Shown one piece after another: positions 1-64,000 of a DNA stretch of 64,000 nt. The notes under the pieces were generated by a model that was not told where the DNA came from, did no database searches, and saw only the letters and a program-made list of their open reading frames with translations. A program made the translations under genes and the position numbers. Origin of the DNA: Nitratireductor luteus (lineage in GTDB: Bacteria > Pseudomonadota > Alphaproteobacteria > Rhizobiales > Rhizobiaceae); assembly GCF_026162365.1 (NCBI RefSeq), contig NZ_JAOANW010000006.1:62001-126000 (forward strand). The letters are read 5' to 3'. Each line of letters begins with the position of its first letter. The first letter of the stretch is position 1.

Positions 1-74
1 ACGGGGCTCGGCATGGGATGCGTACGGTTGGCGAAAACCGCCCAGCCGCCCATGGCAAGGAAGGCAAAGGCCAT
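1..74 (-). CDS. start of a small membrane protein (partial)
   Basis: Only the first 24 codons lie in the window; the gene runs off the left edge. The visible residues begin MAFAFLAMGGWAVFANRTHP, a hydrophobic N-terminus typical of a membrane segment. It lies 42 bp downstream of the cdsA-like stop on the same strand, so it may be the third gene of the plsC-cdsA group. The ribosome site is weak and no other start codon is in frame before the cdsA stop. The family cannot be named from this fragment. Confidence 0.4.
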   Translation of the reverse strand, partial: MAFAFLAMGGWAVFANRTHPMPSP

Positions 75-115
75 GTGGACGCCGCTGCTTCTGGCTAGTG
101 AGGCTAGAGGCGCGC

Positions 116-1066
116 TCACGTCAGCGACCACCCGTAGCGGACGAGGTGGAAAAAGATCGGCGCGGAGAAGATCACCGAATCGAGCCGGTCGATGAAGCCG
201 CCATGCCCGGCAATCAGATGACCCCAATCCTTGACGCCGCGGTCACGCTTGATCGCCGACATCACGAGCCCGCCAAGGAAACCCATCAGCACGATGACAA
301 GCGACAAGAGCCCCGCCTGCACGGGCGTGAACGGTGTCATCCAGGAGAGGCCAGCGCCGACCAACGTCGCGCTCAATGCCCCGCCGACAAAACCCTCGAC
401 CGTTTTCGACGGTGAGAGGTCGGGGGCGATCTTCGTGCGGCCGAGAAGCTTGCCCCAGACATATTGCAGCACGTCGCTCGATTGCACGACCACCACCAGA
501 AAGGCGATGAGCAGCAGGTTGCGACCCTCATAGCCGGGGATCTGCAAGCTGAGCAGGGCCGGCACATGGGAGACACAGAAGACGCAGATCATCAGCGCCC
601 ATTGCACCTCGGCGACGCGAATCAGGAAATGGTCCGTATCGCCGCGCAAGGCTGCGATGATGGGCATCAGGAGGAAGGCATAGACGGGAATGAAGATCGA
701 ATAGAGCCCGTACCAGTCGGTGAAGATCAGGTAATACTGGACCGGCAGAATGACGAAAAAGGCAGAAGCCAGCGCCCAATGATCGCTGCGCCGCGTGTCG
801 GTCAAGGTGACGAATTCGCGCAGTGCTGCGAAAGAGGCGAAGGCAAAGAGAAGCGTGATACCGACGCGCCCGAAGAGAAGGGCAAGCCCCATCAGGACAA
901 CCATCACCCACCAGGCCTTCACCCGGTCGTTGAGGTTTTGGATGACGGTATTGGAGCCATCCGGCGACAGCCTGCGCTGCAACACGTAGCCGGCGATCGA
1001 TGCAGCGACGAGAACCGCGGCAAGCCCGGTGAGGAGTTTGATCAGATCGGCGTGCAGGGCAATCAT
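116..1066 (-). CDS. cdsA: phosphatidate cytidylyltransferase (CdsA family)
   Basis: Predicted to convert phosphatidate and CTP to CDP-diacylglycerol at the inner membrane. The 316-residue protein has several hydrophobic helices. Its C-terminal third carries the family signature: SAIKRDRGVKDWG followed by HLIAGHGGFIDRLDS, with the conserved K-R, K-D and H-G-G..D-R residues. Another conserved stretch is LSPSKTVEGFVGG. Its ATG overlaps the stop of the upstream plsC-like gene by 4 bp (ATGA), so the two are probably translationally coupled. Length is slightly above the usual 270-290 residues because of extra N-terminal hydrophobic sequence. This may be a second, non-essential CdsA copy; the window cannot settle that. 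Confidence 0.88.
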   Translation of the reverse strand: MIALHADLIKLLTGLAAVLVAASIAGYVLQRRLSPDGSNTVIQNLNDRVKAWWVMVVLMGLALLFGRVGITLLFAFASFAALREFVTLTDTRRSDHWALASAFFVILPVQYYLIFTDWYGLYSIFIPVYAFLLMPIIAALRGDTDHFLIRVAEVQWALMICVFCVSHVPALLSLQIPGYEGRNLLLIAFLVVVVQSSDVLQYVWGKLLGRTKIAPDLSPSKTVEGFVGGALSATLVGAGLSWMTPFTPVQAGLLSLVIVLMGFLGGLVMSAIKRDRGVKDWGHLIAGHGGFIDRLDSVIFSAPIFFHLVRYGWSLT

Positions 1067-1761
1067 TGACCGTTGCCCCGGGTTGCCGAGGACGGAGCGG
1101 TCGCGAGACCGCGAAGGGATTGTCTCATGCGCGCGCCTTGATCCGGAGACAGCGACAACAGCGCCATTTCGGCGCGTGCAATGAAATCGTCCTTGGTCTC
1201 GTCCACACTCATATGCAGTGCCTCGCCGAAAGTGACGGTGCAGATCAGGGGTACGGGCACGAACTCGCCCTTCGGCATGACACGATTGAGATTGTCGATC
1301 CAGACCGGCACGAGATCGACGGCCGGGCGCGCCTTGGCCAAGTGGTAAAGCCCGCTTTTGAAGGGCAGGAGAGGGGAGCCCGTCTCGTTGCGTGTGCCTT
1401 CGGGGAAGACAATCAGCGACGCGCCGCTGTCGAGCGCTTCCGCCATCTGCGCAATGGGGTCATTGGTGCGCGTCTCGCGATTGCGGTCGATCAAAACGGC
1501 GTTGAAGACGTCGCGCCCGATGAAGCGCCGGATCGGCGATTTCAGCCAGTAGTCCGCGCCGGCGACGGGCCGCGTGGTGCGGCGCATACGGTCCGGCAGC
1601 ACTGTCCACAGGAGAATGAAGTCGCCGTGGCTAACGTGGTTGGCGAAGTAGACCCGCTGGAGCGGCACGGGCTCAATACCCTGCCAGACCCCGCGAACTG
1701 CGGTTATGAAGCGCGCAAACAACATGATTGCCGCCGCCGCCAGGTCAGCCACGAAACTCAT
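1063..1761 (-). CDS. plsC: 1-acyl-sn-glycerol-3-phosphate acyltransferase (PlsC family)
   Basis: Predicted to acylate lysophosphatidate to phosphatidate, the substrate of the CdsA-like enzyme encoded next. The 232-residue protein has an N-terminal hydrophobic segment, the catalytic NHVSHGD motif (H-x4-D) near residue 42, and the glycerol-phosphate binding motif FPEGTRNETG near residue 120. The stop overlaps the cdsA-like start by 4 bp. The start is the ATG nearest a recognisable protein start; about 200 bp of intergenic DNA separates it from the divergent ugpB-like gene. Several PlsC paralogues are usual in these bacteria, so acyl-chain specificity cannot be inferred. Confidence 0.87.
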   Translation of the reverse strand: MSFVADLAAAAIMLFARFITAVRGVWQGIEPVPLQRVYFANHVSHGDFILLWTVLPDRMRRTTRPVAGADYWLKSPIRRFIGRDVFNAVLIDRNRETRTNDPIAQMAEALDSGASLIVFPEGTRNETGSPLLPFKSGLYHLAKARPAVDLVPVWIDNLNRVMPKGEFVPVPLICTVTFGEALHMSVDETKDDFIARAEMALLSLSPDQGARMRQSLRGLATAPSSATRGNGQ

Positions 1762-1969
1762 CCCACCCCCGCCTCCCGTCAGGAATCATCGTGCAGAAGG
1801 CTGTATAGGCCGTAGCGGCACAAAAGGCCAACGGCATCAGTTCACTGGAAATGTCGGGCTGAATTAGATGGACAACGCATCTGCCAAGTGATGTCATCCG
1901 GGCGTTACATAAGCCGACCAATAGAGACCGGTCTTCAATCCGGCGATACAGGAACCAGGGAGAACAATC

Positions 1970-3292
1970 ATGAACTTTCGGACAATCTTTTCCGCGGCGA
2001 CCGCCTTGACGGTGGTGCTTCCAGCCATGATGGGCGCGGCGCAGGCGCAGACGCAGGTCCAGTTCTGGCACGCCATGTCTGGCCGGTTGGGCGAACTGCT
2101 CGATGCGCAGGTGGCTCAGTTCAACGAAAGTCAGAGCGAGTACGAGGTCGTTGCCACCCTCAAGGGCAACTACTCGGAAGCGCTGAATGCCGGCATCGCC
2201 GCGTTCCGTGCCGGTGAGCAGCCGCATATTCTGCAGGTTTTCGAGGTAGGTACGGCAACCATGATGGCGGCCAAGGGCGCTATCAAGCCGGTTTACGAAG
2301 TGATGGCGGAAGCCGAGGAACCCTTCGACGCGAGCGCCTATTTGGCGGCGGTAACCGGCTATTATACGACCGCCGAGGGTGAAATGCTGTCGCTACCCTA
2401 CAATTCCTCCACGCCGGTTCTCTATCTCAACAAGGATGCGCTGGAAGCGGCCGGCCTTGATCCCGAGTCCAAGCCCGCAACTTGGCCCGAGGTGGAAGAA
2501 ATCCTCGTCAAGCTGAAGGAATCGGGCTCCGCCTGTCCCCTCACGACGGCCTGGCAGTCATGGGTTCATCTGGAGAACCTCGGCGCTTACCATGATGTGC
2601 CCTTCGCGACACAGGCCAACGGTTTCGGGGGCATCGACACCGAACTCGTCTTCAATGGCGATTTACAGGTCAAGCATATTTCCAAGCTGGCCGATTGGGC
2701 AAAGGACGGACTGTTCAGCTACTCGGGCCGCCGCAACGAGGGCGGTGCGCGCTTCCGCTCAGGCGAATGTGCCCTGTTCACCGAATCGTCGGCCGGCTAT
2801 GCTGGCGTCAAGGCAGAAGCCGACTTCCCCTTCACCGTGACAAACCTGCCCTATTGGCCGGACGTGGAGGGCGCGCCGCTGAATACCATCATCGGCGGTG
2901 CCTCGCTCTGGGTGATGTCAGGCCACGAGGCGGAAGAATATACCGGCGTCGCCAAGTTCCTGACCTTCCTGTCGAGCCCGGAAGTGCAGGCGCAATGGCA
3001 TCAGGACACCGGCTATCTGCCGATTACCCATGCAGCCTACGAGCTGACCAGGGAGCAGGGCTTCTACGAAGAGAACCCCGGCACGGACGTTGCCATCAAG
3101 CAGATGACCGGCAAGGAGCCGACAGCCAATTCCAAGGGCATCCGGATCGGCAATTTCGACCAGATCCGCACCGTCATCGACGAGGAACTGGAAGCTGTCT
3201 GGCAGGGCCAGAAGGACGCCAAGGCGGCGCTCGACGAGGCGGTGTCGCGCGGCAACGAGCTGCTGCGCCGCTTTGAACAGTCGGCACGCTGA
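1970..3292 (+). CDS. ugpB: sn-glycerol-3-phosphate ABC transporter, substrate-binding protein
   Basis: A 440-residue periplasmic binding protein with a signal peptide that ends near AAQA-QTQ (about residue 25). The mature start, VQFWHAMSGRLGE, is characteristic of UgpB, as are the LPYNSSTPVLYLNKDAL and NTIIGGASLWVMSG stretches. It binds glycerol-3-phosphate or glycerophosphodiesters and delivers them to the permeases encoded next. It is first of four genes in ugpB-ugpA-ugpE-ugpC order. A strong hairpin separates it from ugpA. A possible PHO-box-like stretch upstream (about 1890-1910) is too degenerate to call. The 10-bp palindrome AGACCGGTCT lies at 1925-1934. Confidence 0.92.
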   Translation: MNFRTIFSAATALTVVLPAMMGAAQAQTQVQFWHAMSGRLGELLDAQVAQFNESQSEYEVVATLKGNYSEALNAGIAAFRAGEQPHILQVFEVGTATMMAAKGAIKPVYEVMAEAEEPFDASAYLAAVTGYYTTAEGEMLSLPYNSSTPVLYLNKDALEAAGLDPESKPATWPEVEEILVKLKESGSACPLTTAWQSWVHLENLGAYHDVPFATQANGFGGIDTELVFNGDLQVKHISKLADWAKDGLFSYSGRRNEGGARFRSGECALFTESSAGYAGVKAEADFPFTVTNLPYWPDVEGAPLNTIIGGASLWVMSGHEAEEYTGVAKFLTFLSSPEVQAQWHQDTGYLPITHAAYELTREQGFYEENPGTDVAIKQMTGKEPTANSKGIRIGNFDQIRTVIDEELEAVWQGQKDAKAALDEAVSRGNELLRRFEQSAR

Positions 3293-3303
3293 CGGACAAG
3301 GTT

Positions 3304-3333
3304 TACGGCCGGTGGGATGACCTGCCGGCCGTA
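3304..3333 (+). other. intercistronic hairpin between ugpB and ugpA
   Basis: TACGGCCGG (3304-3312) and CCGGCCGTA (3325-3333) form a perfect 9-bp stem with a 12-nt loop. No T-run follows, so it is not a typical terminator. It starts 12 nt after the ugpB stop and is a likely 3' block against exonuclease decay that raises ugpB mRNA over the permease genes. Confidence 0.7.
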
Positions 3334-3349
3334 GGCCGCATACCCTGAT

Positions 3350-4231
3350 ATGGAAAAACGCGTAACCTTCGACCATCGGCTCCTGCCTTATCTGCTGCTG
3401 ACGCCGCAGTTGGTCGTGACCATCGTATTCTTCTTCTGGCCGGCGGCGCAGGCGCTCTACCAGTCGCTTCTGCTGCCCGATCCGTTCGGGTTGAGCTCGC
3501 GCTTCGTCTGGCTGTCCAACTTCGAGTACCTGTTCAACGACCGCTATTACCTCGAAGCCTTCACGACAACGGCGGTGTTCACGTTCTTCGTGACGCTGGT
3601 GTCGATGTCGATGGCGCTGCTGTTTGCCGTGCTTGCGGATCAGGTCATCAAGGGGGCCAGCACCTACAAGACGTTGCTGATCTGGCCCTATGCGGTGGCA
3701 CCGGCGGTGGCGGGCGTCATGTGGCTGTTCATGTTCCAGCCGTCGATCGGCGTCCTGGCATTCTACATGAAGGCGGTCGGCGTTCCCTGGAATCCCGTGC
3801 TGGACGGCACGCATGCCATGACGCTGGTCATCCTGGCGGCGGCGTGGAAGCAGATCAGCTACAATTTTCTGTTTTTCCTGGCCGGGCTTCAGGCGATCCC
3901 GAAGAGCCTGATCGAGGCGGCGGCCATCGACGGAGCCGGCAAATGGCACCGCTTTCGCACGATCGTCTTTCCGCTGCTTTCACCGACTACCTTCTTCCTG
4001 CTCGTCGTCAATGTCGTCTACGCCTTCTTCGAGACCTTCGGCATCATCCACACCATGACGGCGGGCGGGCCGGGCCGGTCGACCACCATCCTCGTCTACA
4101 AGGTCTATTCCGATGGCTTCGTCGGCCAGGACCTTGGCTCGTCGGCGGCGCAATCCGTCATCCTGATGCTCGTGGTCGGCGTGCTGACAATAATCCAGTT
4201 CCGCTACATTGAGCGGCGCGTGCATTACTGA
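3350..4231 (+). CDS. ugpA: sn-glycerol-3-phosphate ABC transporter, permease
   Basis: A 293-residue integral membrane protein of the MalF/UgpA class with about six transmembrane segments. The cytoplasmic coupling (EAA) motif reads [20 protein letters not shown] around residues 190-210. The [16 protein letters not shown] stretch is also typical of UgpA-like permeases. It pairs with UgpE to form the inner-membrane channel. It lies 57 bp after ugpB, across a hairpin, and 9 bp before ugpE. Confidence 0.92.
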
Positions 4232-4240
4232 GGAACGGGC

Positions 4241-5077
4241 ATGGTTGAGAAACGGGGCGTCGGGACAAACATGGTGCATCTGGTGCTGATCACCGGCATC
4301 GTCATCGTCTGCTTTCCCATCTATCTGACTTTCGTCGGCTCAACGCTGACACATTTCGAAGTCATCCGGCCGCCAATGCCGCTTGTGCCCGGGCCGCATT
4401 TCATCGAGAACTACACACGCGCGCTGACATCCGGCGTCCATGTGCCGGTGGGGCGGATGTTGTTCAACTCGCTGGTCATGGCCATGGGCATCGCCGTCGG
4501 CAAGATCGCCATCTCGATCCTGTCGGCCTATGCTATCGTCTATTTCCGATTCCCCTTCCGCATGCTGGCCTTCTGGGCCATCTTCATGACGCTCATGCTG
4601 CCGGTCGAGGTGCGCATCGTGCCAACCTACGAGGTCGCCGCCTCGCTCGGCCTGCTCAACACCTATTCGGGACTGATCCTGCCTCTGATCGCGTCCGCAA
4701 CCGCGACCTTCCTGTTCCGCCAGTTCTTCCTGACGGTGCCCGACGAGCTGCTGGAGGCCGCGCGCGTCGACGGGGCGGGGCCGTGGCGCTTTTTCAAGGA
4801 CATCCTGCTGCCCTTGTCGGTGACCAACATCGCGGCGCTGTTCGTCATCCTCTTCATCTATGGCTGGAACCAGTTCCTGTGGCCGCTGCTGATCACCACG
4901 AAGCCCGAGATGAACACCATTGTCATGGGGCTGAAGCAGATGATGCCGACCGCCGACGACTACGGCAATTGGCCGGTGACCATGGCGGCGGCGATGCTGG
5001 CGGTGCTGCCCCCGGTGGCCGTCGTACTGTTCATGCAGCGGCTGTTTGTCAAAGGCCTCGTCGAGACCGAAAAATAG
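4241..5077 (+). CDS. ugpE: sn-glycerol-3-phosphate ABC transporter, permease
   Basis: A 278-residue MalG/UgpE-class permease with six predicted membrane helices. Its EAA motif is [20 protein letters not shown]. The C-terminal part contains [20 protein letters not shown] and ends [12 protein letters not shown], both close to known UgpE proteins. It forms the translocation channel with UgpA. The start lies 9 bp after the ugpA stop and the stop is 16 bp before the ugpC start, consistent with one transcript. Confidence 0.92.
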
Positions 5078-5093
5078 AAGGACAAGAATCGGA

Positions 5094-6170
5094 ATGGCGA
5101 CGATTTCCATCCGCGACATCAGGAAGAGCTACGGGAACACCGAGGTCATTCACGGTGTGAGCATCGACGTGGCCGACGGCGAATTCATCGTCATCGTGGG
5201 GCCATCCGGCTGCGGGAAGTCGACGCTTTTGCGCATGGTTGCGGGGCTGGAGCGCATTACCGGGGGGACGATCGATATCGGTGGCCGCGTGGTCAACGAG
5301 CTGGAGCCGCGCGAACGCGATATCGCCATGGTGTTCCAGAACTACGCGCTCTATCCGCATATGAGTGTCTTCGACAATATGGCCTATGGGCTGAAGATCG
5401 CCGGCCAATCGAAGGAGGAAATCCGCGCGCGTGTCGACAAGGCGGCGGCCATGCTGCAGCTCGAGCCCTATCTCGACCGCAAGCCGCGTGCGCTGTCCGG
5501 CGGGCAGCGCCAGCGTGTCGCCATGGGCCGGGCACTGGTGCGCGACCCGGCGGTCTTCCTCTTCGACGAGCCGTTGTCCAACCTCGATGCCAAGCTGCGC
5601 GTGCAGATGCGGCTCGAGATCAAGCAGTTGCAGCGCTCGGTGGGCACGACATCGCTTTATGTCACGCACGACCAGGTGGAGGCGATGACGCTGGCCGACC
5701 GGCTGGTGGTGATGAATGGAGGGATTGCCGAGCAGATCGACACGCCGATGGCGGTCTATGAACGGCCGGCCACGCGCTTCGTCGCCGGTTTCATCGGTTC
5801 ACCGGCGATGAACATGCTGGAAGGCACTGCCAAAGGTTCGATATTTGCCCTGGAAGGGGGCGGAAGGCTGACATTCGGCGACGCAGAACTGGCGGAAACC
5901 GAGCGCCCGGTCCTGCTCGGCGTGCGCCCGGAGCATCTGAAGCTGGCCGCATCGGACGAGGCGGCGCTCGAACTCTCCGTAACGGCGGTGGAGACCCTCG
6001 GCGCCGATACACTCGCACATGGCAGCCTGAGCGGCGCCAACGGCGCGGGCAGCGCGCTCGTTGCCCGACTCCCCGGCAGCGTCAAAGTCACCCCCGGCGA
6101 CACGCTTCCCCTGGCCATCGACGCCCGATCAGTGCACCTCTTTGATGCCGAAACCGGGCGGCGGGTCTAA
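5094..6170 (+). CDS. ugpC: sn-glycerol-3-phosphate ABC transporter, ATP-binding protein
   Basis: A 358-residue ATPase that energises the UgpAE channel. It has Walker [10 protein letters not shown] (36-44), signature [15 protein letters not shown], Walker [13 protein letters not shown], the switch His in [10 protein letters not shown], and a C-terminal MalK-type regulatory (TOBE) domain with [10 protein letters not shown]. The start was set at [11 protein letters not shown] (5094); an earlier in-frame ATG at 5046 lies inside ugpE, and AGGACAAGAATCGGA sits just before 5094. It is the last gene of the operon; about 630 bp of DNA without a clear gene follow. Confidence 0.93.
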
Positions 6171-6609
6171 GAGCCCAACCGAAACCCGGACGGTTCGGTC
6201 TGGTACATTTTGCGCGCAGATTTTCAAACGATCGGCTTCCATTTTTCATGCCCGTGACGGAGAAACAGATATGCGGATCATTGCTGGACACTTCAAAGTG
6301 CCTTCCGTTCAGCGCAGGAATTCCTCATGGCGCACGCAGACCTCGTAAGCCGCCCGTGCGTATCCAGACTACCTCGGCCTATCCATCGGCGAAGATCCTT
6401 CGATCCGTGGCGCGTCAACTTGTTCGAACTCTGGGCATCCGAAGCCGCTCAGGAAGCGTGGAGGAAGGTATCAAACCCCTAGGACGGGCATACAGCTAGA
6501 GGATGGAGATGTCCGGAAGCATCATGTAGCCGCTCTGAGCCGCCATTTGATAGTGAACAAGCTGGCGCGGAAGGATGCCCGTCAAGGTGGTTTCATTACG
6601 CTTGACGGC
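6171..6609. other. intergenic stretch after ugpC
   Basis: No gene can be supported here. A weak stem around 6178-6201 (CCGAAACC / GGTTCGG) might end the ugp transcript. A 51-codon ORF at 6327-6482 on the plus strand has an AGGA eight bases before its ATG but no recognisable product. On the minus strand an open frame continues from 6496 into the operators that follow. These could be remnants of a decayed gene. Confidence 0.4.
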
Positions 6610-6653
6610 GTAGGTCACTTGTCCTAACCTGCGTTGTAGGTCACTTGTCCTAA
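6610..6653 (+). promoter_or_regulatory. two tandem palindromic operators upstream of tetR-type gene
   Basis: The 18-mer GTAGGTCACTTGTCCTAA occurs twice, at 6610-6627 and 6636-6653. Each contains the imperfect dyad TAGGnCAnnTGnCCTA (16 bp, at 6611-6626 and 6637-6652). Start-to-start spacing is 26 bp. Size and symmetry fit binding of TetR-family dimers, most likely the TetR protein encoded from 6799. Confidence 0.7.
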
Positions 6654-6798
6654 TTTGGTAAGCCCAATCAGAGGAGCCCATCTTGTCTGCAGGAACGGTC
6701 GCCCTCTCTGTGTCGCGGAACAGGCTTACCCATCGTATCAGGTGGCACTCGGCTTTGAGCGGGAAGGCCGATGCCGCTCGGCAGTGGAGGCGGATTGC

Positions 6799-7380
6799 AT
6801 GAGCGGCAAGACAACCCGTGAGCAGATCGTCGAGTCGGCTGATGAGTTGTTCTACCGGCAGGGATACGAGCATACCACGTTTGCCGACATTGCCGAGGCC
6901 GTGCAGATCTCACGCGGGAATTTCTACTATCATTTTAGGACCAAGGACGACATCCTTGATGCCGTGATTGCGCTGCGCTTGGCCAACACCCAACAGATGC
7001 TCGAGTGTTGGGAGGCCAAGGGGGATAATCCCGCCGAGCGTATCCGCAGTTTCATCCATATTATCACAGTGAACCGCGCGAAGATCATGGCCTATGGCTG
7101 CCCCGTCGGCACACTCTGCGCCGAACTGGCCAAGCTCGATCATGTCGCACAGTCGGAGGCCAATAAGATTTTCACGCTGTTTCGAAACTGGCTGCGCCAC
7201 CAGTTTGCGTTGCTCGGCTTCGCGGCGGATGCCGACACGCTGGCGATGCACGTTCTCGCCCGCAGCCAAGGCGTTGCGATGTTGGCCAATGCCTTTCGCG
7301 ACGAGGATTTCATTCATAGCGAGGTCGACCAGATGTGCGCCTGGCTAGAGGCATGCACACAAAAAGCCGATTCGCCGTAA
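6799..7380 (+). CDS. TetR/AcrR family transcriptional repressor
   Basis: A 193-residue regulator. The N-terminal HTH is at about residues 27-46 (TTFADIAEAVQISRGNFYYH), followed by the usual F-x-T-K-DDIL. The C-terminal half has YGCPVGTLCAELAKLDH, seen in the LmrA/YxaF-like group of TetR proteins, some of which sense flavonoids or drugs. The start is the ATG at 6799, preceded by GTGGAGGCGG; an in-frame extension to 6655 would overlap the operator. Two operator copies upstream suggest autoregulation. The YciI-like gene follows by 40 bp and is probably co-transcribed. The ligand is unknown. Confidence 0.87.
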   Translation: MSGKTTREQIVESADELFYRQGYEHTTFADIAEAVQISRGNFYYHFRTKDDILDAVIALRLANTQQMLECWEAKGDNPAERIRSFIHIITVNRAKIMAYGCPVGTLCAELAKLDHVAQSEANKIFTLFRNWLRHQFALLGFAADADTLAMHVLARSQGVAMLANAFRDEDFIHSEVDQMCAWLEACTQKADSP

Positions 7381-7420
7381 TCGTGGACGTCCATCGGCCA
7401 ATTTCGAAGGAAGCCAGATC

Positions 7421-7708
7421 ATGTTTGTCGTCTTGCTCAGATTCTCCGAAAACAAGGCCCGCGCTCCCCAATTCGTGGAGGCGCACAAGGCATGGATCCA
7501 GCGCGGCATCGAAGACCGTATTTTCCTCGTCGTCGGCAGTCTCCAGCCCAATGCGGGTGGCGCAATCCTAGCGCACGACACATCACTTCCTGAGCTTCAG
7601 GCGCGGGTGAAGGAAGACCCGTTCGTCGAGGAAAATGTGGTTAGCGCCGAGATCCTTGAAATTGCCCCGGCCCGTACCGACGAGCGGCTGAGCTTTCTCA
7701 TGAGTTGA
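7421..7708 (+). CDS. YciI-like protein
   Basis: A 95-residue cytoplasmic protein matching the YCII-related alpha/beta fold. It starts MFVVLLRFSENKARAPQFVE, has the conserved mid-protein H-x-A/W segment (AHKAWIQRGI) and an ILAHDTSLPELQARVKEDPF stretch like the DPF motif of YciI proteins. Biochemical roles in this family are mostly unknown; some act as small dehalogenase-like or muconolactone-isomerase-like enzymes. It lies 40 bp after the tetR-type gene on the same strand and is likely controlled by the same tandem operators. Confidence 0.8.
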   Translation: MFVVLLRFSENKARAPQFVEAHKAWIQRGIEDRIFLVVGSLQPNAGGAILAHDTSLPELQARVKEDPFVEENVVSAEILEIAPARTDERLSFLMS

Positions 7709-7987
7709 ACGTATCGCCCATCCTTCACAGGAGACGTCCGGCAGACGAGTAAGACGATCATATGGAATGTGGCCGGTCTCCCTTAACGTTTGACGTCGCG
7801 GAATCCATGCATCACCTTTCCCCGATGGTGGTAGATGGGGCGATTCAAGCATGGGGCCGGGCGTCCGACGTCGAAAAGGGCAACGCGTTTGGGGTGTCGA
7901 TCCTCGGCTCATTTATCGAGCGGGAATTCGGTGATTATGGTTCGCTTGTGGTTGGAACGATCGCCAGATAACGAAGGGATAGTGCAT

Positions 7988-8956
7988 ATGATGCCGTTGA
8001 AAGTTTCGTTGGTTGTCGCCTTCACCGCTGTTTTGGCAGCAGCTACCAGCGCGCTCGCACAGGATATTGCCGGAGCGAGCGACCATCCTCTTGTCGGACG
8101 TTATACCGGGGCGGAGATCTCTTACTACGACCAGCGCGCCTATGACGAAATCGCGCTGCCCGACCAGGTCGTGCCGGATGGCAAAGCCCGTACGCCGGAA
8201 TCCTGGGTGATGAATTTGGCAGGCACTGTGACCTCAATCCGGTATGAGGGTCCCGCTGGACGATCCGCACTCGAAGTTATGCGAAACTATCAGCAAGCCT
8301 TGGAGAAGAATGGATTTGAGACTGTCGTCTTCTGCACAAGAGCGGAATGCGCTGGCGGGGGAGGCGTTTCATCGTTTTGGAACGAGGCCAGGGGCAGTAT
8401 CGGCATGCCGACCACCTGGAACACATCGATCTACCTGCTTGCCCGCAAAGGAGGCGTTCACGTCGCGCTCCTGTCGGTGGAAACCGGATCCGGCACGGCA
8501 GTCGTTCCGCATGTCGCAGTTACGGTGGTTGAAGCCGAGGAGATGGACAGCGACCAGATTACCCTGGTCGAGGCCTCGGCAATGGAAGAGGCCTTTGCAC
8601 AGGATGGACGCATAGCCGTCTACGGCATCTATTTCGATTTCGATTCGGCTGCTCTGCAGCCGGAGTCCGATGCACAGATCGCCGAACTCGCCCGCCTTCT
8701 CAAGGACAATACGGCCCTCAACGTTGTCATCGTTGGCCATACGGATTCAATCGGCAATTTCGGCTATAACCTAGAACTATCCCAGCGTCGGGCCCAGGCT
8801 GTTGTCGATACACTGGTCTCTCAATACGGCGTCGACACCGGGCGCCTCACACCCGCCGGCGCCGGCATGGTGGCCCCGGTGACGACGAACCGGACCGAAG
8901 AGGAACGCGCTCGGAACCGGCGCGTGGAAATCGTCGAGCTCTATTCCGAAAGGTAG
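7988..8956 (+). CDS. OmpA family outer-membrane/periplasmic protein
   Basis: A 322-residue exported protein. A signal peptide (MMPLKVSLVVAFTAVLAAAT) ends near ALAQ. The middle part resembles DUF4892-type N-terminal domains found before OmpA modules (conserved R-Y-x-G-P-x-G-R-S-A-L-E-V around residues 80-95). The C-terminal OmpA peptidoglycan-binding domain starts at YFDFDSAAL, with the diaminopimelate-binding Asp in GHTDSIG and the Arg in RNRRVEI. The start at 7988 was chosen because GAAGGGAT precedes it; a longer in-frame start at 7835 lacks both ribosome site and signal. It probably anchors the outer membrane to peptidoglycan. Confidence 0.85.
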   Translation: MMPLKVSLVVAFTAVLAAATSALAQDIAGASDHPLVGRYTGAEISYYDQRAYDEIALPDQVVPDGKARTPESWVMNLAGTVTSIRYEGPAGRSALEVMRNYQQALEKNGFETVVFCTRAECAGGGGVSSFWNEARGSIGMPTTWNTSIYLLARKGGVHVALLSVETGSGTAVVPHVAVTVVEAEEMDSDQITLVEASAMEEAFAQDGRIAVYGIYFDFDSAALQPESDAQIAELARLLKDNTALNVVIVGHTDSIGNFGYNLELSQRRAQAVVDTLVSQYGVDTGRLTPAGAGMVAPVTTNRTEEERARNRRVEIVELYSER

Positions 8957-9173
8957 TGCAAAGCGATCTCGGCAATGCGCTCAAGAGGTTATATTGTCGG
9001 CATGCGCTCCTCCGTCGGACGCGTTCCCACACGGGCCGAAGGATGACTGTAAATCCGGATCTGCCGGTATCCGGGCCCGGCGATCGCGATTCTGCAGGGC
9101 ACAGCCGGCACGGTCACGATCGACAGCTGCGCCGGCGCGACCGCGGCCACCGCATGCCGCTCCCAATAGAACC

Positions 9174-9665
9174 TTATGGTTTTATCTTTGTGTCCGGATG
9201 TTTTTCTTCGCTCAGATAACAGTGAAGCGTAATCGGTGACTTTCTGACAGCCGCAACTGCGCCGTCGACAATATCGCAGTCCAGGATATTGTCCGGATTG
9301 CTCTTGCGCGCCGACACTACATTGACGTTGACCATGACGTCGCCCTCAACCCATTTGAGCGTTCGTTTGTCGACCTTTGCGCCACTGATGTGGGCGTGTC
9401 CGCCGGTGCCCGGAATCTCAACCCATTCGTCTTCTGTTGAAACGCTGATTTGGCCGATCTCGTCGGCGTGCTTCTCGGCACCGGGCTTCGGCTCGCCATA
9501 GTAAGAGGCAAAGGCAGCGATCTCCTCCTTTTCCGCCGCAAGCCTGGCGGCTGCTTTTTTGGAGAGCGTGACGCTAAGGTCGAAGCCCATGTCACCCTGT
9601 GCCGTTGCAGATGGGGAACATGCCAGCAGCATGGTTGTCGCGATCGCTACAGGAACAGGCCTCAT
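9174..9665 (-). CDS. secreted protein of unknown function
   Basis: A 163-residue protein with an N-terminal signal sequence (MRPVPVAIATTMLLACSPSA). Cleavage is likely near ATA-Q; the LLAC stretch could also be a lipobox. The mature part is rich in charged residues and has short alternating segments (SVTLSKKAAARLAAEKEEI) and two cysteines (ILDCDIV, ITLHCYL) that may pair. I do not recognise the family. It is a single gene, downstream of the MscS-like gene, with a repeat fragment between them. Confidence 0.65.
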   Translation of the reverse strand: MRPVPVAIATTMLLACSPSATAQGDMGFDLSVTLSKKAAARLAAEKEEIAAFASYYGEPKPGAEKHADEIGQISVSTEDEWVEIPGTGGHAHISGAKVDKRTLKWVEGDVMVNVNVVSARKSNPDNILDCDIVDGAVAAVRKSPITLHCYLSEEKHPDTKIKP

Positions 9666-9734
9666 TTCATTTTTCTCCCCTTCCAGTTCATATGAAGAAT
9701 CTTCACCGAAAAAGATTCCGTCCTCCCGATCCTT

Positions 9735-9780
9735 CGCGTTTTCGGAGCAGGACCCTGAAAACGGGTGTCCACTTTCGAGA
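9735..9780. repeat. fragment of a rhizobial interspersed palindromic repeat
   Basis: The stretch holds GGAGCAGGACCCTGAAAACG and GGGTGTCCACTTTCG, reading on the other strand as CGAAAGTGGACACCCG...CAGGGTCCTGCTCC. This resembles the short palindromic repeats scattered through Rhizobiales genomes near 3' ends of genes. It abuts the mscS-type stop codon. Only one copy is in the window. Confidence 0.5.
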
Positions 9781-11583
9781 TCACGTTTGGATGCCTTCCT
9801 CGCGAAAGCGGCGTAGAATTTCCTGGTTGATCATCTGAGCGTGCTCGAGATAGGCCGTGTGATCTGGCGGGCTGTACGAGTAGGTGACGATGATGTTGAG
9901 AGAATCCGGGTTGATCTCGTTGAAGAAGACGCGCGGCGGCTGGTCCGGATGATTGATCGCTTCATTCGGATGCCGTGCTGATGGCTGTCCCTCTGCTTTC
10001 GCCACGCCGGAATTGGGCACAGCCAGGATTTCCTCCAGGATCGTCATCGCGCGCTGGATTTTCTCTAGAGGTGCATCGCGAGGCTGGGGAAGGTTGACCT
10101 GGCGTTTGATAGAAGGCCGCATGTCGACATTTTCGATGTCCATCTCGGCAACGTTTTCGTTGGGGATGCTGACGAGATGTCCAGTGAGCAAGCGCAGTCG
10201 GGTCGAGCGCATTCCAATGTCTTCGACGATGCCGTCGTAACCCCGAATCTTGATGCGCTGACCGACCTCGAAGGGTTTATCCAGGAGCAGCATTAGGCTC
10301 CCGAAAACGTTCTTCAGCGTGTTTTGCGCGGCAAGAGCGACAGCCAGACCGGTGACACCGGCGCTGGCGACGATCGTAGCCAGCGAGAAGCCCATGAGGC
10401 GCATCCCTTGCAGCAAGATGGCGATAATCGCGACGATGCTGACGACGCGAATGCCAAGAGCCATGAGATGAATGTCGGACGGCCGCCGCTTGGCGTATTC
10501 GGTGGCGGCAGACAGATCGATCATCACGGTGCCAAGCGAGAAAATGAAGATGATCGTTGCTATGAGCGCCATGCCGTAGATGACGTAGACCGCGCTCTGA
10601 AACACCAGGCCGGTGATGAATATCTTGTCACCGATCAGGTCATACAGCCCGTAGCTGATGATCGCAGCGGCAAGTGGTACGAGAAGCAGAATCGAATTCT
10701 TCATGAGCGGCGTCGCGTGCCGCGTCAGGCGTTTGAGGACCGACGATAGAAGCCAGATCGCCACAATCGCCAGGACAAAAAGAGTAATCATGGCGATCCA
10801 CTGCCAAAGGGTCTGTCCCAGGATGTCCTTGTGCAACCAGTCCGGCAGTCCGTCCGTCCATGCCTGGAGTGTGGGGTTGGGTGTCAGAAAGGATGCTTCG
10901 TAGAAGCCTTCGGCGGCCCTGGTGCGGTAGGGGAACGATCTCAGTTGCCAGTATAAGTCTTCGATACTCTCAAGCGTTTCCTCGCTGAACAGATATCTTC
11001 CCTGATTCGACCCCTCGTCGATCCTTACGATCTCCAGAGGACTGTTCCCGATCTTCCAAGCTGGCGAATGGCCGTCATCAATTGCGGTGAGCATCTGCCC
11101 TCGGTCGGGAATTTGATTGACCGGGGGCAAGCCTATCCGATCGATCACCTCACGAAGATAGACGGCGGAACTCACGGCGACGTCCTGCCGCAGCGATGGT
11201 GCGACGTTCCCGAGGTCAAAGAACCACTGCATCTCGTCATACAGATGCCGCAGCTCTGCTGTGTCCTCTTGCGTGTATGTGTCCTGCCGCAGCAAGACGT
11301 AATATCGCTGGGTCAGTTCGAGAAAGCTGATGATGGTGTCTCTGGGGCTATTCGTATTTGCCGGCTCAAGCAACTCCACCAGGGGCTGAACATCCTCTCC
11401 ATCAGGTTCGGAGAGTTGATCGAGAATGCTTTCGATGCCGTGCGTGCTCCCGGATGGAGAAAAGGAGACGTTGGCGCCCTCACCGGCCGGGTCGGGACCG
11501 GTATCCTGTGCAAATGCCCCGGTACACAGGACCATGACAAAAAGCGCCATTGCAAGGCGCAGGGTACAATTCGGATTGTTCAT
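9781..11583 (-). CDS. mechanosensitive ion channel, MscS family
   Basis: A 600-residue channel of the large MscS type. A signal peptide ends near GAFAQ, followed by a periplasmic domain of about 220 residues, then about five membrane helices (from residue 260). The pore helix TM3 is in ATIVASAGVTGLAVALAAQN, and the beta-domain entry reads LLLDKPFEVGQRIKI and SIPNENVAEMDIENV. The protein should open under hypo-osmotic stress to release solutes. It is monocistronic as far as can be seen. The soluble C-terminus has a low-complexity insert (GVAKAEGQPSARHPNEAINH) between beta and alpha/beta subdomains. Confidence 0.9.
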   Translation of the reverse strand: MNNPNCTLRLAMALFVMVLCTGAFAQDTGPDPAGEGANVSFSPSGSTHGIESILDQLSEPDGEDVQPLVELLEPANTNSPRDTIISFLELTQRYYVLLRQDTYTQEDTAELRHLYDEMQWFFDLGNVAPSLRQDVAVSSAVYLREVIDRIGLPPVNQIPDRGQMLTAIDDGHSPAWKIGNSPLEIVRIDEGSNQGRYLFSEETLESIEDLYWQLRSFPYRTRAAEGFYEASFLTPNPTLQAWTDGLPDWLHKDILGQTLWQWIAMITLFVLAIVAIWLLSSVLKRLTRHATPLMKNSILLLVPLAAAIISYGLYDLIGDKIFITGLVFQSAVYVIYGMALIATIIFIFSLGTVMIDLSAATEYAKRRPSDIHLMALGIRVVSIVAIIAILLQGMRLMGFSLATIVASAGVTGLAVALAAQNTLKNVFGSLMLLLDKPFEVGQRIKIRGYDGIVEDIGMRSTRLRLLTGHLVSIPNENVAEMDIENVDMRPSIKRQVNLPQPRDAPLEKIQRAMTILEEILAVPNSGVAKAEGQPSARHPNEAINHPDQPPRVFFNEINPDSLNIIVTYSYSPPDHTAYLEHAQMINQEILRRFREEGIQT

Positions 11584-11815
11584 TTCACTCGATCAGATTG
11601 AGAGATCACAGGCGGCGTCTCTGACCGGAGATCTCGTTGTCGACAAAGCGGCAAACCTGGTTGAGATAACCTCCCGGCATCGGTTACCGACGGTCCGGAC
11701 GATTGCACCGGCGACGCCATCGGCATCTGTCGACGACTTGCCGCTAAAGCGCCGTGCGTCCATGTGGGCGCACAAAAGATGCACAATCTTCTGGTTCCGG
11801 GCCGAAACCCATTGC

Positions 11816-12049
11816 TCAAAGCACCCCTTTGACTACTTCACGATCAAGGAAGCGCTGATTGTCTTCGTTGTCCAGCGCCTGCTGCTGCAGCATGCACTGG
11901 TCGTAGGTTGGCGTTCCGCGCTGGATGCCAAGATTGTCGCATGCTCTCTGGTAGGCCTCGCGATCCAGATCGTCGAGCGCCTGGCAACCGCCAAGGGCTG
12001 CCAGAATTGAAGTGTATGCAACTAACCCAAAGCCTCTTGCTGGCGTCAT
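11816..12049 (-). CDS. small lipoprotein, unknown function
   Basis: A 77-residue protein with an N-terminal hydrophobic stretch ending in the lipobox LGGC (cysteine about residue 22). The mature part is only about 55 residues, includes a second and third cysteine (ACDNLG, DQCMLQQ) and the polar motif GTPTYDQCMLQQQ. Similar short lipoproteins with a G-T-P-x-Y-x-x-C motif occur in rhizobia and Brucella; no function is known to me. It lies between the divergently placed mscS-type promoter and the AraC-type gene. Confidence 0.6.
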   Translation of the reverse strand: MTPARGFGLVAYTSILAALGGCQALDDLDREAYQRACDNLGIQRGTPTYDQCMLQQQALDNEDNQRFLDREVVKGVL

Positions 12050-12203
12050 TCTGCCTTCTCCGCATTTTTGGATTTCGGTACTGGATGGAATTGCCGGCCT
12101 TCCTGCGGACCTGCCTCATCGGTTGTGCAGACGGCGAAAGCCAACAAAGCAGGGATCAGAGTCGCATCGTTAGCGAGCTTGATTATGCGCGCCTCCTTCG
12201 GGA

Positions 12204-13097
12204 TCATCTTTGTGTCCCTGCTCTACGCAGAATACGTCCGCGGCGCAGGGTGCTTGGCGTCGTGAATTTGTGGCGCCGCATGGACGCTGTCAGGTGGCTG
12301 TGACTTGCAAACCCGGTGATGCCGGCGATCTGCGATAGGGACAAATCCGTTGTAATCACAAGACGCTCGGCCAGTTCGAGGCGGGTCGTGAGGATGTATT
12401 GATGGGGTGATTGGCCAGACGTCTGCTTGAAGGCGCGTATAAAATGGCTTGGCGATAGACCGGCGAGCAATGCCAACTGTTCGATCGACAAACGTTCACC
12501 GATGTTGGTCCTGATGTAATCCCGAACATCCCGCCAGGCTTTGGGCGGAAGCCCACCCCGGTGCGGGGCTGCAGGACAATCCTGAAGGGTCGAATAATTG
12601 CGCAGGAGGTAGGTGGAGAAGACCGTAAGCAGGGAATCCATATAGAGAGGATTCAGCGACTTCCCTTTCTGAAATTCATCCCGGACCAACTGCGCCAGCA
12701 AAAGTGCCTTCTCATCCACATGTCCGGTTGGCGGAGGGCAGAATTCAAAATCTTTCCGCTCGAATTCCAGATCCGCCAGCTTGTTGAGTTGTTCGGGCGC
12801 CAAGGCCAATAAAAGATTTTCCTTTGGCACCTTCCAGCGCGCAAAAAGCTCGGCGTTGCAAGGAACAATCTCGAGTGTGCCAACTGGAGCCAGAAACCGT
12901 GATCTTCTGTCCGAATTGAGCGCCACCTCCCGCCCGGGTTGTGGCGTCAGCATCACCAGCGCCATGTGAGAAGGCGCGTTGAAAGCGATTGAATTGGGTC
13001 CCGTCAGCGTGCGCGTTGCGGCTCCGCTGGTTGTTTCGAATTTGGGTCCCCATTCGTCGGGAACACTGCTCAGTAGGCTGCCAACAGTTTGAGTCAC
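12204..13097 (-). CDS. AraC family transcriptional regulator
   Basis: A 297-residue regulator. The C-terminal AraC DNA-binding domain (about residues 190-290) shows both HTH units: LSIEQLALLAGLSPSHFIRA with FKQTSGQSPHQYI, then LSLSQIAGITGFASHSHLTA. The N-terminal 180 residues are an unassigned sensor domain. In the second HTH the usual F-x-R-x-x-G-x-(S/T)-P is MRRHKFTTPSTLRRGR, a known variant. No operon partner lies close by; the target is unknown. Confidence 0.88.
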   Translation of the reverse strand: MTQTVGSLLSSVPDEWGPKFETTSGAATRTLTGPNSIAFNAPSHMALVMLTPQPGREVALNSDRRSRFLAPVGTLEIVPCNAELFARWKVPKENLLLALAPEQLNKLADLEFERKDFEFCPPPTGHVDEKALLLAQLVRDEFQKGKSLNPLYMDSLLTVFSTYLLRNYSTLQDCPAAPHRGGLPPKAWRDVRDYIRTNIGERLSIEQLALLAGLSPSHFIRAFKQTSGQSPHQYILTTRLELAERLVITTDLSLSQIAGITGFASHSHLTASMRRHKFTTPSTLRRGRILRRAGTQR

Positions 13098-13525
13098 CCT
13101 CGCCCCCTGGTTACGCCTCAGCGAGATGGCTTAGTCAAAGCCGACTGCGGCAAACCCCGTTCGAAACAATCTTCGACAACCGCCGCGGTAGGTGATTTTC
13201 TAGCAACTTCCTCCGAAATTCAAGAAACTAATCATACTTCTGCCATCGGATGGCTAAGAAGTGGTTATTACTGGTAGCGTCTCAATAAAAATTTCATAAT
13301 ATTTCATATAGTGAGCCGATTTTTTGGCGATTTGACTGCCGGCTCTATCAAGAATCTATCATCTATCAAATAGTTGCTATTTTTCTTGCCGCATTCGGTG
13401 AAACATTACCGTTTCTGTGCTTCATCCTACGTGTGGGCGTGTTCGGCTATGTCCCTCTGCGAAGCGATGAATCAGGGACAAACGATAAGCCGCACGGGGC
13501 GCGACACGAACTGACAGGTGAGGGA
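13098..13525. other. A+T-rich intergenic region
   Basis: About 430 bp with no supportable gene. The part 13260-13400 is clearly richer in A+T than its surroundings. An inverted repeat TGTCCCT (13450-13456) / AGGGACA (13474-13480) with a 17-nt spacer lies 45 bp upstream of the following lipoprotein gene and may be an operator or leader hairpin. Confidence 0.4.
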
Positions 13526-13771
13526 ATGATCAAACGGAATGTAATTGGTTTCGCCGGCGCGGCCATGCTGTTGGCGGGCTGCCAAGCCAGCCCGGACCCA
13601 CAGGTTCAAGCGCGCAATCACGAGTTCGGATGCATCGCCGGCACTGTTGGCGGCGCTGTTGTTGGCGCATTGATAGGCAGCACAATCGGTGGTGGCACTG
13701 GTACTGTGCTGGCCGAAGCGGCCGGAATCGGCGGCGGCGGTTATCTCGGCAATCGTTTGGCATGTCGCTAG
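13526..13771 (+). CDS. glycine-zipper lipoprotein
   Basis: An 81-residue protein. The start at 13526 follows GTGAGGGA and gives a signal sequence ending in the lipobox LLAGC (Cys about residue 18). The mature part carries a glycine-zipper membrane segment with repeated G-x3-G spacing (GTVGGAVVGALIGSTIGGGT), like the outer-membrane SlyB/OmpA-associated families. A conserved C-terminal GGGYLGNRLACR follows. It is probably an envelope-integrity lipoprotein. The EF-hand gene begins 17 bp downstream, so the two likely form an operon. Confidence 0.7.
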   Translation: MIKRNVIGFAGAAMLLAGCQASPDPQVQARNHEFGCIAGTVGGAVVGALIGSTIGGGTGTVLAEAAGIGGGGYLGNRLACR

Positions 13772-13788
13772 GAGAGGGAGTACATTCG

Positions 13789-14142
13789 ATGCACAAGATA
13801 GTTCTTGCCGCTGCAATCACCCTTCTAGCCGGAACCGGTCTGGCGGCGGCACAGCAGGCATCAGCGATGCATGAAGGTCATCTAAACCAGCTCGACACCG
13901 ACAATGACGGGGGCGTCAGCCAGGGGGAGTACCAGACCTTCATGACTGAAAGCTTCGTCAGGCTCGACAGGAATGGGGACGGTGTTCTTGTCGAGAGTGA
14001 AGTGACGGAGGTGTTCACACCGGAGCAGCTCGCCGCCATTGACGCCAACAAGGATGGTCGCGCGAGTCGCAACGAATTCCTGAATCAGGTCATGAGGGAT
14101 TTCGCAACGGCTGATCGTGGCGGCGACGGACATTTGAAGTGA
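13789..14142 (+). CDS. exported EF-hand calcium-binding protein
   Basis: A 117-residue protein with a signal peptide (cleavage near AAA-QQ, residue 21-22) and four EF-hand loops: DTDNDGGVSQGE (residue 36), DRNGDGVLVESE (60), DANKDGRASRNE (85) and a truncated DRGGDGHLK at the C-terminus (109). The first three keep acidic residues at positions 1, 3, 5 and 12, so calcium binding is expected. It probably works in the periplasm. It follows the glycine-zipper lipoprotein by 17 bp. Confidence 0.82.
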   Translation: MHKIVLAAAITLLAGTGLAAAQQASAMHEGHLNQLDTDNDGGVSQGEYQTFMTESFVRLDRNGDGVLVESEVTEVFTPEQLAAIDANKDGRASRNEFLNQVMRDFATADRGGDGHLK

Positions 14143-14198
14143 TCATTGGCCAGGTGTGGGCATCTGCAAAACAGGTACCTTTGACGGAGGGATAGTCG

Positions 14199-14606
14199 AT
14201 GAGAATCGCAATACCGACCGCTGCCATGATTCTGGCTATGCCAGCCTTAGCCATTGCCCAGGACAAATGCGCCGATGCCAAGGATCAGGCCACTATGAAC
14301 GAATGCTCCAATGCGGCGTTTAAGGAATCCGACAAGAAGCTCAATAAGCTTTACAAGCAGATCGAAGCCCGTCTGTCGGACGATGCGGACGCCAAGAAGC
14401 TTCTCGTTCAAGCACAGCGCAATTGGATCAAATTTCGCGACGCGGAGTGTAGTTTCCAGACTGCAGGAGCGGCCGAAGGAAGCGTCATGCCAATGCTCAT
14501 TGCGTTGTGTATGGACGGCCTGACGCAGTCTCGTGTCGAAGACTTCGAGGGGTATCTGAACTGCGAGGAAGGCGATCTGAGCTGCCCCGTTCCGGCCGCG
14601 AACTGA
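14199..14606 (+). CDS. LprI family (DUF1311) periplasmic protein
   Basis: A 135-residue protein with a signal peptide ending near AIA-QDK. The mature part matches the lysozyme-inhibitor LprI N-terminal domain: DKCADAKDQATMNECSNAAF, then a helical KLNKLYKQIEARL, then the hallmark AQRNWIKFRDAEC and later ALCMDGLTQSRVEDFEGYL. Cysteines conserved in the family are present. Members protect against lysozyme or have unknown envelope roles. It lies 56 bp after the EF-hand gene in the same direction and may share its transcript. Confidence 0.82.
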   Translation: MRIAIPTAAMILAMPALAIAQDKCADAKDQATMNECSNAAFKESDKKLNKLYKQIEARLSDDADAKKLLVQAQRNWIKFRDAECSFQTAGAAEGSVMPMLIALCMDGLTQSRVEDFEGYLNCEEGDLSCPVPAAN

Positions 14607-14833
14607 CATCTCCCGCGACTGACTCGCAATGGCAGCGCCATCATACTGGATTTTGTCCCATCGATTATCGACAGGGCTTTGCTTTCCATTCCGCCGGCCG
14701 ACCCGGGCCGGCGGCGACGCGCTGGGTGGTCGAATTCAGAGGTTTCGCCAATCCCGTCCCTGGTTACACCGGATGCGGGCGGCAACTGTGCTCTCAGGAG
14801 CTAGCGCTCATTCGCGCCGGCCAACGTCTCGTC

Positions 14834-15721
14834 TCAGGCTTCATTCACCAACCAATCCATCAGCGCTGACGTTGCACCGCTGGATGAAGGGCTTGGTACA
14901 AGCCAGTAGCCGCGGTCGGCGCGCGTGACTTCCGGGCCGACAGTGACCAGGCTGCCGCGGGTGAGATGCTGATCCACCAGGCCGATCCAGCCCAGCGCGA
15001 TCCCTTGCTCCGCAAGCGCCGCCTGGATCACGAAGCCATAGGTGTTTAGCCCGAGATCGCCCTGCGTGGGTTCCCGCCTCACGCCGTGCGTGGCAAGCCA
15101 TGTCGTCCAGGTGAGCCAGCGCGGCTTTCCGGATGTCTCCAGGTGGAGCAGGGGCGCCTTGGCAAGCTCCGCAGCCTTCTCGAACGGGCCGAAACGGTCG
15201 AGAAAACCAGGAGCGCAAACCGGGACGACGCGCTCCGGCATCAGAAGACGCGCGTCGTCGGGGAAATCATCCTTCGCACCGAAAAGCACCGCCGCATCGG
15301 CATCACTTTCCAGTTCGTCCTCCAGACTTTGTGAAGCGACGATATGCACTTCCACCTGGGGACGCAGACTGCGGAATTCTGCCACGCGCGGCATCAGCCA
15401 AAAGGCGGCGAAGCCGTAGTCCGTGAATATCCGGACGGCCGGTATGCGCGCATTGCGGCGGATATCGTGTGCGGCCCTGTCAATGCTCTCCACGCTTGGG
15501 TGGATCGCCCGAAAGAGTATATCGCCGGACTCCGAAAGCCGGCTGCCGCTTTGCGCGCGGTGAAACAGGGATACTCCGAGCTGCTCCTCGATGCGCCTGA
15601 TCTGATAACTCACCGCTGGCTGTGACAGCCCCAGCTCCTGCGCCGCGCGGGTGAGGCTGCCAAGCCTTCCAACCGCGTCGAAGATGCGAAGCCAGCCTAT
15701 GTCCAGCGGTCGGCGAGTCAT
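14834..15721 (-). CDS. LysR regulator, choline-O-sulfate utilisation type
   Basis: A 295-residue GcvA-like LysR regulator. The N-terminal HTH (about residues 23-42) reads RAAQELGLSQPAVSYQIRRI, followed by LGVSLFHR. It lies divergently from choX, betC and a BCCT transporter, the arrangement seen for the LysR regulators of choline-sulfate loci in rhizobia. It probably activates choX-betC when choline or choline-O-sulfate is available. A perfect T-N11-A dyad overlaps its own start codon, suggesting autorepression. Confidence 0.85.
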   Translation of the reverse strand: MTRRPLDIGWLRIFDAVGRLGSLTRAAQELGLSQPAVSYQIRRIEEQLGVSLFHRAQSGSRLSESGDILFRAIHPSVESIDRAAHDIRRNARIPAVRIFTDYGFAAFWLMPRVAEFRSLRPQVEVHIVASQSLEDELESDADAAVLFGAKDDFPDDARLLMPERVVPVCAPGFLDRFGPFEKAAELAKAPLLHLETSGKPRWLTWTTWLATHGVRREPTQGDLGLNTYGFVIQAALAEQGIALGWIGLVDQHLTRGSLVTVGPEVTRADRGYWLVPSPSSSGATSALMDWLVNEA

Positions 15722-15735
15722 AAATAACCTTTATG
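15719..15735. promoter_or_regulatory. LysR-type T-N11-A dyad at regulator start
   Basis: CATAAA (15719-15724) and TTTATG (15730-15735) form a perfect 6-bp inverted repeat around TAACC, and contain the LysR motif T-N11-A. The dyad covers the regulator's start codon (minus-strand ATG at 15721-15719) and lies about 95 bp upstream of choX. This placement fits autoregulation with activation of the divergent genes. Confidence 0.6.
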
Positions 15736-15827
15736 ATCGTGATCGAAAATCAGCGGCTTTAAAGATAGCCCAATTTGCGCGTTTAATGGAAACAATCAAA
15801 AACAAATAGAGCCAGGGGAACCACGCC

Positions 15828-16772
15828 ATGACAACGCACCGTTGTTTCGGCCTTGCAGCGGCCGCCTATCTTTTGCTTAGTGCTCCGGCGCTGGCCGCCG
15901 ACCCGGAAAGCTGCAAGTCCATCCGCCTTTCCGACCCGGGCTGGACGGACATCAACTCGACCAACGCCATCGCTTCAACCCTCCTGGAAGAACTCGGCTA
16001 CGCACCCGAGGTTCAAATCCTGTCGGTGCTGGTGGGATATCAGTCGCTGAAGAACAAGGACATAGACGTCTTCCTTGGCAACTGGATGCCGGCGCAACAA
16101 AAATTCGTGGACGAACTGAACGCCACGAACGCGGTCGAGGTACTGGTCAAGAACCTCACCGGGGCGAAGTTCACCCTGGCCGTGCCCGATTATGTGGCCG
16201 AGATGGGCGTGCGCGATTTCAAGGATCTCGATGCCCATGCCGACGCTTTCGACAAAACGATCTACGGCATCGAGCCGGGCGCGCCCGCAAATGAGAACAT
16301 CCAGCGGATGATCGATTCAGATCATTCCGGCCTGGGTGATTGGAGTCTAGTCGAATCCAGTGAAACGGGAATGCTGTCCCAGGTCGCGCGTGCCGAACGG
16401 GAGGAGCAGGCGATCGTCTTCCTGGCCTGGGCACCGCACCCGATGAATACCAATTTCGACATCACCTATCTTTCCGGAGGCGACGAGTATTTCGGGCCGA
16501 ACTATGGGGGCGCTGAAGTATTCACCCTGGCGCGCACCGGCTGGTCCGCGCAGTGCCCCAATGCCGCACAGTTCTTCCGCAATCTCGTCTTCACCATTGA
16601 TATGGAGAACGAGATGATGGGCAAGATCCTGGAGGAGGGCAAAGAAGCTCGTGCTGCGGCGGTGGAATTTCTGAAGGCGCACCCAGAGGTGATCGAGCCC
16701 TGGCTCGCGAAGGTTACAACGCTCGACGGCAAGCCCGGGCTCGAAGCTGTCAGAGCATCCCTCGGCCTCTAG
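15828..16772 (+). CDS. choX: choline ABC transporter substrate-binding protein
   Basis: A 314-residue periplasmic binding protein of the glycine betaine/choline class. The signal peptide ends near ALA-ADP. Family stretches include RLSDPGWTDINSTNAIAS, DVFLGNWMPAQQKF and FLAWAPHPMNTNFDITYLSG, which supply the aromatic and acidic residues of the choline pocket. No ChoW permease or ChoV ATPase gene is near; instead betC and a BCCT carrier follow. It may serve permeases encoded elsewhere. A very strong hairpin lies between it and betC. Confidence 0.9.
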   Translation: MTTHRCFGLAAAAYLLLSAPALAADPESCKSIRLSDPGWTDINSTNAIASTLLEELGYAPEVQILSVLVGYQSLKNKDIDVFLGNWMPAQQKFVDELNATNAVEVLVKNLTGAKFTLAVPDYVAEMGVRDFKDLDAHADAFDKTIYGIEPGAPANENIQRMIDSDHSGLGDWSLVESSETGMLSQVARAEREEQAIVFLAWAPHPMNTNFDITYLSGGDEYFGPNYGGAEVFTLARTGWSAQCPNAAQFFRNLVFTIDMENEMMGKILEEGKEARAAAVEFLKAHPEVIEPWLAKVTTLDGKPGLEAVRASLGL

Positions 16773-16787
16773 GCTCCCGGAGCGGAG

Positions 16788-16819
16788 CCGGTGCCACGAC
16801 CTTTCGACCGTGGCACCGG
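16788..16819 (+). other. intercistronic hairpin between choX and betC
   Basis: CCGGTGCCACG (16788-16798) and CGTGGCACCGG (16809-16819) form a perfect 11-bp stem with a 10-nt loop. No T-run follows. It lies 15 bp after the choX stop and 43 bp before the betC start and may stabilise choX mRNA or attenuate betC. Confidence 0.72.
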
Positions 16820-16862
16820 ACCATTCACCAGTTCAAGTCTACCGCGGAGACCACTGCGCGTG

Positions 16863-18386
16863 ATGAACCGTCCCAACATCCTCATCATCATGGTGGACCA
16901 GCTCAACGGGACGCTTTTTCCCGACGGCCCGGCCGATTTTCTCCATGCGCCGCACCTGAGAGCGCTCGCAGCTCGTTCGGCCCGATTCGCCAACAACTAC
17001 ACCGCTTCGCCGCTCTGTGCGCCCGGCCGCGCGGCGTTCGTGAGCAGCCAGTTGCCTTCGCGCACGGGCGTCTACGACAACGCGGCCGAGTTCAAGTCCG
17101 ATATTCCCTGTTATCCGCATCACCTGCGCTCGGCCGGCTATCATGTCTGCCTGTCCGGCAAGATGCATTTTGTGGGTCCCGATCAGCTTCATGGCTTCGA
17201 GGAACGCATGACAACCGACGTCTATCCAGCCGACTTCGGCTGGACGCCGGACTACCGCAAGCCGGGCGAGCGCATCGATTGGTGGTACCACAATCTGGGT
17301 TCCGTTACGGGCGCCGGCGTAGCCGAGATCACCAACCAGATGGAATTCGACGACGAAGTCTGCTTCCACGGCGTGCAGAAGCTCTACCAGTTCTCTCGCA
17401 CTTCCCAAGACACCGGGCGCCGGCCGTGGAGCCTCACTGTCTCATTCACCCATCCGCACGACCCCTATGTCGCTCGGCGCAAGTATTGGGATCTCTACGA
17501 GGACTGTGCACAGCTCGAACCGCAAATCGGGTTCATCCCTTACGACCAGCAGGATCGTCATTCGCAGCGTCTCTACAAGGCAAGCGACTACGCTTCCTTC
17601 GATATCAAGTCCGAGGACGTGCGCCGCGCCCGGCGCGGCTACTTCGCCAACATCTCCTATCTCGACGACAAGATCGGCGAGTTGATCGACACGCTCGAGC
17701 GCACGCGGATGCTCGATGACACGATCATCGTCTTCTGCTCCGACCACGGCGACATGATCGGCGAGCGCGGGCTCTGGTTCAAGATGAGCTTTTTCGAAGG
17801 GTCATCGCGCGTCCCGTTGATGATAGCGGGGCCGGGCGTCGTGCCGGGTCTTCACCGAACGCCAGTTTCCAATCTCGACGTTCTGCCGACGCTCTGCGCC
17901 CTCGCGGGTATCGACATGAGCGCGATCATGCCGTGGACCGACGGCATGTCACTGGTGCCGCTCATGTGCGGCGAAGGCCGCTCGGAACCTGTGTTGATGG
18001 AATATGCGGCAGAGGGGTCCCACGCGCCACTGGTTGCCATTCGGGAGGGACATTGGAAGTTCGTCCACTGCGAACTCGACCCGCCGCAGCTTTTCGATCT
18101 GGAATCGGATCCGTCGGAGATGACCAATCTCGCCGCCGATCCGGTACATGCCGAGAGGGTAGCCGAATTCATGGCCAAAGTCCGCCTCAGATGGGACATG
18201 GCCCGCTTCGACGCAGAGGTGCGCGAAAGCCAGGCGCGCCGCTGGGTCGTCTACCCTGCACTTAGGAACGGCGCCTATTTCCCGTGGGACTTCCAACCGC
18301 TCCAGAAGGCCTCGGAGCGCTATATGCGCAATCATATGGATCTCAATCAGATCGAGGAGAATCAGCGCTTCCCACGCGGGGAGTAA
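16863..18386 (+). CDS. betC: choline-sulfatase
   Basis: A 507-residue type I sulfatase predicted to hydrolyse choline-O-sulfate to choline and sulfate in the cytoplasm. The start at MNRPNILIIMVDQ gives the usual N-terminus; D12 is a metal ligand. The formylglycine motif is CAPGR with Cys52 (SPLCAPGRAAFVSS). The second metal site is in FCSDHGDMIGERGLW. The C-terminal choline-sulfatase extension is present (LQKASERYMRNHMDLN). Choline can then feed glycine-betaine synthesis for osmoprotection or catabolism. The gene lies between choX and a BCCT carrier. Confidence 0.92.
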   Translation: MNRPNILIIMVDQLNGTLFPDGPADFLHAPHLRALAARSARFANNYTASPLCAPGRAAFVSSQLPSRTGVYDNAAEFKSDIPCYPHHLRSAGYHVCLSGKMHFVGPDQLHGFEERMTTDVYPADFGWTPDYRKPGERIDWWYHNLGSVTGAGVAEITNQMEFDDEVCFHGVQKLYQFSRTSQDTGRRPWSLTVSFTHPHDPYVARRKYWDLYEDCAQLEPQIGFIPYDQQDRHSQRLYKASDYASFDIKSEDVRRARRGYFANISYLDDKIGELIDTLERTRMLDDTIIVFCSDHGDMIGERGLWFKMSFFEGSSRVPLMIAGPGVVPGLHRTPVSNLDVLPTLCALAGIDMSAIMPWTDGMSLVPLMCGEGRSEPVLMEYAAEGSHAPLVAIREGHWKFVHCELDPPQLFDLESDPSEMTNLAADPVHAERVAEFMAKVRLRWDMARFDAEVRESQARRWVVYPALRNGAYFPWDFQPLQKASERYMRNHMDLNQIEENQRFPRGE

Positions 18387-18583
18387 TCGGCGCTGCCGGC
18401 AGCCCACCCGCCTTGCGGCCAGCAGCACGGGAAAACACGGGGAACGATAAACACGCCTAGCTGTCTGCTTCGGGTGCGGACGGCACGTTCTTTGCCGCAT
18501 TAGCGATCGAGGAAGCCCGGTCGAGCGGCGCGACGAACGGAGGCAGAAGCCGCACGAAGCGGCATACCCATGGAGGCACAGAC

Positions 18584-20263
18584 ATGACCCATCAAGTGAG
18601 AGTGGGCCCGCTCGGGCCTTTTCCCCACGTGAGCATACCGGTTTTTTCAGTCTCGGCTCTTCTGATAGTAGGGTTCATCATCTTCGGTGCCGTCTTTACC
18701 GAAACGGCGGCGTCGCTCTTCACGGGGGCGCAGACGGCTATCGCCGACTACTTCGGCTGGTTTCTCATCCTCGTCACCAATCTGGCGGTTCTGATGAGCC
18801 TTTACCTGGCTTTCGGACCTTACGGAAGAGTTCGCCTCGGCGCGCAGACGGAAGCGCCGGAATACGGGCTCTTCTCGTGGACGGCGATGCTGTTCAGCGC
18901 CGGTATCGGCATTGGCCTACTCTACTGGGCAGTCGCCGAGCCGCTGTTCCACTTCTTTTCGCCGCCGATGGCGGAGCCCGAAAGCGTGCAGGCGGCCGAG
19001 CAGGCGATGGTTCTGTCGTTCCTGCACTGGGGTATTCACGGTTGGGCGCTCTACTGCATCGTCGGCCTGTCCCTCGCCTATTTTCATTACCGCAAGGGCC
19101 TGCCGCTCTCGATACGCTCCGCGCTTTACCCAATGATCGGCGAGCGCATCTACGGGCCATGGGGACACGCGGTCGACATTCTGGCTGTCTTCGGCACCAT
19201 GTTCGGGATCGTCACCACGCTGGGGCTGGGCGTAATGCAGATCGGCGCCGGGCTCAACAGCCTGTTCGGCATACCGGACAACCTCTTTGTCCAGATTGTG
19301 CTGATCGCCATCATCACCGCTTTCGCGACCGTCTCGGTCATGCTCGGCCTCGACAGCGGCATCAAACGTATAAGCAACTTCAACATCCAACTCAGTTTCG
19401 TGCTGCTTGCGTTCATCCTGATCACCGGGCCGACGCTCTATATCCTCGACAGCTTCATCGAAAATGTCGGTAACTACATCGGCAATCTGGTCCAGTTCAG
19501 CTTCTGGAGCGAGGCCTATTCCGGTACCAACTGGCAGGTGAACTGGACGATCTTCTACTGGGCCTGGTGGATATCGTGGGCGCCGTTCGTGGGCATCTTC
19601 ATCGCCCGCATTTCCCGCGGGCGCACCGTGCGCGAATTCACGCTCGGCGTCCTGTTCATTCCCGTCTTCATCCTGTTCTTCTGGTTCACCGCCTTCGGCG
19701 GCGTGGCCATCCACATGGAACTTGCCGGCGATCCGGGTCTGATCGAGGCAACGCGCCAGGGGTACGGCAACGCCATCTTCAAGCTGCTCGAATACTTTCC
19801 GCTGACGCGTCTGGTGACGGCGGTCGTCATCGTGATGATCGTGGTATGGTTCGTGACGTCCTCGGACAGCGGCAGCTTCGTCATCGACATGCTGACGGCT
19901 GGCGGCCATATCGACCCGCCGAAGGTGCAGCGCCTGTTCTGGGCGACCACGGAAGGGGTGATCGCTGCCATACTGCTGGCGGCAGGCGGCCTGGCGGCCT
20001 TGCAGGCGGCGGCTGTCGTGGCAGGATTCCCCTTTGCCTTCGTTATCCTGGTGATGATGTACGGCCTTCTGCGGGCGCTTGGCCGCGACCATCTCGTTCT
20101 CTATCGATACAAGCAGTGGTTCCAGACGGAGCACGAGGCCGAACATAATCTTCCCAGCGCCTATGTTGGCGAGATGGCGCTTTCCGGCCCGCCGCCCGTT
20201 ACCAAGGAGCGGGAAGGGGAGGCCAGTCAGCGCGACGATGCTCCACGGTTCGCCGGTGGATGA
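18584..20263 (+). CDS. betT: BCCT family choline/betaine transporter
   Basis: A 559-residue carrier with about 12 membrane helices. The family signature is NWTIFYWAWWISWAPFVGIF followed by IARISRGRTVREF. The tryptophan-rich substrate region and the SAGIGIGLLYWAVAEPL stretch (glycine-rich TM3) are present. The C-terminal tail is short (about 60 residues), unlike the long osmosensing tail of E. coli BetT. It probably imports choline, choline-O-sulfate or betaine. It lies 197 bp after betC with its own ribosome site (GGAGGCACAGAC). The exact substrate cannot be told from sequence. Confidence 0.86.
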   Translation: MTHQVRVGPLGPFPHVSIPVFSVSALLIVGFIIFGAVFTETAASLFTGAQTAIADYFGWFLILVTNLAVLMSLYLAFGPYGRVRLGAQTEAPEYGLFSWTAMLFSAGIGIGLLYWAVAEPLFHFFSPPMAEPESVQAAEQAMVLSFLHWGIHGWALYCIVGLSLAYFHYRKGLPLSIRSALYPMIGERIYGPWGHAVDILAVFGTMFGIVTTLGLGVMQIGAGLNSLFGIPDNLFVQIVLIAIITAFATVSVMLGLDSGIKRISNFNIQLSFVLLAFILITGPTLYILDSFIENVGNYIGNLVQFSFWSEAYSGTNWQVNWTIFYWAWWISWAPFVGIFIARISRGRTVREFTLGVLFIPVFILFFWFTAFGGVAIHMELAGDPGLIEATRQGYGNAIFKLLEYFPLTRLVTAVVIVMIVVWFVTSSDSGSFVIDMLTAGGHIDPPKVQRLFWATTEGVIAAILLAAGGLAALQAAAVVAGFPFAFVILVMMYGLLRALGRDHLVLYRYKQWFQTEHEAEHNLPSAYVGEMALSGPPPVTKEREGEASQRDDAPRFAGG

Positions 20264-20325
20264 TCATAGCCTCCAGCATGTGGAGCATGTGCTGTGCACA
20301 GCCCGGTTCCATGGAGTAGTTGCTA

Positions 20326-21231
20326 TCACCTGCGATCCTGAGCTTCATGGTCATGCGCAAACGCCTGGAAACGATCGAGACCGACGATTTTGCAATATTC
20401 GGCATAGCTCATCTGTCCGGTGAGACCGTCGGGCGATCCCGCCGAGGATAAATGTGCCAGCGCCCGTTCGATGGCGCTGCATGCGGCAAAAAGTGTGGTC
20501 ACCGCATAGAGCACGATCGAAAATCCCATTTCGGCCAATTCGGCGCGGGTCAGCGTGGAGGCATCGGTTCCGTCCACCTGGGAGATAACCTTGGGTCCCT
20601 CCAGTCCCCGCGCAATCCCCTCGGCCTCGGCGCGGGTCTTTACGCCGTCGACAAAGACGAGGTCGGCACCCAGGTCACGATAGCTTCGCGCCCGGTCAAG
20701 CGCCGCTTCAAGACCTTCGGCTTGAAGTGCGTCGGTGCGTCCGATGATGACCAGATCGGCGTTTGCTTCCGTACGGGCCGCAACTGCCGCGGCGATACGC
20801 AATTCCGCCTCGCGCCTTGGAACGATGCGGACTCCGGCCAGTTGCCCACACCGTTTGGGGCTTTCCTGGTCTTCCAAATGCAGGGCGGCCACGCCGGCCT
20901 GCAGGTATTCTTCAACCGTCCGACGCACATTGAGCGGTCCGCCGTAGCCGGTATCCGCATCCGCTATCAAGGGAATCCGGACCGCACGAACCATGGCGCG
21001 GGCGTGAGCGGCCATCTCGGTTTGCGTCATGAGCCCGAGGTCCGGCTGTCCCAGGCGCATGGCCGTCGCCCCCAGGCCCGTCATATAGACTGCGGTGAAC
21101 CCGGCATTCTCCACCAATCGCGCGGTCAGACAATCCGGCGCGCCGGGTGCGGCCACCAATTCCCCTCGCGACAACTGTTCCCTCAGGCGGGCCGCTCCGG
21201 ACATGAGCGGTGTCGGTGCTTTGGCGATCAT
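20326..21231 (-). CDS. isocitrate lyase/PEP mutase superfamily enzyme
   Basis: A 301-residue TIM-barrel enzyme of the oxaloacetate decarboxylase / methylisocitrate-lyase-like group. The metal site is DADTGYGG (D91, D93) and the catalytic loop is KRCG (126-129) with the cysteine typical of C-C lyases. Family LHLEDQESPKRCGQ is intact. It probably cleaves or decarboxylates a 2-oxo or 2-hydroxy dicarboxylate. It is last in an operon with a 2-hydroxyacid dehydrogenase, a TctCBA uptake system and a GntR regulator. The start overlaps the gntR stop by 4 bp. Phosphonate chemistry is less likely because no phosphonate genes are near. Confidence 0.82.
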   Translation of the reverse strand: MIAKAPTPLMSGAARLREQLSRGELVAAPGAPDCLTARLVENAGFTAVYMTGLGATAMRLGQPDLGLMTQTEMAAHARAMVRAVRIPLIADADTGYGGPLNVRRTVEEYLQAGVAALHLEDQESPKRCGQLAGVRIVPRREAELRIAAAVAARTEANADLVIIGRTDALQAEGLEAALDRARSYRDLGADLVFVDGVKTRAEAEGIARGLEGPKVISQVDGTDASTLTRAELAEMGFSIVLYAVTTLFAACSAIERALAHLSSAGSPDGLTGQMSYAEYCKIVGLDRFQAFAHDHEAQDRR

Positions 21232-21935
21232 GTAGCTAACCTCTTGGAAGAATCTCGCACCGGTCCCAGATGCCCCTCCGCCAGCGCCTTCTGGTAGACA
21301 TCTGCCGTCCGTTGCACATGCACCGCGAGCGCCGCATCGTAAGCGGCGAAGTCTTCCCTCGTGAGCATGTCCAACATCTTTCGGTGTTCGGCCATCGACT
21401 CCGCACGCCGCGCTTTGTAGGGCGCCGTGATGTTGGCGCGCAGAGCGGCAATGCGGCCTGCTGCCAGAGCGTAGGAATCGCGCAGATAGGAATTGCCGCA
21501 GTGATCGAAAGCCGCCTGATGGAATGCGCTGTCGAGTTGGCCATACTCCACGACCTTACCCTGCGACAGCGCAATCTCCATCTGCTCGACGAGGGTGTTA
21601 AGAGTATCGAGGAACCCCGTTCGATCCGCCCGCATGGCCGCCCGCGTTCCCTGCGCCTCCAGCATTTGCCGGTACTCGCAGATCGCACCGAGATCCTCCA
21701 GCGAAGTCTCGAATACGAACGACCCCCGCTTGGGTCGCACGACGACCAGCCCTTCGCGCGACAGGATCGCCATCGCATCCCGGATCGGCGTGCGGGAGAT
21801 TCCCATCTGTGCGACGAGACGATCCTCGGAAATGTTTTCGCCGAGCTTGAATGCACCGGTCACGATCGCGTTCCGAATCTGATCGGCCGCGATCTCCGCA
21901 AGTGAACGCGGCGGTTTGATCCTGCGAACATTCAT
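21228..21935 (-). CDS. GntR family regulator (FCD/FadR subfamily)
   Basis: A 235-residue regulator. The N-terminal winged HTH contains LGENISEDRLVAQMGISRTP and IRDAMAILSREGLVVVRPKR. The C-terminal FCD domain has the metal-site pattern: D in LDSAFHQAAF, H in the same stretch, and H in AEHRKMLDML and VHVQRTA. It senses a small acid, probably the operon's substrate. Start chosen at MNVRRIKPPRSLAE (21935), overlapping the tctA stop by 4 bp; a longer open frame upstream is the tctA shadow. It sits inside the operon it probably represses. Confidence 0.87.
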   Translation of the reverse strand: MNVRRIKPPRSLAEIAADQIRNAIVTGAFKLGENISEDRLVAQMGISRTPIRDAMAILSREGLVVVRPKRGSFVFETSLEDLGAICEYRQMLEAQGTRAAMRADRTGFLDTLNTLVEQMEIALSQGKVVEYGQLDSAFHQAAFDHCGNSYLRDSYALAAGRIAALRANITAPYKARRAESMAEHRKMLDMLTREDFAAYDAALAVHVQRTADVYQKALAEGHLGPVRDSSKRLAT

Positions 21936-23446
21936 GTGTGCAATTCCTCGGATCGTTTCCGTCCTTGCCTCCACCATAGCCAGAGCGGCACTGTCCAGAC
22001 TATCGCGACCACAAGTGCGAGCCCGGCTGCGATGGGGCGTTCGACAAAGCCGACGAACGAACCGTCTGACTTGATCAAAGAGGTTACCAGATTCTGTTCG
22101 ACGAGGAGCCCCATGACGATCCCAAGGATCGTCGGAGCAACAGGAAAGCCGTTCTCTTCCATCAGATAGGCCAGAACGCCAAGAACCACCATGATGACGA
22201 TCCCCGAAGCACTGGCGTCGATCGAATAGGAACCGACGATGCAGAAACAGAGAATCAGTGGTGCAAGCACGAGTTTGGGGACCCGAAGGACTTGCGCCGC
22301 CAGGGCAACGGCCAACAGTCCCAGCGGCACGATAAGCAAGTTCGCCAACAGGAACACGAGGAAAATCGCCGTGATCTTGTCGCCGCTCGTCAGAAAGACC
22401 ATCGGTCCTGGATTGAGACCCTTGATGTAGAGCACGCCGATGACGATGGCCGTGATGCTGTCGCCTGGGATGCCGAAGACTAGGGCCGGCACATAGGCGC
22501 CGGAAAGCGCCGAATTGTTTGCCGCGCATGCATCGACCAGCCCTTCCTCGCTACCTTTGCCATAGGTCTTCGGAAACTTCGAGAATTTCTTGGAGACCGC
22601 ATAGGAGATCCACGCTGCGATGTCCGATCCGGCACCGGGCAGGATGCCGATGGTCGTGCCGATCGTCGAACTTCGCGCGAGGTTCCATTTGTGCCGCCAC
22701 AGGACTCCGCCAAGCCCTCGGAACAGCACCAACGGGTTGCCGATCGGAGCGACGGATGGCACGGTGTCGCGATGGACGAAAGTGCGTATCAGCTCGGGAA
22801 TGGCGAACATGCCGATGAGCGCGGGCACGAACGCCACGCCATCCAGAAGCGAGGGAAGTCCGAAGGTGAAGCGTGGCAGGCCCGACGTCGTGTCCATGCC
22901 GACGCTCGCGATCATGAGGCCGAGACCGAGCGAGATCAGGCTCTTCAGAATCGATGCCGAACCGAGCATCACTGCCGCGGAAAGGCCGAGAAGCGCCAGC
23001 CAGAAATATTCGAACGACGTGAAGTTCAGTGACACCAGCGCCAGTTGCGGCGCGGCGAACATCAGGACAAGCGAACCGAAAACGCCGCCGATGGCCGAGG
23101 CCGCGACAGAAATGCCGAGAGCGCGGCCGACCTTGCCCATGCGCGTCAGGGCGCTGAGATCGTCGACATAGGCTGCCGATGCCGCCGTCCCCGGGATGCG
23201 GATCAGGGCGGCCGGAATGTCGGAAGCGAAGATTGCCATCGCCGCTGTGGCAACAATGGCGGCGATGGCTGGCACGGGGTCCATGAAAAATGTGAGAGGG
23301 ACCAGCAAGGCCGTCGCCATGGTTGCCGAAAGCCCAGGCACCGCCCCGACAAACAGGCCGAAGAGCGCACACGACAACATGACGACGAACATGTCCCAAG
23401 TCAGAACGAGCTCCAACGCCGCGTCGAGATGCTGAAGGACCATCAC
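21932..23446 (-). CDS. tctA: tripartite tricarboxylate transporter, large permease TctA
   Basis: A 504-residue membrane protein with about 12 helices. TctA family stretches include GLFVGAVPGLSATMATALLV, GVIGGVFG-like glycine repeats, and the second inverted copy TIGILPGAGSDIAAWISYAV. The last two define the conserved G-x-x-P-G-x-G/S loops of the family. It transports a carboxylate with TctB and TctC. The gene overlaps tctB by 4 bp and gntR by 4 bp. Confidence 0.92.
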   Translation of the reverse strand: MMVLQHLDAALELVLTWDMFVVMLSCALFGLFVGAVPGLSATMATALLVPLTFFMDPVPAIAAIVATAAMAIFASDIPAALIRIPGTAASAAYVDDLSALTRMGKVGRALGISVAASAIGGVFGSLVLMFAAPQLALVSLNFTSFEYFWLALLGLSAAVMLGSASILKSLISLGLGLMIASVGMDTTSGLPRFTFGLPSLLDGVAFVPALIGMFAIPELIRTFVHRDTVPSVAPIGNPLVLFRGLGGVLWRHKWNLARSSTIGTTIGILPGAGSDIAAWISYAVSKKFSKFPKTYGKGSEEGLVDACAANNSALSGAYVPALVFGIPGDSITAIVIGVLYIKGLNPGPMVFLTSGDKITAIFLVFLLANLLIVPLGLLAVALAAQVLRVPKLVLAPLILCFCIVGSYSIDASASGIVIMVVLGVLAYLMEENGFPVAPTILGIVMGLLVEQNLVTSLIKSDGSFVGFVERPIAAGLALVVAIVWTVPLWLWWRQGRKRSEELHT

Positions 23447-23919
23447 AGAATTCCCTTCAGAAGTCCGGCCGGCAGGGGCACGTAGAGAAGGCGAGTCATC
23501 AACAGATATACCGCCAGCACGAAAACCGCCGACACCCCGATCCAGATCGGATGCCGGTATCCCGAAAGGACGAACAGCGCAGTAACCAGCACGAAGCCAC
23601 CGAGCGGAAAGCCAACGCTCTCGAACACCAAAGCAAGCAGTACGGCCCCGACAGTTGCCAGCAGAGCTGCGGCGAGCCGATCAGCATGCCGCCAGCCGGG
23701 ATCAATATCGAGTAACGTCGTGCCCCGCGTGCGCAGCCCCGAAATCGTCAGAAGCGCTCCTCCGGCGATAAACAAGGCGCCCAGCACGCTGGGAAAAGTT
23801 CCCGGTCCGATGCTCTGACCGGGCATTTGCGGATACCCCAGGGCGGTCACCACCACCCAGAATCCGAAGGCAAGCAGAATTGCCCCAATCAGGCTGTCGT
23901 GAAACTTCATCGCGTCCAA
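23443..23919 (-). CDS. tctB: tripartite tricarboxylate transporter, small permease TctB
   Basis: A 158-residue protein with four predicted membrane segments, the usual size and topology of TctB. The N-terminal GAILLAFGFWVVVTALGYPQ and MPGQSIGPGTFPSVLGALF, and the C-terminal YLLMTRLLYVPLPAG, match the family. It overlaps tctA by 4 bp and follows tctC across a hairpin. It forms the membrane part of the carrier with TctA. Confidence 0.88.
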   Translation of the reverse strand: MDAMKFHDSLIGAILLAFGFWVVVTALGYPQMPGQSIGPGTFPSVLGALFIAGGALLTISGLRTRGTTLLDIDPGWRHADRLAAALLATVGAVLLALVFESVGFPLGGFVLVTALFVLSGYRHPIWIGVSAVFVLAVYLLMTRLLYVPLPAGLLKGIL

Positions 23920-23940
23920 GCCTCCCTGGAAGCCGACATC

Positions 23941-23964
23941 AGGGGAGGGCAGTTGCCCCCCCCT
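23941..23964 (-). other. intercistronic hairpin between tctC and tctB
   Basis: AGGGGAGGGCA (23941-23951) and TGCCCCCCCCT (23954-23964) pair along 11 positions, with one position that becomes a G-U pair in the minus-strand RNA. It lies 8 bp after the tctC stop and 21 bp before the tctB start. No T-run follows in the transcribed direction, so partial decay protection of tctC mRNA is more likely than termination. Confidence 0.6.
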
Positions 23965-23972
23965 TGCGAATC

Positions 23973-24953
23973 CTATTGCTTCGCCAGACCAACGGCCTTG
24001 AGGCTTTGCGCGAGCGCCTTATCCGAACTTCCCATGAAAGCCTCGAATTCACCCGATGGAGTCCATTGGGTGGCGTAGCCACGATCCTTCATGAAAGTCA
24101 TGTACTCTGGATCGTGGACAACCTTGCCGACGGCTTCCACCAACTTGGCAGCGATGTCGTCGGGAACGCCGGCGGGAGCAACTACGCCACGCCAGGATCC
24201 GAGCGCGAAATCATGGCCGGTCGCCTCGGTGAATGTTGGCAGGTCCGGTGCCGAGTCGAGGCGCTCATTCGCAAATACAGCGAGCGGCTTGATCAGCCCG
24301 GCCGACATCAGCGCTGCTGCTTCCGGTAGCGACGCGGTTGCGATCTTGACGCCGCCGGCGGCCAGGTCCTGCAGGCCCGGAGCCGCGCCCTCCGAGGGAA
24401 CCCAAGCGACCCGTTCGACGGGTAGGCCTGCTGCCAGAAGCATTCCGGCCAGAGCCAGATGGTTCACCCCGCCTTGCGCCGAACCCGACGCCTTGAACTC
24501 GCGATCGGGGGCCGACTCCAGCGCCGCCAATAGGCCCTGGATGTCGTCAAAACCGGAGTCCGTGCGGACGAAGATCGCTGCGGGGTCCGAGTTGTAGAGG
24601 CCGATCGGCGTATAGGCTTTGTAGGTGAGATCGGTCAGGCCCAAAGTGTGCATAGAGCCGATTTCCAACGTCGCGATGCCGATCGTCTGCCCGTCCGGTG
24701 CCGCTTCGGCAATAGCGGAATGGCCGATCACACCGGACCCGCCCGTGCGGTTCACGACCGGCACCGGCACACCCAGCTCCTTTTCCAGCAGCGTGCCGAT
24801 CATGCGCGCGGTCGCGTCGGTGCCGCCTCCTGCGCTCCAGGGCACGATCAGGGTGACCGGCCCACTTGGCCAATCCTGCGCTGCAGCCGGAAGGCTCGCG
24901 CCGAGCACCACTGCGGCTACAAGAGATAAAATGCTACGTCTGTTCGAGTTCAT
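23973..24953 (-). CDS. tctC: tripartite tricarboxylate transporter, binding protein TctC (Bug family)
   Basis: A 326-residue periplasmic binding protein. The signal peptide ends near PAAA-QDW. Bug-family hallmarks are WPSGPVTLIVPWSAGGGTDA, VPVVNRTGGSGVIGHSAIA, and FKASGSAQGGVNHLA, which form the carboxylate-binding loops. It delivers an organic acid to TctAB. It follows the FAD-linked dehydrogenase by 50 bp and precedes tctB by 53 bp. The ligand of Bug proteins cannot be read from sequence; the neighbours suggest a hydroxy-acid. Confidence 0.9.
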   Translation of the reverse strand: MNSNRRSILSLVAAVVLGASLPAAAQDWPSGPVTLIVPWSAGGGTDATARMIGTLLEKELGVPVPVVNRTGGSGVIGHSAIAEAAPDGQTIGIATLEIGSMHTLGLTDLTYKAYTPIGLYNSDPAAIFVRTDSGFDDIQGLLAALESAPDREFKASGSAQGGVNHLALAGMLLAAGLPVERVAWVPSEGAAPGLQDLAAGGVKIATASLPEAAALMSAGLIKPLAVFANERLDSAPDLPTFTEATGHDFALGSWRGVVAPAGVPDDIAAKLVEAVGKVVHDPEYMTFMKDRGYATQWTPSGEFEAFMGSSDKALAQSLKAVGLAKQ

Positions 24954-25003
24954 GCTTTTCTCCTCCCAGGGTTTGGCCCTCCACGACGTATGTCGCGACA
25001 GGG

Positions 25004-26410
25004 TCAGTCAAAGATCTTCGTCGGATTGAGTATTCCGTTCGGATCGACGCAGCGCTTGATCCGCCGCATAAGGTCGATCTGGGCTTCGTCCCTTGTGAAC
25101 TTCAGATACGGCTTCTTCAGCAAACCGATTCCGTGCTCGGCCGAAACCGTGCCGCCGAGATCCCGGACGATCCCGTAGACGATCTCGCTGACCGCTGGCA
25201 GCGGCTGCGAGGCCGCGCCAGGCACCCACGCAACGATGTGAATGTTGCCGTCGCCGACATGACCATAGTGTACAGAATGACAGCCGAGCTGTTCCAGCAG
25301 CAGGGGCTTGGAACGATTTACGAATTCTTCGATCCGCCGGATCGGCAGGCCGATATCGAACGAGATATGAGGCCCGATCACATCAGGATTGGCGAATTCG
25401 GCCGCGGCGTCGCGCGTGCCCCAGAAATCGGCAATGTCGGTCAGGCTTCGGGCGACGGCACCGTCCTCGATAGCACCGTCGTCGAACAGTCGCTCCAGCC
25501 AGGCGTCGAATCGCACGACGTCAATCTCGTCATCGAGCGCCTGCATCTCGACGAGCACCACATGGGTCCCGTCGCCCATCGACACCGGCGCCTTGCCGCC
25601 CGGAACCCGCTCGGTCGCCTGATGCCAATAGTCCGCCCACATCACCTCGAAAGCCGAAAGGAACGGTCCGAGGCTCCTACGCGCGGTGCCAAGCAATTCA
25701 AGCACCTTGTCATAACCGGTAACCACGCAAAGCGCGGCCGCCACGCATCCCGGTTTCGGATGCAGGCGCAGCACGGCGCGTGTGATGACGCCGAGTGTGC
25801 CCTCGGCCCCGAGGAAAAGCTGCTTCAGATCATAGCCGGCATTGTTCTTCAGCATCCTGTTTAGCATCGGCAAGACGGTGCCGTCAGGCAGCACGACCTC
25901 GAGGCCGAGCACCAACTCACGCGCCATGCCGTAGCGGATGACGCGATTGCCACCCGCATTGGTCGAGAGATTGCCGCCGATCGCACAGGAACCGCGCGCG
26001 CCGAGATCGAGAGCGAAGAAGAGTCCTGCCTCCTCAGCCGCCTGCTGGACAGTCTCGAGCGGAGTGCCCGCCCTCACGGTCATCGTCATGCCGTCGGCAT
26101 CGATCTGGTCGATGCCGGTCATACGCTCCATTGACAGGCCAACACCACCATCGAGCGGCCGCGCCCCGCCACAAAGACCGGTCAATCCTCCCTGTGGCGT
26201 AACGGCGATCCCGGCCTTATGGCAGGTTCGGAGGATCGTGGAGACCTCCTCGGTGGTGGAGGGCCGAAATACTGCCAAAGGTGTGCTTGCGGGAAGGAAA
26301 CTCCAATCGATCCGGTTGCGGTCCGGGACATCGGTGCCAACAAGTGCAGCGCTTGCACCGACTTCCAGTGCAAGTTGCTTGATCACTTCACCCGGCGCAT
26401 ATGCCGCCAT
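25004..26410 (-). CDS. FAD-linked oxidoreductase (D-2-hydroxyacid dehydrogenase, GlcD/D-LDH type)
   Basis: A 468-residue flavoprotein. The PCMH-type FAD domain includes TPQGGLTGLCGGARPLDGGV, GLFFALDLGARGSCAIGGN, and GNLSTNAGGNRVIRYGMARE. The C-terminal part has HYGHVGDGNIHIV and SAEHGIGLLKKPYL, conserved in D-lactate and glycolate dehydrogenases. It should oxidise a D-2-hydroxyacid to a 2-oxoacid, passing electrons to the quinone pool or cytochrome. The start was set at MAAYAPGEV because GGGAGGGGTGTG precedes it; the longer form begins inside the upstream palindrome. It is first in the operon. Confidence 0.88.
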   Translation of the reverse strand: MAAYAPGEVIKQLALEVGASAALVGTDVPDRNRIDWSFLPASTPLAVFRPSTTEEVSTILRTCHKAGIAVTPQGGLTGLCGGARPLDGGVGLSMERMTGIDQIDADGMTMTVRAGTPLETVQQAAEEAGLFFALDLGARGSCAIGGNLSTNAGGNRVIRYGMARELVLGLEVVLPDGTVLPMLNRMLKNNAGYDLKQLFLGAEGTLGVITRAVLRLHPKPGCVAAALCVVTGYDKVLELLGTARRSLGPFLSAFEVMWADYWHQATERVPGGKAPVSMGDGTHVVLVEMQALDDEIDVVRFDAWLERLFDDGAIEDGAVARSLTDIADFWGTRDAAAEFANPDVIGPHISFDIGLPIRRIEEFVNRSKPLLLEQLGCHSVHYGHVGDGNIHIVAWVPGAASQPLPAVSEIVYGIVRDLGGTVSAEHGIGLLKKPYLKFTRDEAQIDLMRRIKRCVDPNGILNPTKIFD

Positions 26411-26427
26411 CACACCCCTCCCACGGC

Positions 26428-26448
26428 TGTTATGTGTTACATATAACA
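26428..26448. promoter_or_regulatory. 21-bp palindrome, probable GntR operator
   Basis: The sequence is TGTTATGTGTTACATATAAC followed by A. It reads the same on both strands apart from the centre base and one mismatched pair (consensus TGTTATRTGTWACAYATAAC + A). It lies 18 bp upstream of the dehydrogenase start, where a repressor would cover the promoter. The GT..AC core resembles sites of FadR/FCD GntR proteins, so the GntR protein at 21228-21935 is the likely binder. Confidence 0.7.
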
Positions 26449-27355
26449 ATCATCGCCGTTGGGCAACTGTACCGGGTGCGCAAATCTCCCTCCTTTGCCG
26501 CTCGCGTTCCAGAGCGTCCGCACGGCGCCGGAAGGCCAGATCACTGCAGAGCGGCAACATCCGTCGGCTGTATGACTATTCCTGCTGTCACTGGGCTTTC
26601 GGCGAACCTGGCATTCGGGAGTTTGGGGGGGGGGCGGCATGATCTTGCTCTGGGCCGGCTTTTTCATCCCCTCCAGCTACGCCTTGGAAGTCGAATATGC
26701 TCTTGGAAAACCGAACGCCAACCTCCTTCCTTCGTAGAAAAGACCAGGAAGATGGGCTGAGGCATCTGTCGTATCTCCAACTTGCCTGTCTGCCAGATTT
26801 ATGGGTAAGTAGCGTAATATGTATTATGGAACTCACGGCAAAGCGAAAATCCGCGGCCGGCATTTCGGTCGCACAGCTTTCGGCGCCCAACGTCCACGCC
26901 AACCGTTTGATCCATCCTGACACGGATGCGGCAGGTTGTCGGCTCGATTGGCGCGACAATGCGATCTTGGCGGGCGGCGGGAGAAAAGTAACCGGCCGAC
27001 CTGAGCCCCTTCAGTCGGATCCGTCTCAACATCTTCACTCTGAGAGACGGCCGCGTTTATGGCAAAGAGGTGTGCCGGCTCATTGCGCGGCATCTAAACC
27101 GAATTTATGTACGCTGCGATAACTTTTAGTACGCGGTGCTAACGCCCTACGCGGTCTCATTGGCTAAGATTTGGATGAGATTGGATTTGGCAGGGGCGCT
27201 TGCGTCACATGGTAATTGCTCTCAAATACTATTTGCTGAGAAAGCACTACCAGTGTCGGTGGAGTATACGCCATCAGAATCATCAAAGGCGTAGAGACAC
27301 AAGATAGTTCGCGCGACTCCCCCAAGAATCCTTATTAGGAGAGGTGGGCTTCGGC
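26449..27355. other. gene-poor region with possible gene remnants
   Basis: No intact gene can be supported in this 900-bp stretch. It holds a run of ten G residues (26625-26634). A 32-codon ORF follows directly (26639-26737) whose start MILLWAGFFIPSSYALEVEY resembles a signal peptide. A stop-to-stop frame at about 26992-27126 reads like protein (FSRIRLNIFTLRDGRVYGKE, then VCRLIARHLNRIYVRCDNF) but has no start codon. These look like decayed fragments. The palindrome TAATATGTATTA lies near 26814-26825. Confidence 0.35.
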
Positions 27356-28129
27356 ATGAACAAAAGGGCTCTTAATCTTGATGACGGTTTACTTCTTTGC
27401 CTCCATCAAGAAAAGCGGACGGTTGAAGCGAAACTGTACCGAGGCGTAAAACCCGCCGACAAGCGGAAGGAGCGAACAGCGTGTCTTCTGCTCATGGGAA
27501 GCACGAGGCTCAGATGCGAATACCTGCGCCGAGCGCTGATCAGCCACGAACCTGGAATGGACATCGTTGCCGTTGGCTCGGTCACCGAATGGAGAGATAA
27601 AGAGAAAACATATCCCCCGCTAGGGGCAATACTCCTGAATGTTGGCGAGCAGAATGTGATGGAAGGCGGCATCGCCAAACAGATCCGGGAACTTTCCGCC
27701 GACTTCCACCCCGTTCCGGTCGTTGTTCTGGCCGATAACGAAAAGCTGGAACAGATATTGATGGCGCTTGAATATGGAGCGCGCGGCTACATACCGGCTT
27801 CGGTTGGCATCAATGTCTGCATCGAAGCAGTCGCGCTGGCCATGTCAGGCGGAACTTTTATTCCTGCCAGCAGCGTGCTGGCCATGCGTCACTTGATCGA
27901 TGACAAGATCAAGAAAGCGCAGCTTTTGCACGCGATCTTCACGCGCCGCGAGATAGGGGTCGTGGAAGCGCTTCGGCAGGGCAAGCCGAACAAGATCATC
28001 GCCTATGAGCTCAACATACGCGAAAGCACCGTGAAGGTTCATATTCGCAATATCATGAAAAAGCTCAAAGCAACGAACCGGACAGAGGTCGCCTACAAGC
28101 TTGGTGAGCTAAAACAGCATCTGGTCTGA
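27356..28129 (+). CDS. atypical LuxR-type response regulator
   Basis: A 257-residue protein: an N-terminal extension of about 40 residues, a receiver-like domain (about 42-160) and a LuxR/FixJ HTH (about 185-250; FTRREIGVVEALRQGKPNKI, then AYELNIRESTVKVHIRNIMK). The receiver is degenerate: the position of the phosphoryl Asp is Asn95 (GAILLNVGEQ), and the acidic pair near the start is missing (CLLLMGSTRL). It is unlikely to be controlled by normal phosphorylation. The start at 27356 was chosen because TTAGGAGAGG lies about 12 bases upstream. No kinase gene is near. Confidence 0.82.
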   Translation: MNKRALNLDDGLLLCLHQEKRTVEAKLYRGVKPADKRKERTACLLLMGSTRLRCEYLRRALISHEPGMDIVAVGSVTEWRDKEKTYPPLGAILLNVGEQNVMEGGIAKQIRELSADFHPVPVVVLADNEKLEQILMALEYGARGYIPASVGINVCIEAVALAMSGGTFIPASSVLAMRHLIDDKIKKAQLLHAIFTRREIGVVEALRQGKPNKIIAYELNIRESTVKVHIRNIMKKLKATNRTEVAYKLGELKQHLV

Positions 28130-28234
28130 TCGATCGGGCACTGTCCATGATCCGGCGTACCGCTGTTTTCATGTGATTCTGCGCGGAAGGAAAACCCCTG
28201 GTCCGATTAGTATTCGGCCCTGCATTTATGATTG

Positions 28235-28259
28235 GGAACTGCGTTCAACGAGCAGTTCC
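28235..28259 (+). other. inverted repeat downstream of LuxR-type gene
   Basis: GGAACTGC (28235-28242) and GCAGTTCC (28252-28259) form a perfect 8-bp stem with a 9-nt loop. It lies about 100 bp after the regulator's stop and 95 bp after the end of the convergent membrane-protein gene. No T-run follows; function (weak terminator or operator) is unclear. Confidence 0.4.
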
Positions 28260-28353
28260 GAGGGCGGGGAACATGGGTTGCATTGAAACCCGAAATCGCA
28301 GGCATAATCGGGCAGTTTTACGCGCAACAGTCCAACCTCGGCTCCAGAACACA

Positions 28354-28599
28354 CTATAATGCGCGGAGACCGAAAAATCCGAACAGCAGAATGACCGCGC
28401 CGACCACGATCAGCGCAAGTCCAGGCCAATGGTCCTTAAGGCCAAACATCCGAATGCCGCTGCGTTTAGGCTCAAGCGTCCGTGCTGCTGACGGCGACGA
28501 GTGAGGGTCACTCATGCGACCACGAAAGATGACAGATCGCGCTGAGTAGAGCAGTCCGAGAATAACAAGAACGGCGCCGAGCCAAATGATCCACACCAT
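28354..28599 (-). CDS. small two-helix membrane protein
   Basis: An 81-residue protein with two predicted membrane helices (VWIIWLGAVLVILGLLYSAR at the N-terminus; WPGLALIVVGAVILLFGFFG at the C-terminus) separated by a polar loop of about 30 residues. The family is unknown to me. The start was set at MVWIIW because GGAGGTCGAA precedes it and the promoter immediately upstream would give a very short leader; an ATG five codons earlier has no ribosome site. A near-perfect EcfG promoter suggests it is part of the general stress response. Confidence 0.68.
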   Translation of the reverse strand: MVWIIWLGAVLVILGLLYSARSVIFRGRMSDPHSSPSAARTLEPKRSGIRMFGLKDHWPGLALIVVGAVILLFGFFGLRAL

Positions 28600-28617
28600 T
28601 TCGACCTCCAGCACTAC

Positions 28618-28642
28618 AACGCATTGGAGCCGGCGATGTTCC
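28618..28642 (-). promoter_or_regulatory. EcfG-type general stress promoter
   Basis: On the minus strand GGAAC (28642-28638) and CGTT (28621-28618) are separated by exactly 16 bases, the alphaproteobacterial EcfG consensus GGAAC-N16/17-CGTT. Transcription would begin about ten bases before the ribosome site of the small membrane protein. Two such consensus sites were found in the window. Confidence 0.72.
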
Positions 28643-28807
28643 TGGTAGCCGGCGTAAAGCCTAGAGCCCAGCTTCCAAAGCTCCCGACTCCTAATCGCGC
28701 TCCCGCAAGAGTTATGGTCGGGCCATCATTGGATCATGGCGCGCTCCAACAACAGAACGTGTCAGGCCAAACTCCGGTTGTTTACCGTGATCGAAAGCAG
28801 CCGCACC

Positions 28808-30007
28808 TCAATTTCCGAGCGCCGCCATGACGCCGCGCAGCTCGGCCAATCCCCTGAGCCGCCCAATCAGCGGATAGCCCGGCATCACGGGGCGGTCGAG
28901 GTCGGAAAGCAGCGATTGCCCGTGATCCGGCCGCATTGGGATCTTCCAGTCGGCGCGGCCCTCGGCCCTGCGTCGTGCCTCTTCGGCAAGCAGCGCTCGA
29001 ATCGTGGCCACCATGTCGGTATCGCCGTCCAGATGCTCGGATTCAAAGAAACTGTGCCGCCCGTCGACGCCGGCGCCAACCCGGCGGGTGTTGCGCAGGT
29101 GGACGAAGTGGATGTGCGGTCCCAGCCGGGTCACGAAACGCGCGCCATCGAAATCCTCGGCTACGCCGAGCGAACCGGTGCAGAAGGTGATGCCGTTCGC
29201 GGGGCTGTCGACGGCTTCCATCACGCGGGCATAGTCGTCTTCGCAGGACATGACGCGCGGTAGCCCCAACAGCGAGAACGGCGGATCGTCGGGATGACAG
29301 CAAAGGCGGATCCCAAGCTCCTCAGCCAACGGCACGACCTTTGATAGGAAATCTACAAGGTGCCCGCGCAGCCGGTCAGCGTCGATAGCGTCATACGTGC
29401 CCAGATGGTGGCAAACATCCTCCAGTGTCCACGTATCGTTGGCGCCCGGCAGTCCGGCCACGATGTTGTCGGCCAATTGCGCGCGGGCGGCGTCGGACAT
29501 CCCGGCAAAGACTGCCTCGGCTTCGGACAGCAGAAACTCGGGGTAGTCTTCGCCCGCGCCGGGCCGGTTCAGGATAAAACGGTCGAAGACGCAGAACTGC
29601 ACCAGATCGAAGCGCATTGCGCGCCCGCCATTGGGCATGGGCGCCGACAGCTCGGTCCGGGTCCAGTCGAGCACCGGCATGAAATTGTAGCAGACCGTGG
29701 AAATACCGGCGGCCGCTAGATTGCGCAGGCTTTCGCGGTAGGCATCAAGATGCGGCTTGACCGGGCCGGTCTGGGTCTTGATTGCCTCCGAAACCGGCAA
29801 GCTTTCGACAACGTCCCACGCCAGCCCCGACGGCTTGCCGTCCGGCCGCGCGACCTGATCCTGCCGCCGGGCGATCTCATCGGGTGTCCAGACGTCGCCG
29901 GGCGGAATATGGTGCAGCGCCGATACGATCCCCTCGGCCCCGGTTTGGCGGATCTCGGCAATCGAGATCTCATCCGCGGGTCCGAACCACCGCCAGGTCT
30001 GTTTCAT
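28808..30007 (-). CDS. uxuA: mannonate dehydratase
   Basis: A 399-residue TIM-barrel enzyme that dehydrates D-mannonate to 2-keto-3-deoxygluconate. The N-terminus MKQTWRWFGPADEISIAEIR and ALHHIPPGDVW are typical of UxuA, as are GISTVCYNFMPVLDWTRTEL and the metal-binding IRLCCHPDDPP, VHLRNT, and MRPDHGQ segments. It is the last gene of an eight-gene operon with a sugar ABC transporter and three Gfo/Idh/MocA oxidoreductases, 34 bp after the ATPase gene. No UxuB or UxaC gene is near, so mannonate may come from one of the oxidoreductases. Confidence 0.92.
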   Translation of the reverse strand: MKQTWRWFGPADEISIAEIRQTGAEGIVSALHHIPPGDVWTPDEIARRQDQVARPDGKPSGLAWDVVESLPVSEAIKTQTGPVKPHLDAYRESLRNLAAAGISTVCYNFMPVLDWTRTELSAPMPNGGRAMRFDLVQFCVFDRFILNRPGAGEDYPEFLLSEAEAVFAGMSDAARAQLADNIVAGLPGANDTWTLEDVCHHLGTYDAIDADRLRGHLVDFLSKVVPLAEELGIRLCCHPDDPPFSLLGLPRVMSCEDDYARVMEAVDSPANGITFCTGSLGVAEDFDGARFVTRLGPHIHFVHLRNTRRVGAGVDGRHSFFESEHLDGDTDMVATIRALLAEEARRRAEGRADWKIPMRPDHGQSLLSDLDRPVMPGYPLIGRLRGLAELRGVMAALGN

Positions 30008-30041
30008 CTATCGTCCTTTCCCGAAGCCCCTTTGCGGGGTC

Positions 30042-31121
<1,080 letters not shown>

Positions 31122-31142
31122 GTCAGACCCTCCCTTCCCCGG

Positions 31143-32198
31143 TCATTTGCCGCCGGTCGACGCAATGCCGGTGGCGATGTATTTCTGCAAAAACATGAAA
31201 ACGAGCGCGATCGGCAGAAGCGTGAGCACGGTCATCGCCAGCAGGTTGCTCCATTGCGTGGACATCTCGCCCTGGAACGAATTGAGCGCCAGTTGCAGCG
31301 TAAAGTTCTCGGTCTCGCTCAAAACGATCAGCGGCCAGAGGAAATCATTCCAGCGCCACATGATCGCAAGGATCGCCAGCACTGCGATGGCGGGCGCCGA
31401 GAGCGGCAGGATTATGCGCCAGAAGATCTTCCACTCGCTGGCCTTGTCCATCCGCGCGGCGTCAAGGATCTCGTCGGGTATGGTGATCATGTATTGCCTG
31501 AGCAGAAACACCCCTGTCGGCGTGGCTGCGCCGGGAATGATCACGCCCCAGAGACTGTTCAGCATTCCCAATTCACGCGTGATCAGAAAGAGCGGTACCA
31601 GAACCACCGTCTGCGGGATCATCAACGTGCCGATCACCAGTATCAAAACCGTGGTCCGGCCGCGGAACTTATATTTCGAGAGCGCAAAGGCCGCCATCGA
31701 GTTCACCAGCAGCATGATCGCCGTGGCCATCACCGTGATGAAGGTGGAATTCCACAGGAAGCGCAGGAAGTTGAAGCGCTCGAACAGTAGGGTGTAGTTC
31801 TCGACCGCCAGCGAAACCCGCTCGATTGGCTGCCAGTCGGCCACATTGACGCGCAGCCTCTCGTCGGGCGCGGCAGGGTCGATCATCTGCGCCACCAGCC
31901 CCACGCGGCGGATAAGCGCCAGTTTCCTGCCCTCATGGTCGCCGCCCACGATATCGAACAGCGCCAGCGGCTCGTCATAGCCCTCGACCTCGACCGTTTC
32001 CTGAGCATAGGGCAGAAGCCGCGGCGGGAAGCGCTGCAGGTCGGCCTCGGTCTTGAACGAGGACAACACCAGCCAGACCACCGGACCGAACATCAAGAGG
32101 ATGCCCATGCAGAGATAGCCGTAGGTCAGCCAGTCGGTCCAGTCCATCTGGCCTTTTCCAGCGCGGGTGCGGGTCATGAAAGACACGATCTTACCCAT
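31143..32198 (-). CDS. sugar ABC transporter, permease (MalG type)
   Basis: A 351-residue permease. The EAA motif is DAARMDKASEWKIFWRIILP. Unusually, about 60 extra residues (roughly 55-115) form a periplasmic loop after the first helix, with GGDHEGRKLALIRRVGLVAQ; this makes it larger than the usual 275-300. The start at 32198 (MGKIVSF) is preferred: GGAGG lies seven bases upstream, whereas the ATG at 32204 is too close. It overlaps the end of the partner permease gene. The extra loop may contact the binding protein. Confidence 0.88.
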   Translation of the reverse strand: MGKIVSFMTRTRAGKGQMDWTDWLTYGYLCMGILLMFGPVVWLVLSSFKTEADLQRFPPRLLPYAQETVEVEGYDEPLALFDIVGGDHEGRKLALIRRVGLVAQMIDPAAPDERLRVNVADWQPIERVSLAVENYTLLFERFNFLRFLWNSTFITVMATAIMLLVNSMAAFALSKYKFRGRTTVLILVIGTLMIPQTVVLVPLFLITRELGMLNSLWGVIIPGAATPTGVFLLRQYMITIPDEILDAARMDKASEWKIFWRIILPLSAPAIAVLAILAIMWRWNDFLWPLIVLSETENFTLQLALNSFQGEMSTQWSNLLAMTVLTLLPIALVFMFLQKYIATGIASTGGK

Positions 32199-33159
32199 CG
32201 ACATTCCTCCGGTTGGCCCAGAGCTGCACGGCGGTCAGCAAGGCCAGTACCAGCGCCAGCAGGATCGAGGCGGCCGCAGCCAGTCCGAAGAGGCGCGGTG
32301 CTCCGGCAAAACCAGTCTGGTAAATATATTGAATGATGAAGGTGGTTGCAGAACCGGGACCGCCGCCGGTGAAGGCGTAGATCTCGTCAAAGGTCTGCAC
32401 GCCCTTGATCAGCGCCAGCACCAGCACCACCAGCATGGTGGGGGCGAGCAGTGGCAAAGTGATCTTGCGGAATGTCCGCCAGGGGCTCGCGCGGTCCATC
32501 AGCGCGGCCTCGTAGACATCGCGTGGAATTGCCTGCAGCCCGGCCAGCAGGATGAGTGTATAGAATCCCATATGCGCCCAGACCGATAGGAACACCGACC
32601 AGGCAAAAGCCCAATGCCGGTCCAACAGCCACAGCACACGTTCATAGCCCATGACCTCCAGTCCTGCGTTCAGCAAGCCGTTGCGCTGCAGGATCCATTT
32701 CCAGATCAGCGCCACCACCACGGGAGAGAGCAGCACCGGGAAGAAGAAGACACCGCGAAAGAAGCCGCGCGCGCGGATATCGCGGTTCAGAACCAGCGCC
32801 GTCAGCAGTGAGAAACCGACCATCAGGCCCACCTGCAGCACCACGAACCAGACGGAGTTCCAGATCGCGCGCCAGAACAGGTCACGCTCGCAGGAATTGG
32901 GGTCAAAAACATTCTCGCAGTTGGCGAGGCTCTGGAAATTCGCGCCGCCGACAAAGGGCCGGTCGTTGAGCAATACCTGATCGCCCCCCGTCAGCGCATA
33001 GAGAAAGTTCAAGATGATCGGCAAAAACGCAAAGACGCCGAAGAGAATGAGGTTGGGCGCGAGAAACAGCCAGGCAAGCCGCTGGATACCGAGACGGCTC
33101 TGCACGAAGGCGAAAGGAATCTCGATGATCCGCATCACCGGTGCGACAGTGCTGTACAT
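32191..33159 (-). CDS. sugar ABC transporter, permease (MalF type)
   Basis: A 322-residue permease with six predicted helices. The coupling motif is EAALMDRASPWRTFRKITLP, and YAFTGGGPGSATTFIIQYIY is typical of MalF/UgpA-like sugar permeases. An N-terminal cytoplasmic helix (IPFAFVQSRLGIQRLAWLF) precedes TM1. It follows the binding-protein gene across a strong hairpin and overlaps the next permease gene. Confidence 0.9.
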   Translation of the reverse strand: MYSTVAPVMRIIEIPFAFVQSRLGIQRLAWLFLAPNLILFGVFAFLPIILNFLYALTGGDQVLLNDRPFVGGANFQSLANCENVFDPNSCERDLFWRAIWNSVWFVVLQVGLMVGFSLLTALVLNRDIRARGFFRGVFFFPVLLSPVVVALIWKWILQRNGLLNAGLEVMGYERVLWLLDRHWAFAWSVFLSVWAHMGFYTLILLAGLQAIPRDVYEAALMDRASPWRTFRKITLPLLAPTMLVVLVLALIKGVQTFDEIYAFTGGGPGSATTFIIQYIYQTGFAGAPRLFGLAAAASILLALVLALLTAVQLWANRRNVDG

Positions 33160-33192
33160 GGTCCGAGCCCTCCGATGCCCGTTCTGTGCTGT

Positions 33193-33222
33193 GGCGGGAC
33201 CCGAAAGTCCTCGGGCCCCGCC
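33193..33222 (-). other. intercistronic hairpin after sugar binding-protein gene
   Basis: GGCGGGACCCGA (33193-33204) and TCGGGCCCCGCC (33211-33222) form a 12-bp stem with one wobble position and a 6-nt loop. It lies 21 bp after the binding-protein stop and about 33 bp before the permease start. No T-run follows, so it probably shields upstream mRNA and lowers permease expression. Confidence 0.72.
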
Positions 33223-33243
33223 GGTCGCTTGCAGCTATCGGTC

Positions 33244-34512
33244 TTACTTGGTTTCGGCCAGCACAGCGGCCAGATCTGCTTCGGCGCGTTCCATGGCCTC
33301 TTCGACTGTTAGTTCGCCGACGACGGCCTGGGTCGCACGTTGCACCGTGATGTTGAACATGGCGCGGTTGTTGCGATAGCCCTGATAGGCAAAGGCGATC
33401 GGAGAGACACGCCCCACCTGAGCGCCCCAGGTTTTCAGCGCGGTAGCGGCCGGTTCGGACGCGCCCTCATAGTCTGCGCCTGCCGACGCCACAGCGCGAT
33501 GCGCGGGGATATTTCGGGTGCGCCCCGAGAACTCAGCATAGATCTCTTGCTGTGCGAGATAGTCCATCAGCGCCGCCACGATCTCGGGATGCTTGGTCTG
33601 CTTGAAACCGACAAGGCCCGAGCCGCCCGGCATACCGGTGCAGCCGCCTTCGCCACAGGGGGACCCCACGACCTGCCAGTCGAAGAAGTCGCCAATCTGT
33701 TCATCGAAACGGCCGGTCTGCCAGCTTCCCGAGTAGTAGTAGACCAGCTCGCCATTGATGAATTCCTGCGCCGCGTCACGGTAACTGTCGCCGCCCTGTC
33801 CAGCCCAGACATCGCGCGCCATGGTGCCGTCCTCATGCCAGTCGACGAATTTCTGCACATAGGCCGTGAAAGCGTCATCGACCAGGATCGGCTCGCCGTC
33901 CTCGTCAAAGATCTTGGCTCCGTAGGAAATCGCCGGCCCGGCGATCCGATGGCCGGAGCGGTCCATCGCCATAGGGAACGTGGTGTCGGTGGCCTCGGCC
34001 ACCGCCCGCGAAGCTTCGGCCCAGTCGTCCCAGGAGGCATCCGGGCCCGGCACTTCAACACCCGCCTGTTCGAACAAGGTGCGGTTGATGTAGGCGCCGG
34101 TGATGGTCAGCAACATGTGCAGACCGTAAATGCCGTCGTCATCGGGGCTGGCGCGATACCATCCCAGCACGTCGCCGAAGCTGGACTCCCAATAGTCGCG
34201 GTCCACGTAGGGTGCCAGATCCAGGTAATAGGGGTTCAGCCCGCCCAGATCGGTCACCATGGCAAGGTCCGGGCCGGTCCCTGCGGCCAATTGCACCGGC
34301 AGGCTTTCCAGAACCGCCTGATAAGGAACCACGTCCATGACCACATCGACGCCCGGATGATCGGCTTCGAAGCGGGTGGTCAGTTCGTCCAGCACCTCGC
34401 ATTCGGCACCGTCCGATGTGCACATGATTCGAATTTCCTGTGCGCTGGCGCTCAGCGCCCCGGCACTGAACACGGCCGCGAATGCCGTTGTCGCCAAAAT
34501 TTTGTGTTTCAT
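33244..34512 (-). CDS. sugar ABC transporter, substrate-binding protein
   Basis: A 422-residue MalE/UgpB-class binding protein. The start at MKHKILATTAFAAVFSAGAL follows GGAGGAGAACG and gives a signal peptide ending near ASA-QEI; the longer frame to 34557 has no signal. Conserved stretches include AAGTGPDLAMVTDLGGLNPY, YINRTLFEQAGVEVP and GCTGMPGGSGLVGFKQTKHP. It binds an unknown sugar or sugar acid for the two permeases. A nearby uxuA gene suggests a hexuronate, aldonate or related glycoside as ligand. Confidence 0.9.
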   Translation of the reverse strand: MKHKILATTAFAAVFSAGALSASAQEIRIMCTSDGAECEVLDELTTRFEADHPGVDVVMDVVPYQAVLESLPVQLAAGTGPDLAMVTDLGGLNPYYLDLAPYVDRDYWESSFGDVLGWYRASPDDDGIYGLHMLLTITGAYINRTLFEQAGVEVPGPDASWDDWAEASRAVAEATDTTFPMAMDRSGHRIAGPAISYGAKIFDEDGEPILVDDAFTAYVQKFVDWHEDGTMARDVWAGQGGDSYRDAAQEFINGELVYYYSGSWQTGRFDEQIGDFFDWQVVGSPCGEGGCTGMPGGSGLVGFKQTKHPEIVAALMDYLAQQEIYAEFSGRTRNIPAHRAVASAGADYEGASEPAATALKTWGAQVGRVSPIAFAYQGYRNNRAMFNITVQRATQAVVGELTVEEAMERAEADLAAVLAETK

Positions 34513-34565
34513 TCCGTTCTCCTCCCTGATTTGCAGGTCTTCCAGTTGGGGATCCATGGCCCCGG

Positions 34566-35621
34566 TTAAGGCAGCCAGCTCTCGTAGAGCGGGGCAGCCC
34601 TGCTCAGCGGCAGTGATACGCGCTGCCCCGTTCGTGTGGCGTGGTAGACGGCGGTCACCAGTTCAATGGACTGCCGTCCGTCCGCCAATGTCACCTCATG
34701 ACCGCCGCGCCCCTCCAGCGCGTCGGCAATGGCGTCGAAAAAACCTGCGAACCCCGCCAGCGAGACGGGCAGTCCGGCAAGAACCTCGTCGATGGCTGCC
34801 TGATCGTAGGGAGCGCGGGCGGTAAAGCGCCATCCACCCTCGGCCGGCGCATAGGGTGCGGTGCCGCTCTCGGCCGTCAGGCCCTCGAAGGCAAAGCGCA
34901 GGCGGGTCGTGTCCATAGCCGCGCCGAGCGTGATGGAACTCGTCGAGAGCGCGCCGTTCTCATGCACCATCAGGATCGCTCCGCAGTCCTCGACCTCGAT
35001 CGCGTTCACGCGGGTGGCGGTGCTGGCGGACAGCTCCGCTATAGGTCCGAATACGCTGCACAGAAGATCATGGTTGTGGATCGCATGGCCCAGCACAGCA
35101 CCGCCCGATTCCCCTGCCCAGGTGCCGCGCCATGGCACGGCGTAATAAACGGAGTCACGATTCCAGTGGGTTTCGAGGCTGGCGGCAAAAGGCTTGCCGG
35201 CAAGACCCGCATCGATCAGCGCCTTCAGCTGTGCCGTGCCCTTGCCATAGCGATACTGAAATACTGGAAAGACCTGCCGCCCGGTCTTCTGGGCGACCTC
35301 GATCAGCGCGTCGGCTTCGGCCAGCGACCGCACCAGCGGCTTCTCGCACACCACGTGCTTGCCGGCAGTCAGCGCCTTCTCCGAGACGGGAAAATGCAGA
35401 TGCGGCGGCAGACAGACGTCGACCAGATCGATCTCCGGGTCGGCCAGAACGGCGTCGAGATCGCCCGTCACGGTGATGCTGTCATCCTCGCCAACGACGC
35501 TCCGGACACGGTCGGTGTCGAGATCGCAGAATGTCCGCACCTCGAAGCGCGCGGGTAGCGAGCGGTAGCCCGCCAGATGCTGCGCACCGATCCCGGCACC
35601 GACGATTGCAACCCGGATCAT
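34566..35621 (-). CDS. Gfo/Idh/MocA family oxidoreductase (1)
   Basis: A 351-residue NAD(P)-dependent sugar or cyclitol dehydrogenase. The Rossmann motif VAIVGAGIGAQHLAGY is at residues 4-19, and the EKP motif is in HVVCEKPLVRSLAEA. The C-terminal domain has the family HAIHNHDLLCSVFG with the catalytic His. The start was set at MIRVAIVGAG (35621), overlapping the preceding gene by 4 bp. It is one of three such enzymes in the operon; substrate unknown. Confidence 0.88.
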   Translation of the reverse strand: MIRVAIVGAGIGAQHLAGYRSLPARFEVRTFCDLDTDRVRSVVGEDDSITVTGDLDAVLADPEIDLVDVCLPPHLHFPVSEKALTAGKHVVCEKPLVRSLAEADALIEVAQKTGRQVFPVFQYRYGKGTAQLKALIDAGLAGKPFAASLETHWNRDSVYYAVPWRGTWAGESGGAVLGHAIHNHDLLCSVFGPIAELSASTATRVNAIEVEDCGAILMVHENGALSTSSITLGAAMDTTRLRFAFEGLTAESGTAPYAPAEGGWRFTARAPYDQAAIDEVLAGLPVSLAGFAGFFDAIADALEGRGGHEVTLADGRQSIELVTAVYHATRTGQRVSLPLSRAAPLYESWLP

Positions 35622-36634
35622 ACGCCCGCCCCTTCCGCCATGGCCTGCGCCTTGAGCGCCAGTTCGCAAACCTTGAAGGCGTGGGCCTGTGTCATTGCGG
35701 TTTCGGTACGGTTACGGATATCAGCGGTCAGTCGCGCGAAATAGGGCAATCCGGCATCGGCGCAGGCGATCTTCTCACAACGCTCGCCATTGACCAGGAT
35801 CAGGTGATCGGTGCCCTCGGCACCCCCCACATCCACATATTTGCGCAGTTCGATATAGCCCTCGGTTCCAAGAATGGTCAGTCGCCCGTCGCCCCAGGTA
35901 GGCAGCGCGTCGGGAGTGTACCAATCGACCCGGATATAGCAGTGTCCCTTGTCACTCTTGAGCGCCACCTCCCCGAAATCCTGCAGGCCCGGGTCGTCGG
36001 GATTAGCGTAGTTGGCGACATTGGCCATGGTCACTTCGGCATCGGTCGAACCGGTGAAGAACAGGAACTGGTCGATCTGGTGGCTACCGATATCGGTCAG
36101 GATGCCGCCATAGGCCTCGCGCTCGAAGAACCAGACGGGCCGGGTCGGACGGTTGAGCCGATGCGGCCCCATCCCCAAGGTCTGCACCACGCGGCCAATG
36201 GCTCCCTCGGCCACCAGCTCTGCGGCGCGGGTCACGGCGGGCACCTCGAAACGCTCGGAAAAGTCGATGGTCCAGATCCGGCCCGTGCGCGCCACCGTCT
36301 CGCGGATCGCATCGAGCTGCGCCATGGTGGTGCAGCCGGGCTTGTCCACCATCACGTCCTTTCCCGCCTCCATCGCGGCGATGGCCAATTCGGCCCGGTC
36401 GCGCGGGATCGAGGAAATCAGGATCAGGTCGATCTCGGGGTCGTTCAGGATCTCGTCCTTGCTGGCCACGCGAGGCACGTCGGGGAATCGTTTGACGAAG
36501 CTCGCGAGTGTCTCGGGCTCGCCCTCGGTCCACCAGCATTTAAACTCGGCGCCTTCGGCCATCATGTTGCCCGCCATCCCGAAAATGTGACGGTGGTCGA
36601 TGCCAAGCGCGGCAATTTTGAGGGGTCTTGTCAT
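35618..36634 (-). CDS. Gfo/Idh/MocA family oxidoreductase (2), DKP variant
   Basis: A 338-residue relative of glucose-fructose oxidoreductase. The N-terminus KIAALGIDHRHIFGMAGNMM replaces the usual GxGxxG with G-x-D-H-R-H. The cofactor EKP motif reads DKP (residues 97-99, VMVDKPGCTTM). The C-terminal catalytic stretch is LTDIGSHQIDQFLFFTGST. The altered N-terminal motif resembles a subgroup in which dinucleotide binding differs. It overlaps both neighbours by 4 bp (ATGA), so all three oxidoreductases are translationally coupled. Confidence 0.85.
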   Translation of the reverse strand: MTRPLKIAALGIDHRHIFGMAGNMMAEGAEFKCWWTEGEPETLASFVKRFPDVPRVASKDEILNDPEIDLILISSIPRDRAELAIAAMEAGKDVMVDKPGCTTMAQLDAIRETVARTGRIWTIDFSERFEVPAVTRAAELVAEGAIGRVVQTLGMGPHRLNRPTRPVWFFEREAYGGILTDIGSHQIDQFLFFTGSTDAEVTMANVANYANPDDPGLQDFGEVALKSDKGHCYIRVDWYTPDALPTWGDGRLTILGTEGYIELRKYVDVGGAEGTDHLILVNGERCEKIACADAGLPYFARLTADIRNRTETAMTQAHAFKVCELALKAQAMAEGAGV

Positions 36635-37674
36635 TCAGATACTTCCGTGATGCGGCCCGTCGAAGCAGAGCGGGCAATTGCGTCAATCAAGTGATGAGCG
36701 GCCAGCGCCGCGCGGCCCGAAGCGACAGGCGGGCGCCCGTCGGCCAGGGCACTTGCGAAATCCTCGATGATCGCCTGGTGCCATTCATGGGTAAACGCCA
36801 TCGGGTCGGCTCCGCCGCCGGTGCCGGCGGTGGCACCGAAGCTTTCCTCGCGTCCGTCGCGCCAGCGTACGGTCAAGACTCCGGAGCCGAGATGCAGGCT
36901 GGCTTTGTCGAAATGCAGCGTAATGGTTTCGGCCCCGCCGGGGAAACTGGCGGTGCTGGCTACCAGCGAGCCCACGGCGCCGTTTGCGAAGCGCAGCCCC
37001 GCGGTGGCAAAGTCCTCCGATTCCATCCGGTGAAAGCGCGACGTCGCGGTCATGGCCTGCACCTCGGCAACCGGACCGGCAAGGCCGAGCGCCAGGTCGA
37101 TCGTGTGAATCGCCTGCGAAATCAGCACCCCGCCCCCATCGCGCGCATAGCTGCCGCGCCCCGGTTCGTCATAATAGGCCTGCTCGCGCCACCAGGGCAC
37201 GGTGATCTCGGCCAGGCCAAACGCGCCCAGATCGCCCGAGGCCGCCAGTTCGGCAGCTTTGCGCGAGGCTGCCCTCATCCGGTGCTGGAAGAAGATGCCG
37301 AGCGCCACCCCCGCCTCCTCGCAAATCCGCACAACCTCTTCTGCTTCGGCAGACGTGCGGCCCACAGGCTTTTCCAGCAGGATATGCTTGCCCGCGCGGG
37401 CCAACGGCTCAACCAATGCCACTCGGGCATCGGGCGGCGTGGCAATAACGGCGAAATCCACTTCATCGTCGGCGGCGATGGCGGCGATATCCGGGTAGAC
37501 CTGCAAGGGTTCGCCCCCCGCCGCTTCGGCAAAGGCGCGCGCGCTTTCCATGCGGCGGGCTGCCACCCCCTTGAGCCGGACACGCGGCGCGGCAGCCCGG
37601 AGGGCGGCCAGATGAGTGCGGGCCACCATACCCGTGCCCACCAGCGCGCAGGTCAATCGATCGCTTTCGACCAC
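36631..37674 (-). CDS. Gfo/Idh/MocA family oxidoreductase (3)
   Basis: A 347-residue dehydrogenase with CALVGTGMVARTHLAALRAA (Rossmann), HILLEKPVGRTSAEAEEVV (EKP), and GGVLISQAIHTIDLALGLAG (catalytic His). The start codon is GTG at 37674, preceded by GGGAGGATATG. It is the first gene of the eight-gene operon, 143 bp from the divergent GntR gene. The substrate is unknown; with the other two it could run successive oxidation, isomerisation or reduction of a sugar acid. Confidence 0.87.
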   Translation of the reverse strand: MVESDRLTCALVGTGMVARTHLAALRAAAPRVRLKGVAARRMESARAFAEAAGGEPLQVYPDIAAIAADDEVDFAVIATPPDARVALVEPLARAGKHILLEKPVGRTSAEAEEVVRICEEAGVALGIFFQHRMRAASRKAAELAASGDLGAFGLAEITVPWWREQAYYDEPGRGSYARDGGGVLISQAIHTIDLALGLAGPVAEVQAMTATSRFHRMESEDFATAGLRFANGAVGSLVASTASFPGGAETITLHFDKASLHLGSGVLTVRWRDGREESFGATAGTGGGADPMAFTHEWHQAIIEDFASALADGRPPVASGRAALAAHHLIDAIARSASTGRITEVSE

Positions 37675-37714
37675 GGAAACATATCCTCCCCGTTTCGTAG
37701 ATCAGGATCATCTT

Positions 37715-37757
37715 GCATACCAGTATGCCGGTTGTCAACCGTCCAGGATACCGGTAT
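37715..37757. promoter_or_regulatory. two palindromic operators for the GntR regulator
   Basis: GCATACCAGTATGC (37715-37728) and ATACCGGTAT (37748-37757) share the pattern ATACCnGTAT followed by nCCGG. Start-to-start distance is 31 bp, three DNA turns. They lie between the divergent oxidoreductase operon and gntR. The motif resembles sites of uronate-responsive FCD-type GntR repressors (TGGTATACCA-like). Confidence 0.72.
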
Positions 37758-37817
37758 ACCGGGTCTGCGCGACCAGGATTCACAAAACCTGGGAACCACA
37801 GGAAATGAGCCTCAAGC

Positions 37818-38546
37818 ATGAGCGAAAATTCCCGGACCGACGAAACCGCAACCGACCTCTTGGCCGTCGCCTTTCCACCGCTCGACCTGGGCCGGCCGGC
37901 CGGCGAGCAGATCTTTTCGGCGCTCAAATCGGCAATTCTGAAAACCGAGCTGCCGCCGGGATGCCTGATCTCGGAAAGCGAGATCGGCCAGCGCTTCGGT
38001 GCGAGCCGAACCCCTGTGCGCGAAGCCTTCACGCAGTTGCGCGCCGACGGGCTGATCGTGACCCTTCCTAGCCGAGGCAACTATGTCTCGCGCCTGTCTG
38101 AGGTGCGCATTCGCGAGGCGCAGTTCATCCGCGAAGGGCTGGAACTGGCGAATGTGGAGCGGCTTTGCGAGATCGGCCTGCGCGACACGGCAGCAAGCGC
38201 GCTGACCAGTATTCTCGACGCCCAGAGCCGCTGCGTCGCCTGCGGCGACCTGCTGGAGTTCCAGGAGCAGGACGACCTGTTCCACATCATGCTGGCGCGC
38301 GCCACGGGCTTTGCCCGCGCCGAGACGCTGCTGGTGCGCGAGAAGGCGGCGCTGGACCGGCTTCGGGTGTTTTCGCTTAGCGATGTCAAGCACATGACCT
38401 GCTTGCTGGAGGAACATCGTGCGATCCTGAATGCGATCCGCGAGCGCGACACCGGCTCAGCGCTGGCTGCGACGCGGGTGCATCTGCGCTCGATCCTCGG
38501 CGCCCTGTCGAGCCTCATCCAGGCCAATAGGGATTTTTTCGAGTAG
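37818..38546 (+). CDS. GntR family regulator (FCD subfamily)
   Basis: A 242-residue regulator. The winged HTH is at about residues 48-90 (ISESEIGQRFGASRTPVREA, FTQLRADGLIVTLPSRG). The FCD effector domain has the D of EQDDLFHIMLARATG, and the H of LLEEHRAILNAI and RVHLRSIL as probable metal ligands. It is divergent from the uxuA/ABC/oxidoreductase operon, with two palindromes between them. It probably represses that operon until a sugar-acid intermediate binds. Confidence 0.88.
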   Translation: MSENSRTDETATDLLAVAFPPLDLGRPAGEQIFSALKSAILKTELPPGCLISESEIGQRFGASRTPVREAFTQLRADGLIVTLPSRGNYVSRLSEVRIREAQFIREGLELANVERLCEIGLRDTAASALTSILDAQSRCVACGDLLEFQEQDDLFHIMLARATGFARAETLLVREKAALDRLRVFSLSDVKHMTCLLEEHRAILNAIRERDTGSALAATRVHLRSILGALSSLIQANRDFFE

Positions 38547-38852
38547 CCCCGGCAAGAACAGGCGCCCAAGCCGCCAAACCATAACCGCCCTGCCCGGCCT
38601 TGCCGAACCGCTCCACGTTTCCAAGGCCGCGCTTTCCTGATGACTCTGGGCTCTCAGGAGCACTCCCAATTCAAGGGGCCTCGGGAGAATTAGACTATAG
38701 GATGCCAGTCTTCGTCTCCGACATTTCCGTCATGGTAGCGGTTGGAGCCGCCGGAAATCGCCAGGCTCTGGCAATCTCCCCCCGTTTCAGTCTATGATGA
38801 GTGCGGCTTTCCGACGGGTTGGAGGATCCGCGGAGGCCGGGAGGAACGGAGG
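38547..38852. other. intergenic region before cytochrome oxidase genes
   Basis: About 306 bp with no supportable gene. It must hold the promoter of the oxidase operon. An in-frame upstream ATG at 38742 would add 37 residues with no membrane or signal character to subunit II and is judged not coding. No clear operator was seen. Confidence 0.4.
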
Positions 38853-39680
38853 ATGGCGGTTGCGCTGATACTCGTCCTTGTGGTTGTGGGCTCGATATTG
38901 TTCCATATCTTGAGCCCATGGTGGTGGTCGCCCATCGCTTCCAACTGGAACTATATCGACCACACTCTCGTCATCACATTCTGGATCACCGGCATCGTCT
39001 TTGCCGCCGTGGTTCTGTTCATGGCCTATTGCGTATTCCGCTTCCGCCATCGCGAAGGCGTCAAGGCGGACTACAATCCCGAGAACAAGAAGCTGGAATG
39101 GTGGCTGACCATTGTCACTGCGGTGGGCGTAGCGGCCATGCTGGCGCCCGGCCTTTATGTCTGGTCGCAGTTCATCACCGTGCCCGACGACGCGACCGAG
39201 GTCGAGGTCGTCGCCCAGCAATGGCAGTGGAGCTATCGGCTGCCCGGCGAGGACGGCCGGCTCGGCAAATCCGACAGCCGGCTCGTCAGCTACGAGAACC
39301 CGCTAGGTATCGACCCGGACGACCCGAACGGTCAGGACGATGTGGTGATCGAGGCGGCCGATCTGCATCTGCCCCAAGACAAGCCGGTAAAAATGCTCTT
39401 GCGCTCGATCGACGTACTGCACGACTTCTACGTGCCCGAGTTCCGCGCCAAGATGGACATGGTTCCGGGCATGATCACCTATTTCTGGTTCACCCCGACG
39501 AGAACGGGAACCTTCGAGGTACTGTGCGCCGAGCTCTGCGGCACGGGTCACTCCTATATGCGCGGTTTCGTGGTTGTGGATACGGATGAGGACTACGAGG
39601 CGTGGCTCGAGGGACAATCCACCTTCGCCCAGCTTTCCGCTCCCTCGACGCTCGGTTCGGCGGACGGAGTGGAACCGTGA
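38853..39680 (+). CDS. ctaC: cytochrome c oxidase subunit II
   Basis: A 275-residue subunit II. Two N-terminal membrane helices (about 1-20 and 36-62) precede the periplasmic cupredoxin domain. The CuA ligands are all visible: H190 (DVLHDF), then C225, E227, C229, H233 and M236 in LCAELCGTGHSYM. The aromatic patch is AQQWQWSY. The start at MAVALILVL follows GAACGGAGG. The gene order (II, I, III, III-like, IV) resembles the alternative coxMNOP oxidase of Bradyrhizobium, where this would be CoxM. It accepts electrons from cytochrome c. Confidence 0.92.
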   Translation: MAVALILVLVVVGSILFHILSPWWWSPIASNWNYIDHTLVITFWITGIVFAAVVLFMAYCVFRFRHREGVKADYNPENKKLEWWLTIVTAVGVAAMLAPGLYVWSQFITVPDDATEVEVVAQQWQWSYRLPGEDGRLGKSDSRLVSYENPLGIDPDDPNGQDDVVIEAADLHLPQDKPVKMLLRSIDVLHDFYVPEFRAKMDMVPGMITYFWFTPTRTGTFEVLCAELCGTGHSYMRGFVVVDTDEDYEAWLEGQSTFAQLSAPSTLGSADGVEP

Positions 39681-39772
39681 TCTGCATGAGACCCCCACCG
39701 CGCACCGATCCCCTCCCCTGCCTTAATGGCGGGAGGAACTGCGGCGCGGCGATGTAACAAGGAGGTGACGCG

Positions 39773-41548
39773 ATGGTTGATGCCACACCTCACGCGGAAC
39801 AGGGCGTTCCACCTGCGGAAGTGCCCGAGCTTGAGCTCTACCATCCGAAGAGCTGGTGGACGACCTATGTCTTCTCGCAGGACGCCAAGGTCATCGCCAT
39901 ACAGTATTCCGGCACGGCCATCGCCATTGGCCTGGTGGCATTGGTGCTTTCCTGGCTGATGCGCCTGCAACTCGGCTTTCCCGGCACGTTCGATTTCATC
40001 ACGCCGGAGGCCTACTACCAGTTCATGACCATGCACGGCATGATCATGGTGATTTATCTCCTGACGGCACTCTTCCTCGGCGGCTTCGGCAACTATCTGA
40101 TCCCGCTGATGGTCGGCGCACGCGACATGGTGTTCCCCTATGTCAACATGCTGAGCTACTGGATTTACCTGTTGGCCGTGCTAGTGCTGGTCGTGAGCTT
40201 CTTTGCGCCGGGCGGACCGACGGGCGCGGGATGGACGCTCTATCCGCCGCAGGCGATCTTGTCCGGCACGCCTGGCGGCCAGAGTGCCGGCATCATCCTG
40301 ATGCTGGTCTCGCTCATCCTCTTCATCATCGGCTTCACCATGGGCGGGCTGAACTATGTGGTGACGGTAATCCAGGGCCGCACGCGCGGGATGACCCTGA
40401 TGCGCATGCCGCTCACCGTCTGGGGTATCTTCACCGCCACGGTCATGGCGCTTCTGGCCTTCCCGGCGCTGTTCGTGGCCTGCGTGATGATGCTGTTCGA
40501 CCGCCTGCTCGGCACTTCGTTCTTCATGCCGGCGCTGGTGGAGATGGGCCAGCAGTTGAGCTATGGCGGCGGCAGCCCAATCCTGTTCCAGCACCTGTTC
40601 TGGTTCTTCGGCCATCCGGAGGTCTATATCGTGGCACTGCCGGCCTTCGGCATCGTCTCGGACCTCATCAGCACCCATGCCCGCAAGAACATCTTCGGTT
40701 ACCGTATGATGGTGTGGGCCATTGTCATCATCGGTGCGCTGTCCTTCATCGTGTGGGCGCACCACATGTATGTGTCGGGCATGCATCCGTGGTTCGGCTT
40801 CTTCTTCGCCACGACGACGCTGATCATAGCGGTCCCGACGGCGATCAAGGTCTATAACTGGGTGCTGACACTGTGGCGCGGCGACATTCACCTCACAGTA
40901 CCGATGCTGTTCGCGCTGGCCTTCATCGTCACCTTCGTCAATGGCGGGCTTACCGGGCTTTTCCTCGGCAATGTGGTGGTTGACGTGCCCTTGTCCGACA
41001 CCATGTTCGTCGTAGCCCATTTCCACATGGTCATGGGCGTGGCGCCGATCCTCGTGGTCTTCGGAGCTCTCTATCACTGGTATCCCAAGATCACCGGGCG
41101 CATGCTCAACGAGGGGATGGGCCAGTTCCATTTCTGGGTGACGTTCATCGGTGCCTACGCCATTTTCTTCCCGATGCATTATGTGGGGCTGGTGGGTGTC
41201 CCACGCCGCTATCCGGAGCTCGGCGACGCCGCCTTCGTGACCGATTCCGTGCACACGCTTAACGCCTTCATCACGGTGGCCGCGCTGATCGTCGGGTTTG
41301 CGCAGATGGTGTTCCTGTTCAACTTGCTCTGGAGCTTGCGCTACGGACGTGAGGCCGGTGGCAATCCGTGGCGGGCTACCAGCCTTGAATGGCAGACGCC
41401 GACGACGCCGCCGCCGCATGGCAACTGGGGCGATGAGCGACCGGTGGTCTATCGCTGGGCCTACGACTATTCGGTCCCTGGCGCGCAGCAGGACTTTATC
41501 GCGCAAAACGATCCGGGACCGCAAAGGGCGGGCGTGAGGCCGGCATGA
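39773..41548 (+). CDS. ctaD: cytochrome c oxidase subunit I
   Basis: A 591-residue heme-copper oxidase subunit I with about 12 helices plus extra. The D-channel Glu motif WFFGHPEVYIVALPAFG identifies an A-type oxidase, and YQFMTMHGMIMVIYLLTALF holds the heme a ligand H. AHHMYVSG carries two CuB His and VVAHFHMVMG the heme a and a3 His pair. It reduces O2 to water and pumps protons. The gene overlaps the next by 4 bp. In coxMNOP nomenclature this is CoxN. Confidence 0.93.
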   Translation: MVDATPHAEQGVPPAEVPELELYHPKSWWTTYVFSQDAKVIAIQYSGTAIAIGLVALVLSWLMRLQLGFPGTFDFITPEAYYQFMTMHGMIMVIYLLTALFLGGFGNYLIPLMVGARDMVFPYVNMLSYWIYLLAVLVLVVSFFAPGGPTGAGWTLYPPQAILSGTPGGQSAGIILMLVSLILFIIGFTMGGLNYVVTVIQGRTRGMTLMRMPLTVWGIFTATVMALLAFPALFVACVMMLFDRLLGTSFFMPALVEMGQQLSYGGGSPILFQHLFWFFGHPEVYIVALPAFGIVSDLISTHARKNIFGYRMMVWAIVIIGALSFIVWAHHMYVSGMHPWFGFFFATTTLIIAVPTAIKVYNWVLTLWRGDIHLTVPMLFALAFIVTFVNGGLTGLFLGNVVVDVPLSDTMFVVAHFHMVMGVAPILVVFGALYHWYPKITGRMLNEGMGQFHFWVTFIGAYAIFFPMHYVGLVGVPRRYPELGDAAFVTDSVHTLNAFITVAALIVGFAQMVFLFNLLWSLRYGREAGGNPWRATSLEWQTPTTPPPHGNWGDERPVVYRWAYDYSVPGAQQDFIAQNDPGPQRAGVRPA

Positions 41549-42252
41549 GCGTCATCCTCGTTTTCCTGTTGGTGGTCGCAGGCTTCTCCTTCTGGTGGCT
41601 TTCACGCCACCGGCTGATGTCGAAGCCTTGGCTGGAACATGGCGTTCACACCGCGCTGCCGGAAACGGACGTAGCGGGCATGCCGACCGCGAAAATCGCG
41701 CTGGGCATCTTCCTGGCAGTTGTGGGAAGCCTCTTCGCGCTGTTCTCCAGCGCCTATTTCATGCGCATGGAATATGCCGACTGGCAGGCGCCGCCGCTGC
41801 CGAACGTGCTGTGGGTGAATACGGTCGTCCTCGTGCTCGCCAGCGTCGCTCTGCAATGCGCCGTGCATGCCGCGCGCGAGGGTCGGTTGGACATGACACG
41901 GCTCGCACTGGCCGCGGGGGGGCTTGCAACCTTCGTCTTCCTGGCCGGACAGCTTGTTGCCTGGCAGGAGCTGTCGGCCGGCGGCCATTTCATGAATGTG
42001 AACGCGGCCAACAGCTTCTTCTATTTGCTGACCGGCATGCACGGGCTGCACATTCTGGGTGGGCTGGTGGGCCTCGGCCGCGTAGCGGCGATGGCATGGA
42101 GCGAAGAGCAGGTGACGGAGCGGCTGGGTCTCGGCGTCGATCTGTGCGCCATGTACTGGCATTTCCTGCTCTTCGTCTGGCTCGGCCTGTTCGTCCTTCT
42201 GGCCGGGTGGGCGGGGGACCTGATTGCCATATGCCGGCAATTGCTGACGTGA
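41545..42252 (+). CDS. cytochrome c oxidase subunit III (first copy)
   Basis: A 235-residue membrane protein with about seven helices. Family features include FSSAYFMRMEYADWQ, LAGQLVAWQELSAGG, YLLTGMHGLHILGGLVGLGR and MYWHFLLFVWLGLF (heme-copper oxidase subunit III). It overlaps subunit I by 4 bp. A second, longer subunit III follows at once; in Bradyrhizobium coxMNOP the corresponding pair is CoxO and CoxP. Confidence 0.85.
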   Translation: MSVILVFLLVVAGFSFWWLSRHRLMSKPWLEHGVHTALPETDVAGMPTAKIALGIFLAVVGSLFALFSSAYFMRMEYADWQAPPLPNVLWVNTVVLVLASVALQCAVHAAREGRLDMTRLALAAGGLATFVFLAGQLVAWQELSAGGHFMNVNAANSFFYLLTGMHGLHILGGLVGLGRVAAMAWSEEQVTERLGLGVDLCAMYWHFLLFVWLGLFVLLAGWAGDLIAICRQLLT

Positions 42253-42266
42253 GGGAGGATCGGGCA

Positions 42267-42989
42267 ATGGCTGAGACAACACTGAACGGTGTGCCTGACG
42301 AACAAACCCGGCCGGAGGGTCTCAGCGGCGTCGTCGCCGACTGGTCATCGGACCAGCGCGCTTTCAAGAGCGCTTCGTGGGGGAAGGCCATGATGTGGAT
42401 CTTCCTCCTTTCCGACACCTTCATCTTCGGCTGCTTCCTTCTTGCCTACATGACGGCGCGTATGTCGACCACCGTGGAGTGGCCCAACGCCAGCGAGGTT
42501 TTCGCGCTGCATATCGGCGGTGCGGATGTTCCGCTGATCCTGATAGCCATCATGACCTTCGTGCTGATCTCGTCGAGCGGCACCATGGCCATCGCCGTCA
42601 ACTACGCCTACCGGCGCAACCGCAACATGACCGTGATCCTGCTCGTCCTGACGGCCCTTCTCGGTGCCACCTTCGTCGGCATGCAGGCTTTCGAATGGAC
42701 CAAGCTGATCAGCGAGGGCGTCAGGCCCTGGGGCAACCCTTGGGGCGCGGCGCAATTCGGCTCCAGCTTTTTCATGATCACGGGTTTCCACGGCACCCAT
42801 GTCACCTTCGGCGTTATCTTCCTCCTCATCGTCGCGCGCAAGGTCTGGCGCGGCGATTACGATCACGGCAGGCGAGGCTTTTTCACCAGCCGACCCGGCG
42901 ACTATGAGCATGTGGAGATTATGGGCCTCTACTGGCACTTCGTTGATCTGGTCTGGGTCTTTATTTTCGCATTCTTCTATCTGTGGTGA
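42267..42989 (+). CDS. ctaE: cytochrome c oxidase subunit III (second copy)
   Basis: A 240-residue subunit III with about five to seven helices. Conserved stretches: WIFLLSDTFIFGCFLLAYMT, MQAFEWTKLISEGVRPWGN, GFHGTHVTFGVIFLLIVARK and EIMGLYWHFVDLVWVFIFAF. The start at MAETTLNG follows GTGAGGGAGGATCGGGCA, 14 bp after the first subunit III. Two different subunit III proteins in tandem imply a divided or duplicated role in stabilising the complex. Confidence 0.87.
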   Translation: MAETTLNGVPDEQTRPEGLSGVVADWSSDQRAFKSASWGKAMMWIFLLSDTFIFGCFLLAYMTARMSTTVEWPNASEVFALHIGGADVPLILIAIMTFVLISSSGTMAIAVNYAYRRNRNMTVILLVLTALLGATFVGMQAFEWTKLISEGVRPWGNPWGAAQFGSSFFMITGFHGTHVTFGVIFLLIVARKVWRGDYDHGRRGFFTSRPGDYEHVEIMGLYWHFVDLVWVFIFAFFYLW

Positions 42990-42998
42990 GGGACAATC

Positions 42999-43367
42999 AT
43001 GGCTTCCCATTCAGAACACGCACGCTACTCACAGACGGCCATTGCGGAGCACGCCGAGGGCCAGCAGCATCCGATCCGCATCTATCTGGTCGTCTGGTTC
43101 TGGCTGTTCGTGCTCAGCGCCTGTTCCTATATGGTCGATTATGTCGGATTCGAGGGCTATCTGCGCTGGGGGCTGGTCCTGGCCTTCATGATCGTGAAGG
43201 CCGGGCTGATCGTTGCCGTGTTCATGCACATGGTATGGGAGCGGCTGGCGCTGGCCTACGCTATCCTGCTGCCACCTATTGCCGTGCTTGTTTTCGTCGC
43301 CATCATGGCAATCGAATCCGACTACACCGCGCTCACCCGCATGAACGCGTTCTCGAACGGCGGGTAA
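42999..43367 (+). CDS. cytochrome c oxidase subunit IV (prokaryotic type)
   Basis: A 122-residue protein with three predicted membrane helices. The IRIYLVVWFWLFVLSACSYM start and the AFMIVKAGLIVAVFMHMVWE helix are typical of the bacterial subunit IV (CoxD/CyoD-like). It probably aids assembly of the CuB centre. It is the last gene of the oxidase operon, 9 bp after subunit III, and converges on the DUF2189 gene. Confidence 0.83.
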   Translation: MASHSEHARYSQTAIAEHAEGQQHPIRIYLVVWFWLFVLSACSYMVDYVGFEGYLRWGLVLAFMIVKAGLIVAVFMHMVWERLALAYAILLPPIAVLVFVAIMAIESDYTALTRMNAFSNGG

Positions 43368-43405
43368 CCGGCAATTGGATCAGGCCCGGGCAAAAAGTGC
43401 TGGCG

Positions 43406-44230
43406 CTATTCCGCCGACCGCTTCTTCTTTCCGCCGGGCGAAACCACCGTCTTGCGGTAGAAATGCCAGGTGGCATGACCCAGCACTGGGATGACCACCG
43501 CCAAGCCGACAAAAAACGGCAGCGAACCGACCACCAGAAGGGCAGCGACTATGAAACCCCACAGAAGCACCGGCAGCGGATTGGCCAGCATGACGCGGGC
43601 CGATGTCTCGATGGCGGCATAGGCGCCCACGTCCCGGTCAAGCAGCAGCGGAAAGGCAACGGACGTGGTGCTGAGGACGACCAGGGCGAAAATGAAACCA
43701 ACCAGATTGCCGACCAGAAGCAGCGTCCAGCCTCGCTGCGTGGTCAGGACCTCGTAGATGAAACCGAAGATGGCCTCCGGCACCGTGGTGCCGTAAAGCC
43801 AAGTGTACAGCGCCTGGGCAGTGAAGATCCACACCAGGAAAATTGCAAGCAGCATGACCCCGACAGCCACAATGGATGGAAGGGCAGGTGAATTGCGCAC
43901 GCTGAAGGCATGTTTCCAGGAAGTGTCCATGCCGAGTTCACGCCGGCGACTGATCTCGTAAAGCCCGATTGCCGCGAAAGGTCCCAGAAGGGCGAAGCCG
44001 GCGATCAGAGGGAAGATCAGCTGCAGCGCGTTGCCGCTCGACGCCCATGTGATGAGGATAACCCCGACAACGGGATAGATCAGGCAGAGGAAAAAATAGT
44101 GGGACGGCTTGTCCCAAAAATCATTCAGACCACTGCGAAGTGCATCGAGAATGTCGGCGAAATCGACATTGCGCACCTTGGGATGCGCAACGGTTTTCTG
44201 GGCGCCTGCGATAACGTGAAAGCCTGCCAT
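43406..44230 (-). CDS. DUF2189 integral membrane protein
   Basis: A 274-residue protein with about six membrane helices. The N-terminal polar part VRNVDFADILDALRSGLNDF is the usual start of DUF2189 proteins, followed by the P-S-H-Y-F-F-L entry to TM1. The family is often found beside cytochrome oxidase genes in rhizobia; its role is unknown. The start at MAGFHVIAG follows GGAGGAGTGG. It is convergent with the oxidase operon, 38 bp apart. Confidence 0.83.
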   Translation of the reverse strand: MAGFHVIAGAQKTVAHPKVRNVDFADILDALRSGLNDFWDKPSHYFFLCLIYPVVGVILITWASSGNALQLIFPLIAGFALLGPFAAIGLYEISRRRELGMDTSWKHAFSVRNSPALPSIVAVGVMLLAIFLVWIFTAQALYTWLYGTTVPEAIFGFIYEVLTTQRGWTLLLVGNLVGFIFALVVLSTTSVAFPLLLDRDVGAYAAIETSARVMLANPLPVLLWGFIVAALLVVGSLPFFVGLAVVIPVLGHATWHFYRKTVVSPGGKKKRSAE

Positions 44231-44466
44231 GACCACTCCTCCGAGATCAGATCCGGTGGGTCGCGGTACACGCTGCCTCGAATGGCTGGTCACGCGATAC
44301 CGCAACCTTTGCCGTGGTGCGCATACTACTACAGGATACGGCTCTTGTCCTTGGTTTTCGCGTTCCGATGGGAGCAAGCTGGCGCCGTAGTGCATTCTTT
44401 TGTAACCTGTCGACGGCGCGCGCCGCGTTCGGGAGGACTGCGGCGATGCTGCCGGGAGGTCGTGCA

Positions 44467-44547
44467 ATGGACCCAAAAACGTTGCTTGTGGTTGCAGTCG
44501 CCCTGGCGGCTCTATTGTTGATCGGGTTTGGCGTGTTTCCCCTTTAG
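44467..44547 (+). CDS. 26-residue single-helix membrane peptide
   Basis: A short ORF encoding MDPKTLLVVAVALAALLLIG then FGVFPL. It has a very good ribosome site (CCGGGAGGTCGTGCA before the ATG) and one hydrophobic helix with charged residues only at the N-terminus. It is too short for standard gene finders. It lies between the DUF2189 promoter and the cytochrome c gene and could be a small accessory subunit of the nearby oxidase, by analogy with known small oxidase peptides. That is inference. Confidence 0.5.
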   Translation: MDPKTLLVVAVALAALLLIGFGVFPL

Positions 44548-44554
44548 GATCTGT

Positions 44555-44580
44555 GGAACCGTCCGCCGGTTCATGCCGTT
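44555..44580 (+). promoter_or_regulatory. EcfG-type promoter candidate before cytochrome c gene
   Basis: GGAAC (44555-44559) and CGTT (44577-44580) are 17 bases apart, within the EcfG consensus. The same stretch holds a short inverted repeat GAACCG-TCCGC-CGGTTC that could instead be a weak hairpin after the 26-residue ORF. The cytochrome c start is about 90 bp downstream. Confidence 0.5.
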
Positions 44581-44668
44581 ATCGGGTGTAGGATGGCTTT
44601 TTTAGGAAGGCCGCCCCGCAGGGAGGAAACCGACGGGCGCGCCGCTTTTGCAAGGAGGGACCGTCGCC

Positions 44669-45070
44669 ATGAAACTGCGTTCTCACATCTTTCCTGCCGG
44701 GCTGATAGCCCTGTTGCTCGCACCGACCGCGGCATTGACCCAAGAAGGCGATCCGGCGGCGGGCAAGCAGGTATTCAACAGATGCCGGGCCTGCCATGAA
44801 GCCGAGACCGACCGAAACAAGGTCGGCCCCAGCTTGCTTGGCGTGGTGGGCCGCACGGCCGGCTCGCTGGAATCGTTCGAATCCCGCTATTCGGAAAGTA
44901 TGCGCCAAGCAGGTGAGGAAGGACTCGTCTGGAACGAAGAGAACCTGACGGAGTATCTGCGTGACCCGAAAGCGGTCATCCCAAAAGGAACGATGGCCTT
45001 CCCAGGCCTGAAGAGCGATGAGGACATCGCCAATGTTATCGCCTATCTGAAGGCTGATCCGAAGCCCTGA
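44669..45070 (+). CDS. class I cytochrome c
   Basis: A 133-residue exported cytochrome. The signal peptide ends near ALT-QEG. The heme motif is CRACH (Cys39, Cys42, His43) and the axial Met is about 109 (PKGTMAFPG). Size and the NKVGPSLLGVVGRTAGSLES stretch match cytochrome c2/c550-like proteins. It may donate electrons to the oxidase encoded upstream. The start follows CAAGGAGGGACC. Confidence 0.88.
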   Translation: MKLRSHIFPAGLIALLLAPTAALTQEGDPAAGKQVFNRCRACHEAETDRNKVGPSLLGVVGRTAGSLESFESRYSESMRQAGEEGLVWNEENLTEYLRDPKAVIPKGTMAFPGLKSDEDIANVIAYLKADPKP

Positions 45071-45708
45071 AGCTGCCGCCGGCAAGGCTACCTAAAGGCG
45101 CGTACCGAACCAGTGGCCTCGACGAGGATGTCGAGGCCAGCGAACGTCTTCGGCAAGCGGCCGGCTTCTTTGCTCTCGGTAATGAAGACGTTCAGAGCCA
45201 GGTCGTCGCTGCTAGGGCTGAGGCAGATTCCGAGCCGGTCAGCCCCTCCGCGCGGCCTTCTGTATCGCTTCCGCTTCCTTCATCGAATATTTTCGCTGCC
45301 GATCCCCAGACAAGCTCACGCCGAACCCGAGCCGGCAAAGAGAAGACCGATGGATGGCCCTCCTCGTCAGAACGATGGAACCGCTATCGCCCGGCCGAAC
45401 GGGCTGACGGCATCATCGCCGTATCGACCGCGACCCGGCCGTCGAGCCGTGGTTCAGCCTGACCGATTGGAGGTCGCAGGTGGGGCAAGACTTCCGTTTT
45501 CGACACAGAAATCCGAGAAGGCCCGGCTCGGCTTCCGGCGGCAACGGCAATTGCACCTTGCAACTGGGAAGGTGCACAGGGCTTGGTTTGGAGCCTTCCA
45601 GCGTGCATTATTGGTCGCTGGCCGACCTGCACAATCCCGACGGGTGGGATCAACGGTAAAGGTCAGATCAAGAAAGGAGTCATCGATACCGAACACGGAG
45701 GTGACGCA
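45071..45708. other. region with possible decayed coding sequence
   Basis: No gene is well supported. Open frames overlap in several phases. One frame (about 45117-45461) reads like a polar protein with VEASERLRQAAGFFALGNED but stops after SSRGSA; another (about 45413-45655) contains DPAVEPWFSLTDWRSQVGQD and ends WDQR, with no start codon. They could be halves of a frameshifted gene. A plus-strand ORF from 45113 has shadow-like composition. Confidence 0.35.
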
Positions 45709-46116
45709 ATGAGCTTCGATAGAATTTCGACCTGGGCGCCGCAATGGCTAAGTGTCATGCGAATCATGTCGGCGCTCCTTTTCCTCGAACATGGAACGCA
45801 GAAGCTGTTTGATTTTCCGGCAGCCGCCGAGTCGGGAACGCTACCGACGCTGATGATCGTTCAAGGCTGGCTCGAGGTGATCGGCGGAGTGCTACTCGCG
45901 CTCGGGTTCTTTACAAGGCCGGTCGCATTCATCCTGTCGGGTGATATGGCAGTCGCCTACTTCATGGCGCATGCGCCCCAAAACTTCTTCCCGGTTAACA
46001 ATGGAGGCGATGCAGCAATCCTCTTCAGCTTCATCTTCCTGTATTTCTTTTTCGCAGGAGGTGGGCCGTGGAGCGTCGATGCAGCACGTAACGGGACTGG
46101 TCGCACGACCCGCTGA
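45709..46116 (+). CDS. DoxX family membrane protein
   Basis: A 135-residue protein with four predicted helices. The family pattern is clear: RIMSALLFLEHGTQKLFDFP, QGWLEVIGGVLLALGFFTRP and MAVAYFMAHAPQNFFPVNNG. DoxX-like proteins link to thiol or oxidative stress responses, but the exact reaction is unknown. The ribosome site is ideal (CGGAGGTGACGCA). It stands alone between the cytochrome c gene and the convergent hydrolase. Confidence 0.85.
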   Translation: MSFDRISTWAPQWLSVMRIMSALLFLEHGTQKLFDFPAAAESGTLPTLMIVQGWLEVIGGVLLALGFFTRPVAFILSGDMAVAYFMAHAPQNFFPVNNGGDAAILFSFIFLYFFFAGGGPWSVDAARNGTGRTTR

Positions 46117-46228
46117 ATCCCAAAGGAAATTGGCAGGCAACCCCGCCCCGCATTGAACCTTCTATTAAACACGGGCCGAAGGGTTGTCGCGTATCGGGGC
46201 AGCCCCGCGTTCGGGTTGGGCTATGATC

Positions 46229-47116
46229 TCAGGAGAGATGGCGCCTGAACCAATCCACCGTCCGTTGCCAGGCGAGTTCAGCCGTCTCTTCGTCATATCG
46301 CGGTGTCGAGTCGTTGTGAAAGCCGTGGTTCACGCCCGGATAGATATAGGCCTCGTAGGTCTTGCCGTGTTCCTTCAAGGCTGCCTCGTACTCCGGCCAG
46401 CCTTCGTTTATGCGGGTGTCGAGCTCGGCATAATGGATCAGCAGGGGCGCCTGGATATGCGGAACGTCCTCGGGGCGCGGCTGCCGTCCATAAAAGGGAA
46501 CCGCCGCGCCCAGTTCCGGATAGGCGACCGCCGCCGCATTTGCGACCCCGCCACCATAGCAGAAACCGGTGATGCCCACATTTGCGGTCGTCGCATCATG
46601 CTCCATGAGGAATTCGATGGCCGCGAAGAAATCGTTCATCAGCTTCTCGGGATCGATCTGCCGCTGCAATTCACGCCCCTTGTCGTCATTGCCGGGATAG
46701 CCGCCGACAGAGGTCAGCCCGTCGGGGGCCAGCGCCACGAAGCCCGTCTTCGCAACACGGCGTGCCACGTCTTCGATATAAGGGTTGAGCCCGCGGTTCT
46801 CATGGACCACGACGACACCCGGCACAGCGCCTGTAGCGTCCGAGGGACGTACGAAATAACCGCGTACCTCGCCATGGCCTTCAGGAGAGGGATAGGTGAT
46901 ATACTCGGCAACGATGTCCGGATCGGTGAACTCCACCTGCTGCGCCAACGCGTAATCTGGGCTCATCGCCGCCAGTATCGTTGTCGCCGTCATGCCGCCG
47001 ACGGTGAACTTTGCAGCGCGATCGAGAAACTCGCGCTTGGTGATCTTTCCATGAGCATAGTAATCGTAGAGTTCTAGCAATCCAGGGTGAAAGTCCTTTG
47101 CCGACAAACGTCTCAT
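46229..47116 (-). CDS. dienelactone hydrolase family protein (1)
   Basis: A 295-residue alpha/beta hydrolase. An N-terminal part of about 60 residues (with a hydrophobic stretch FTVGGMTATTILAAMSPDYA) may export it. The nucleophile is Cys186 in GFCYGGG; the acid is the Asp in YAELDTRINEGW, and the His is in GVNHGFHND. It could open lactones formed in aromatic degradation. It follows the galD-like gene by 183 bp on the same strand, with a palindrome upstream. Confidence 0.85.
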   Translation of the reverse strand: MRRLSAKDFHPGLLELYDYYAHGKITKREFLDRAAKFTVGGMTATTILAAMSPDYALAQQVEFTDPDIVAEYITYPSPEGHGEVRGYFVRPSDATGAVPGVVVVHENRGLNPYIEDVARRVAKTGFVALAPDGLTSVGGYPGNDDKGRELQRQIDPEKLMNDFFAAIEFLMEHDATTANVGITGFCYGGGVANAAAVAYPELGAAVPFYGRQPRPEDVPHIQAPLLIHYAELDTRINEGWPEYEAALKEHGKTYEAYIYPGVNHGFHNDSTPRYDEETAELAWQRTVDWFRRHLS

Positions 47117-47179
47117 GGATATCTCCTAGCGCTCGAGAGGAAATTGTACGTTAAAAGCGGGCTATTTGGACGTCAAATT

Positions 47180-47193
47180 ACTTATCGGTAAGT
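47180..47193. promoter_or_regulatory. 14-bp palindrome upstream of hydrolase gene
   Basis: ACTTATCGGTAAGT reads the same on both strands apart from one mismatched pair. It lies 63 bp upstream of the hydrolase start in A+T-rich DNA. It may be an operator for a regulator not identified here; a T-run on the plus side gives it some terminator character. Confidence 0.35.
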
Positions 47194-47299
47194 TTTTCTC
47201 TCAGGCGGCATCGTTCAACTGAAAATTATACTAGGCTCTTCCTTACTTCGAACAGATGCATGGGCTGACGGCAACCCACGAACGGCCCTCGGCACCCGT

Positions 47300-48361
47300 C
47301 TATGGCGCGGGGAAGACAATGCCGTCCATCAGCTTGCGGGCGGTACGCAATATGGCAGTGGATCGAACAGTACCCACTTCGTCCAGTGATGCGATGACCG
47401 TCATTTCGCCGGTCGGGTGCTCGATGGAAAGGTTGCGTTCTCTGCCTTCGCCCCGCTTGGCCATCTCGTAGGCGACGGAGCCCTCGGTCAGGCAGGCCGT
47501 GGCGACGCTGACCGCGCCGAGCACCCCGATAGCCTTGTGACAGCGATGCGGGATGAAGGTTCGCGTGGAAATGGCACCGCCCGTTTGCGCCTCGCAAATC
47601 ATCGTCATTTTCGGCACGGATTGCTCGGAGACGTCGCCGAGATTCATCTTCCTGCCGCAGACAAGCCGGATCGCCTCCAGCCTTTCGCGCAAGGCAGAAT
47701 TGGCTTCCAGTTCAGCCGGCGTCTCGCGTCCGGAAATACCCATGTCCCGCGCCGCCATGAGGACGCAGGGCATGCCGTTGTCGATCATGGTGACCTGAAC
47801 GCCTTCCACCATGTCGGCGGCATGTCCGGTTGGCAGCAGCGCGCCGCAACTGGAGCCCGCTGTATCCTTGAATTCGATGGGAATGGGAGCTGCCAGCCCG
47901 GGCACACCGTCGATATGCGCCCCACCTTCGTAACACGCGCGCCCGCCGGGCGACGCAACCCGCGCCACCGCCACCTGACCGCTGTTTTCATTGTATATCG
48001 TGACCGGCGTTTCGCCGTCACACGCCGCCACCAACCCGCGCTCGATGGCGAATGGGCCGACGCCGGCCAGAATGTTTCCGCAGGTCTGTGAGGCCGACAC
48101 CAGCGCCTGATCCACAAAGACCTGCAGGAACAGATAGTCGATATCGACCCCCGGGCGCTCCGACCTGGCGACGACGGCGACCTTGGAGGTCAGCGGGTCC
48201 GCTCCGCCCATGCCGTCGATCTGGCGAGGATCTGGTGATCCCATGATCGAAAGCAGCAGAGCATCGCGCTCGGCAGCGTCGGAAGGAAGGTCGTCGGCAA
48301 GGAAATAGCCGCCCTTCGAAGTACCCCCGCGCATCCACATGGCGCGAATGCCGTCAGACAT
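47300..48361 (-). CDS. galD: 4-oxalomesaconate tautomerase (PrpF/GalD family)
   Basis: A 353-residue PrpF-fold isomerase. Family motifs: [19 protein letters not shown] at the N-terminus, [17 protein letters not shown] with the catalytic Cys, [19 protein letters not shown], and [12 protein letters not shown]. GalD interconverts keto and enol forms of 4-oxalomesaconate in gallate/protocatechuate degradation. It shares an operon with a CHA aldolase and a GalB-like hydratase, which fixes the assignment over general PrpF. It overlaps the aldolase gene by 8 bp. Confidence 0.87.
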
Positions 48362-49046
48362 ATTTCAGGCCCTTCTCGGCAAGGCGCTCGCGCATTCCGT
48401 ATATGTCGAGGCCGAGTTCGCCTTTCTCGAAACGCGCGCGTTTTTCCGCCTCCTTGGCCTCGCGGGCGAGCGCTTTTTCCAGCACCGATGCGGCTTCCTC
48501 GCGCCGCACGACGCAAACGCCATCGTCATCGGCGACGATGACATCGCCCGGATTGACAAGCTCGCCGGCACATACAACCGGAACGTTGACGGACCCGAGC
48601 GTCTCCTTCACCGTGCCTTGCGCGAAGATTGCCTTCGACCAGACGGGAAACCGCATCTCCGTCAGGTCGCGCACATCGCGAACACCAGCGTCAATCACAA
48701 GACCCCGGCAGCCACGTGCCTTTGCGGAAGTGGCGAGCAGGTCGCCGAAATAGCCGGCATCGGACGGAGAAGTGGGGGCGAGCACCAGCATATCGCCTTC
48801 CCTGATCTGTTCGATGGCGACATGGAGCATCCAGTTGTCGCATGGGGGCGCGGAAATAGTGACCGCGGATGCGGCGATCCGGGCGCCGGAATAGATCGGG
48901 CGCATATGGGCTGCCAGCAAACCTTTCCGACCCTGTGCCTCATGCACGGTAGCGACTCCGCATTCGCCAAGGCCGTCAATAACGGCCTGCTCGGCACGCT
49001 CGATATGCTGGACGACGACGCCCGCTCCCATCGTGGAACCGGCCAT
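48354..49046 (-). CDS. ligK: 4-carboxy-4-hydroxy-2-oxoadipate aldolase
   Basis: A 230-residue class II aldolase of the RraA-like HMG/CHA family. The substrate and metal site is in [20 protein letters not shown] followed by IDAGVRD, with the family G-D-L and R-D residues. It cleaves CHA to pyruvate and oxaloacetate and may also decarboxylate oxaloacetate, the last step of protocatechuate 4,5-cleavage. Its start codon overlaps the stop of the GalB-like gene (TGATG). Confidence 0.88.
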
Positions 49047-49780
49047 CAGAGCTCATCCACCGTTCGAGGAAACACCGACTGGAAACCCTCAGCGTATCTT
49101 GCCGGCCGGCCGCCTGCCTGTCCGCCGGAATTGCGGCGGAAATGGTTGCCGCGGTTCTCCGCTACATTCGTGTAGTACGCCCACAAGTGCTCCTGGCCTT
49201 CCATGCACTCGATTGCGGCGCGCTTCTTGTCCCACACCTCGGTGATGTCCAGGAACACGTCGGGCTTCCAGCCCATCTGCTCGGTCTGGTGCGGCTCAAA
49301 CAGATAGAGCTGCGGCGCGCCGAGCACCTTGTCTCCCGGCTTGTGCCCCCAGGCCTGCGCGACCATGCGGCACTCGAGCACGAATTTCGTCGTGTTCATA
49401 TGGTCCGTATTGTACGGGTCCCACATGGAATGGCTCATCATGAAGGCCGGCTGCACCGACCGAATGAGATCCACCGTGCGCTCGCGTGCCTCCGCCCCGA
49501 GATCCAGCGGGTAGTCGCCCAAGTCGAAGAATTGGATATCGTGGACGTCAAGCGCCTTGGCGGCTGCCTCGGCCTCCTTTTGCCGCGCAGCCTTGACTTT
49601 CTCCAGCGTAGTGCCTTCCTGCTTCCACAGCTTGGCGCTTTCCCCGCGCTCTCCAAACGAAAGGCAAGCCACGGTTACATCGTAGCCCAACTTTTGGTGC
49701 AACGCGATCGCACCACCGCAACGCCAGACGAAGTCAGCCGCGTGGGCGCTGATCACCAATGCCGTCCTATTCGCAGTCAA
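49046..49780 (-). CDS. galB: 4-oxalomesaconate hydratase (PIG-L family, GalB)
   Basis: A 244-residue member of the LmbE/PIG-L fold. The usual AHPDDE motif is AHAADF (residues 12-17, [20 protein letters not shown]), as in GalB. The second metal region is [14 protein letters not shown], and the C-terminal [20 protein letters not shown] also matches. GalB adds water to 4-oxalomesaconate to give CHA. It is first in the three-gene set, divergent from a LysR-type gene 125 bp away. Confidence 0.88.
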
Positions 49781-49864
49781 GTCGGCTCTCCTCCAACAAA
49801 TACTGCTTTCTTTTCTCCCCTCTCGCTCGCAATTGCCATTTCAATGGGACGCCGATCCCATAAG

Positions 49865-49875
49865 TTTTTGCTACA
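49865..49875 (+). promoter_or_regulatory. shared TTTTTGCTACA motif (site 1)
   Basis: The 11-mer TTTTTGCTACA lies in the galB/LysR divergent promoter, 30 bp before the LysR start. The same 11-mer in the same orientation occurs before the other LysR gene (55835-55845). It may be a common promoter element or binding site. Confidence 0.4.
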
Positions 49876-49905
49876 CTAGTTTTGGCTCGATGAAGGGACC
49901 CTCCT

Positions 49906-51165
49906 GTGATCCGTTTGAACCTCCGTCACCTGCGCGCCTTTGCCCAAGTTGCCGCTACCGGCAGTATTTCGGCCGCCTCCGGGAAGGTCTTCCTTTCCCA
50001 GCCGGCGATAACCCAGGCGCTGGCCAAGCTTGAAGAAGCCATCGGCACGCCGCTGTTTCTGCGCAAGAGCACCGGCATGTTCCTGACTGAGGCGGGTGAA
50101 TTGCTGCGTGCCCGGGTGGATCGGGCGCTGTTTATCCTGGCCCGTGCCGCACGGCGCGTAGTGCGTAGCGGGCGTTCGAAATCCGCCGGCTTTGCGAACT
50201 TCGATCATCTTCTGACGACGGTTCAACTACGGTGTTTTCTGGCGCTTTGCGAAACCGGGAATTATTCTTGGTCGGCCAGGAACCTCGGAGTATCCCGCCC
50301 TTCGGTCCACAGGGCCATCAATGACTTGGAGCGCATATCCGGAATTCAGCTCTTTACCAGATCCGCTCAAGGCTTCGAGCCTACTCACGCCGGCGATGCC
50401 CTGCGCCAAAGCGCGTTGCTGGCGTTCGCCGAACTCAAGCAGGGGCTGGAGGAGGTCAGTATGCTGCTGGGTCGCGATACCGCGCGGATCGTCCTCGGCT
50501 CCCTTCCCCTGGCGCGCAGCTTCATTCTCCCCAAGGCGATCAACGATCTTTCCGCGATACGGCCGGATGTCCGGATCGAAGCGCGCGATGGTGCCTATAA
50601 AGATATGTTGCACGCCCTGCGCTACGGCGAAATGGACATTCTCATCGGCGCCCTAAGAGATCCCCTCCCAGTGGACGATGTCGTGCAGGAGGAACTGTTT
50701 GTCGACAGGCTGGCCATAGCCGCGCGCGCCGGCCATCCACTTGCGGGCAAGAGGCGACTGGGTGCGGATACGCTCGCTCAATTCCCTTGGGTGACTCCCT
50801 CGCCCAATATCCCGACCCGTCAACATTTCGATGCGTTGTTCGAAAATGCAGCGCGGCCTGCGCCGGACAGGATTGTCGAAACGAGTTCCCTGATACTGAT
50901 CCGTGGTCTGCTGCTTGGCAGTGATCGCCTGACCATCATTTCCCGGCACCAGATCGCAGGGGAGCTGGAAGAGGGCGTTCTGACGACATTGGACTTCACG
51001 CTCGATGGTTCAGACCGCCCCATCGGCATCACTACGAGGCGCGACTGGTCGCCGACTGCTACACAATCTCTCTTCTTGGATCTCCTCAGGGAAATATGCT
51101 CCGGTAACATGACCTGGATGCAAATGAAAAAGGCCTCGCACACCGCGGTACGAGGCCTGACCTAA
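49906..51165 (+). CDS. LysR-type regulator with two tandem HTH domains
   Basis: A 419-residue regulator, about 110 residues longer than usual. Two winged HTH units are visible: residues 5-65 (HLRAFAQVAATGSISAASGK, FLSQPAITQALAKLEEAIG) and 104-165 (QLRCFLALCETGNYSWSARN, GVSRPSVHRAINDLERISG). One LysR effector domain follows (about 190-400). The start codon is GTG at 49906, after GAAGGGACC. Such double-headed proteins are uncommon; it probably controls galB-ligK-galD. It is followed by a convergent hydrolase gene after 21 bp. Confidence 0.85.
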   Translation: MIRLNLRHLRAFAQVAATGSISAASGKVFLSQPAITQALAKLEEAIGTPLFLRKSTGMFLTEAGELLRARVDRALFILARAARRVVRSGRSKSAGFANFDHLLTTVQLRCFLALCETGNYSWSARNLGVSRPSVHRAINDLERISGIQLFTRSAQGFEPTHAGDALRQSALLAFAELKQGLEEVSMLLGRDTARIVLGSLPLARSFILPKAINDLSAIRPDVRIEARDGAYKDMLHALRYGEMDILIGALRDPLPVDDVVQEELFVDRLAIAARAGHPLAGKRRLGADTLAQFPWVTPSPNIPTRQHFDALFENAARPAPDRIVETSSLILIRGLLLGSDRLTIISRHQIAGELEEGVLTTLDFTLDGSDRPIGITTRRDWSPTATQSLFLDLLREICSGNMTWMQMKKASHTAVRGLT

Positions 51166-51186
51166 TGCTTCATCACCCGGACCGGC

Positions 51187-51849
51187 TCAGCCGATCAGGT
51201 GTTCCTGGAAGAAGGTCCGTGTGCGGGCGTGGGCTTTTGCCGCGACTTCAGGGATGTAAGAGGGGCGGGCGTCATTGGCGAAGGCATGGCCCGCCTTATA
51301 GGTATGGACCTCCAGCTCGGGGAAATAGGCTTGGGCCTCGGCCAGCACCTCAGCCGGGACGTGATCGTCCTCGGTGCCCCAATGGCCCTGCATCGGCGCC
51401 TTGAGCGGACGATCAAGATATTGCGGCAGGCGCGTGCCGTAGAAGGCGACCGCGGCGCCGATATCCAGCGTTTGCGCAGCGCGGATCGCCAGACCGCCGC
51501 CCCAGCAGAACCCGATCACCCCAACCTTGCCACCGTTCCTGGCAAGCACCGCCACGGCGGCGGCGACATCCTGCATCGTCTCGTCGAGTTTGGCAGCCAG
51601 CATCAGATCGCGGCCTTTGGGGCCTTTGTCGAAGGGCACGACGACACCGCGTTCCTGCCGGTCGAACAACGCCGGAATCGCCACTTCGTAGCCGAGCGCG
51701 GCGTAAGTTCTGGCCACGCCCTTGAGCTGGTCGGTCACGCCGAAGATTTCCTGGAGGATGACGATTCCCCCTTTGCGTTCGCCCTGGGCGGGCTCGATCC
51801 AGCAATCGAAACGATGGCCATCGGCGGCCTCGATCTGTGTCATCATCAT
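51187..51849 (-). CDS. dienelactone hydrolase family protein (2)
   Basis: A 220-residue hydrolase with the classic triad: Cys115 (GVIGFCWGGGLA), Asp in WGTEDDHVP and His in TYKAGHAFAND. It lacks an export signal and is close in length to ClcD (about 235). It may open carboxymethylene-lactones formed from aromatic or pyrone substrates. It lies downstream of the TAXI binding-protein gene, across a terminator-like hairpin. Confidence 0.86.
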   Translation of the reverse strand: MMMTQIEAADGHRFDCWIEPAQGERKGGIVILQEIFGVTDQLKGVARTYAALGYEVAIPALFDRQERGVVVPFDKGPKGRDLMLAAKLDETMQDVAAAVAVLARNGGKVGVIGFCWGGGLAIRAAQTLDIGAAVAFYGTRLPQYLDRPLKAPMQGHWGTEDDHVPAEVLAEAQAYFPELEVHTYKAGHAFANDARPSYIPEVAAKAHARTRTFFQEHLIG

Positions 51850-51870
51850 TTGGTCCTTCTCAGAAAAGCA

Positions 51871-51897
51871 TGCGCCCCCCTCGTCCGAGGGAGCGCA
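51871..51897 (-). terminator. terminator after TAXI binding-protein gene
   Basis: In the minus-strand transcript, UGCGCUCCCUC pairs with GAGGGGGGCGCA (one bulge, one wobble), followed by TGCTTTTCTGA. A stem with a T-rich tail fits a rho-independent terminator between the TRAP operon and the second hydrolase gene. Confidence 0.62.
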
Positions 51898-51907
51898 TCA
51901 AGTGTGA

Positions 51908-52888
51908 TTATTCGCTGATCGGAATGCCGGCTTCCTCAAAATAGCGCCGTGCGCCCGCGTGATAGGGGACGGCAGAGGCCGGGGCCATGATCTGGGCGTC
52001 GAAGTTCCTAAAGGCGCCAAACGAAGCCTGGAGCGCTTCCTTATTCTCGGCGATGGCCTTGGTCAGCGTATAGACGAGATCTTCGTCGACCTGATTGTTG
52101 GTTATCAGCACCCAGGGAATGCTCATCAGGTTGGCAGCATGGTCCTGTAGCCCGTTGACCTTATCGTTCTGCTCGCGATGCACGAGGTTGCCCGAGGGAA
52201 GGAAGTCCTTGAATGCTGCCGTGCCTTCATCGGACGCGTCGAGCGAGATGTAGCACAGGCCGCCACGATCCTGCAGCTTGACCGAGGCCTGCTGGCCCGC
52301 GCCCGCATTGAGCGAGACCAGCGCGACGTCGACAAGTCCGTCACCTAGCGCGTTTATGCCGGCCACGAAATTGGCCACCGGAACCTGCTGGAAGTCGTCG
52401 TAGCTCAACCCGCCGCTGGCCAGCCCGCCGGCGATGTAGAAGGGGATGATCGTCGAGGAGGTGTATTCCGAGGCGATGCGTAGATCGGCGGCCCGTGCCT
52501 TCACATCGGCGATGGTCGCCAGACCCAGATCGCAAGGCGCCATCATGCCGGTGACAAGGTTGAACATCGTGCCGACGAGCTCGATGCCGGGACTGGCCCG
52601 GTCGTAGTTTCCTGTGCCTGTGACCGCATATTCCGTTTCGACGAGGTTTGAGAAGCCGAAGTCGACCTCGCCATTGCTGATCAGCGGCAGGTAGCCGACG
52701 AGGGGCTGGGTCCGGCCGGTTATCCCGGCATCGTTGGCGATCTTGGCGACGGCCTGCCCAGTATTATAGGCCAGCGAGCCTTGTGCCCCAGAGGCGATCG
52801 TCACCACCTGTGCGTTGGCCGCACCGGCAAGGCCCAGGCTGCCAAGGCTAAGCGCGCCTGCGGCGAGTATGGCATTGAACTTGATCAT
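51908..52888 (-). CDS. TAXI-type TRAP transporter substrate-binding protein
   Basis: A 326-residue periplasmic protein of the TAXI family. The start at MIKFNAILAAGAL follows GGAGGAAACTACTC, and the signal peptide ends near ANA-QVV. Family stretches: VTIASGAQGSLAYNTGQAVA and FGFSNLVETEYAVTG. It pairs with the fused permease encoded just upstream, whose stop overlaps its start by 4 bp. By context it may bind a pyrone or ring-opened aromatic acid. Confidence 0.88.
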   Translation of the reverse strand: MIKFNAILAAGALSLGSLGLAGAANAQVVTIASGAQGSLAYNTGQAVAKIANDAGITGRTQPLVGYLPLISNGEVDFGFSNLVETEYAVTGTGNYDRASPGIELVGTMFNLVTGMMAPCDLGLATIADVKARAADLRIASEYTSSTIIPFYIAGGLASGGLSYDDFQQVPVANFVAGINALGDGLVDVALVSLNAGAGQQASVKLQDRGGLCYISLDASDEGTAAFKDFLPSGNLVHREQNDKVNGLQDHAANLMSIPWVLITNNQVDEDLVYTLTKAIAENKEALQASFGAFRNFDAQIMAPASAVPYHAGARRYFEEAGIPISE

Positions 52889-54810
52889 GAGTAGTTTCCT
52901 CCCTTGGTGTTCACATGGTGGATCTTGCCCCGCAGGGCGAGCGTCAGGCCAAGGAGCAGACACAGCCCTGCCGCTATTTCGTGAAAGGTGACAACGGCTG
53001 GCAGGAAGCCGAGCGGAAGAGCGCAGAGGCCTAGCAGAACGGCAAGCCCGCGCGACGGTCGTTTCAGCGGTCCGCCCCAATGGCCAACGATCCCGGCCGT
53101 GACAGCAACGATGCCGATGATGGCGAGCGCCATCATCACGACTATTGATGTCGCGTCCCCGTCCATCAGAAGTTCGGGTGTGGCCACGAAGAGGAAGGGG
53201 ATGATGAAAGCGGCCCAGCCGATGCGCATCGAGGCGACCCCCGTCAACAGCGGATCGTCTTTGGTGATCGTCGCGGCGGCGAAGGCTGCCAGCGCGACGG
53301 GCGGTGTGATCATCGACAGCATCCCGAAGTAGAGGATGAACAGATGCGCCGCCATGGGCGTGATCCCGGCCTGGACGAGCGACGGCGCGACCAGCGCGGC
53401 CAAAAGCACGTAAACTCCCGAGGTCGGCATGCCCATGCCCAGGATGATGCAGATCGCCGCCGAGACCAGCAGAAGCAGCCCCACGTTCGAACCCACGGCA
53501 TCCACGAGCACCAACGTCAACGCGAAGCCGAGACCGGTTATGTTAAGGACTCCTATCACGAAGCCGGCGGCCGCAACGACCAGGATCAGGTTGATCATCG
53601 CAATGCCGGTGTCGACGAAGACCTGGCCAAGCGTTCGCAGGGTCAGCCGCTCACCGCGATAGCCGCGCAGGAAACCTACGCCGACGATCGCGATCGAGGC
53701 GAACAGCGCGGATTCCTCCGGGTCGAGCCGCCAGACGAACAACGCCAGCAGCAGCACGGCGAAGGGCAGGATGAAATGCCAGCCTTCGCGCAGCACCTGC
53801 CGGGTGGTCAGCCCGTCGGCGTCGGCGGACGAGATCTTATCGCGCGCGGCGATCAGGTCGACCTGCGCAAAGACCGCGAGATAGTAGAGTGCGGCCGGCA
53901 GGAGCGCCGCCCCGGCGACCGCCAGGTAGGGGATGTCGAGAAACTCCGCCATCAGGAAGGCGGCGGCCCCCATGATCGGCGGCGTTAGCTGGCCGCCGGT
54001 GGAGGCCACGGCCTCGATCGCGCCGGCGTCACGTTTGGAATAGCCTCCGCGGTTCATCAGCGGAATGGTGACGACACCTGTGGTCACAACGTTGGAAACC
54101 GCCGAACCCGAGATCGATCCGAACAGCGCCGAGCCGACAACCGAGATCTTTGCGCTTCCGCCCCGCGTCCGGCCGGTGGCCGCCATCGCCAGATCGGTGA
54201 AGAAATTGCCGCCCCCCGCTGCAAAGAGCAATTGTCCGAAGAAAACGAAGAGCATCACGATGATCGTGCCGACCGCCAGCGGGGTGGAGAACACCGCATT
54301 GGGGTCGAAGCCGGCATATTGGACCAGCCGCTCAGGACTCAGTTCCTTGCCGACCAGCCGTCCCGGCACCTTGTCGGCGATGAGCGCATAGAGAAGAAAG
54401 ATGCTGACGATGGAAAACAGCATGAACCCCGCGTGGCGGCGCACACCTTCCAGAACGGCAAGGGTTACGACTGTGCCGATCACGGTGATCTGCCAGGGGC
54501 GATAGGCTTGCTCCTGCAGCAGCCAGGCGAAGTCCCAAGCCGCATACATCAACGTGCCGAAGGCAATCGCCGCAATAGCACCGTCGATCCAGCCGACCCG
54601 CGATTTCTCCTGTCCTTTGAATCCGAAGCGCAGATAAGCGACGGCCAGCGCAATGCCGAGTTGGAAGGCCATGTATTGCTGCGGCAGGATCGCCAGGCCC
54701 AGCCGTGTCGGGGCCTGGATATTCCACAGGATACAGGCGACGATCATCATGCTCGCCAAACCTGCGACAAGGGCTTGGGTAAATGAAAAAGCCTGTCTGG
54801 TCAGGGTCAA
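52885..54810 (-). CDS. TRAP transporter, fused small and large permease
   Basis: A 641-residue fused permease with about 17 helices. The large subunit part shows SGSAVSNVVTTGVVTIPLMN, AVASTGGQLTPPIMGAAAFL and GMGMPTSGVYVLLAALVAPS, typical of TAXI-linked TRAP permeases. The start is taken as TTG at 54810, overlapping the LigI-like stop (TTGA) with GAGGAGG seven bases before; an ATG at 54831 lies inside the upstream gene and masks this. It forms an operon with ligI upstream and the binding protein downstream. Confidence 0.9.
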   Translation of the reverse strand: MTLTRQAFSFTQALVAGLASMMIVACILWNIQAPTRLGLAILPQQYMAFQLGIALAVAYLRFGFKGQEKSRVGWIDGAIAAIAFGTLMYAAWDFAWLLQEQAYRPWQITVIGTVVTLAVLEGVRRHAGFMLFSIVSIFLLYALIADKVPGRLVGKELSPERLVQYAGFDPNAVFSTPLAVGTIIVMLFVFFGQLLFAAGGGNFFTDLAMAATGRTRGGSAKISVVGSALFGSISGSAVSNVVTTGVVTIPLMNRGGYSKRDAGAIEAVASTGGQLTPPIMGAAAFLMAEFLDIPYLAVAGAALLPAALYYLAVFAQVDLIAARDKISSADADGLTTRQVLREGWHFILPFAVLLLALFVWRLDPEESALFASIAIVGVGFLRGYRGERLTLRTLGQVFVDTGIAMINLILVVAAAGFVIGVLNITGLGFALTLVLVDAVGSNVGLLLLVSAAICIILGMGMPTSGVYVLLAALVAPSLVQAGITPMAAHLFILYFGMLSMITPPVALAAFAAATITKDDPLLTGVASMRIGWAAFIIPFLFVATPELLMDGDATSIVVMMALAIIGIVAVTAGIVGHWGGPLKRPSRGLAVLLGLCALPLGFLPAVVTFHEIAAGLCLLLGLTLALRGKIHHVNTKGGNYS

Positions 54811-55709
54811 GACTGTGCCTCCTCGGGCCAATAGAGGCGCATGGGATTGGCGACGAGCAGGGCATGCTGTAGCGCTTCCGTGGGGGCGATGCGCGGAATC
54901 AGATCCGTCAGAAAACCGTCATCCGGCATATGCGATACCATATTCGGATGCGGCCAGTCGGTGCCCCAGAGCACGCGGTCGGGGAATTGTGTCACCAACC
55001 GGAGCGCAAAGGGCACGACATCGTCATAGGGCGGGCCCGCAACGGAAAGACGCTCCGGGCAGGAGACCTTGACCCAGATCCGGGAATTACGCTCCATGAG
55101 ATCGACAAAGCGCGCGAATTCGGGACCGTCGACGCCCTTTGTGACATCGGGCCGCCCCATGTGATCGACCACGATCCTGCCCGGCAGCCGGTCCAGAAGT
55201 GGCGCGACTGATGTAAGGTCCTGCGCCTCGAAATAGACGACGATATGCCAACCGAGGGGCTGAACCCTTTGCGCAATGTGCTCGAACACCTCGTGCGGCG
55301 TATCGTCAACCAGCCGTTTCACGAAATTGAACCGCACGCCGCGAACGCCAGCTTCGTCCAAGTTCTGGAGTTCCGCGTCGGTATTATCCTCGCCTACAAC
55401 GGCGATGCCGCGTGCCAGCCCGCCCGAAGCTTCGAGTGCATCGACGAGAGCCGCATTGTCGCGGCCGTGGCAGGTGGCCTGAACAATCACGTTGCGCGCG
55501 AAGCCGAGACGGTCGCGCAGCCAGAACAGCCGCTCCTTCGGGGCGTCGATCGGCGTATATTTGCGTTCGGGAGCGAAGGGGAAGCGGGAGGCCGGGCCGA
55601 AGACATGGCAATGGGCGTCGACCGCGCCTTCCGGCGGCCGGAAATCAGGTCGTTTCGGCTCTGCGCAAAATGGCAGATAGGTTGAGATCGTCTTCACAGG
55701 GACGGTCAT
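54807..55709 (-). CDS. ligI: 2-pyrone-4,6-dicarboxylate lactonase (LigI-like amidohydrolase)
   Basis: A 300-residue amidohydrolase. The N-terminal motif DAHCHVFGPASRFPFAPERK (His33, His35) and LGFARNVIVQATCHGRDNAA closely follow LigI. The active-site Asp is in VLWGTDWPHPN near residue 247. LigI opens 2-pyrone-4,6-dicarboxylate (PDC) to 4-oxalomesaconate, the substrate of the GalD/GalB genes 6 kb away. The start was set at MTVPVKTIS (55709); a longer frame to 55826 runs into the divergent promoter. Other related lactonases (4-sulfomuconolactonase) are a less likely alternative. Confidence 0.85.
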   Translation of the reverse strand: MTVPVKTISTYLPFCAEPKRPDFRPPEGAVDAHCHVFGPASRFPFAPERKYTPIDAPKERLFWLRDRLGFARNVIVQATCHGRDNAALVDALEASGGLARGIAVVGEDNTDAELQNLDEAGVRGVRFNFVKRLVDDTPHEVFEHIAQRVQPLGWHIVVYFEAQDLTSVAPLLDRLPGRIVVDHMGRPDVTKGVDGPEFARFVDLMERNSRIWVKVSCPERLSVAGPPYDDVVPFALRLVTQFPDRVLWGTDWPHPNMVSHMPDDGFLTDLIPRIAPTEALQHALLVANPMRLYWPEEAQS

Positions 55710-55829
55710 GCCGACGCCCCGTTCAGGTGGTGCTTCATCGCAATCCTCTTCGGTCCCGCCCATGAACGGCAGTGCGCTCCCACGTCCTCCTCGGGGGTTT
55801 TGGGACCGTAGATTTCGAATATACATTTG

Positions 55830-55845
55830 GCAAATTTTTGCTACA
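55830..55845 (+). promoter_or_regulatory. shared TTTTTGCTACA motif (site 2) with dyad
   Basis: TTTTTGCTACA is at 55835-55845, as in the galB promoter. Here it overlaps the perfect dyad GCAAA-TT-TTTGC (55830-55841). It lies 41 bp before the LysR start, between divergent ligI and lysR, and could be a LysR binding site or promoter element. Confidence 0.42.
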
Positions 55846-55886
55846 TCTTAATATCATCATCCAGAATGATAATGATGTGGCACCCA

Positions 55887-56798
55887 ATGCTGAAGACCTT
55901 CGATATGAACCTGCTGCTGGTGTTCAACACGCTGATGGAAGAGCGCAGCGTGACGCGGACAGGGGAACGGTTGGGCCGAACCCAGTCGGCGATCTCCAAT
56001 TCTCTCAAACGCTTGCGGGAGGCGCTTGGCGACCCGCTCTTCGTGCGCGAGGCATCGGGCCTTATGCCGACCCCACGGGCGGAGGCGCTGGCCCCCGAGG
56101 TCGAACAGATCGTCAGACAGACCGAACGCTGTCTGCGGCAGGACACGGAAATCGATCTGGCCACCAATGATGCGCATTTCGTGATTGGTGCACCTGACCG
56201 GCTCAGCCTGCCTGTCTTTTTGCCGTTCATGCGCTATGTGCACGCGATAGCTCCGCATATGCGGCTTGATCTGCGGACCTCCGACCGGGATATATCGATC
56301 CGGTTGCTGGCCAGCGGTGAGATCGACCTGGCCCTCGGCTGGTTCGATGATCTGCCGCCGAGCATGCTGCGTTCGATCGCCTTTTCCGAAGCCTTGGTCT
56401 GCCTGTGCCGCAAGGGGCATCCGATCCTGCGGTCCAAAGGCGCGGTCGATTTCCAGTCGCTTCTGGCCTATCCACATCTCGTGGTTCGCTCGGGCGGGGG
56501 GCGCCACGCCGCCTTTGATGCGATCCTGTCGCGGATCGGCCATGCACGGCGCGTCCAGACCGCCTTGACCAATTTCACCCTGGTGCCGCATCTTTTACGC
56601 GACAGCGATCAGGTCGGTGTCTTCACCAAGCGCACTGCGGACTATTTTGCCGCAAACTACGATCTGGCCGTGATGCCAATCCCGCTGGAAATCGCCCCGA
56701 TCTCGCACGAGATCGTCTGGCACCGCCGCTTCACCAACGATCCCGCCCACCGCTGGCTGCGCGAACAGATCCAGAAAGCCTGCACGGCGGAAAGCTAA
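55887..56798 (+). CDS. LysR-type regulator (NodD/LinR-like)
   Basis: A 303-residue regulator. The HTH is RTGERLGRTQSAISNSLKRL (about residues 24-43) followed by LGDPLFVREASGLMPT. The C-terminal effector domain has HMRLDLRTSDRDISIRLLAS. The start MLKTFDMNLLLVFNTL is the usual one for this group; no strong ribosome site marks any of the upstream ATG codons. It is divergent from ligI-TRAP and is the likely activator of that operon. Confidence 0.85.
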   Translation: MLKTFDMNLLLVFNTLMEERSVTRTGERLGRTQSAISNSLKRLREALGDPLFVREASGLMPTPRAEALAPEVEQIVRQTERCLRQDTEIDLATNDAHFVIGAPDRLSLPVFLPFMRYVHAIAPHMRLDLRTSDRDISIRLLASGEIDLALGWFDDLPPSMLRSIAFSEALVCLCRKGHPILRSKGAVDFQSLLAYPHLVVRSGGGRHAAFDAILSRIGHARRVQTALTNFTLVPHLLRDSDQVGVFTKRTADYFAANYDLAVMPIPLEIAPISHEIVWHRRFTNDPAHRWLREQIQKACTAES

Positions 56799-56970
56799 CC
56801 CAGTTTGCCCTGACCAGTGCTAACGGACCGAAAGGCAGTTCGCCTCGACACGCACCCCAAGCGCCAGACCCGAGGCGCGAAGCGCTCGGCGCCGGATAGA
56901 TTCTGTTACATGATTTCATTGAACGCCGACCAATCTTCGATATTCGCCAGCATCCCCGTGCCTCCAATTC

Positions 56971-57390
56971 CTAATGCGGCACACAATGCGTCAAGACCTT
57001 CAACGAGAAGGCGTCGATGCCGAAGGAGCTTTCCAGATCGGAGCCGAAGAGTTGGAGCCAGCGCTCCTGAGCCTCGTATGCAAGGGCCTCGCGCTCTTGA
57101 GGGCATGAATACACGGTGCCCGGCTTGTTTTGCAGATGATGGACCAACTCGTGGACCAGGACCGAAATATCCGCGATATTCCGGCTGTTCCAGTCGTGAC
57201 GCAGGTAGATCGTCTGCGTGGGCTCGCTGTAGATCGCGACGATGTCATCCATACCCACGCCGGGCTGGCCATAGCGGATCGCCGCCATCTGGCGTGGCGC
57301 AGCATATCGAACTTCGGGAAGCTCTGCTGCCTCGGGAAGTCCCAGCGTGACGGAAAGCCATAATGCGATGACGTTCATCAGTTCCTGCAT
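56971..57390 (-). CDS. HExxH-containing protein (DUF6647-like)
   Basis: A 139-residue protein. A short N-terminal hydrophobic segment (MNVIALWLSVTLGLPEAAEL) may be a signal. The zinc-peptidase-like motif HELVHHLQ lies about residue 84, preceded by TIYLRHDWNSRNIADISVLV, and a single later Cys is in VYSCPQEREALAYEAQERWL. I think it matches small secreted DUF6647-type proteins. Whether it is a peptidase is not known. Start could also be 57378. No operon partner. Confidence 0.68.
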   Translation of the reverse strand: MQELMNVIALWLSVTLGLPEAAELPEVRYAAPRQMAAIRYGQPGVGMDDIVAIYSEPTQTIYLRHDWNSRNIADISVLVHELVHHLQNKPGTVYSCPQEREALAYEAQERWLQLFGSDLESSFGIDAFSLKVLTHCVPH

Positions 57391-57708
57391 GGCGATTGCT
57401 TTCGTCTCACCTGCAATGGCTGCGGGCTCGCGCCGGCCACCTTTTCCACCGTCCCGGGAACCTGCTTCCAGACCCGATGGTCGATGAGTTCCGGGCCTGT
57501 GACGCTTCCTCCCTGAAGATTGGCGTTTTACCAAGAGGTGAGGAGCGTAGGCCGACAGGGCGGGCAAGTGAATCAGCCAGAGGTCCCGATACGGAAGTAC
57601 CGGTCACGTGATGGACGGCGTGTTGAGCGCCATGACGGCAGTGATGCTTTGGGTGCCATCCTGGGGTATCCTGACAAGTGGCACGGTCTCGGACGGGGAG
57701 AACAGGAG
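57391..57708. other. divergent intergenic region
   Basis: About 318 bp between the HExxH gene and the response-regulator gene. It should hold both promoters. An in-frame extension of the regulator to 57520 lacks receiver character and is judged not coding. No operator or EcfG site was seen. Confidence 0.4.
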
Positions 57709-58368
57709 ATGAAAGTTCTGATCGTCGACGACCATGTGCTGATCCGGGAAGCGCTCCGTGGCGCCCTGAAGGAAATCGTGGACGATGCTGCAATCATCGA
57801 GGCGCCTGACTCGGCTCGGGCAAGCCGGAGCGTGGAGGAAAACCCTGACATTGGACTAATCCTGCTCGACCTCTATCTTCCGGACGGGAGCGGCCTCGAC
57901 TTCCTGGCCGAGTTGCGTGAGCACCATCCCGCGATTGCCGTGGCGGTTCTGTCGGGCAGCGATGACAGGAAGGACATCGCCAGGGCGCTTGAGCTGGGTG
58001 CGGCCGGGTTCATTCCCAAATCGATCCAACGCGAGGTCATGCTCGGTGCCCTGAAGCTGATCTTCTCCGGCGGTGTCTATATCCCTCCCGAATTCCTCGG
58101 GCGGTCAAGGACGGCGCCAACCATGCCGCCGCGAGAAAGGCCGCCCTCGGCTACCGAGCTCGGGCTCACCCGCCGGCAGATGGAAGTGCTCACCCTGATG
58201 ATGGAAGGCAAGAGCAACAAGGCGATCTGTCGTGTGCTCGACATGGCCGAGCCAACGGTCAAAAATCATGTCACTGCAATCCTGAAAGCGCTCAATGTTA
58301 CTAACCGCACCGAGGCGGTCATCGCTGCGGGAGCTCTTGGACTCGGGCGGCAACGGGGCGCGGGTTAG
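57709..58368 (+). CDS. LuxR/NarL family response regulator
   Basis: A 219-residue regulator. The receiver domain has D7/D8 and the phosphorylation site D54 (LILLDLYLPDGSG), with K in FIPKS. The C-terminal HTH (about 145-210) reads LTRRQMEVLTLMMEGKSNKA and MAEPTVKNHVTAILKALNV. It is convergent with the hybrid kinase gene, 21 bp apart, and is its likely partner. The start follows GGGGAGAACAGGAG. Confidence 0.9.
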   Translation: MKVLIVDDHVLIREALRGALKEIVDDAAIIEAPDSARASRSVEENPDIGLILLDLYLPDGSGLDFLAELREHHPAIAVAVLSGSDDRKDIARALELGAAGFIPKSIQREVMLGALKLIFSGGVYIPPEFLGRSRTAPTMPPRERPPSATELGLTRRQMEVLTLMMEGKSNKAICRVLDMAEPTVKNHVTAILKALNVTNRTEAVIAAGALGLGRQRGAG

Positions 58369-58389
58369 TTCGCTCCGAACACCCCGACT

Positions 58390-60867
58390 TCATTCCATCG
58401 AGGGCACAGGCGCTTCCGTGTTCCCGCGCGGCTTCAACGAGCGGCTGAGCATCGCCCTGAGTTGCATTGGCAGAACCGGCTTGTGCAGCAGGTGGATGCC
58501 GTGATCGCGTGCTTCGCGCAGCCCTTCGGGCGCGGTGTCCCCGCTGATCAGGAACGCCGGGATCTCCGCGCCGGACTCGCACCGTATCTGCTCGATTGCC
58601 TGGATTCCAGTTCGACCATTCGCCAGCCGATAGTCGGAGATGATCAGGTCTGGTCGTCTCGCTTCGTCACGAATTTTGGAGCGTGCGGTTTCCTCGGATT
58701 CGGCGCTCAGCAGCCGGCAGCCCCAGCTTTGCAAGATGCTGCGCATCCCTTCAAGCACCAGCGGGTCGTCGTCGATTACGACCACTAGCTTGTCGCGGGC
58801 CGGGTCGGCCACTGCCGGCGAAACCGCCGTCTCGAGCGCGGCTCTGGGTTCGGCGACAAACGGTATCCACACAGAGAAGCGCGAGCCCTGCCCTGGCCGG
58901 GAATCGAACTCAACGGCATGGTCCAGCAGGCGTCCCAATCGCTCCACGATTGTCAGCCCGAGACCCAATCCATCACTCTGGCTCCGGCCGACCGTCGGGC
59001 GTAGAGCGTTGCTGAAGATGTTTCCCTGTTCCTCGACGGGAATACCGGGTCCGCTATCGCAGATGTCGATACGCAAGCTTTCGCCGCGCCGGCGGCACCC
59101 GATGACGACACCGCCACGTTCCGTACAACGCACCGCATTGGAAACAAGGTTCATCAGTATCCGCTCAAGCAGCACGGGATCGCTCCGTACCCAAGCGTCG
59201 CTCCGCACCACCGACAGCCGCAGTCCCTTCTGTTTTGCAGCGCCAGCGAAGGTCATCTCGATGCACTCGAGCGCCCGTTCGACCGGAAACTCCACGACGT
59301 TCGGTTCAAACGCGCCAGCTTCGAGTTTCGACATGTCGAGAAGCGATTCGAACAATTCGTTCATCGAGTTGACGGCCGCATCAATGCGTTCGACAAGACG
59401 ATCTCGATCGGAGGCCTCACCCCCGGCGCGCAACTGCGCGACAAACAGATTCAACGCGTGCAGCGGCTGGCGCAGGTCGTGGCTCGCTGAGGCAAGGAAG
59501 TGCGATTTGTATTTGCTGGCGGCTTCGAGTTGTCGGCTCTTTTCGTTCAATTCGCGGGTCCGTTCCGCGACGAGTTGTTCAAGCCGCGTCGCCGTTTCCT
59601 TGCGCTCTTCAAGCAGTTGTCCCAACTCGATAGCGTTGCGGCGGAAGATTTCCACTGCCTGCGCCATGGCCGCGATCTCGTCGGTTCCCGTTACCGCGAC
59701 CGGCGTGCGCAGCCGCCCGTCGGCGATCGCGAGCATCCCCTCGCTCAACGCAGCCAGACGGCGGGCGATATGGCCGCCGACATAGAGCCAGACTATCAGG
59801 GCCGATGTTATAATACTGAGGACGACGACGGCGACAAGGGCGCGGGTGCTCGACCGCTGTACGGACAGTGCGTCCTGGATCGCCTTGCCGATGTCCCCTC
59901 TGGCTGCGCTTCCCAACTCGTCCACCGCCGCAGTGAGTTCCGCCGACAGACTTGCCGTTCTGGCAATCCCTTCCTCGCCCTCACCGATCAGCGCAAGTTC
60001 TCGCCTGCGGGCATCGATGATCGAGTCCGGCCCCTCGACAAGTCCCTCGAGCCGGGTAGCCTGTTCAAGAAGCAGCGTGCGCAGCCTGGCGTCGAGTCCC
60101 TCCGCCGTAGCCTTCAGCTTGGCGAGGGACAGGCCGATCTGGAAATCGAGAACCGGCAGCCGTTCCGCTTCCTCAGCGGTCGAAGCGTCGGCCAACATGT
60201 CGACGATGGCGGAAGCGTGCCCCTGAGCAGTCTGCGCCAACCGCTGATGCTCGATCGATGAGTTCAGCCGTTCCAGCCGGTTGTCAGGCGCCCCAGCGCC
60301 GTTCTCGGTGAGCTGCGCGATCTCATTGTTGAGCACATTGAGCCATGGTGTGAGCAGGCGCTGTATCTCGGCGTTTGTCCGGTAGACCTCACGCCGCAGG
60401 GTTCGCACTCGTTCGCCGGTCTCGAGGCGGCGCGCTACGATGGCATCGAGCTCGCCGAGGCTTCTCGTCAACGACGAGACAATCAATTCGATATGGCCGA
60501 GCGGCATTCCGTCGGTCCCCTCTCTCAGTTCGAGAAGCATTCCGTTCAAGCGCTTCTCTTCCGCTGCGAGCACGGCCTTGACCTCGTCTCGCCGGCCCTG
60601 ATCGGGTGCTGCCAGCAGCGCCGGCGCCGTGGCGATGATCCGCTCCGCAGAGCGCGATAGCTCGAACGCTGAAAGTGCAGGCGGCACGCGGGTCTCGACA
60701 ACATCGAGGCGGCTGCCTACCTCACGGAAGGCGTAGATTGCCGCAGCTGCAGCCAGCGCGGCGAATGCCGCTATGGCAAAGAATGCAAGCAGCAGCCGTA
60801 TGCGCACCCCGAGGTTCCAAGCTCGGCGCACCTGAATTTTCGTGCCGTCGGGCTGCGATGTTGTCAC
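58390..60867 (-). CDS. hybrid sensor histidine kinase/response regulator
   Basis: An 825-residue kinase. TM1 (about 24-46) and TM2 (343-365) enclose a helical periplasmic sensor of about 295 residues. HAMP is about 366-420, HisKA about 453-520 with H463 (SASHDLRQPLHAL), the N-box NLVSNAVR at 573-580, DSGPGIP at 604-610, and a C-terminal receiver with D745 (LIISDYRLA). It phosphorylates its own receiver and perhaps the convergent LuxR regulator. It is divergent from a TRAP binding protein; the sensor may contact that protein. Confidence 0.9.
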   Translation of the reverse strand: MTTSQPDGTKIQVRRAWNLGVRIRLLLAFFAIAAFAALAAAAAIYAFREVGSRLDVVETRVPPALSAFELSRSAERIIATAPALLAAPDQGRRDEVKAVLAAEEKRLNGMLLELREGTDGMPLGHIELIVSSLTRSLGELDAIVARRLETGERVRTLRREVYRTNAEIQRLLTPWLNVLNNEIAQLTENGAGAPDNRLERLNSSIEHQRLAQTAQGHASAIVDMLADASTAEEAERLPVLDFQIGLSLAKLKATAEGLDARLRTLLLEQATRLEGLVEGPDSIIDARRRELALIGEGEEGIARTASLSAELTAAVDELGSAARGDIGKAIQDALSVQRSSTRALVAVVVLSIITSALIVWLYVGGHIARRLAALSEGMLAIADGRLRTPVAVTGTDEIAAMAQAVEIFRRNAIELGQLLEERKETATRLEQLVAERTRELNEKSRQLEAASKYKSHFLASASHDLRQPLHALNLFVAQLRAGGEASDRDRLVERIDAAVNSMNELFESLLDMSKLEAGAFEPNVVEFPVERALECIEMTFAGAAKQKGLRLSVVRSDAWVRSDPVLLERILMNLVSNAVRCTERGGVVIGCRRRGESLRIDICDSGPGIPVEEQGNIFSNALRPTVGRSQSDGLGLGLTIVERLGRLLDHAVEFDSRPGQGSRFSVWIPFVAEPRAALETAVSPAVADPARDKLVVVIDDDPLVLEGMRSILQSWGCRLLSAESEETARSKIRDEARRPDLIISDYRLANGRTGIQAIEQIRCESGAEIPAFLISGDTAPEGLREARDHGIHLLHKPVLPMQLRAMLSRSLKPRGNTEAPVPSME

Positions 60868-60890
60868 GGCAGATCCGCATTCAGCGTCTT

Positions 60891-60907
60891 TATGCTAGGC
60901 TAGCATA
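60891..60907. promoter_or_regulatory. perfect 17-bp dyad between kinase and TRAP binding-protein genes
   Basis: TATGCTA-GGC-TAGCATA is a perfect 7-3-7 dyad in the 78-bp divergent intergenic region, 24 bp before the kinase start and 39 bp before the binding-protein start. Location suggests one regulator, probably the LuxR-type response regulator, controls both genes. Confidence 0.65.
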
Positions 60908-60945
60908 CCGCCAGAGCTCCTATCGGAGCAAACCGGAGATAACCG

Positions 60946-62016
60946 ATGAGACGGCGAGATGTTTTGACCGGCGCGGGGACGGCCGCAGCGACCTCCAGCT
61001 TTCCATCACCGGCAATCGCACAGGGGGTTCGGCAGCTCACCATGGTGACGGACTGGCCCGAGGGTCCTGGCGTCCTTCCAAGCGCCAGGCGGCTGGCGCA
61101 GACAGTGGCCGATGCATCGAACGGACGGATCACGATAAACGTCACTGCTTCCGGCGCCGTGGTGCGTCCGTTTGAAACCTTCGACGCGGTTCAATCCGGT
61201 GTCGCCGACATGTTCCATTCGCATATCGGTTACTTCGTGGAGAAATCGCCGGCCTTTCACTTCTATTCCGGTCTTCCGTTCGGCATGACGGCGAAGGAAC
61301 TGTTTGCCTGGGTCCGGTTTGGTGGCGGTCAGGAGCTTTGGGACGAGCTGAGCGCCCGGTTCGACATCAAGCCGCTCCTGTGTTCCAGCACGGGCATTCA
61401 GATGGGCGGCTGGTTCCGCAAGGAAATCGCTTCGATAGAAGATATCAATGGGCTGCGTTACCGCATGGCCGAACCCGGCGCCGAGGTCTACCGGCGTCTA
61501 GGCGCAACCGTGGTCGTCGTGCCGGGGGCCGACATCATGCTGTCGCTCCGATCCGGCGCGATTGACGCTTGCGAATGGCTCGGCCCCTGGCTCGACATGG
61601 AGATGGGGCTGCACGAGGTCGCCAGCTTCTACTACTACCCAGCTTGGCACGAGCCGGGGACCGCACTCACACTGGGCATCAACAGGCGCGTGTGGGAAAG
61701 CCTCGAGGAGACCGACAGGCAGCTGATCAAGGTCGCCGCAGCAGGCGAGTATGCCGTTTCGCTTGCGGAGTTCGACACCAACAATGCGCGCGCGTTGGTT
61801 AGGCTGCACCAGGAGAGTGAAGTGAAGTTTCGCAGATTCGATGACGAGATGCTGAAGACCTTTGCCGAGATCAGCCGAAGCGTTGTCGCGGAAGCGGGCT
61901 CTACCGACGCGCTCTCGCAAAAGATCCATACGAGCTACCGGGATTTCCGGGAGACTGCGAAGGGGTGGAGCGACGTTGGCGAAGGCACCTATCTGAACGT
62001 CCGCGACGTCGGCTGA
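60946..62016 (+). CDS. TRAP transporter substrate-binding protein (DctP type), orphan
   Basis: A 356-residue periplasmic protein. The N-terminus MRRRDVLTGAGTAAATSSFP is a twin-arginine-like signal, ending near AIA-QGV. The DctP/TakP fold is shown by LTMVTDWPEGPGVLPSARRL, DAVQSGVADMFHSHIGYFVE and INGLRYRMAEPGAEVYRRLG (with the substrate Arg). No TRAP permease genes are beside it. It may act mainly as a ligand sensor for the adjacent kinase. Substrate probably a 2-oxoacid or related carboxylate. Confidence 0.88.
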   Translation: MRRRDVLTGAGTAAATSSFPSPAIAQGVRQLTMVTDWPEGPGVLPSARRLAQTVADASNGRITINVTASGAVVRPFETFDAVQSGVADMFHSHIGYFVEKSPAFHFYSGLPFGMTAKELFAWVRFGGGQELWDELSARFDIKPLLCSSTGIQMGGWFRKEIASIEDINGLRYRMAEPGAEVYRRLGATVVVVPGADIMLSLRSGAIDACEWLGPWLDMEMGLHEVASFYYYPAWHEPGTALTLGINRRVWESLEETDRQLIKVAAAGEYAVSLAEFDTNNARALVRLHQESEVKFRRFDDEMLKTFAEISRSVVAEAGSTDALSQKIHTSYRDFRETAKGWSDVGEGTYLNVRDVG

Positions 62017-62074
62017 TTGCCGATATCGACGCACCGGGCAGGCCGTAACCGGCGCCCGATTCCCTGGAACAGCT

Positions 62075-63289
62075 CTATTTCACAATGGGGCCGAGAGGCG
62101 TTTGAGTCAGGACTTCCGCGCCGTCAGGTCCGAGAAGCACGGCGTTTGAAAGGAAGTAATCACCTTTGCCCGTTCCCATGAGCCAGGAAAGGATGTGGAA
62201 CGTCATGCCTTCGCGGACTTCCAGATCGGAATCGTGCCGGAGGCCGGTGACGCGATTTCCACCCGTCCAAGAGGGGGGAAAGCCGATGCCGACTGCATAG
62301 CCGCAATGGTGTCGGCGGTAATGGGCAAGCCCGGCATCGTCGACGGCGGCCTGCCATGCCTGATAGACTTCACTTGCCCGCACGCCCGGTCGGAGCACGG
62401 CCAGAACGGCAGTAAAGGCGCGGGTCGCGACTTCAGCCATCTCGGCGTCCTGATCGCGGATGGAGCCGACATGGATCAACCGCCCAAGTGGCGCGTGATA
62501 GCGACTGACGCAGCCCGAAAGTTCGATGAGGACGGGCTCGCCCGCGCGATAGACCCCGCTACCCCAGGTGGTATGCTCTTCATCCATGCGCTGGCCGGGG
62601 CGGATAAAGGGGCCGAAGCCCGGTGCGTCCCCACCGGCGCGGATCATCGCCGCATGGCATTCCGCCACCACATCGCGCTCGCGCGCGCCATCGACGATGG
62701 CGGTGATGGCCGCCTCGGCGGCTGCATCGGACACCACGGCCGCCTTGCGCATCAGGGCCTGTTCCAACGGCGATTTCACGAGCCGCAGTTCATCGACAAG
62801 CCCGGTTATGTCGGCCCAGTGGACATCCGGAAAACTCTCACGAAGCGCGTGACCAAAGCCATAGGAATGCCCCGACGACCAGGTTTCGACACCGATGCGC
62901 ATGGCGCTATCGGCCTGTTCTTCTATCTCTTCGACCAGGGCCCTGAGCAAGGCGCGCGAACGATCCTTCGCCGCGAAGGAATCCTTGAGGAGCCGGACCG
63001 CGATGTCCGCTGCGGTCTCGCTGTCGGTGTGACCTTCGAAGAGAGCGTTGCGCACCTGCTTCTGGATGGAAACGCGCTCCATCAACCGCGTGATGAGAAC
63101 CATCTCGCCCTCGGCGGGCACAACGAGGAGATGCGGCGCGAAATAGCCCCAATGGTCGAGGCCAGTGAGATAGAAGATGTTCTCCGGTGTTGACAGCAGT
63201 GCCATGTCGAGGTCGCGCGCCTCCATAGCGCGCCGGACGTTCTCCAGCCTGTGTCTCAGTTCGTCGTCGGTGAAGGGGTTTTCAAACAT
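62075..63289 (-). CDS. M24 (creatinase/prolidase fold) protein lacking metal ligands
   Basis: A 404-residue pita-bread fold protein with the creatinase N-terminal domain (about 1-160). Canonical M24 metal residues are replaced: the first Asp is Glu (LIELSG), the Asp-x-T-R-T site is APLGRLIHV, the GHG His region is GYAVGIGFPPSW and the GM-x-x-x-E-P Glu is GMTFHILSW. This fits creatinase-like or ectoine-hydrolase-like enzymes that do not use a metal. The neighbour is an ATPase gene of amino-acid/ectoine type, which supports a small amide substrate. Exact substrate unknown. Confidence 0.8.
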   Translation of the reverse strand: MFENPFTDDELRHRLENVRRAMEARDLDMALLSTPENIFYLTGLDHWGYFAPHLLVVPAEGEMVLITRLMERVSIQKQVRNALFEGHTDSETAADIAVRLLKDSFAAKDRSRALLRALVEEIEEQADSAMRIGVETWSSGHSYGFGHALRESFPDVHWADITGLVDELRLVKSPLEQALMRKAAVVSDAAAEAAITAIVDGARERDVVAECHAAMIRAGGDAPGFGPFIRPGQRMDEEHTTWGSGVYRAGEPVLIELSGCVSRYHAPLGRLIHVGSIRDQDAEMAEVATRAFTAVLAVLRPGVRASEVYQAWQAAVDDAGLAHYRRHHCGYAVGIGFPPSWTGGNRVTGLRHDSDLEVREGMTFHILSWLMGTGKGDYFLSNAVLLGPDGAEVLTQTPLGPIVK

Positions 63290-63361
63290 CGGGACAACCG
63301 CTCCTGATCGATTTCGCGGCAGACATATTCCAGATCTGCGTGGTCAACAGGTGCCTCGGTG

Positions 63362-64000
63362 TCAACCCGCCTCCAGAACAGCGCTCAGGAACTGACGGGT
63401 CCGCTCGTTTGCGGGATCGTTGAAGAGCTTGTCGGGCGGTCCCTGCTCGGCGATCTTGCCGTCGTAGAAAAAGCAGACGCGGTCGGAGAACTCCTTGGCG
63501 AACCCCATTTGATGCGTGACGATCAACATGGTGAGATCATGTTCGGTGCCCAGCTTGCGGATGACGTTGAGCACCTCGCCGACCAGTTCCGGGTCGAGGG
63601 CTGAGGTCACTTCATCGAACAGCATCACCTTGGGCCGCATTGCTAGCGCCCTGGCGATTGCCACGCGCTGCTTCTGCCCGCCGGACATCTGGATCGGGTA
63701 GTGGTTCTTCTTGTCGGAGAGGCCGACCATTTCGAGGAGTTCTGCAGCCCGCGCTTCGGCTTCGGCCTTCGGCAGCCCGAGCACGGACTTGGGCGCCTCC
63801 ATGCAGTTGGCCAGCGCCGTCATGTGCGGAAACAGATTGAAGTGCTGAAACACCATGCCGATCTTGCCCCGCACGCGCCTCAAGTGCCGTTCGTTTGCCG
63901 GCACCAGCTGACCATTCTTCTCCATATGCGTGAGCGGCTCGCCGTCGACCCAGATCACACCGCCATTGATGCGCTCCAGCGTCATCAGCATTCGCAGCAC
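63362..64000 (-). CDS. polar amino acid/ectoine-type ABC transporter ATPase (partial)
   Basis: The 3' 212 codons of an ATPase; the 5' end with Walker A lies beyond the right edge. Visible: Q-loop MVFQHFNLFPHMTALANCME, signature QMSGGQKQRVAIARALAM, Walker B VMLFDEVTSALDPELVGEVL, and switch VTHQMGFAKEF. The insert GEPLTHMEKNGQLVPANERH between Walker A and Q-loop is typical of EhuA-like (ectoine/hydroxyectoine) ATPases. It lies 72 bp upstream of the M24 gene on the same strand. Confidence 0.87.
   Translation of the reverse strand: MLRMLMTLERINGGVIWVDGEPLTHMEKNGQLVPANERHLRRVRGKIGMVFQHFNLFPHMTALANCMEAPKSVLGLPKAEAEARAAELLEMVGLSDKKNHYPIQMSGGQKQRVAIARALAMRPKVMLFDEVTSALDPELVGEVLNVIRKLGTEHDLTMLIVTHQMGFAKEFSDRVCFFYDGKIAEQGPPDKLFNDPANERTRQFLSAVLEAG

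Follow-up and report, generated by a model that had tools for sequence, protein, structure and literature searches.

The closest described systems are the protocatechuate 4,5-cleavage clusters, lig of Sphingobium SYK-6 and pmd of Comamonas, which have LigI, the 4-carboxy-4-hydroxy-2-oxoadipate (CHA) aldolase and the tautomerase in common with the locus considered here and share its intermediates from 2-pyrone-4,6-dicarboxylate (PDC) on. The usual hydratase of these clusters is LigJ. The gal cluster of Pseudomonas putida KT2440 and galBCD of Pseudomonas NGC7, as described in the available part of PMC12314914, share with the locus the trunk of GalD, GalB and GalC/LigK and a LysR regulator. Among the TAXI-TRAP transporters, VcGluP and the o-phthalate TAXI of Azoarcus CIB are of the same family and fold as the one found here; the Azoarcus protein, said to carry o-phthalate (Sanz 2020, as cited in the accessible part of PMC11574862), is a precedent for the uptake of a ring di-acid. 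As to PDC itself, no uptake system was found among the open-access papers searched, mostly at the level of titles and beginnings of abstracts.

The window, i.e. the whole stretch of 64,000 nucleotides of Nitratireductor luteus DNA that was analyzed, contains all the genes named in the initial annotation, where it had placed them. The features of the locus are as follows:

46229..47116, minus strand: YghX-family hydrolase of the dienelactone hydrolase (DLH) family (YghX model, 586 against 460)
47300..48361, minus strand: galD, 4-oxalomesaconate tautomerase (NCBIfam OMA_tautomer)
48354..49046, minus strand: ligK/galC, CHA aldolase (TIGR02798, PRK09262)
49046..49780, minus strand: galB, 4-oxalomesaconate hydratase of the PIG-L family (match to solved 5cgz)
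49906..51165, plus strand: LysR-type regulator with two HTH domains, divergent to galB
51187..51849, minus strand: 220-aa DLH-family enzyme carrying a GFCWG motif, candidate hydrolase of esters or lactones
51908..52888, minus strand: TAXI solute-binding protein of a TRAP transporter (TIGR02122 and fold; signal peptide by eye)
52885..54831, minus strand: fused TRAP permease (TIGR02123; start possibly 54750)
54807..55709, minus strand: ligI, PDC hydrolase of the amidohydrolase family (match to solved 4d8l)
55823..55870, no strand: two imperfect dyads between ligI and its LysR gene, candidate operator
55887..56798, plus strand: LysR-type regulator divergent to ligI

The lower pathway from PDC to pyruvate and oxaloacetate is complete, as had been claimed, its four enzymes being identified through curated models or by relatives of solved structure. 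LigI matches the solved PDC hydrolase 4d8l with 370 bits over residues 13-298 of 299; its start at 55709 was picked by eye after comparison with relatives, whereas the longest open reading frame begins at 55826. GalD scores 525.5 bits with OMA_tautomer (cut-off 440) and falls below the cut-off of the PrpF model (190.6 against 440.6), LigK exceeds the cut-offs of both TIGR02798 (385 against 304.5) and PRK09262 (390 against 179), and GalB matches the solved hydratase 5cgz with 300 bits over residues 5-243 of 244. The long open reading frames 48339-49175 and 49142-49879 on the opposite strand lack any family match and were discarded as chance ones. In contrast to the lig and pmd clusters, the hydratase here is GalB and a TAXI-TRAP transporter adjoins ligI, while the difference from the gal cluster lies in the lack of a GalA (PF02900) match and in the two HTH domains of the regulator. 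The dyads at 55823..55870 are partly conserved across five aligned species, and a relative of the ligI-side LysR protein is encoded next to the ligI-TRAP-TAXI genes in four loci (L083, L104, L113, L118).

The initial annotation placed a TAXI-type TRAP carrier in the ligI operon. This is likely, since the TAXI and TRAP genes overlap by 4 nt and the TRAP and ligI genes by 25 nt, which makes a single operon likely. The permease belongs to the TAXI-TRAP family by its TIGR02123 score (528 against 321). The TIGR02122 score of the TAXI protein, obtained on a longer, 390-aa frame, is borderline (84.5 against 84.35), and its modelled fold agrees with solved TAXI proteins. VcGluP contacts glutamate mainly through Y45 and Q93; in all 11 aligned TAXI relatives these positions are occupied by A or G and by N, respectively, so that the ligand is probably not glutamate; the loss of these two contacts is all that the residue-level comparison reveals about the ligand. 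A second TAXI-TRAP transporter of the same genome is encoded in a gentisate-type cluster, and the presence of TAXI may thus mean general aromatic-acid import here.

Two additional DLH-family enzymes had been thought to hint at further lactone substrates. Both are present, but only the 220-aa enzyme travels with the ligI-TRAP-TAXI cassette, which it adjoins in 7 of the 8 loci of this type. At E <= 1e-8 none of the other loci compared has a match to the YghX-family hydrolase, which is a neighbour rather than a conserved member of the cluster.

No LigAB, GalA or LigC genes were seen among the genes of the window, in agreement with the initial annotation, and the genome-wide search that it had proposed (genome completeness, 99.94%) gave neither a match to the LigB family (PF02900, comprising LigAB and GalA) nor a LigC at E <= 1e-20, which distinguishes this genome from those with lig or pmd clusters. 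Applied to 14 named control genomes, the same PF02900 search gave matches in 4. LigC was absent from all 14 cassette-bearing or LigB-poor genomes, including the present one, and present in both LigB-type controls. Three Gfo/Idh genes at 34566-37674, considered as LigC candidates, were rejected at 22-26% identity to PmdC; one of them was scanned and fits a model of inositol dehydrogenase with a score below the cut-off. In other genomes, weak hits to PF02900 (L194, L195, L196, L202, L203, L204) were likewise rejected as LigB: L194 is 4,5-DOPA-dioxygenase-like (197 bits against a cut-off of 233) and L204 matches class III weakly, these two having been scanned and the other four judged by eye from the sequence. 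Strong LigB genes do occur away from the cassette in Pseudooceanicola HF7 and both Chelativorans, which are therefore not LigB-free.

The ligI-TRAP link recurs in other bacteria, mostly standing in place of LigB. Within a limit of 4.5 kb, which like the E-value thresholds for TAXI-LigI co-occurrence was our own choice, 54 of 82 LigI loci had only LigB nearby, 14 only TRAP, 14 neither and none both (19 of 103 loci were left out owing to short flanks, and L130 and L217 as near-duplicates; these two and L214 were also dropped from the tree); L070 holds both genes 5.3 kb apart. This disjunction lends support to the import of PDC. However, the exclusion has few origins, the loci being related: in a quick LigI tree the TRAP label changes only five times, and counting supported branches only there are three independent pairs (sign test, p = 1). 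The order ligI-TRAP-TAXI is found in eight loci (the window, L070, L083, L096, L099, L104, L113 and L118) and TRAP-TAXI-ligI in two (L208, L209), while in four more (L075, L076, L079, L080) a different TRAP and another TAXI precede ligI, the TAXI of L075 being 25% identical to that of the window. Among the 397 genomes of the order searched, nine have a TAXI of the window type, and eight of these have LigI at E <= 1.9e-95; TAXI adjoins ligI in only three (the present genome, G319 and G413). It lies away from ligI in five genomes with a strong LigB (G162, G181, G270, G299, G345) and on another contig in G250, some contigs in this comparison being short, and in these six the transporter may carry something else.

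We suppose, with moderate confidence, that the locus is a PDC utilization module, by which PDC or a close di-acid is imported and degraded to pyruvate and oxaloacetate. The TAXI protein would capture PDC, or else a similar pyrone or a di-acid with an opened ring, in the periplasm, and the fused TRAP permease would bring it into the cell. Judging by their families, LigI should open the PDC lactone to 4-oxalomesaconate, GalD should tautomerize the latter, GalB hydrate it to 4-carboxy-4-hydroxy-2-oxoadipate and LigK split this compound to pyruvate and oxaloacetate. The 220-aa DLH-family enzyme could conceivably act on an ester, or on an open form carrying a methyl ester, for example CHMOD.

The locus had been described as lacking ring-cleavage genes, which holds for the window but not for the genome: another contig carries a LigM gene (658 against 580), DctP-TRAP genes and, three genes away from ligM in the same row, a type I (VOC) extradiol dioxygenase, C12; PcaHG is present as well. 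A ring-cleavage dioxygenase operon under the same regulators elsewhere had been named as one part of what would speak against PDC import; in an altered form, with an enzyme of another family, ring cleavage is indeed encoded elsewhere in the genome. C12 scores just under the cut-off of the catechol 2,3-dioxygenase model (319.5 against 320.2), and the three metal-ligand motifs of that family are kept, by eye, in seven aligned sequences. Unlike that family, the VOC gene is a neighbour of ligM here and of galB, ligK or galD in relatives. The gallate and 3-O-methylgallate dioxygenases GalA, DesB, LigAB and MgaAB, as presented in the accessible literature, are not type I enzymes, in contrast to C12. 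By its family and operon context C12 is a candidate for action on gallate or 3-O-methylgallate. Considering the operons of relatives, LigM O-demethylase and this dioxygenase may form a second entry, which the GalD-GalB-LigK trunk probably serves too; in the best reading, an unusual gallate/3-O-methylgallate route and the PDC module have the lower pathway in common.

Since PcaHG, LigM and the VOC enzyme are present, PDC might also arise inside the cell, and a rather unlikely but serious alternative is that the TRAP transporter imports an aromatic precursor, while LigI and the DLH-family enzyme, the latter as a CHMOD methylesterase, return both products to the 4-oxalomesaconate trunk. LigM would then yield 3-O-methylgallate or gallate, and the VOC enzyme would open 3-O-methylgallate to CHMOD and further PDC, or PcaHG would convert gallate to PDC. 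The available part of PMC12481942 reports the latter reaction; spontaneous cyclization of CHMOD to PDC, as well as the role of the alpha/beta hydrolases DesC and MgaC as CHMOD esterases, which the DLH-family enzyme would resemble, is given in the accessible parts of PMC8091115 and PMC12314914. The VOC gene directly adjoins galB, ligK or galD in 8 of the 13 VOC loci examined and is present in all 14 cassette-bearing or LigB-poor genomes tested, one of which was the source of the query, against 40 of 151 genomes of the family. Strong LigB and VOC are nearly mutually exclusive among 22 LigI genomes (one with both, seven with LigB only, 13 with VOC only, one with neither). However, the VOC operon carries a DctP-TRAP of its own, so that no further importer is needed for this substrate, and a LigI match (E <= 1e-50) was found in 14 of the 40 VOC genomes of the family and not in the other 26, so that the VOC route seems not to require PDC hydrolysis. 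Moreover, in Pseudooceanicola HF7 and Chelativorans salis the cassette and the VOC-galBKD operon are separate, and C. salis has two galBKD sets, one with the cassette and one with VOC; yet VOC and ligI-TAXI-TRAP are neighbours in G105, G101, G413 and HKCCE4037.

Less probable still, and in our opinion improbable, is that the LigI-like enzyme and the transporter serve some other lactone, ester or di-acid, PDC not being the natural substrate. A supported split (SH-aLRT 96) separates the LigI proteins of this group (18 of 100 rows) from the others, and their specificity could have drifted, the operon includes a lactone or ester hydrolase, and the ligand of the TAXI protein, as argued above, is probably not glutamate. 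Against this, the similarity to the solved PDC hydrolase extends along the length of LigI, the alternative lactonase model, 4-sulfomuconolactone hydrolase of NCBIfam, gives 241 with a cut-off of 500, i.e. far too low a score, and the adjoining GalD, GalB and LigK fit the LigI product. Finally, a chance patchwork of two halves with different histories and no joint function, suggested by their separate divergent regulators and by the 90% DNA identity of 47304-51103 to Chelativorans as against 74% of 51908-56783 to its nearest relative among eight loci compared, Pseudooceanicola HF7, is highly improbable, since the halves are contiguous in a single row at both Chelativorans loci and are neighbours in L070, L113 and L118.

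Returning to the utilization of external PDC, this ring acid derives from plants and lignin; as a plant product it is given in the available part of PMC9415522 as 0.1-2% for genera of the Rosoideae and, for strawberry leaf, as 1-1.7% of dry matter. We tentatively propose, as a possibility somewhat short of even, that the cassette ligI-TRAP-TAXI-DLH is dedicated to PDC and arose repeatedly, each time with a TAXI protein unlike the others, that it enables bacteria without the LigAB/LigC route to grow on PDC set free by plants or by other degraders of lignin, and that the same genomes cleave gallate-type rings by a type I extradiol dioxygenase, which would replace the LigB family without being homologous to it. 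PDC occurs in plants and is also in demand as a building block of polymers. A named importer candidate would make PDC scavenging testable and would be relevant to strains that have been engineered for PDC release; it also suggests that lignin degraders cross-feed one another.

The enzymes encoded at 46229-56798 of the window, where ten genes were examined, are ordinary members of known families; LigI (2-pyrone-4,6-dicarboxylate (PDC) hydrolase), GalD, LigK and GalB were identified from solved relatives or curated models. The established chemistry of these four families converts PDC to pyruvate and oxaloacetate, and the complete lower route proposed in the initial annotation is predicted from the family assignments. 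On the minus strand, galB-ligK-galD are arranged head to tail with overlaps of 1 and 8 nt, while overlaps of 25 and 4 nt in ligI-TRAP-TAXI support the placement of the carrier and its TAXI binding protein in a probable operon with ligI; the gene of a 220-aa dienelactone-hydrolase-family (DLH) protein lies 58 nt behind. Each block has one divergent LysR gene:

49906-51165, divergent, opposite galB: LysR gene
55887-56798, divergent, opposite ligI: LysR gene

The former regulator has two tandem HTH domains, and two HTH matches occur in all 49 homologous ORFs from LigI loci, the window included; among the papers listed in a literature search on two-HTH LysR-type regulators, none bore directly on them. 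Imperfect dyads at 55823-55870, between ligI and its divergent LysR gene, are partially conserved in five aligned species. The DNA of 47304-51103 shares 90% identity with Chelativorans, whereas 51908-56783 is, among eight loci compared, nearest to Pseudooceanicola HF7 (74%; Chelativorans 70-71%), so the closest kin of the two halves differ. Elsewhere in the window, 57520-62013 encodes a TorS-like hybrid kinase, a LuxR-type response regulator and a lone DctP binding protein, and 28811-37674, with mannonate dehydratase, sugar-ABC-transporter-like genes (judged by eye) and three Gfo/Idh enzymes, is probably a sugar-acid cluster.

The claim that ring-cleavage genes are lacking holds in part. Throughout the N. 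luteus genome (4.92 Mb, 99.94% complete) no match was found to PF02900, the LigB/GalA/DesZ family, or, at E <= 1e-20, to LigC, which extends the absence of LigAB/GalA/LigC homologues from the window to the whole genome. However, the intradiol family PF00775 has five matching places, one pair being PcaHG with both cut-offs exceeded, and contig C12 carries a row of LigM (658 bits against a cut-off of 580; 563 bits to the solved LigM 5x1i), DctP-TRAP, formyltetrahydrofolate deformylase and a VOC-type extradiol dioxygenase (locus L254:9384-10334) scoring just below the catechol 2,3-dioxygenase cut-off.

This VOC gene was present in all 14 tested genomes that have cassette genes (ligI-TRAP-TAXI, often with DLH) or lack LigB, including G105, the source of the query (N. 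luteus copy, 89% identity), and in 40 of 151 family genomes at E <= 1e-100. It directly adjoins galB, ligK or galD in eight of the 13 separate VOC loci inspected (L075, L079, L113, L209, L255, L257, L258, L259), and G105 has a single row TAXI-TRAP-ligI-VOC-galB-ligK-galD. The remaining five are L076, L254, L256, L260 and L262; because L254 is the N. luteus locus, its VOC gene is linked to the window by orthology only. LigM/DesA relatives occur in the retrieved stretches of L254, L255, L257, L260 and L263 (same genome as L076). Judging from the partner genes, the VOC substrate is likely gallate or 3-O-methylgallate, and the C12 enzyme is a candidate non-LigB dioxygenase for one of them. Among the 22 family genomes with LigI (E <= 1e-50), 13 have VOC only, seven strong LigB (E < 1e-55) only, one both and one neither, although in seven (G020, G033, G035, G041, G047, G107, G140) the matches are just 39-49% identical and possibly do not represent genuine LigI. 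At L075:14182-15066 and in many LigI loci, a DUF1932/NAD-binding protein is a recurrent neighbour of galD, ligK or ligI, and at L209:10947-12779 a LigI match without its C-terminal part shares a 610-aa frame with a D-2-hydroxyacid dehydrogenase (fusion or assembly effect).

Flanks of 4.5 kb were available on each side for 84 of the 103 LigI loci, and dropping two near-duplicates left 82. Within 4.5 kb, 54 had LigB only, 14 TRAP only, 14 neither and none both (Fisher p = 1.8e-8, the loci being related); with LigB anywhere in the available flank the counts were 59, 13, 9 and 1 (L070; p = 1.4e-8, with the same relatedness). A rapidly built tree of 100 LigI proteins requires five changes of the TRAP label, and only three independent LigB/TRAP pairs lie on supported branches, which is not significant. 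One split (SH-aLRT 96) sets apart 18 proteins, two of them long branches, that include 13 of the 14 TRAP-linked LigI; LigB was found in the available flanks of none of these 18. Since the ligI-linked TAXI proteins are of two kinds (25% identical) and gene order varies among loci, their association with ligI appears to have arisen at least twice. Few order genomes carry the window TAXI (9 of 397, E <= 1e-60). LigI accompanies it at E <= 1.9e-95 in eight of these nine; in the other, G345, whose genome is 71% complete, the LigI match reaches just 1e-40. Without N. luteus, 7/8 against a family rate of 15/151 gives 7e-7, with the background taken from a different sample and the cut chosen afterwards. 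TAXI lies beside ligI in only three of the nine (N. luteus, G319, G413), and five others have strong LigB.

As to the substrate, import of external PDC by the TAXI-TRAP of the ligI module would suit these data, but PDC may instead be formed within the cell, with TRAP importing an aromatic precursor. PcaHG is present in N. luteus; conversion of gallate to PDC by PcaHG is reported for P. putida and as minor in A. baylyi (PMC12481942), and the half-life of CHMOD for cyclisation to PDC is given as about 70 min (PMC12314914, PMC8091115). The adjacency of VOC and ligI-TRAP genes in HKCCE4037 (L113), G105, G101 and G413 is compatible with this alternative as well. Against it, Pseudooceanicola HF7 keeps ligI-TRAP-TAXI with LysR (L083) apart from VOC-galBKD (galB-ligK-galD; L259), and Chelativorans salis has two separate galBKD sets, one with VOC, DctP-TRAP and DesA/LigM relatives (L255), the other with ligI, TAXI-TRAP and DLH (L096). 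HF7 and both Chelativorans have strong LigB genes elsewhere; none was found in N. luteus, G250, G319, G413, Actibacterium pelagium, HKCCE4037 and the Roseicyclus MAG.

The window TAXI may import an aromatic acid, as a second N. luteus TAXI-TRAP lies among gentisate-type genes. That cluster (L008:2246-15643 on C41, the contig of the window, ~22-36 kb beyond it) has gentisate-dioxygenase-like and salicylyl-CoA-hydroxylase/benzoate-CoA-ligase-like genes; close to it, ~22 kb beyond the window, is a LigM/DesA-like protein below both cut-offs. The modelled window TAXI (mean pLDDT 80) is predicted to share the fold of solved TAXIs, several of them glutamate-bound; the replacement of VcGluP Y45 and Q93 by A or G and by N in 11 of 11 aligned relatives (mapped through a weak 32.6-bit alignment; L206 and L210 do not adjoin ligI) argues against glutamate, without pointing to another ligand.

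None of the open-access papers listed in the literature searches was seen to describe a PDC hydrolase coupled to a TAXI-TRAP where LigAB and LigC are lacking. Rosoideae genera are reported to contain 0.1-2% PDC, and in strawberry leaf it is reported to make up 1-1.7% of dry matter (PMC9415522). This arrangement in N. luteus is a variant, and in our view the data are best explained by a self-sufficient module that would take up PDC from outside through a putative importer of its own.
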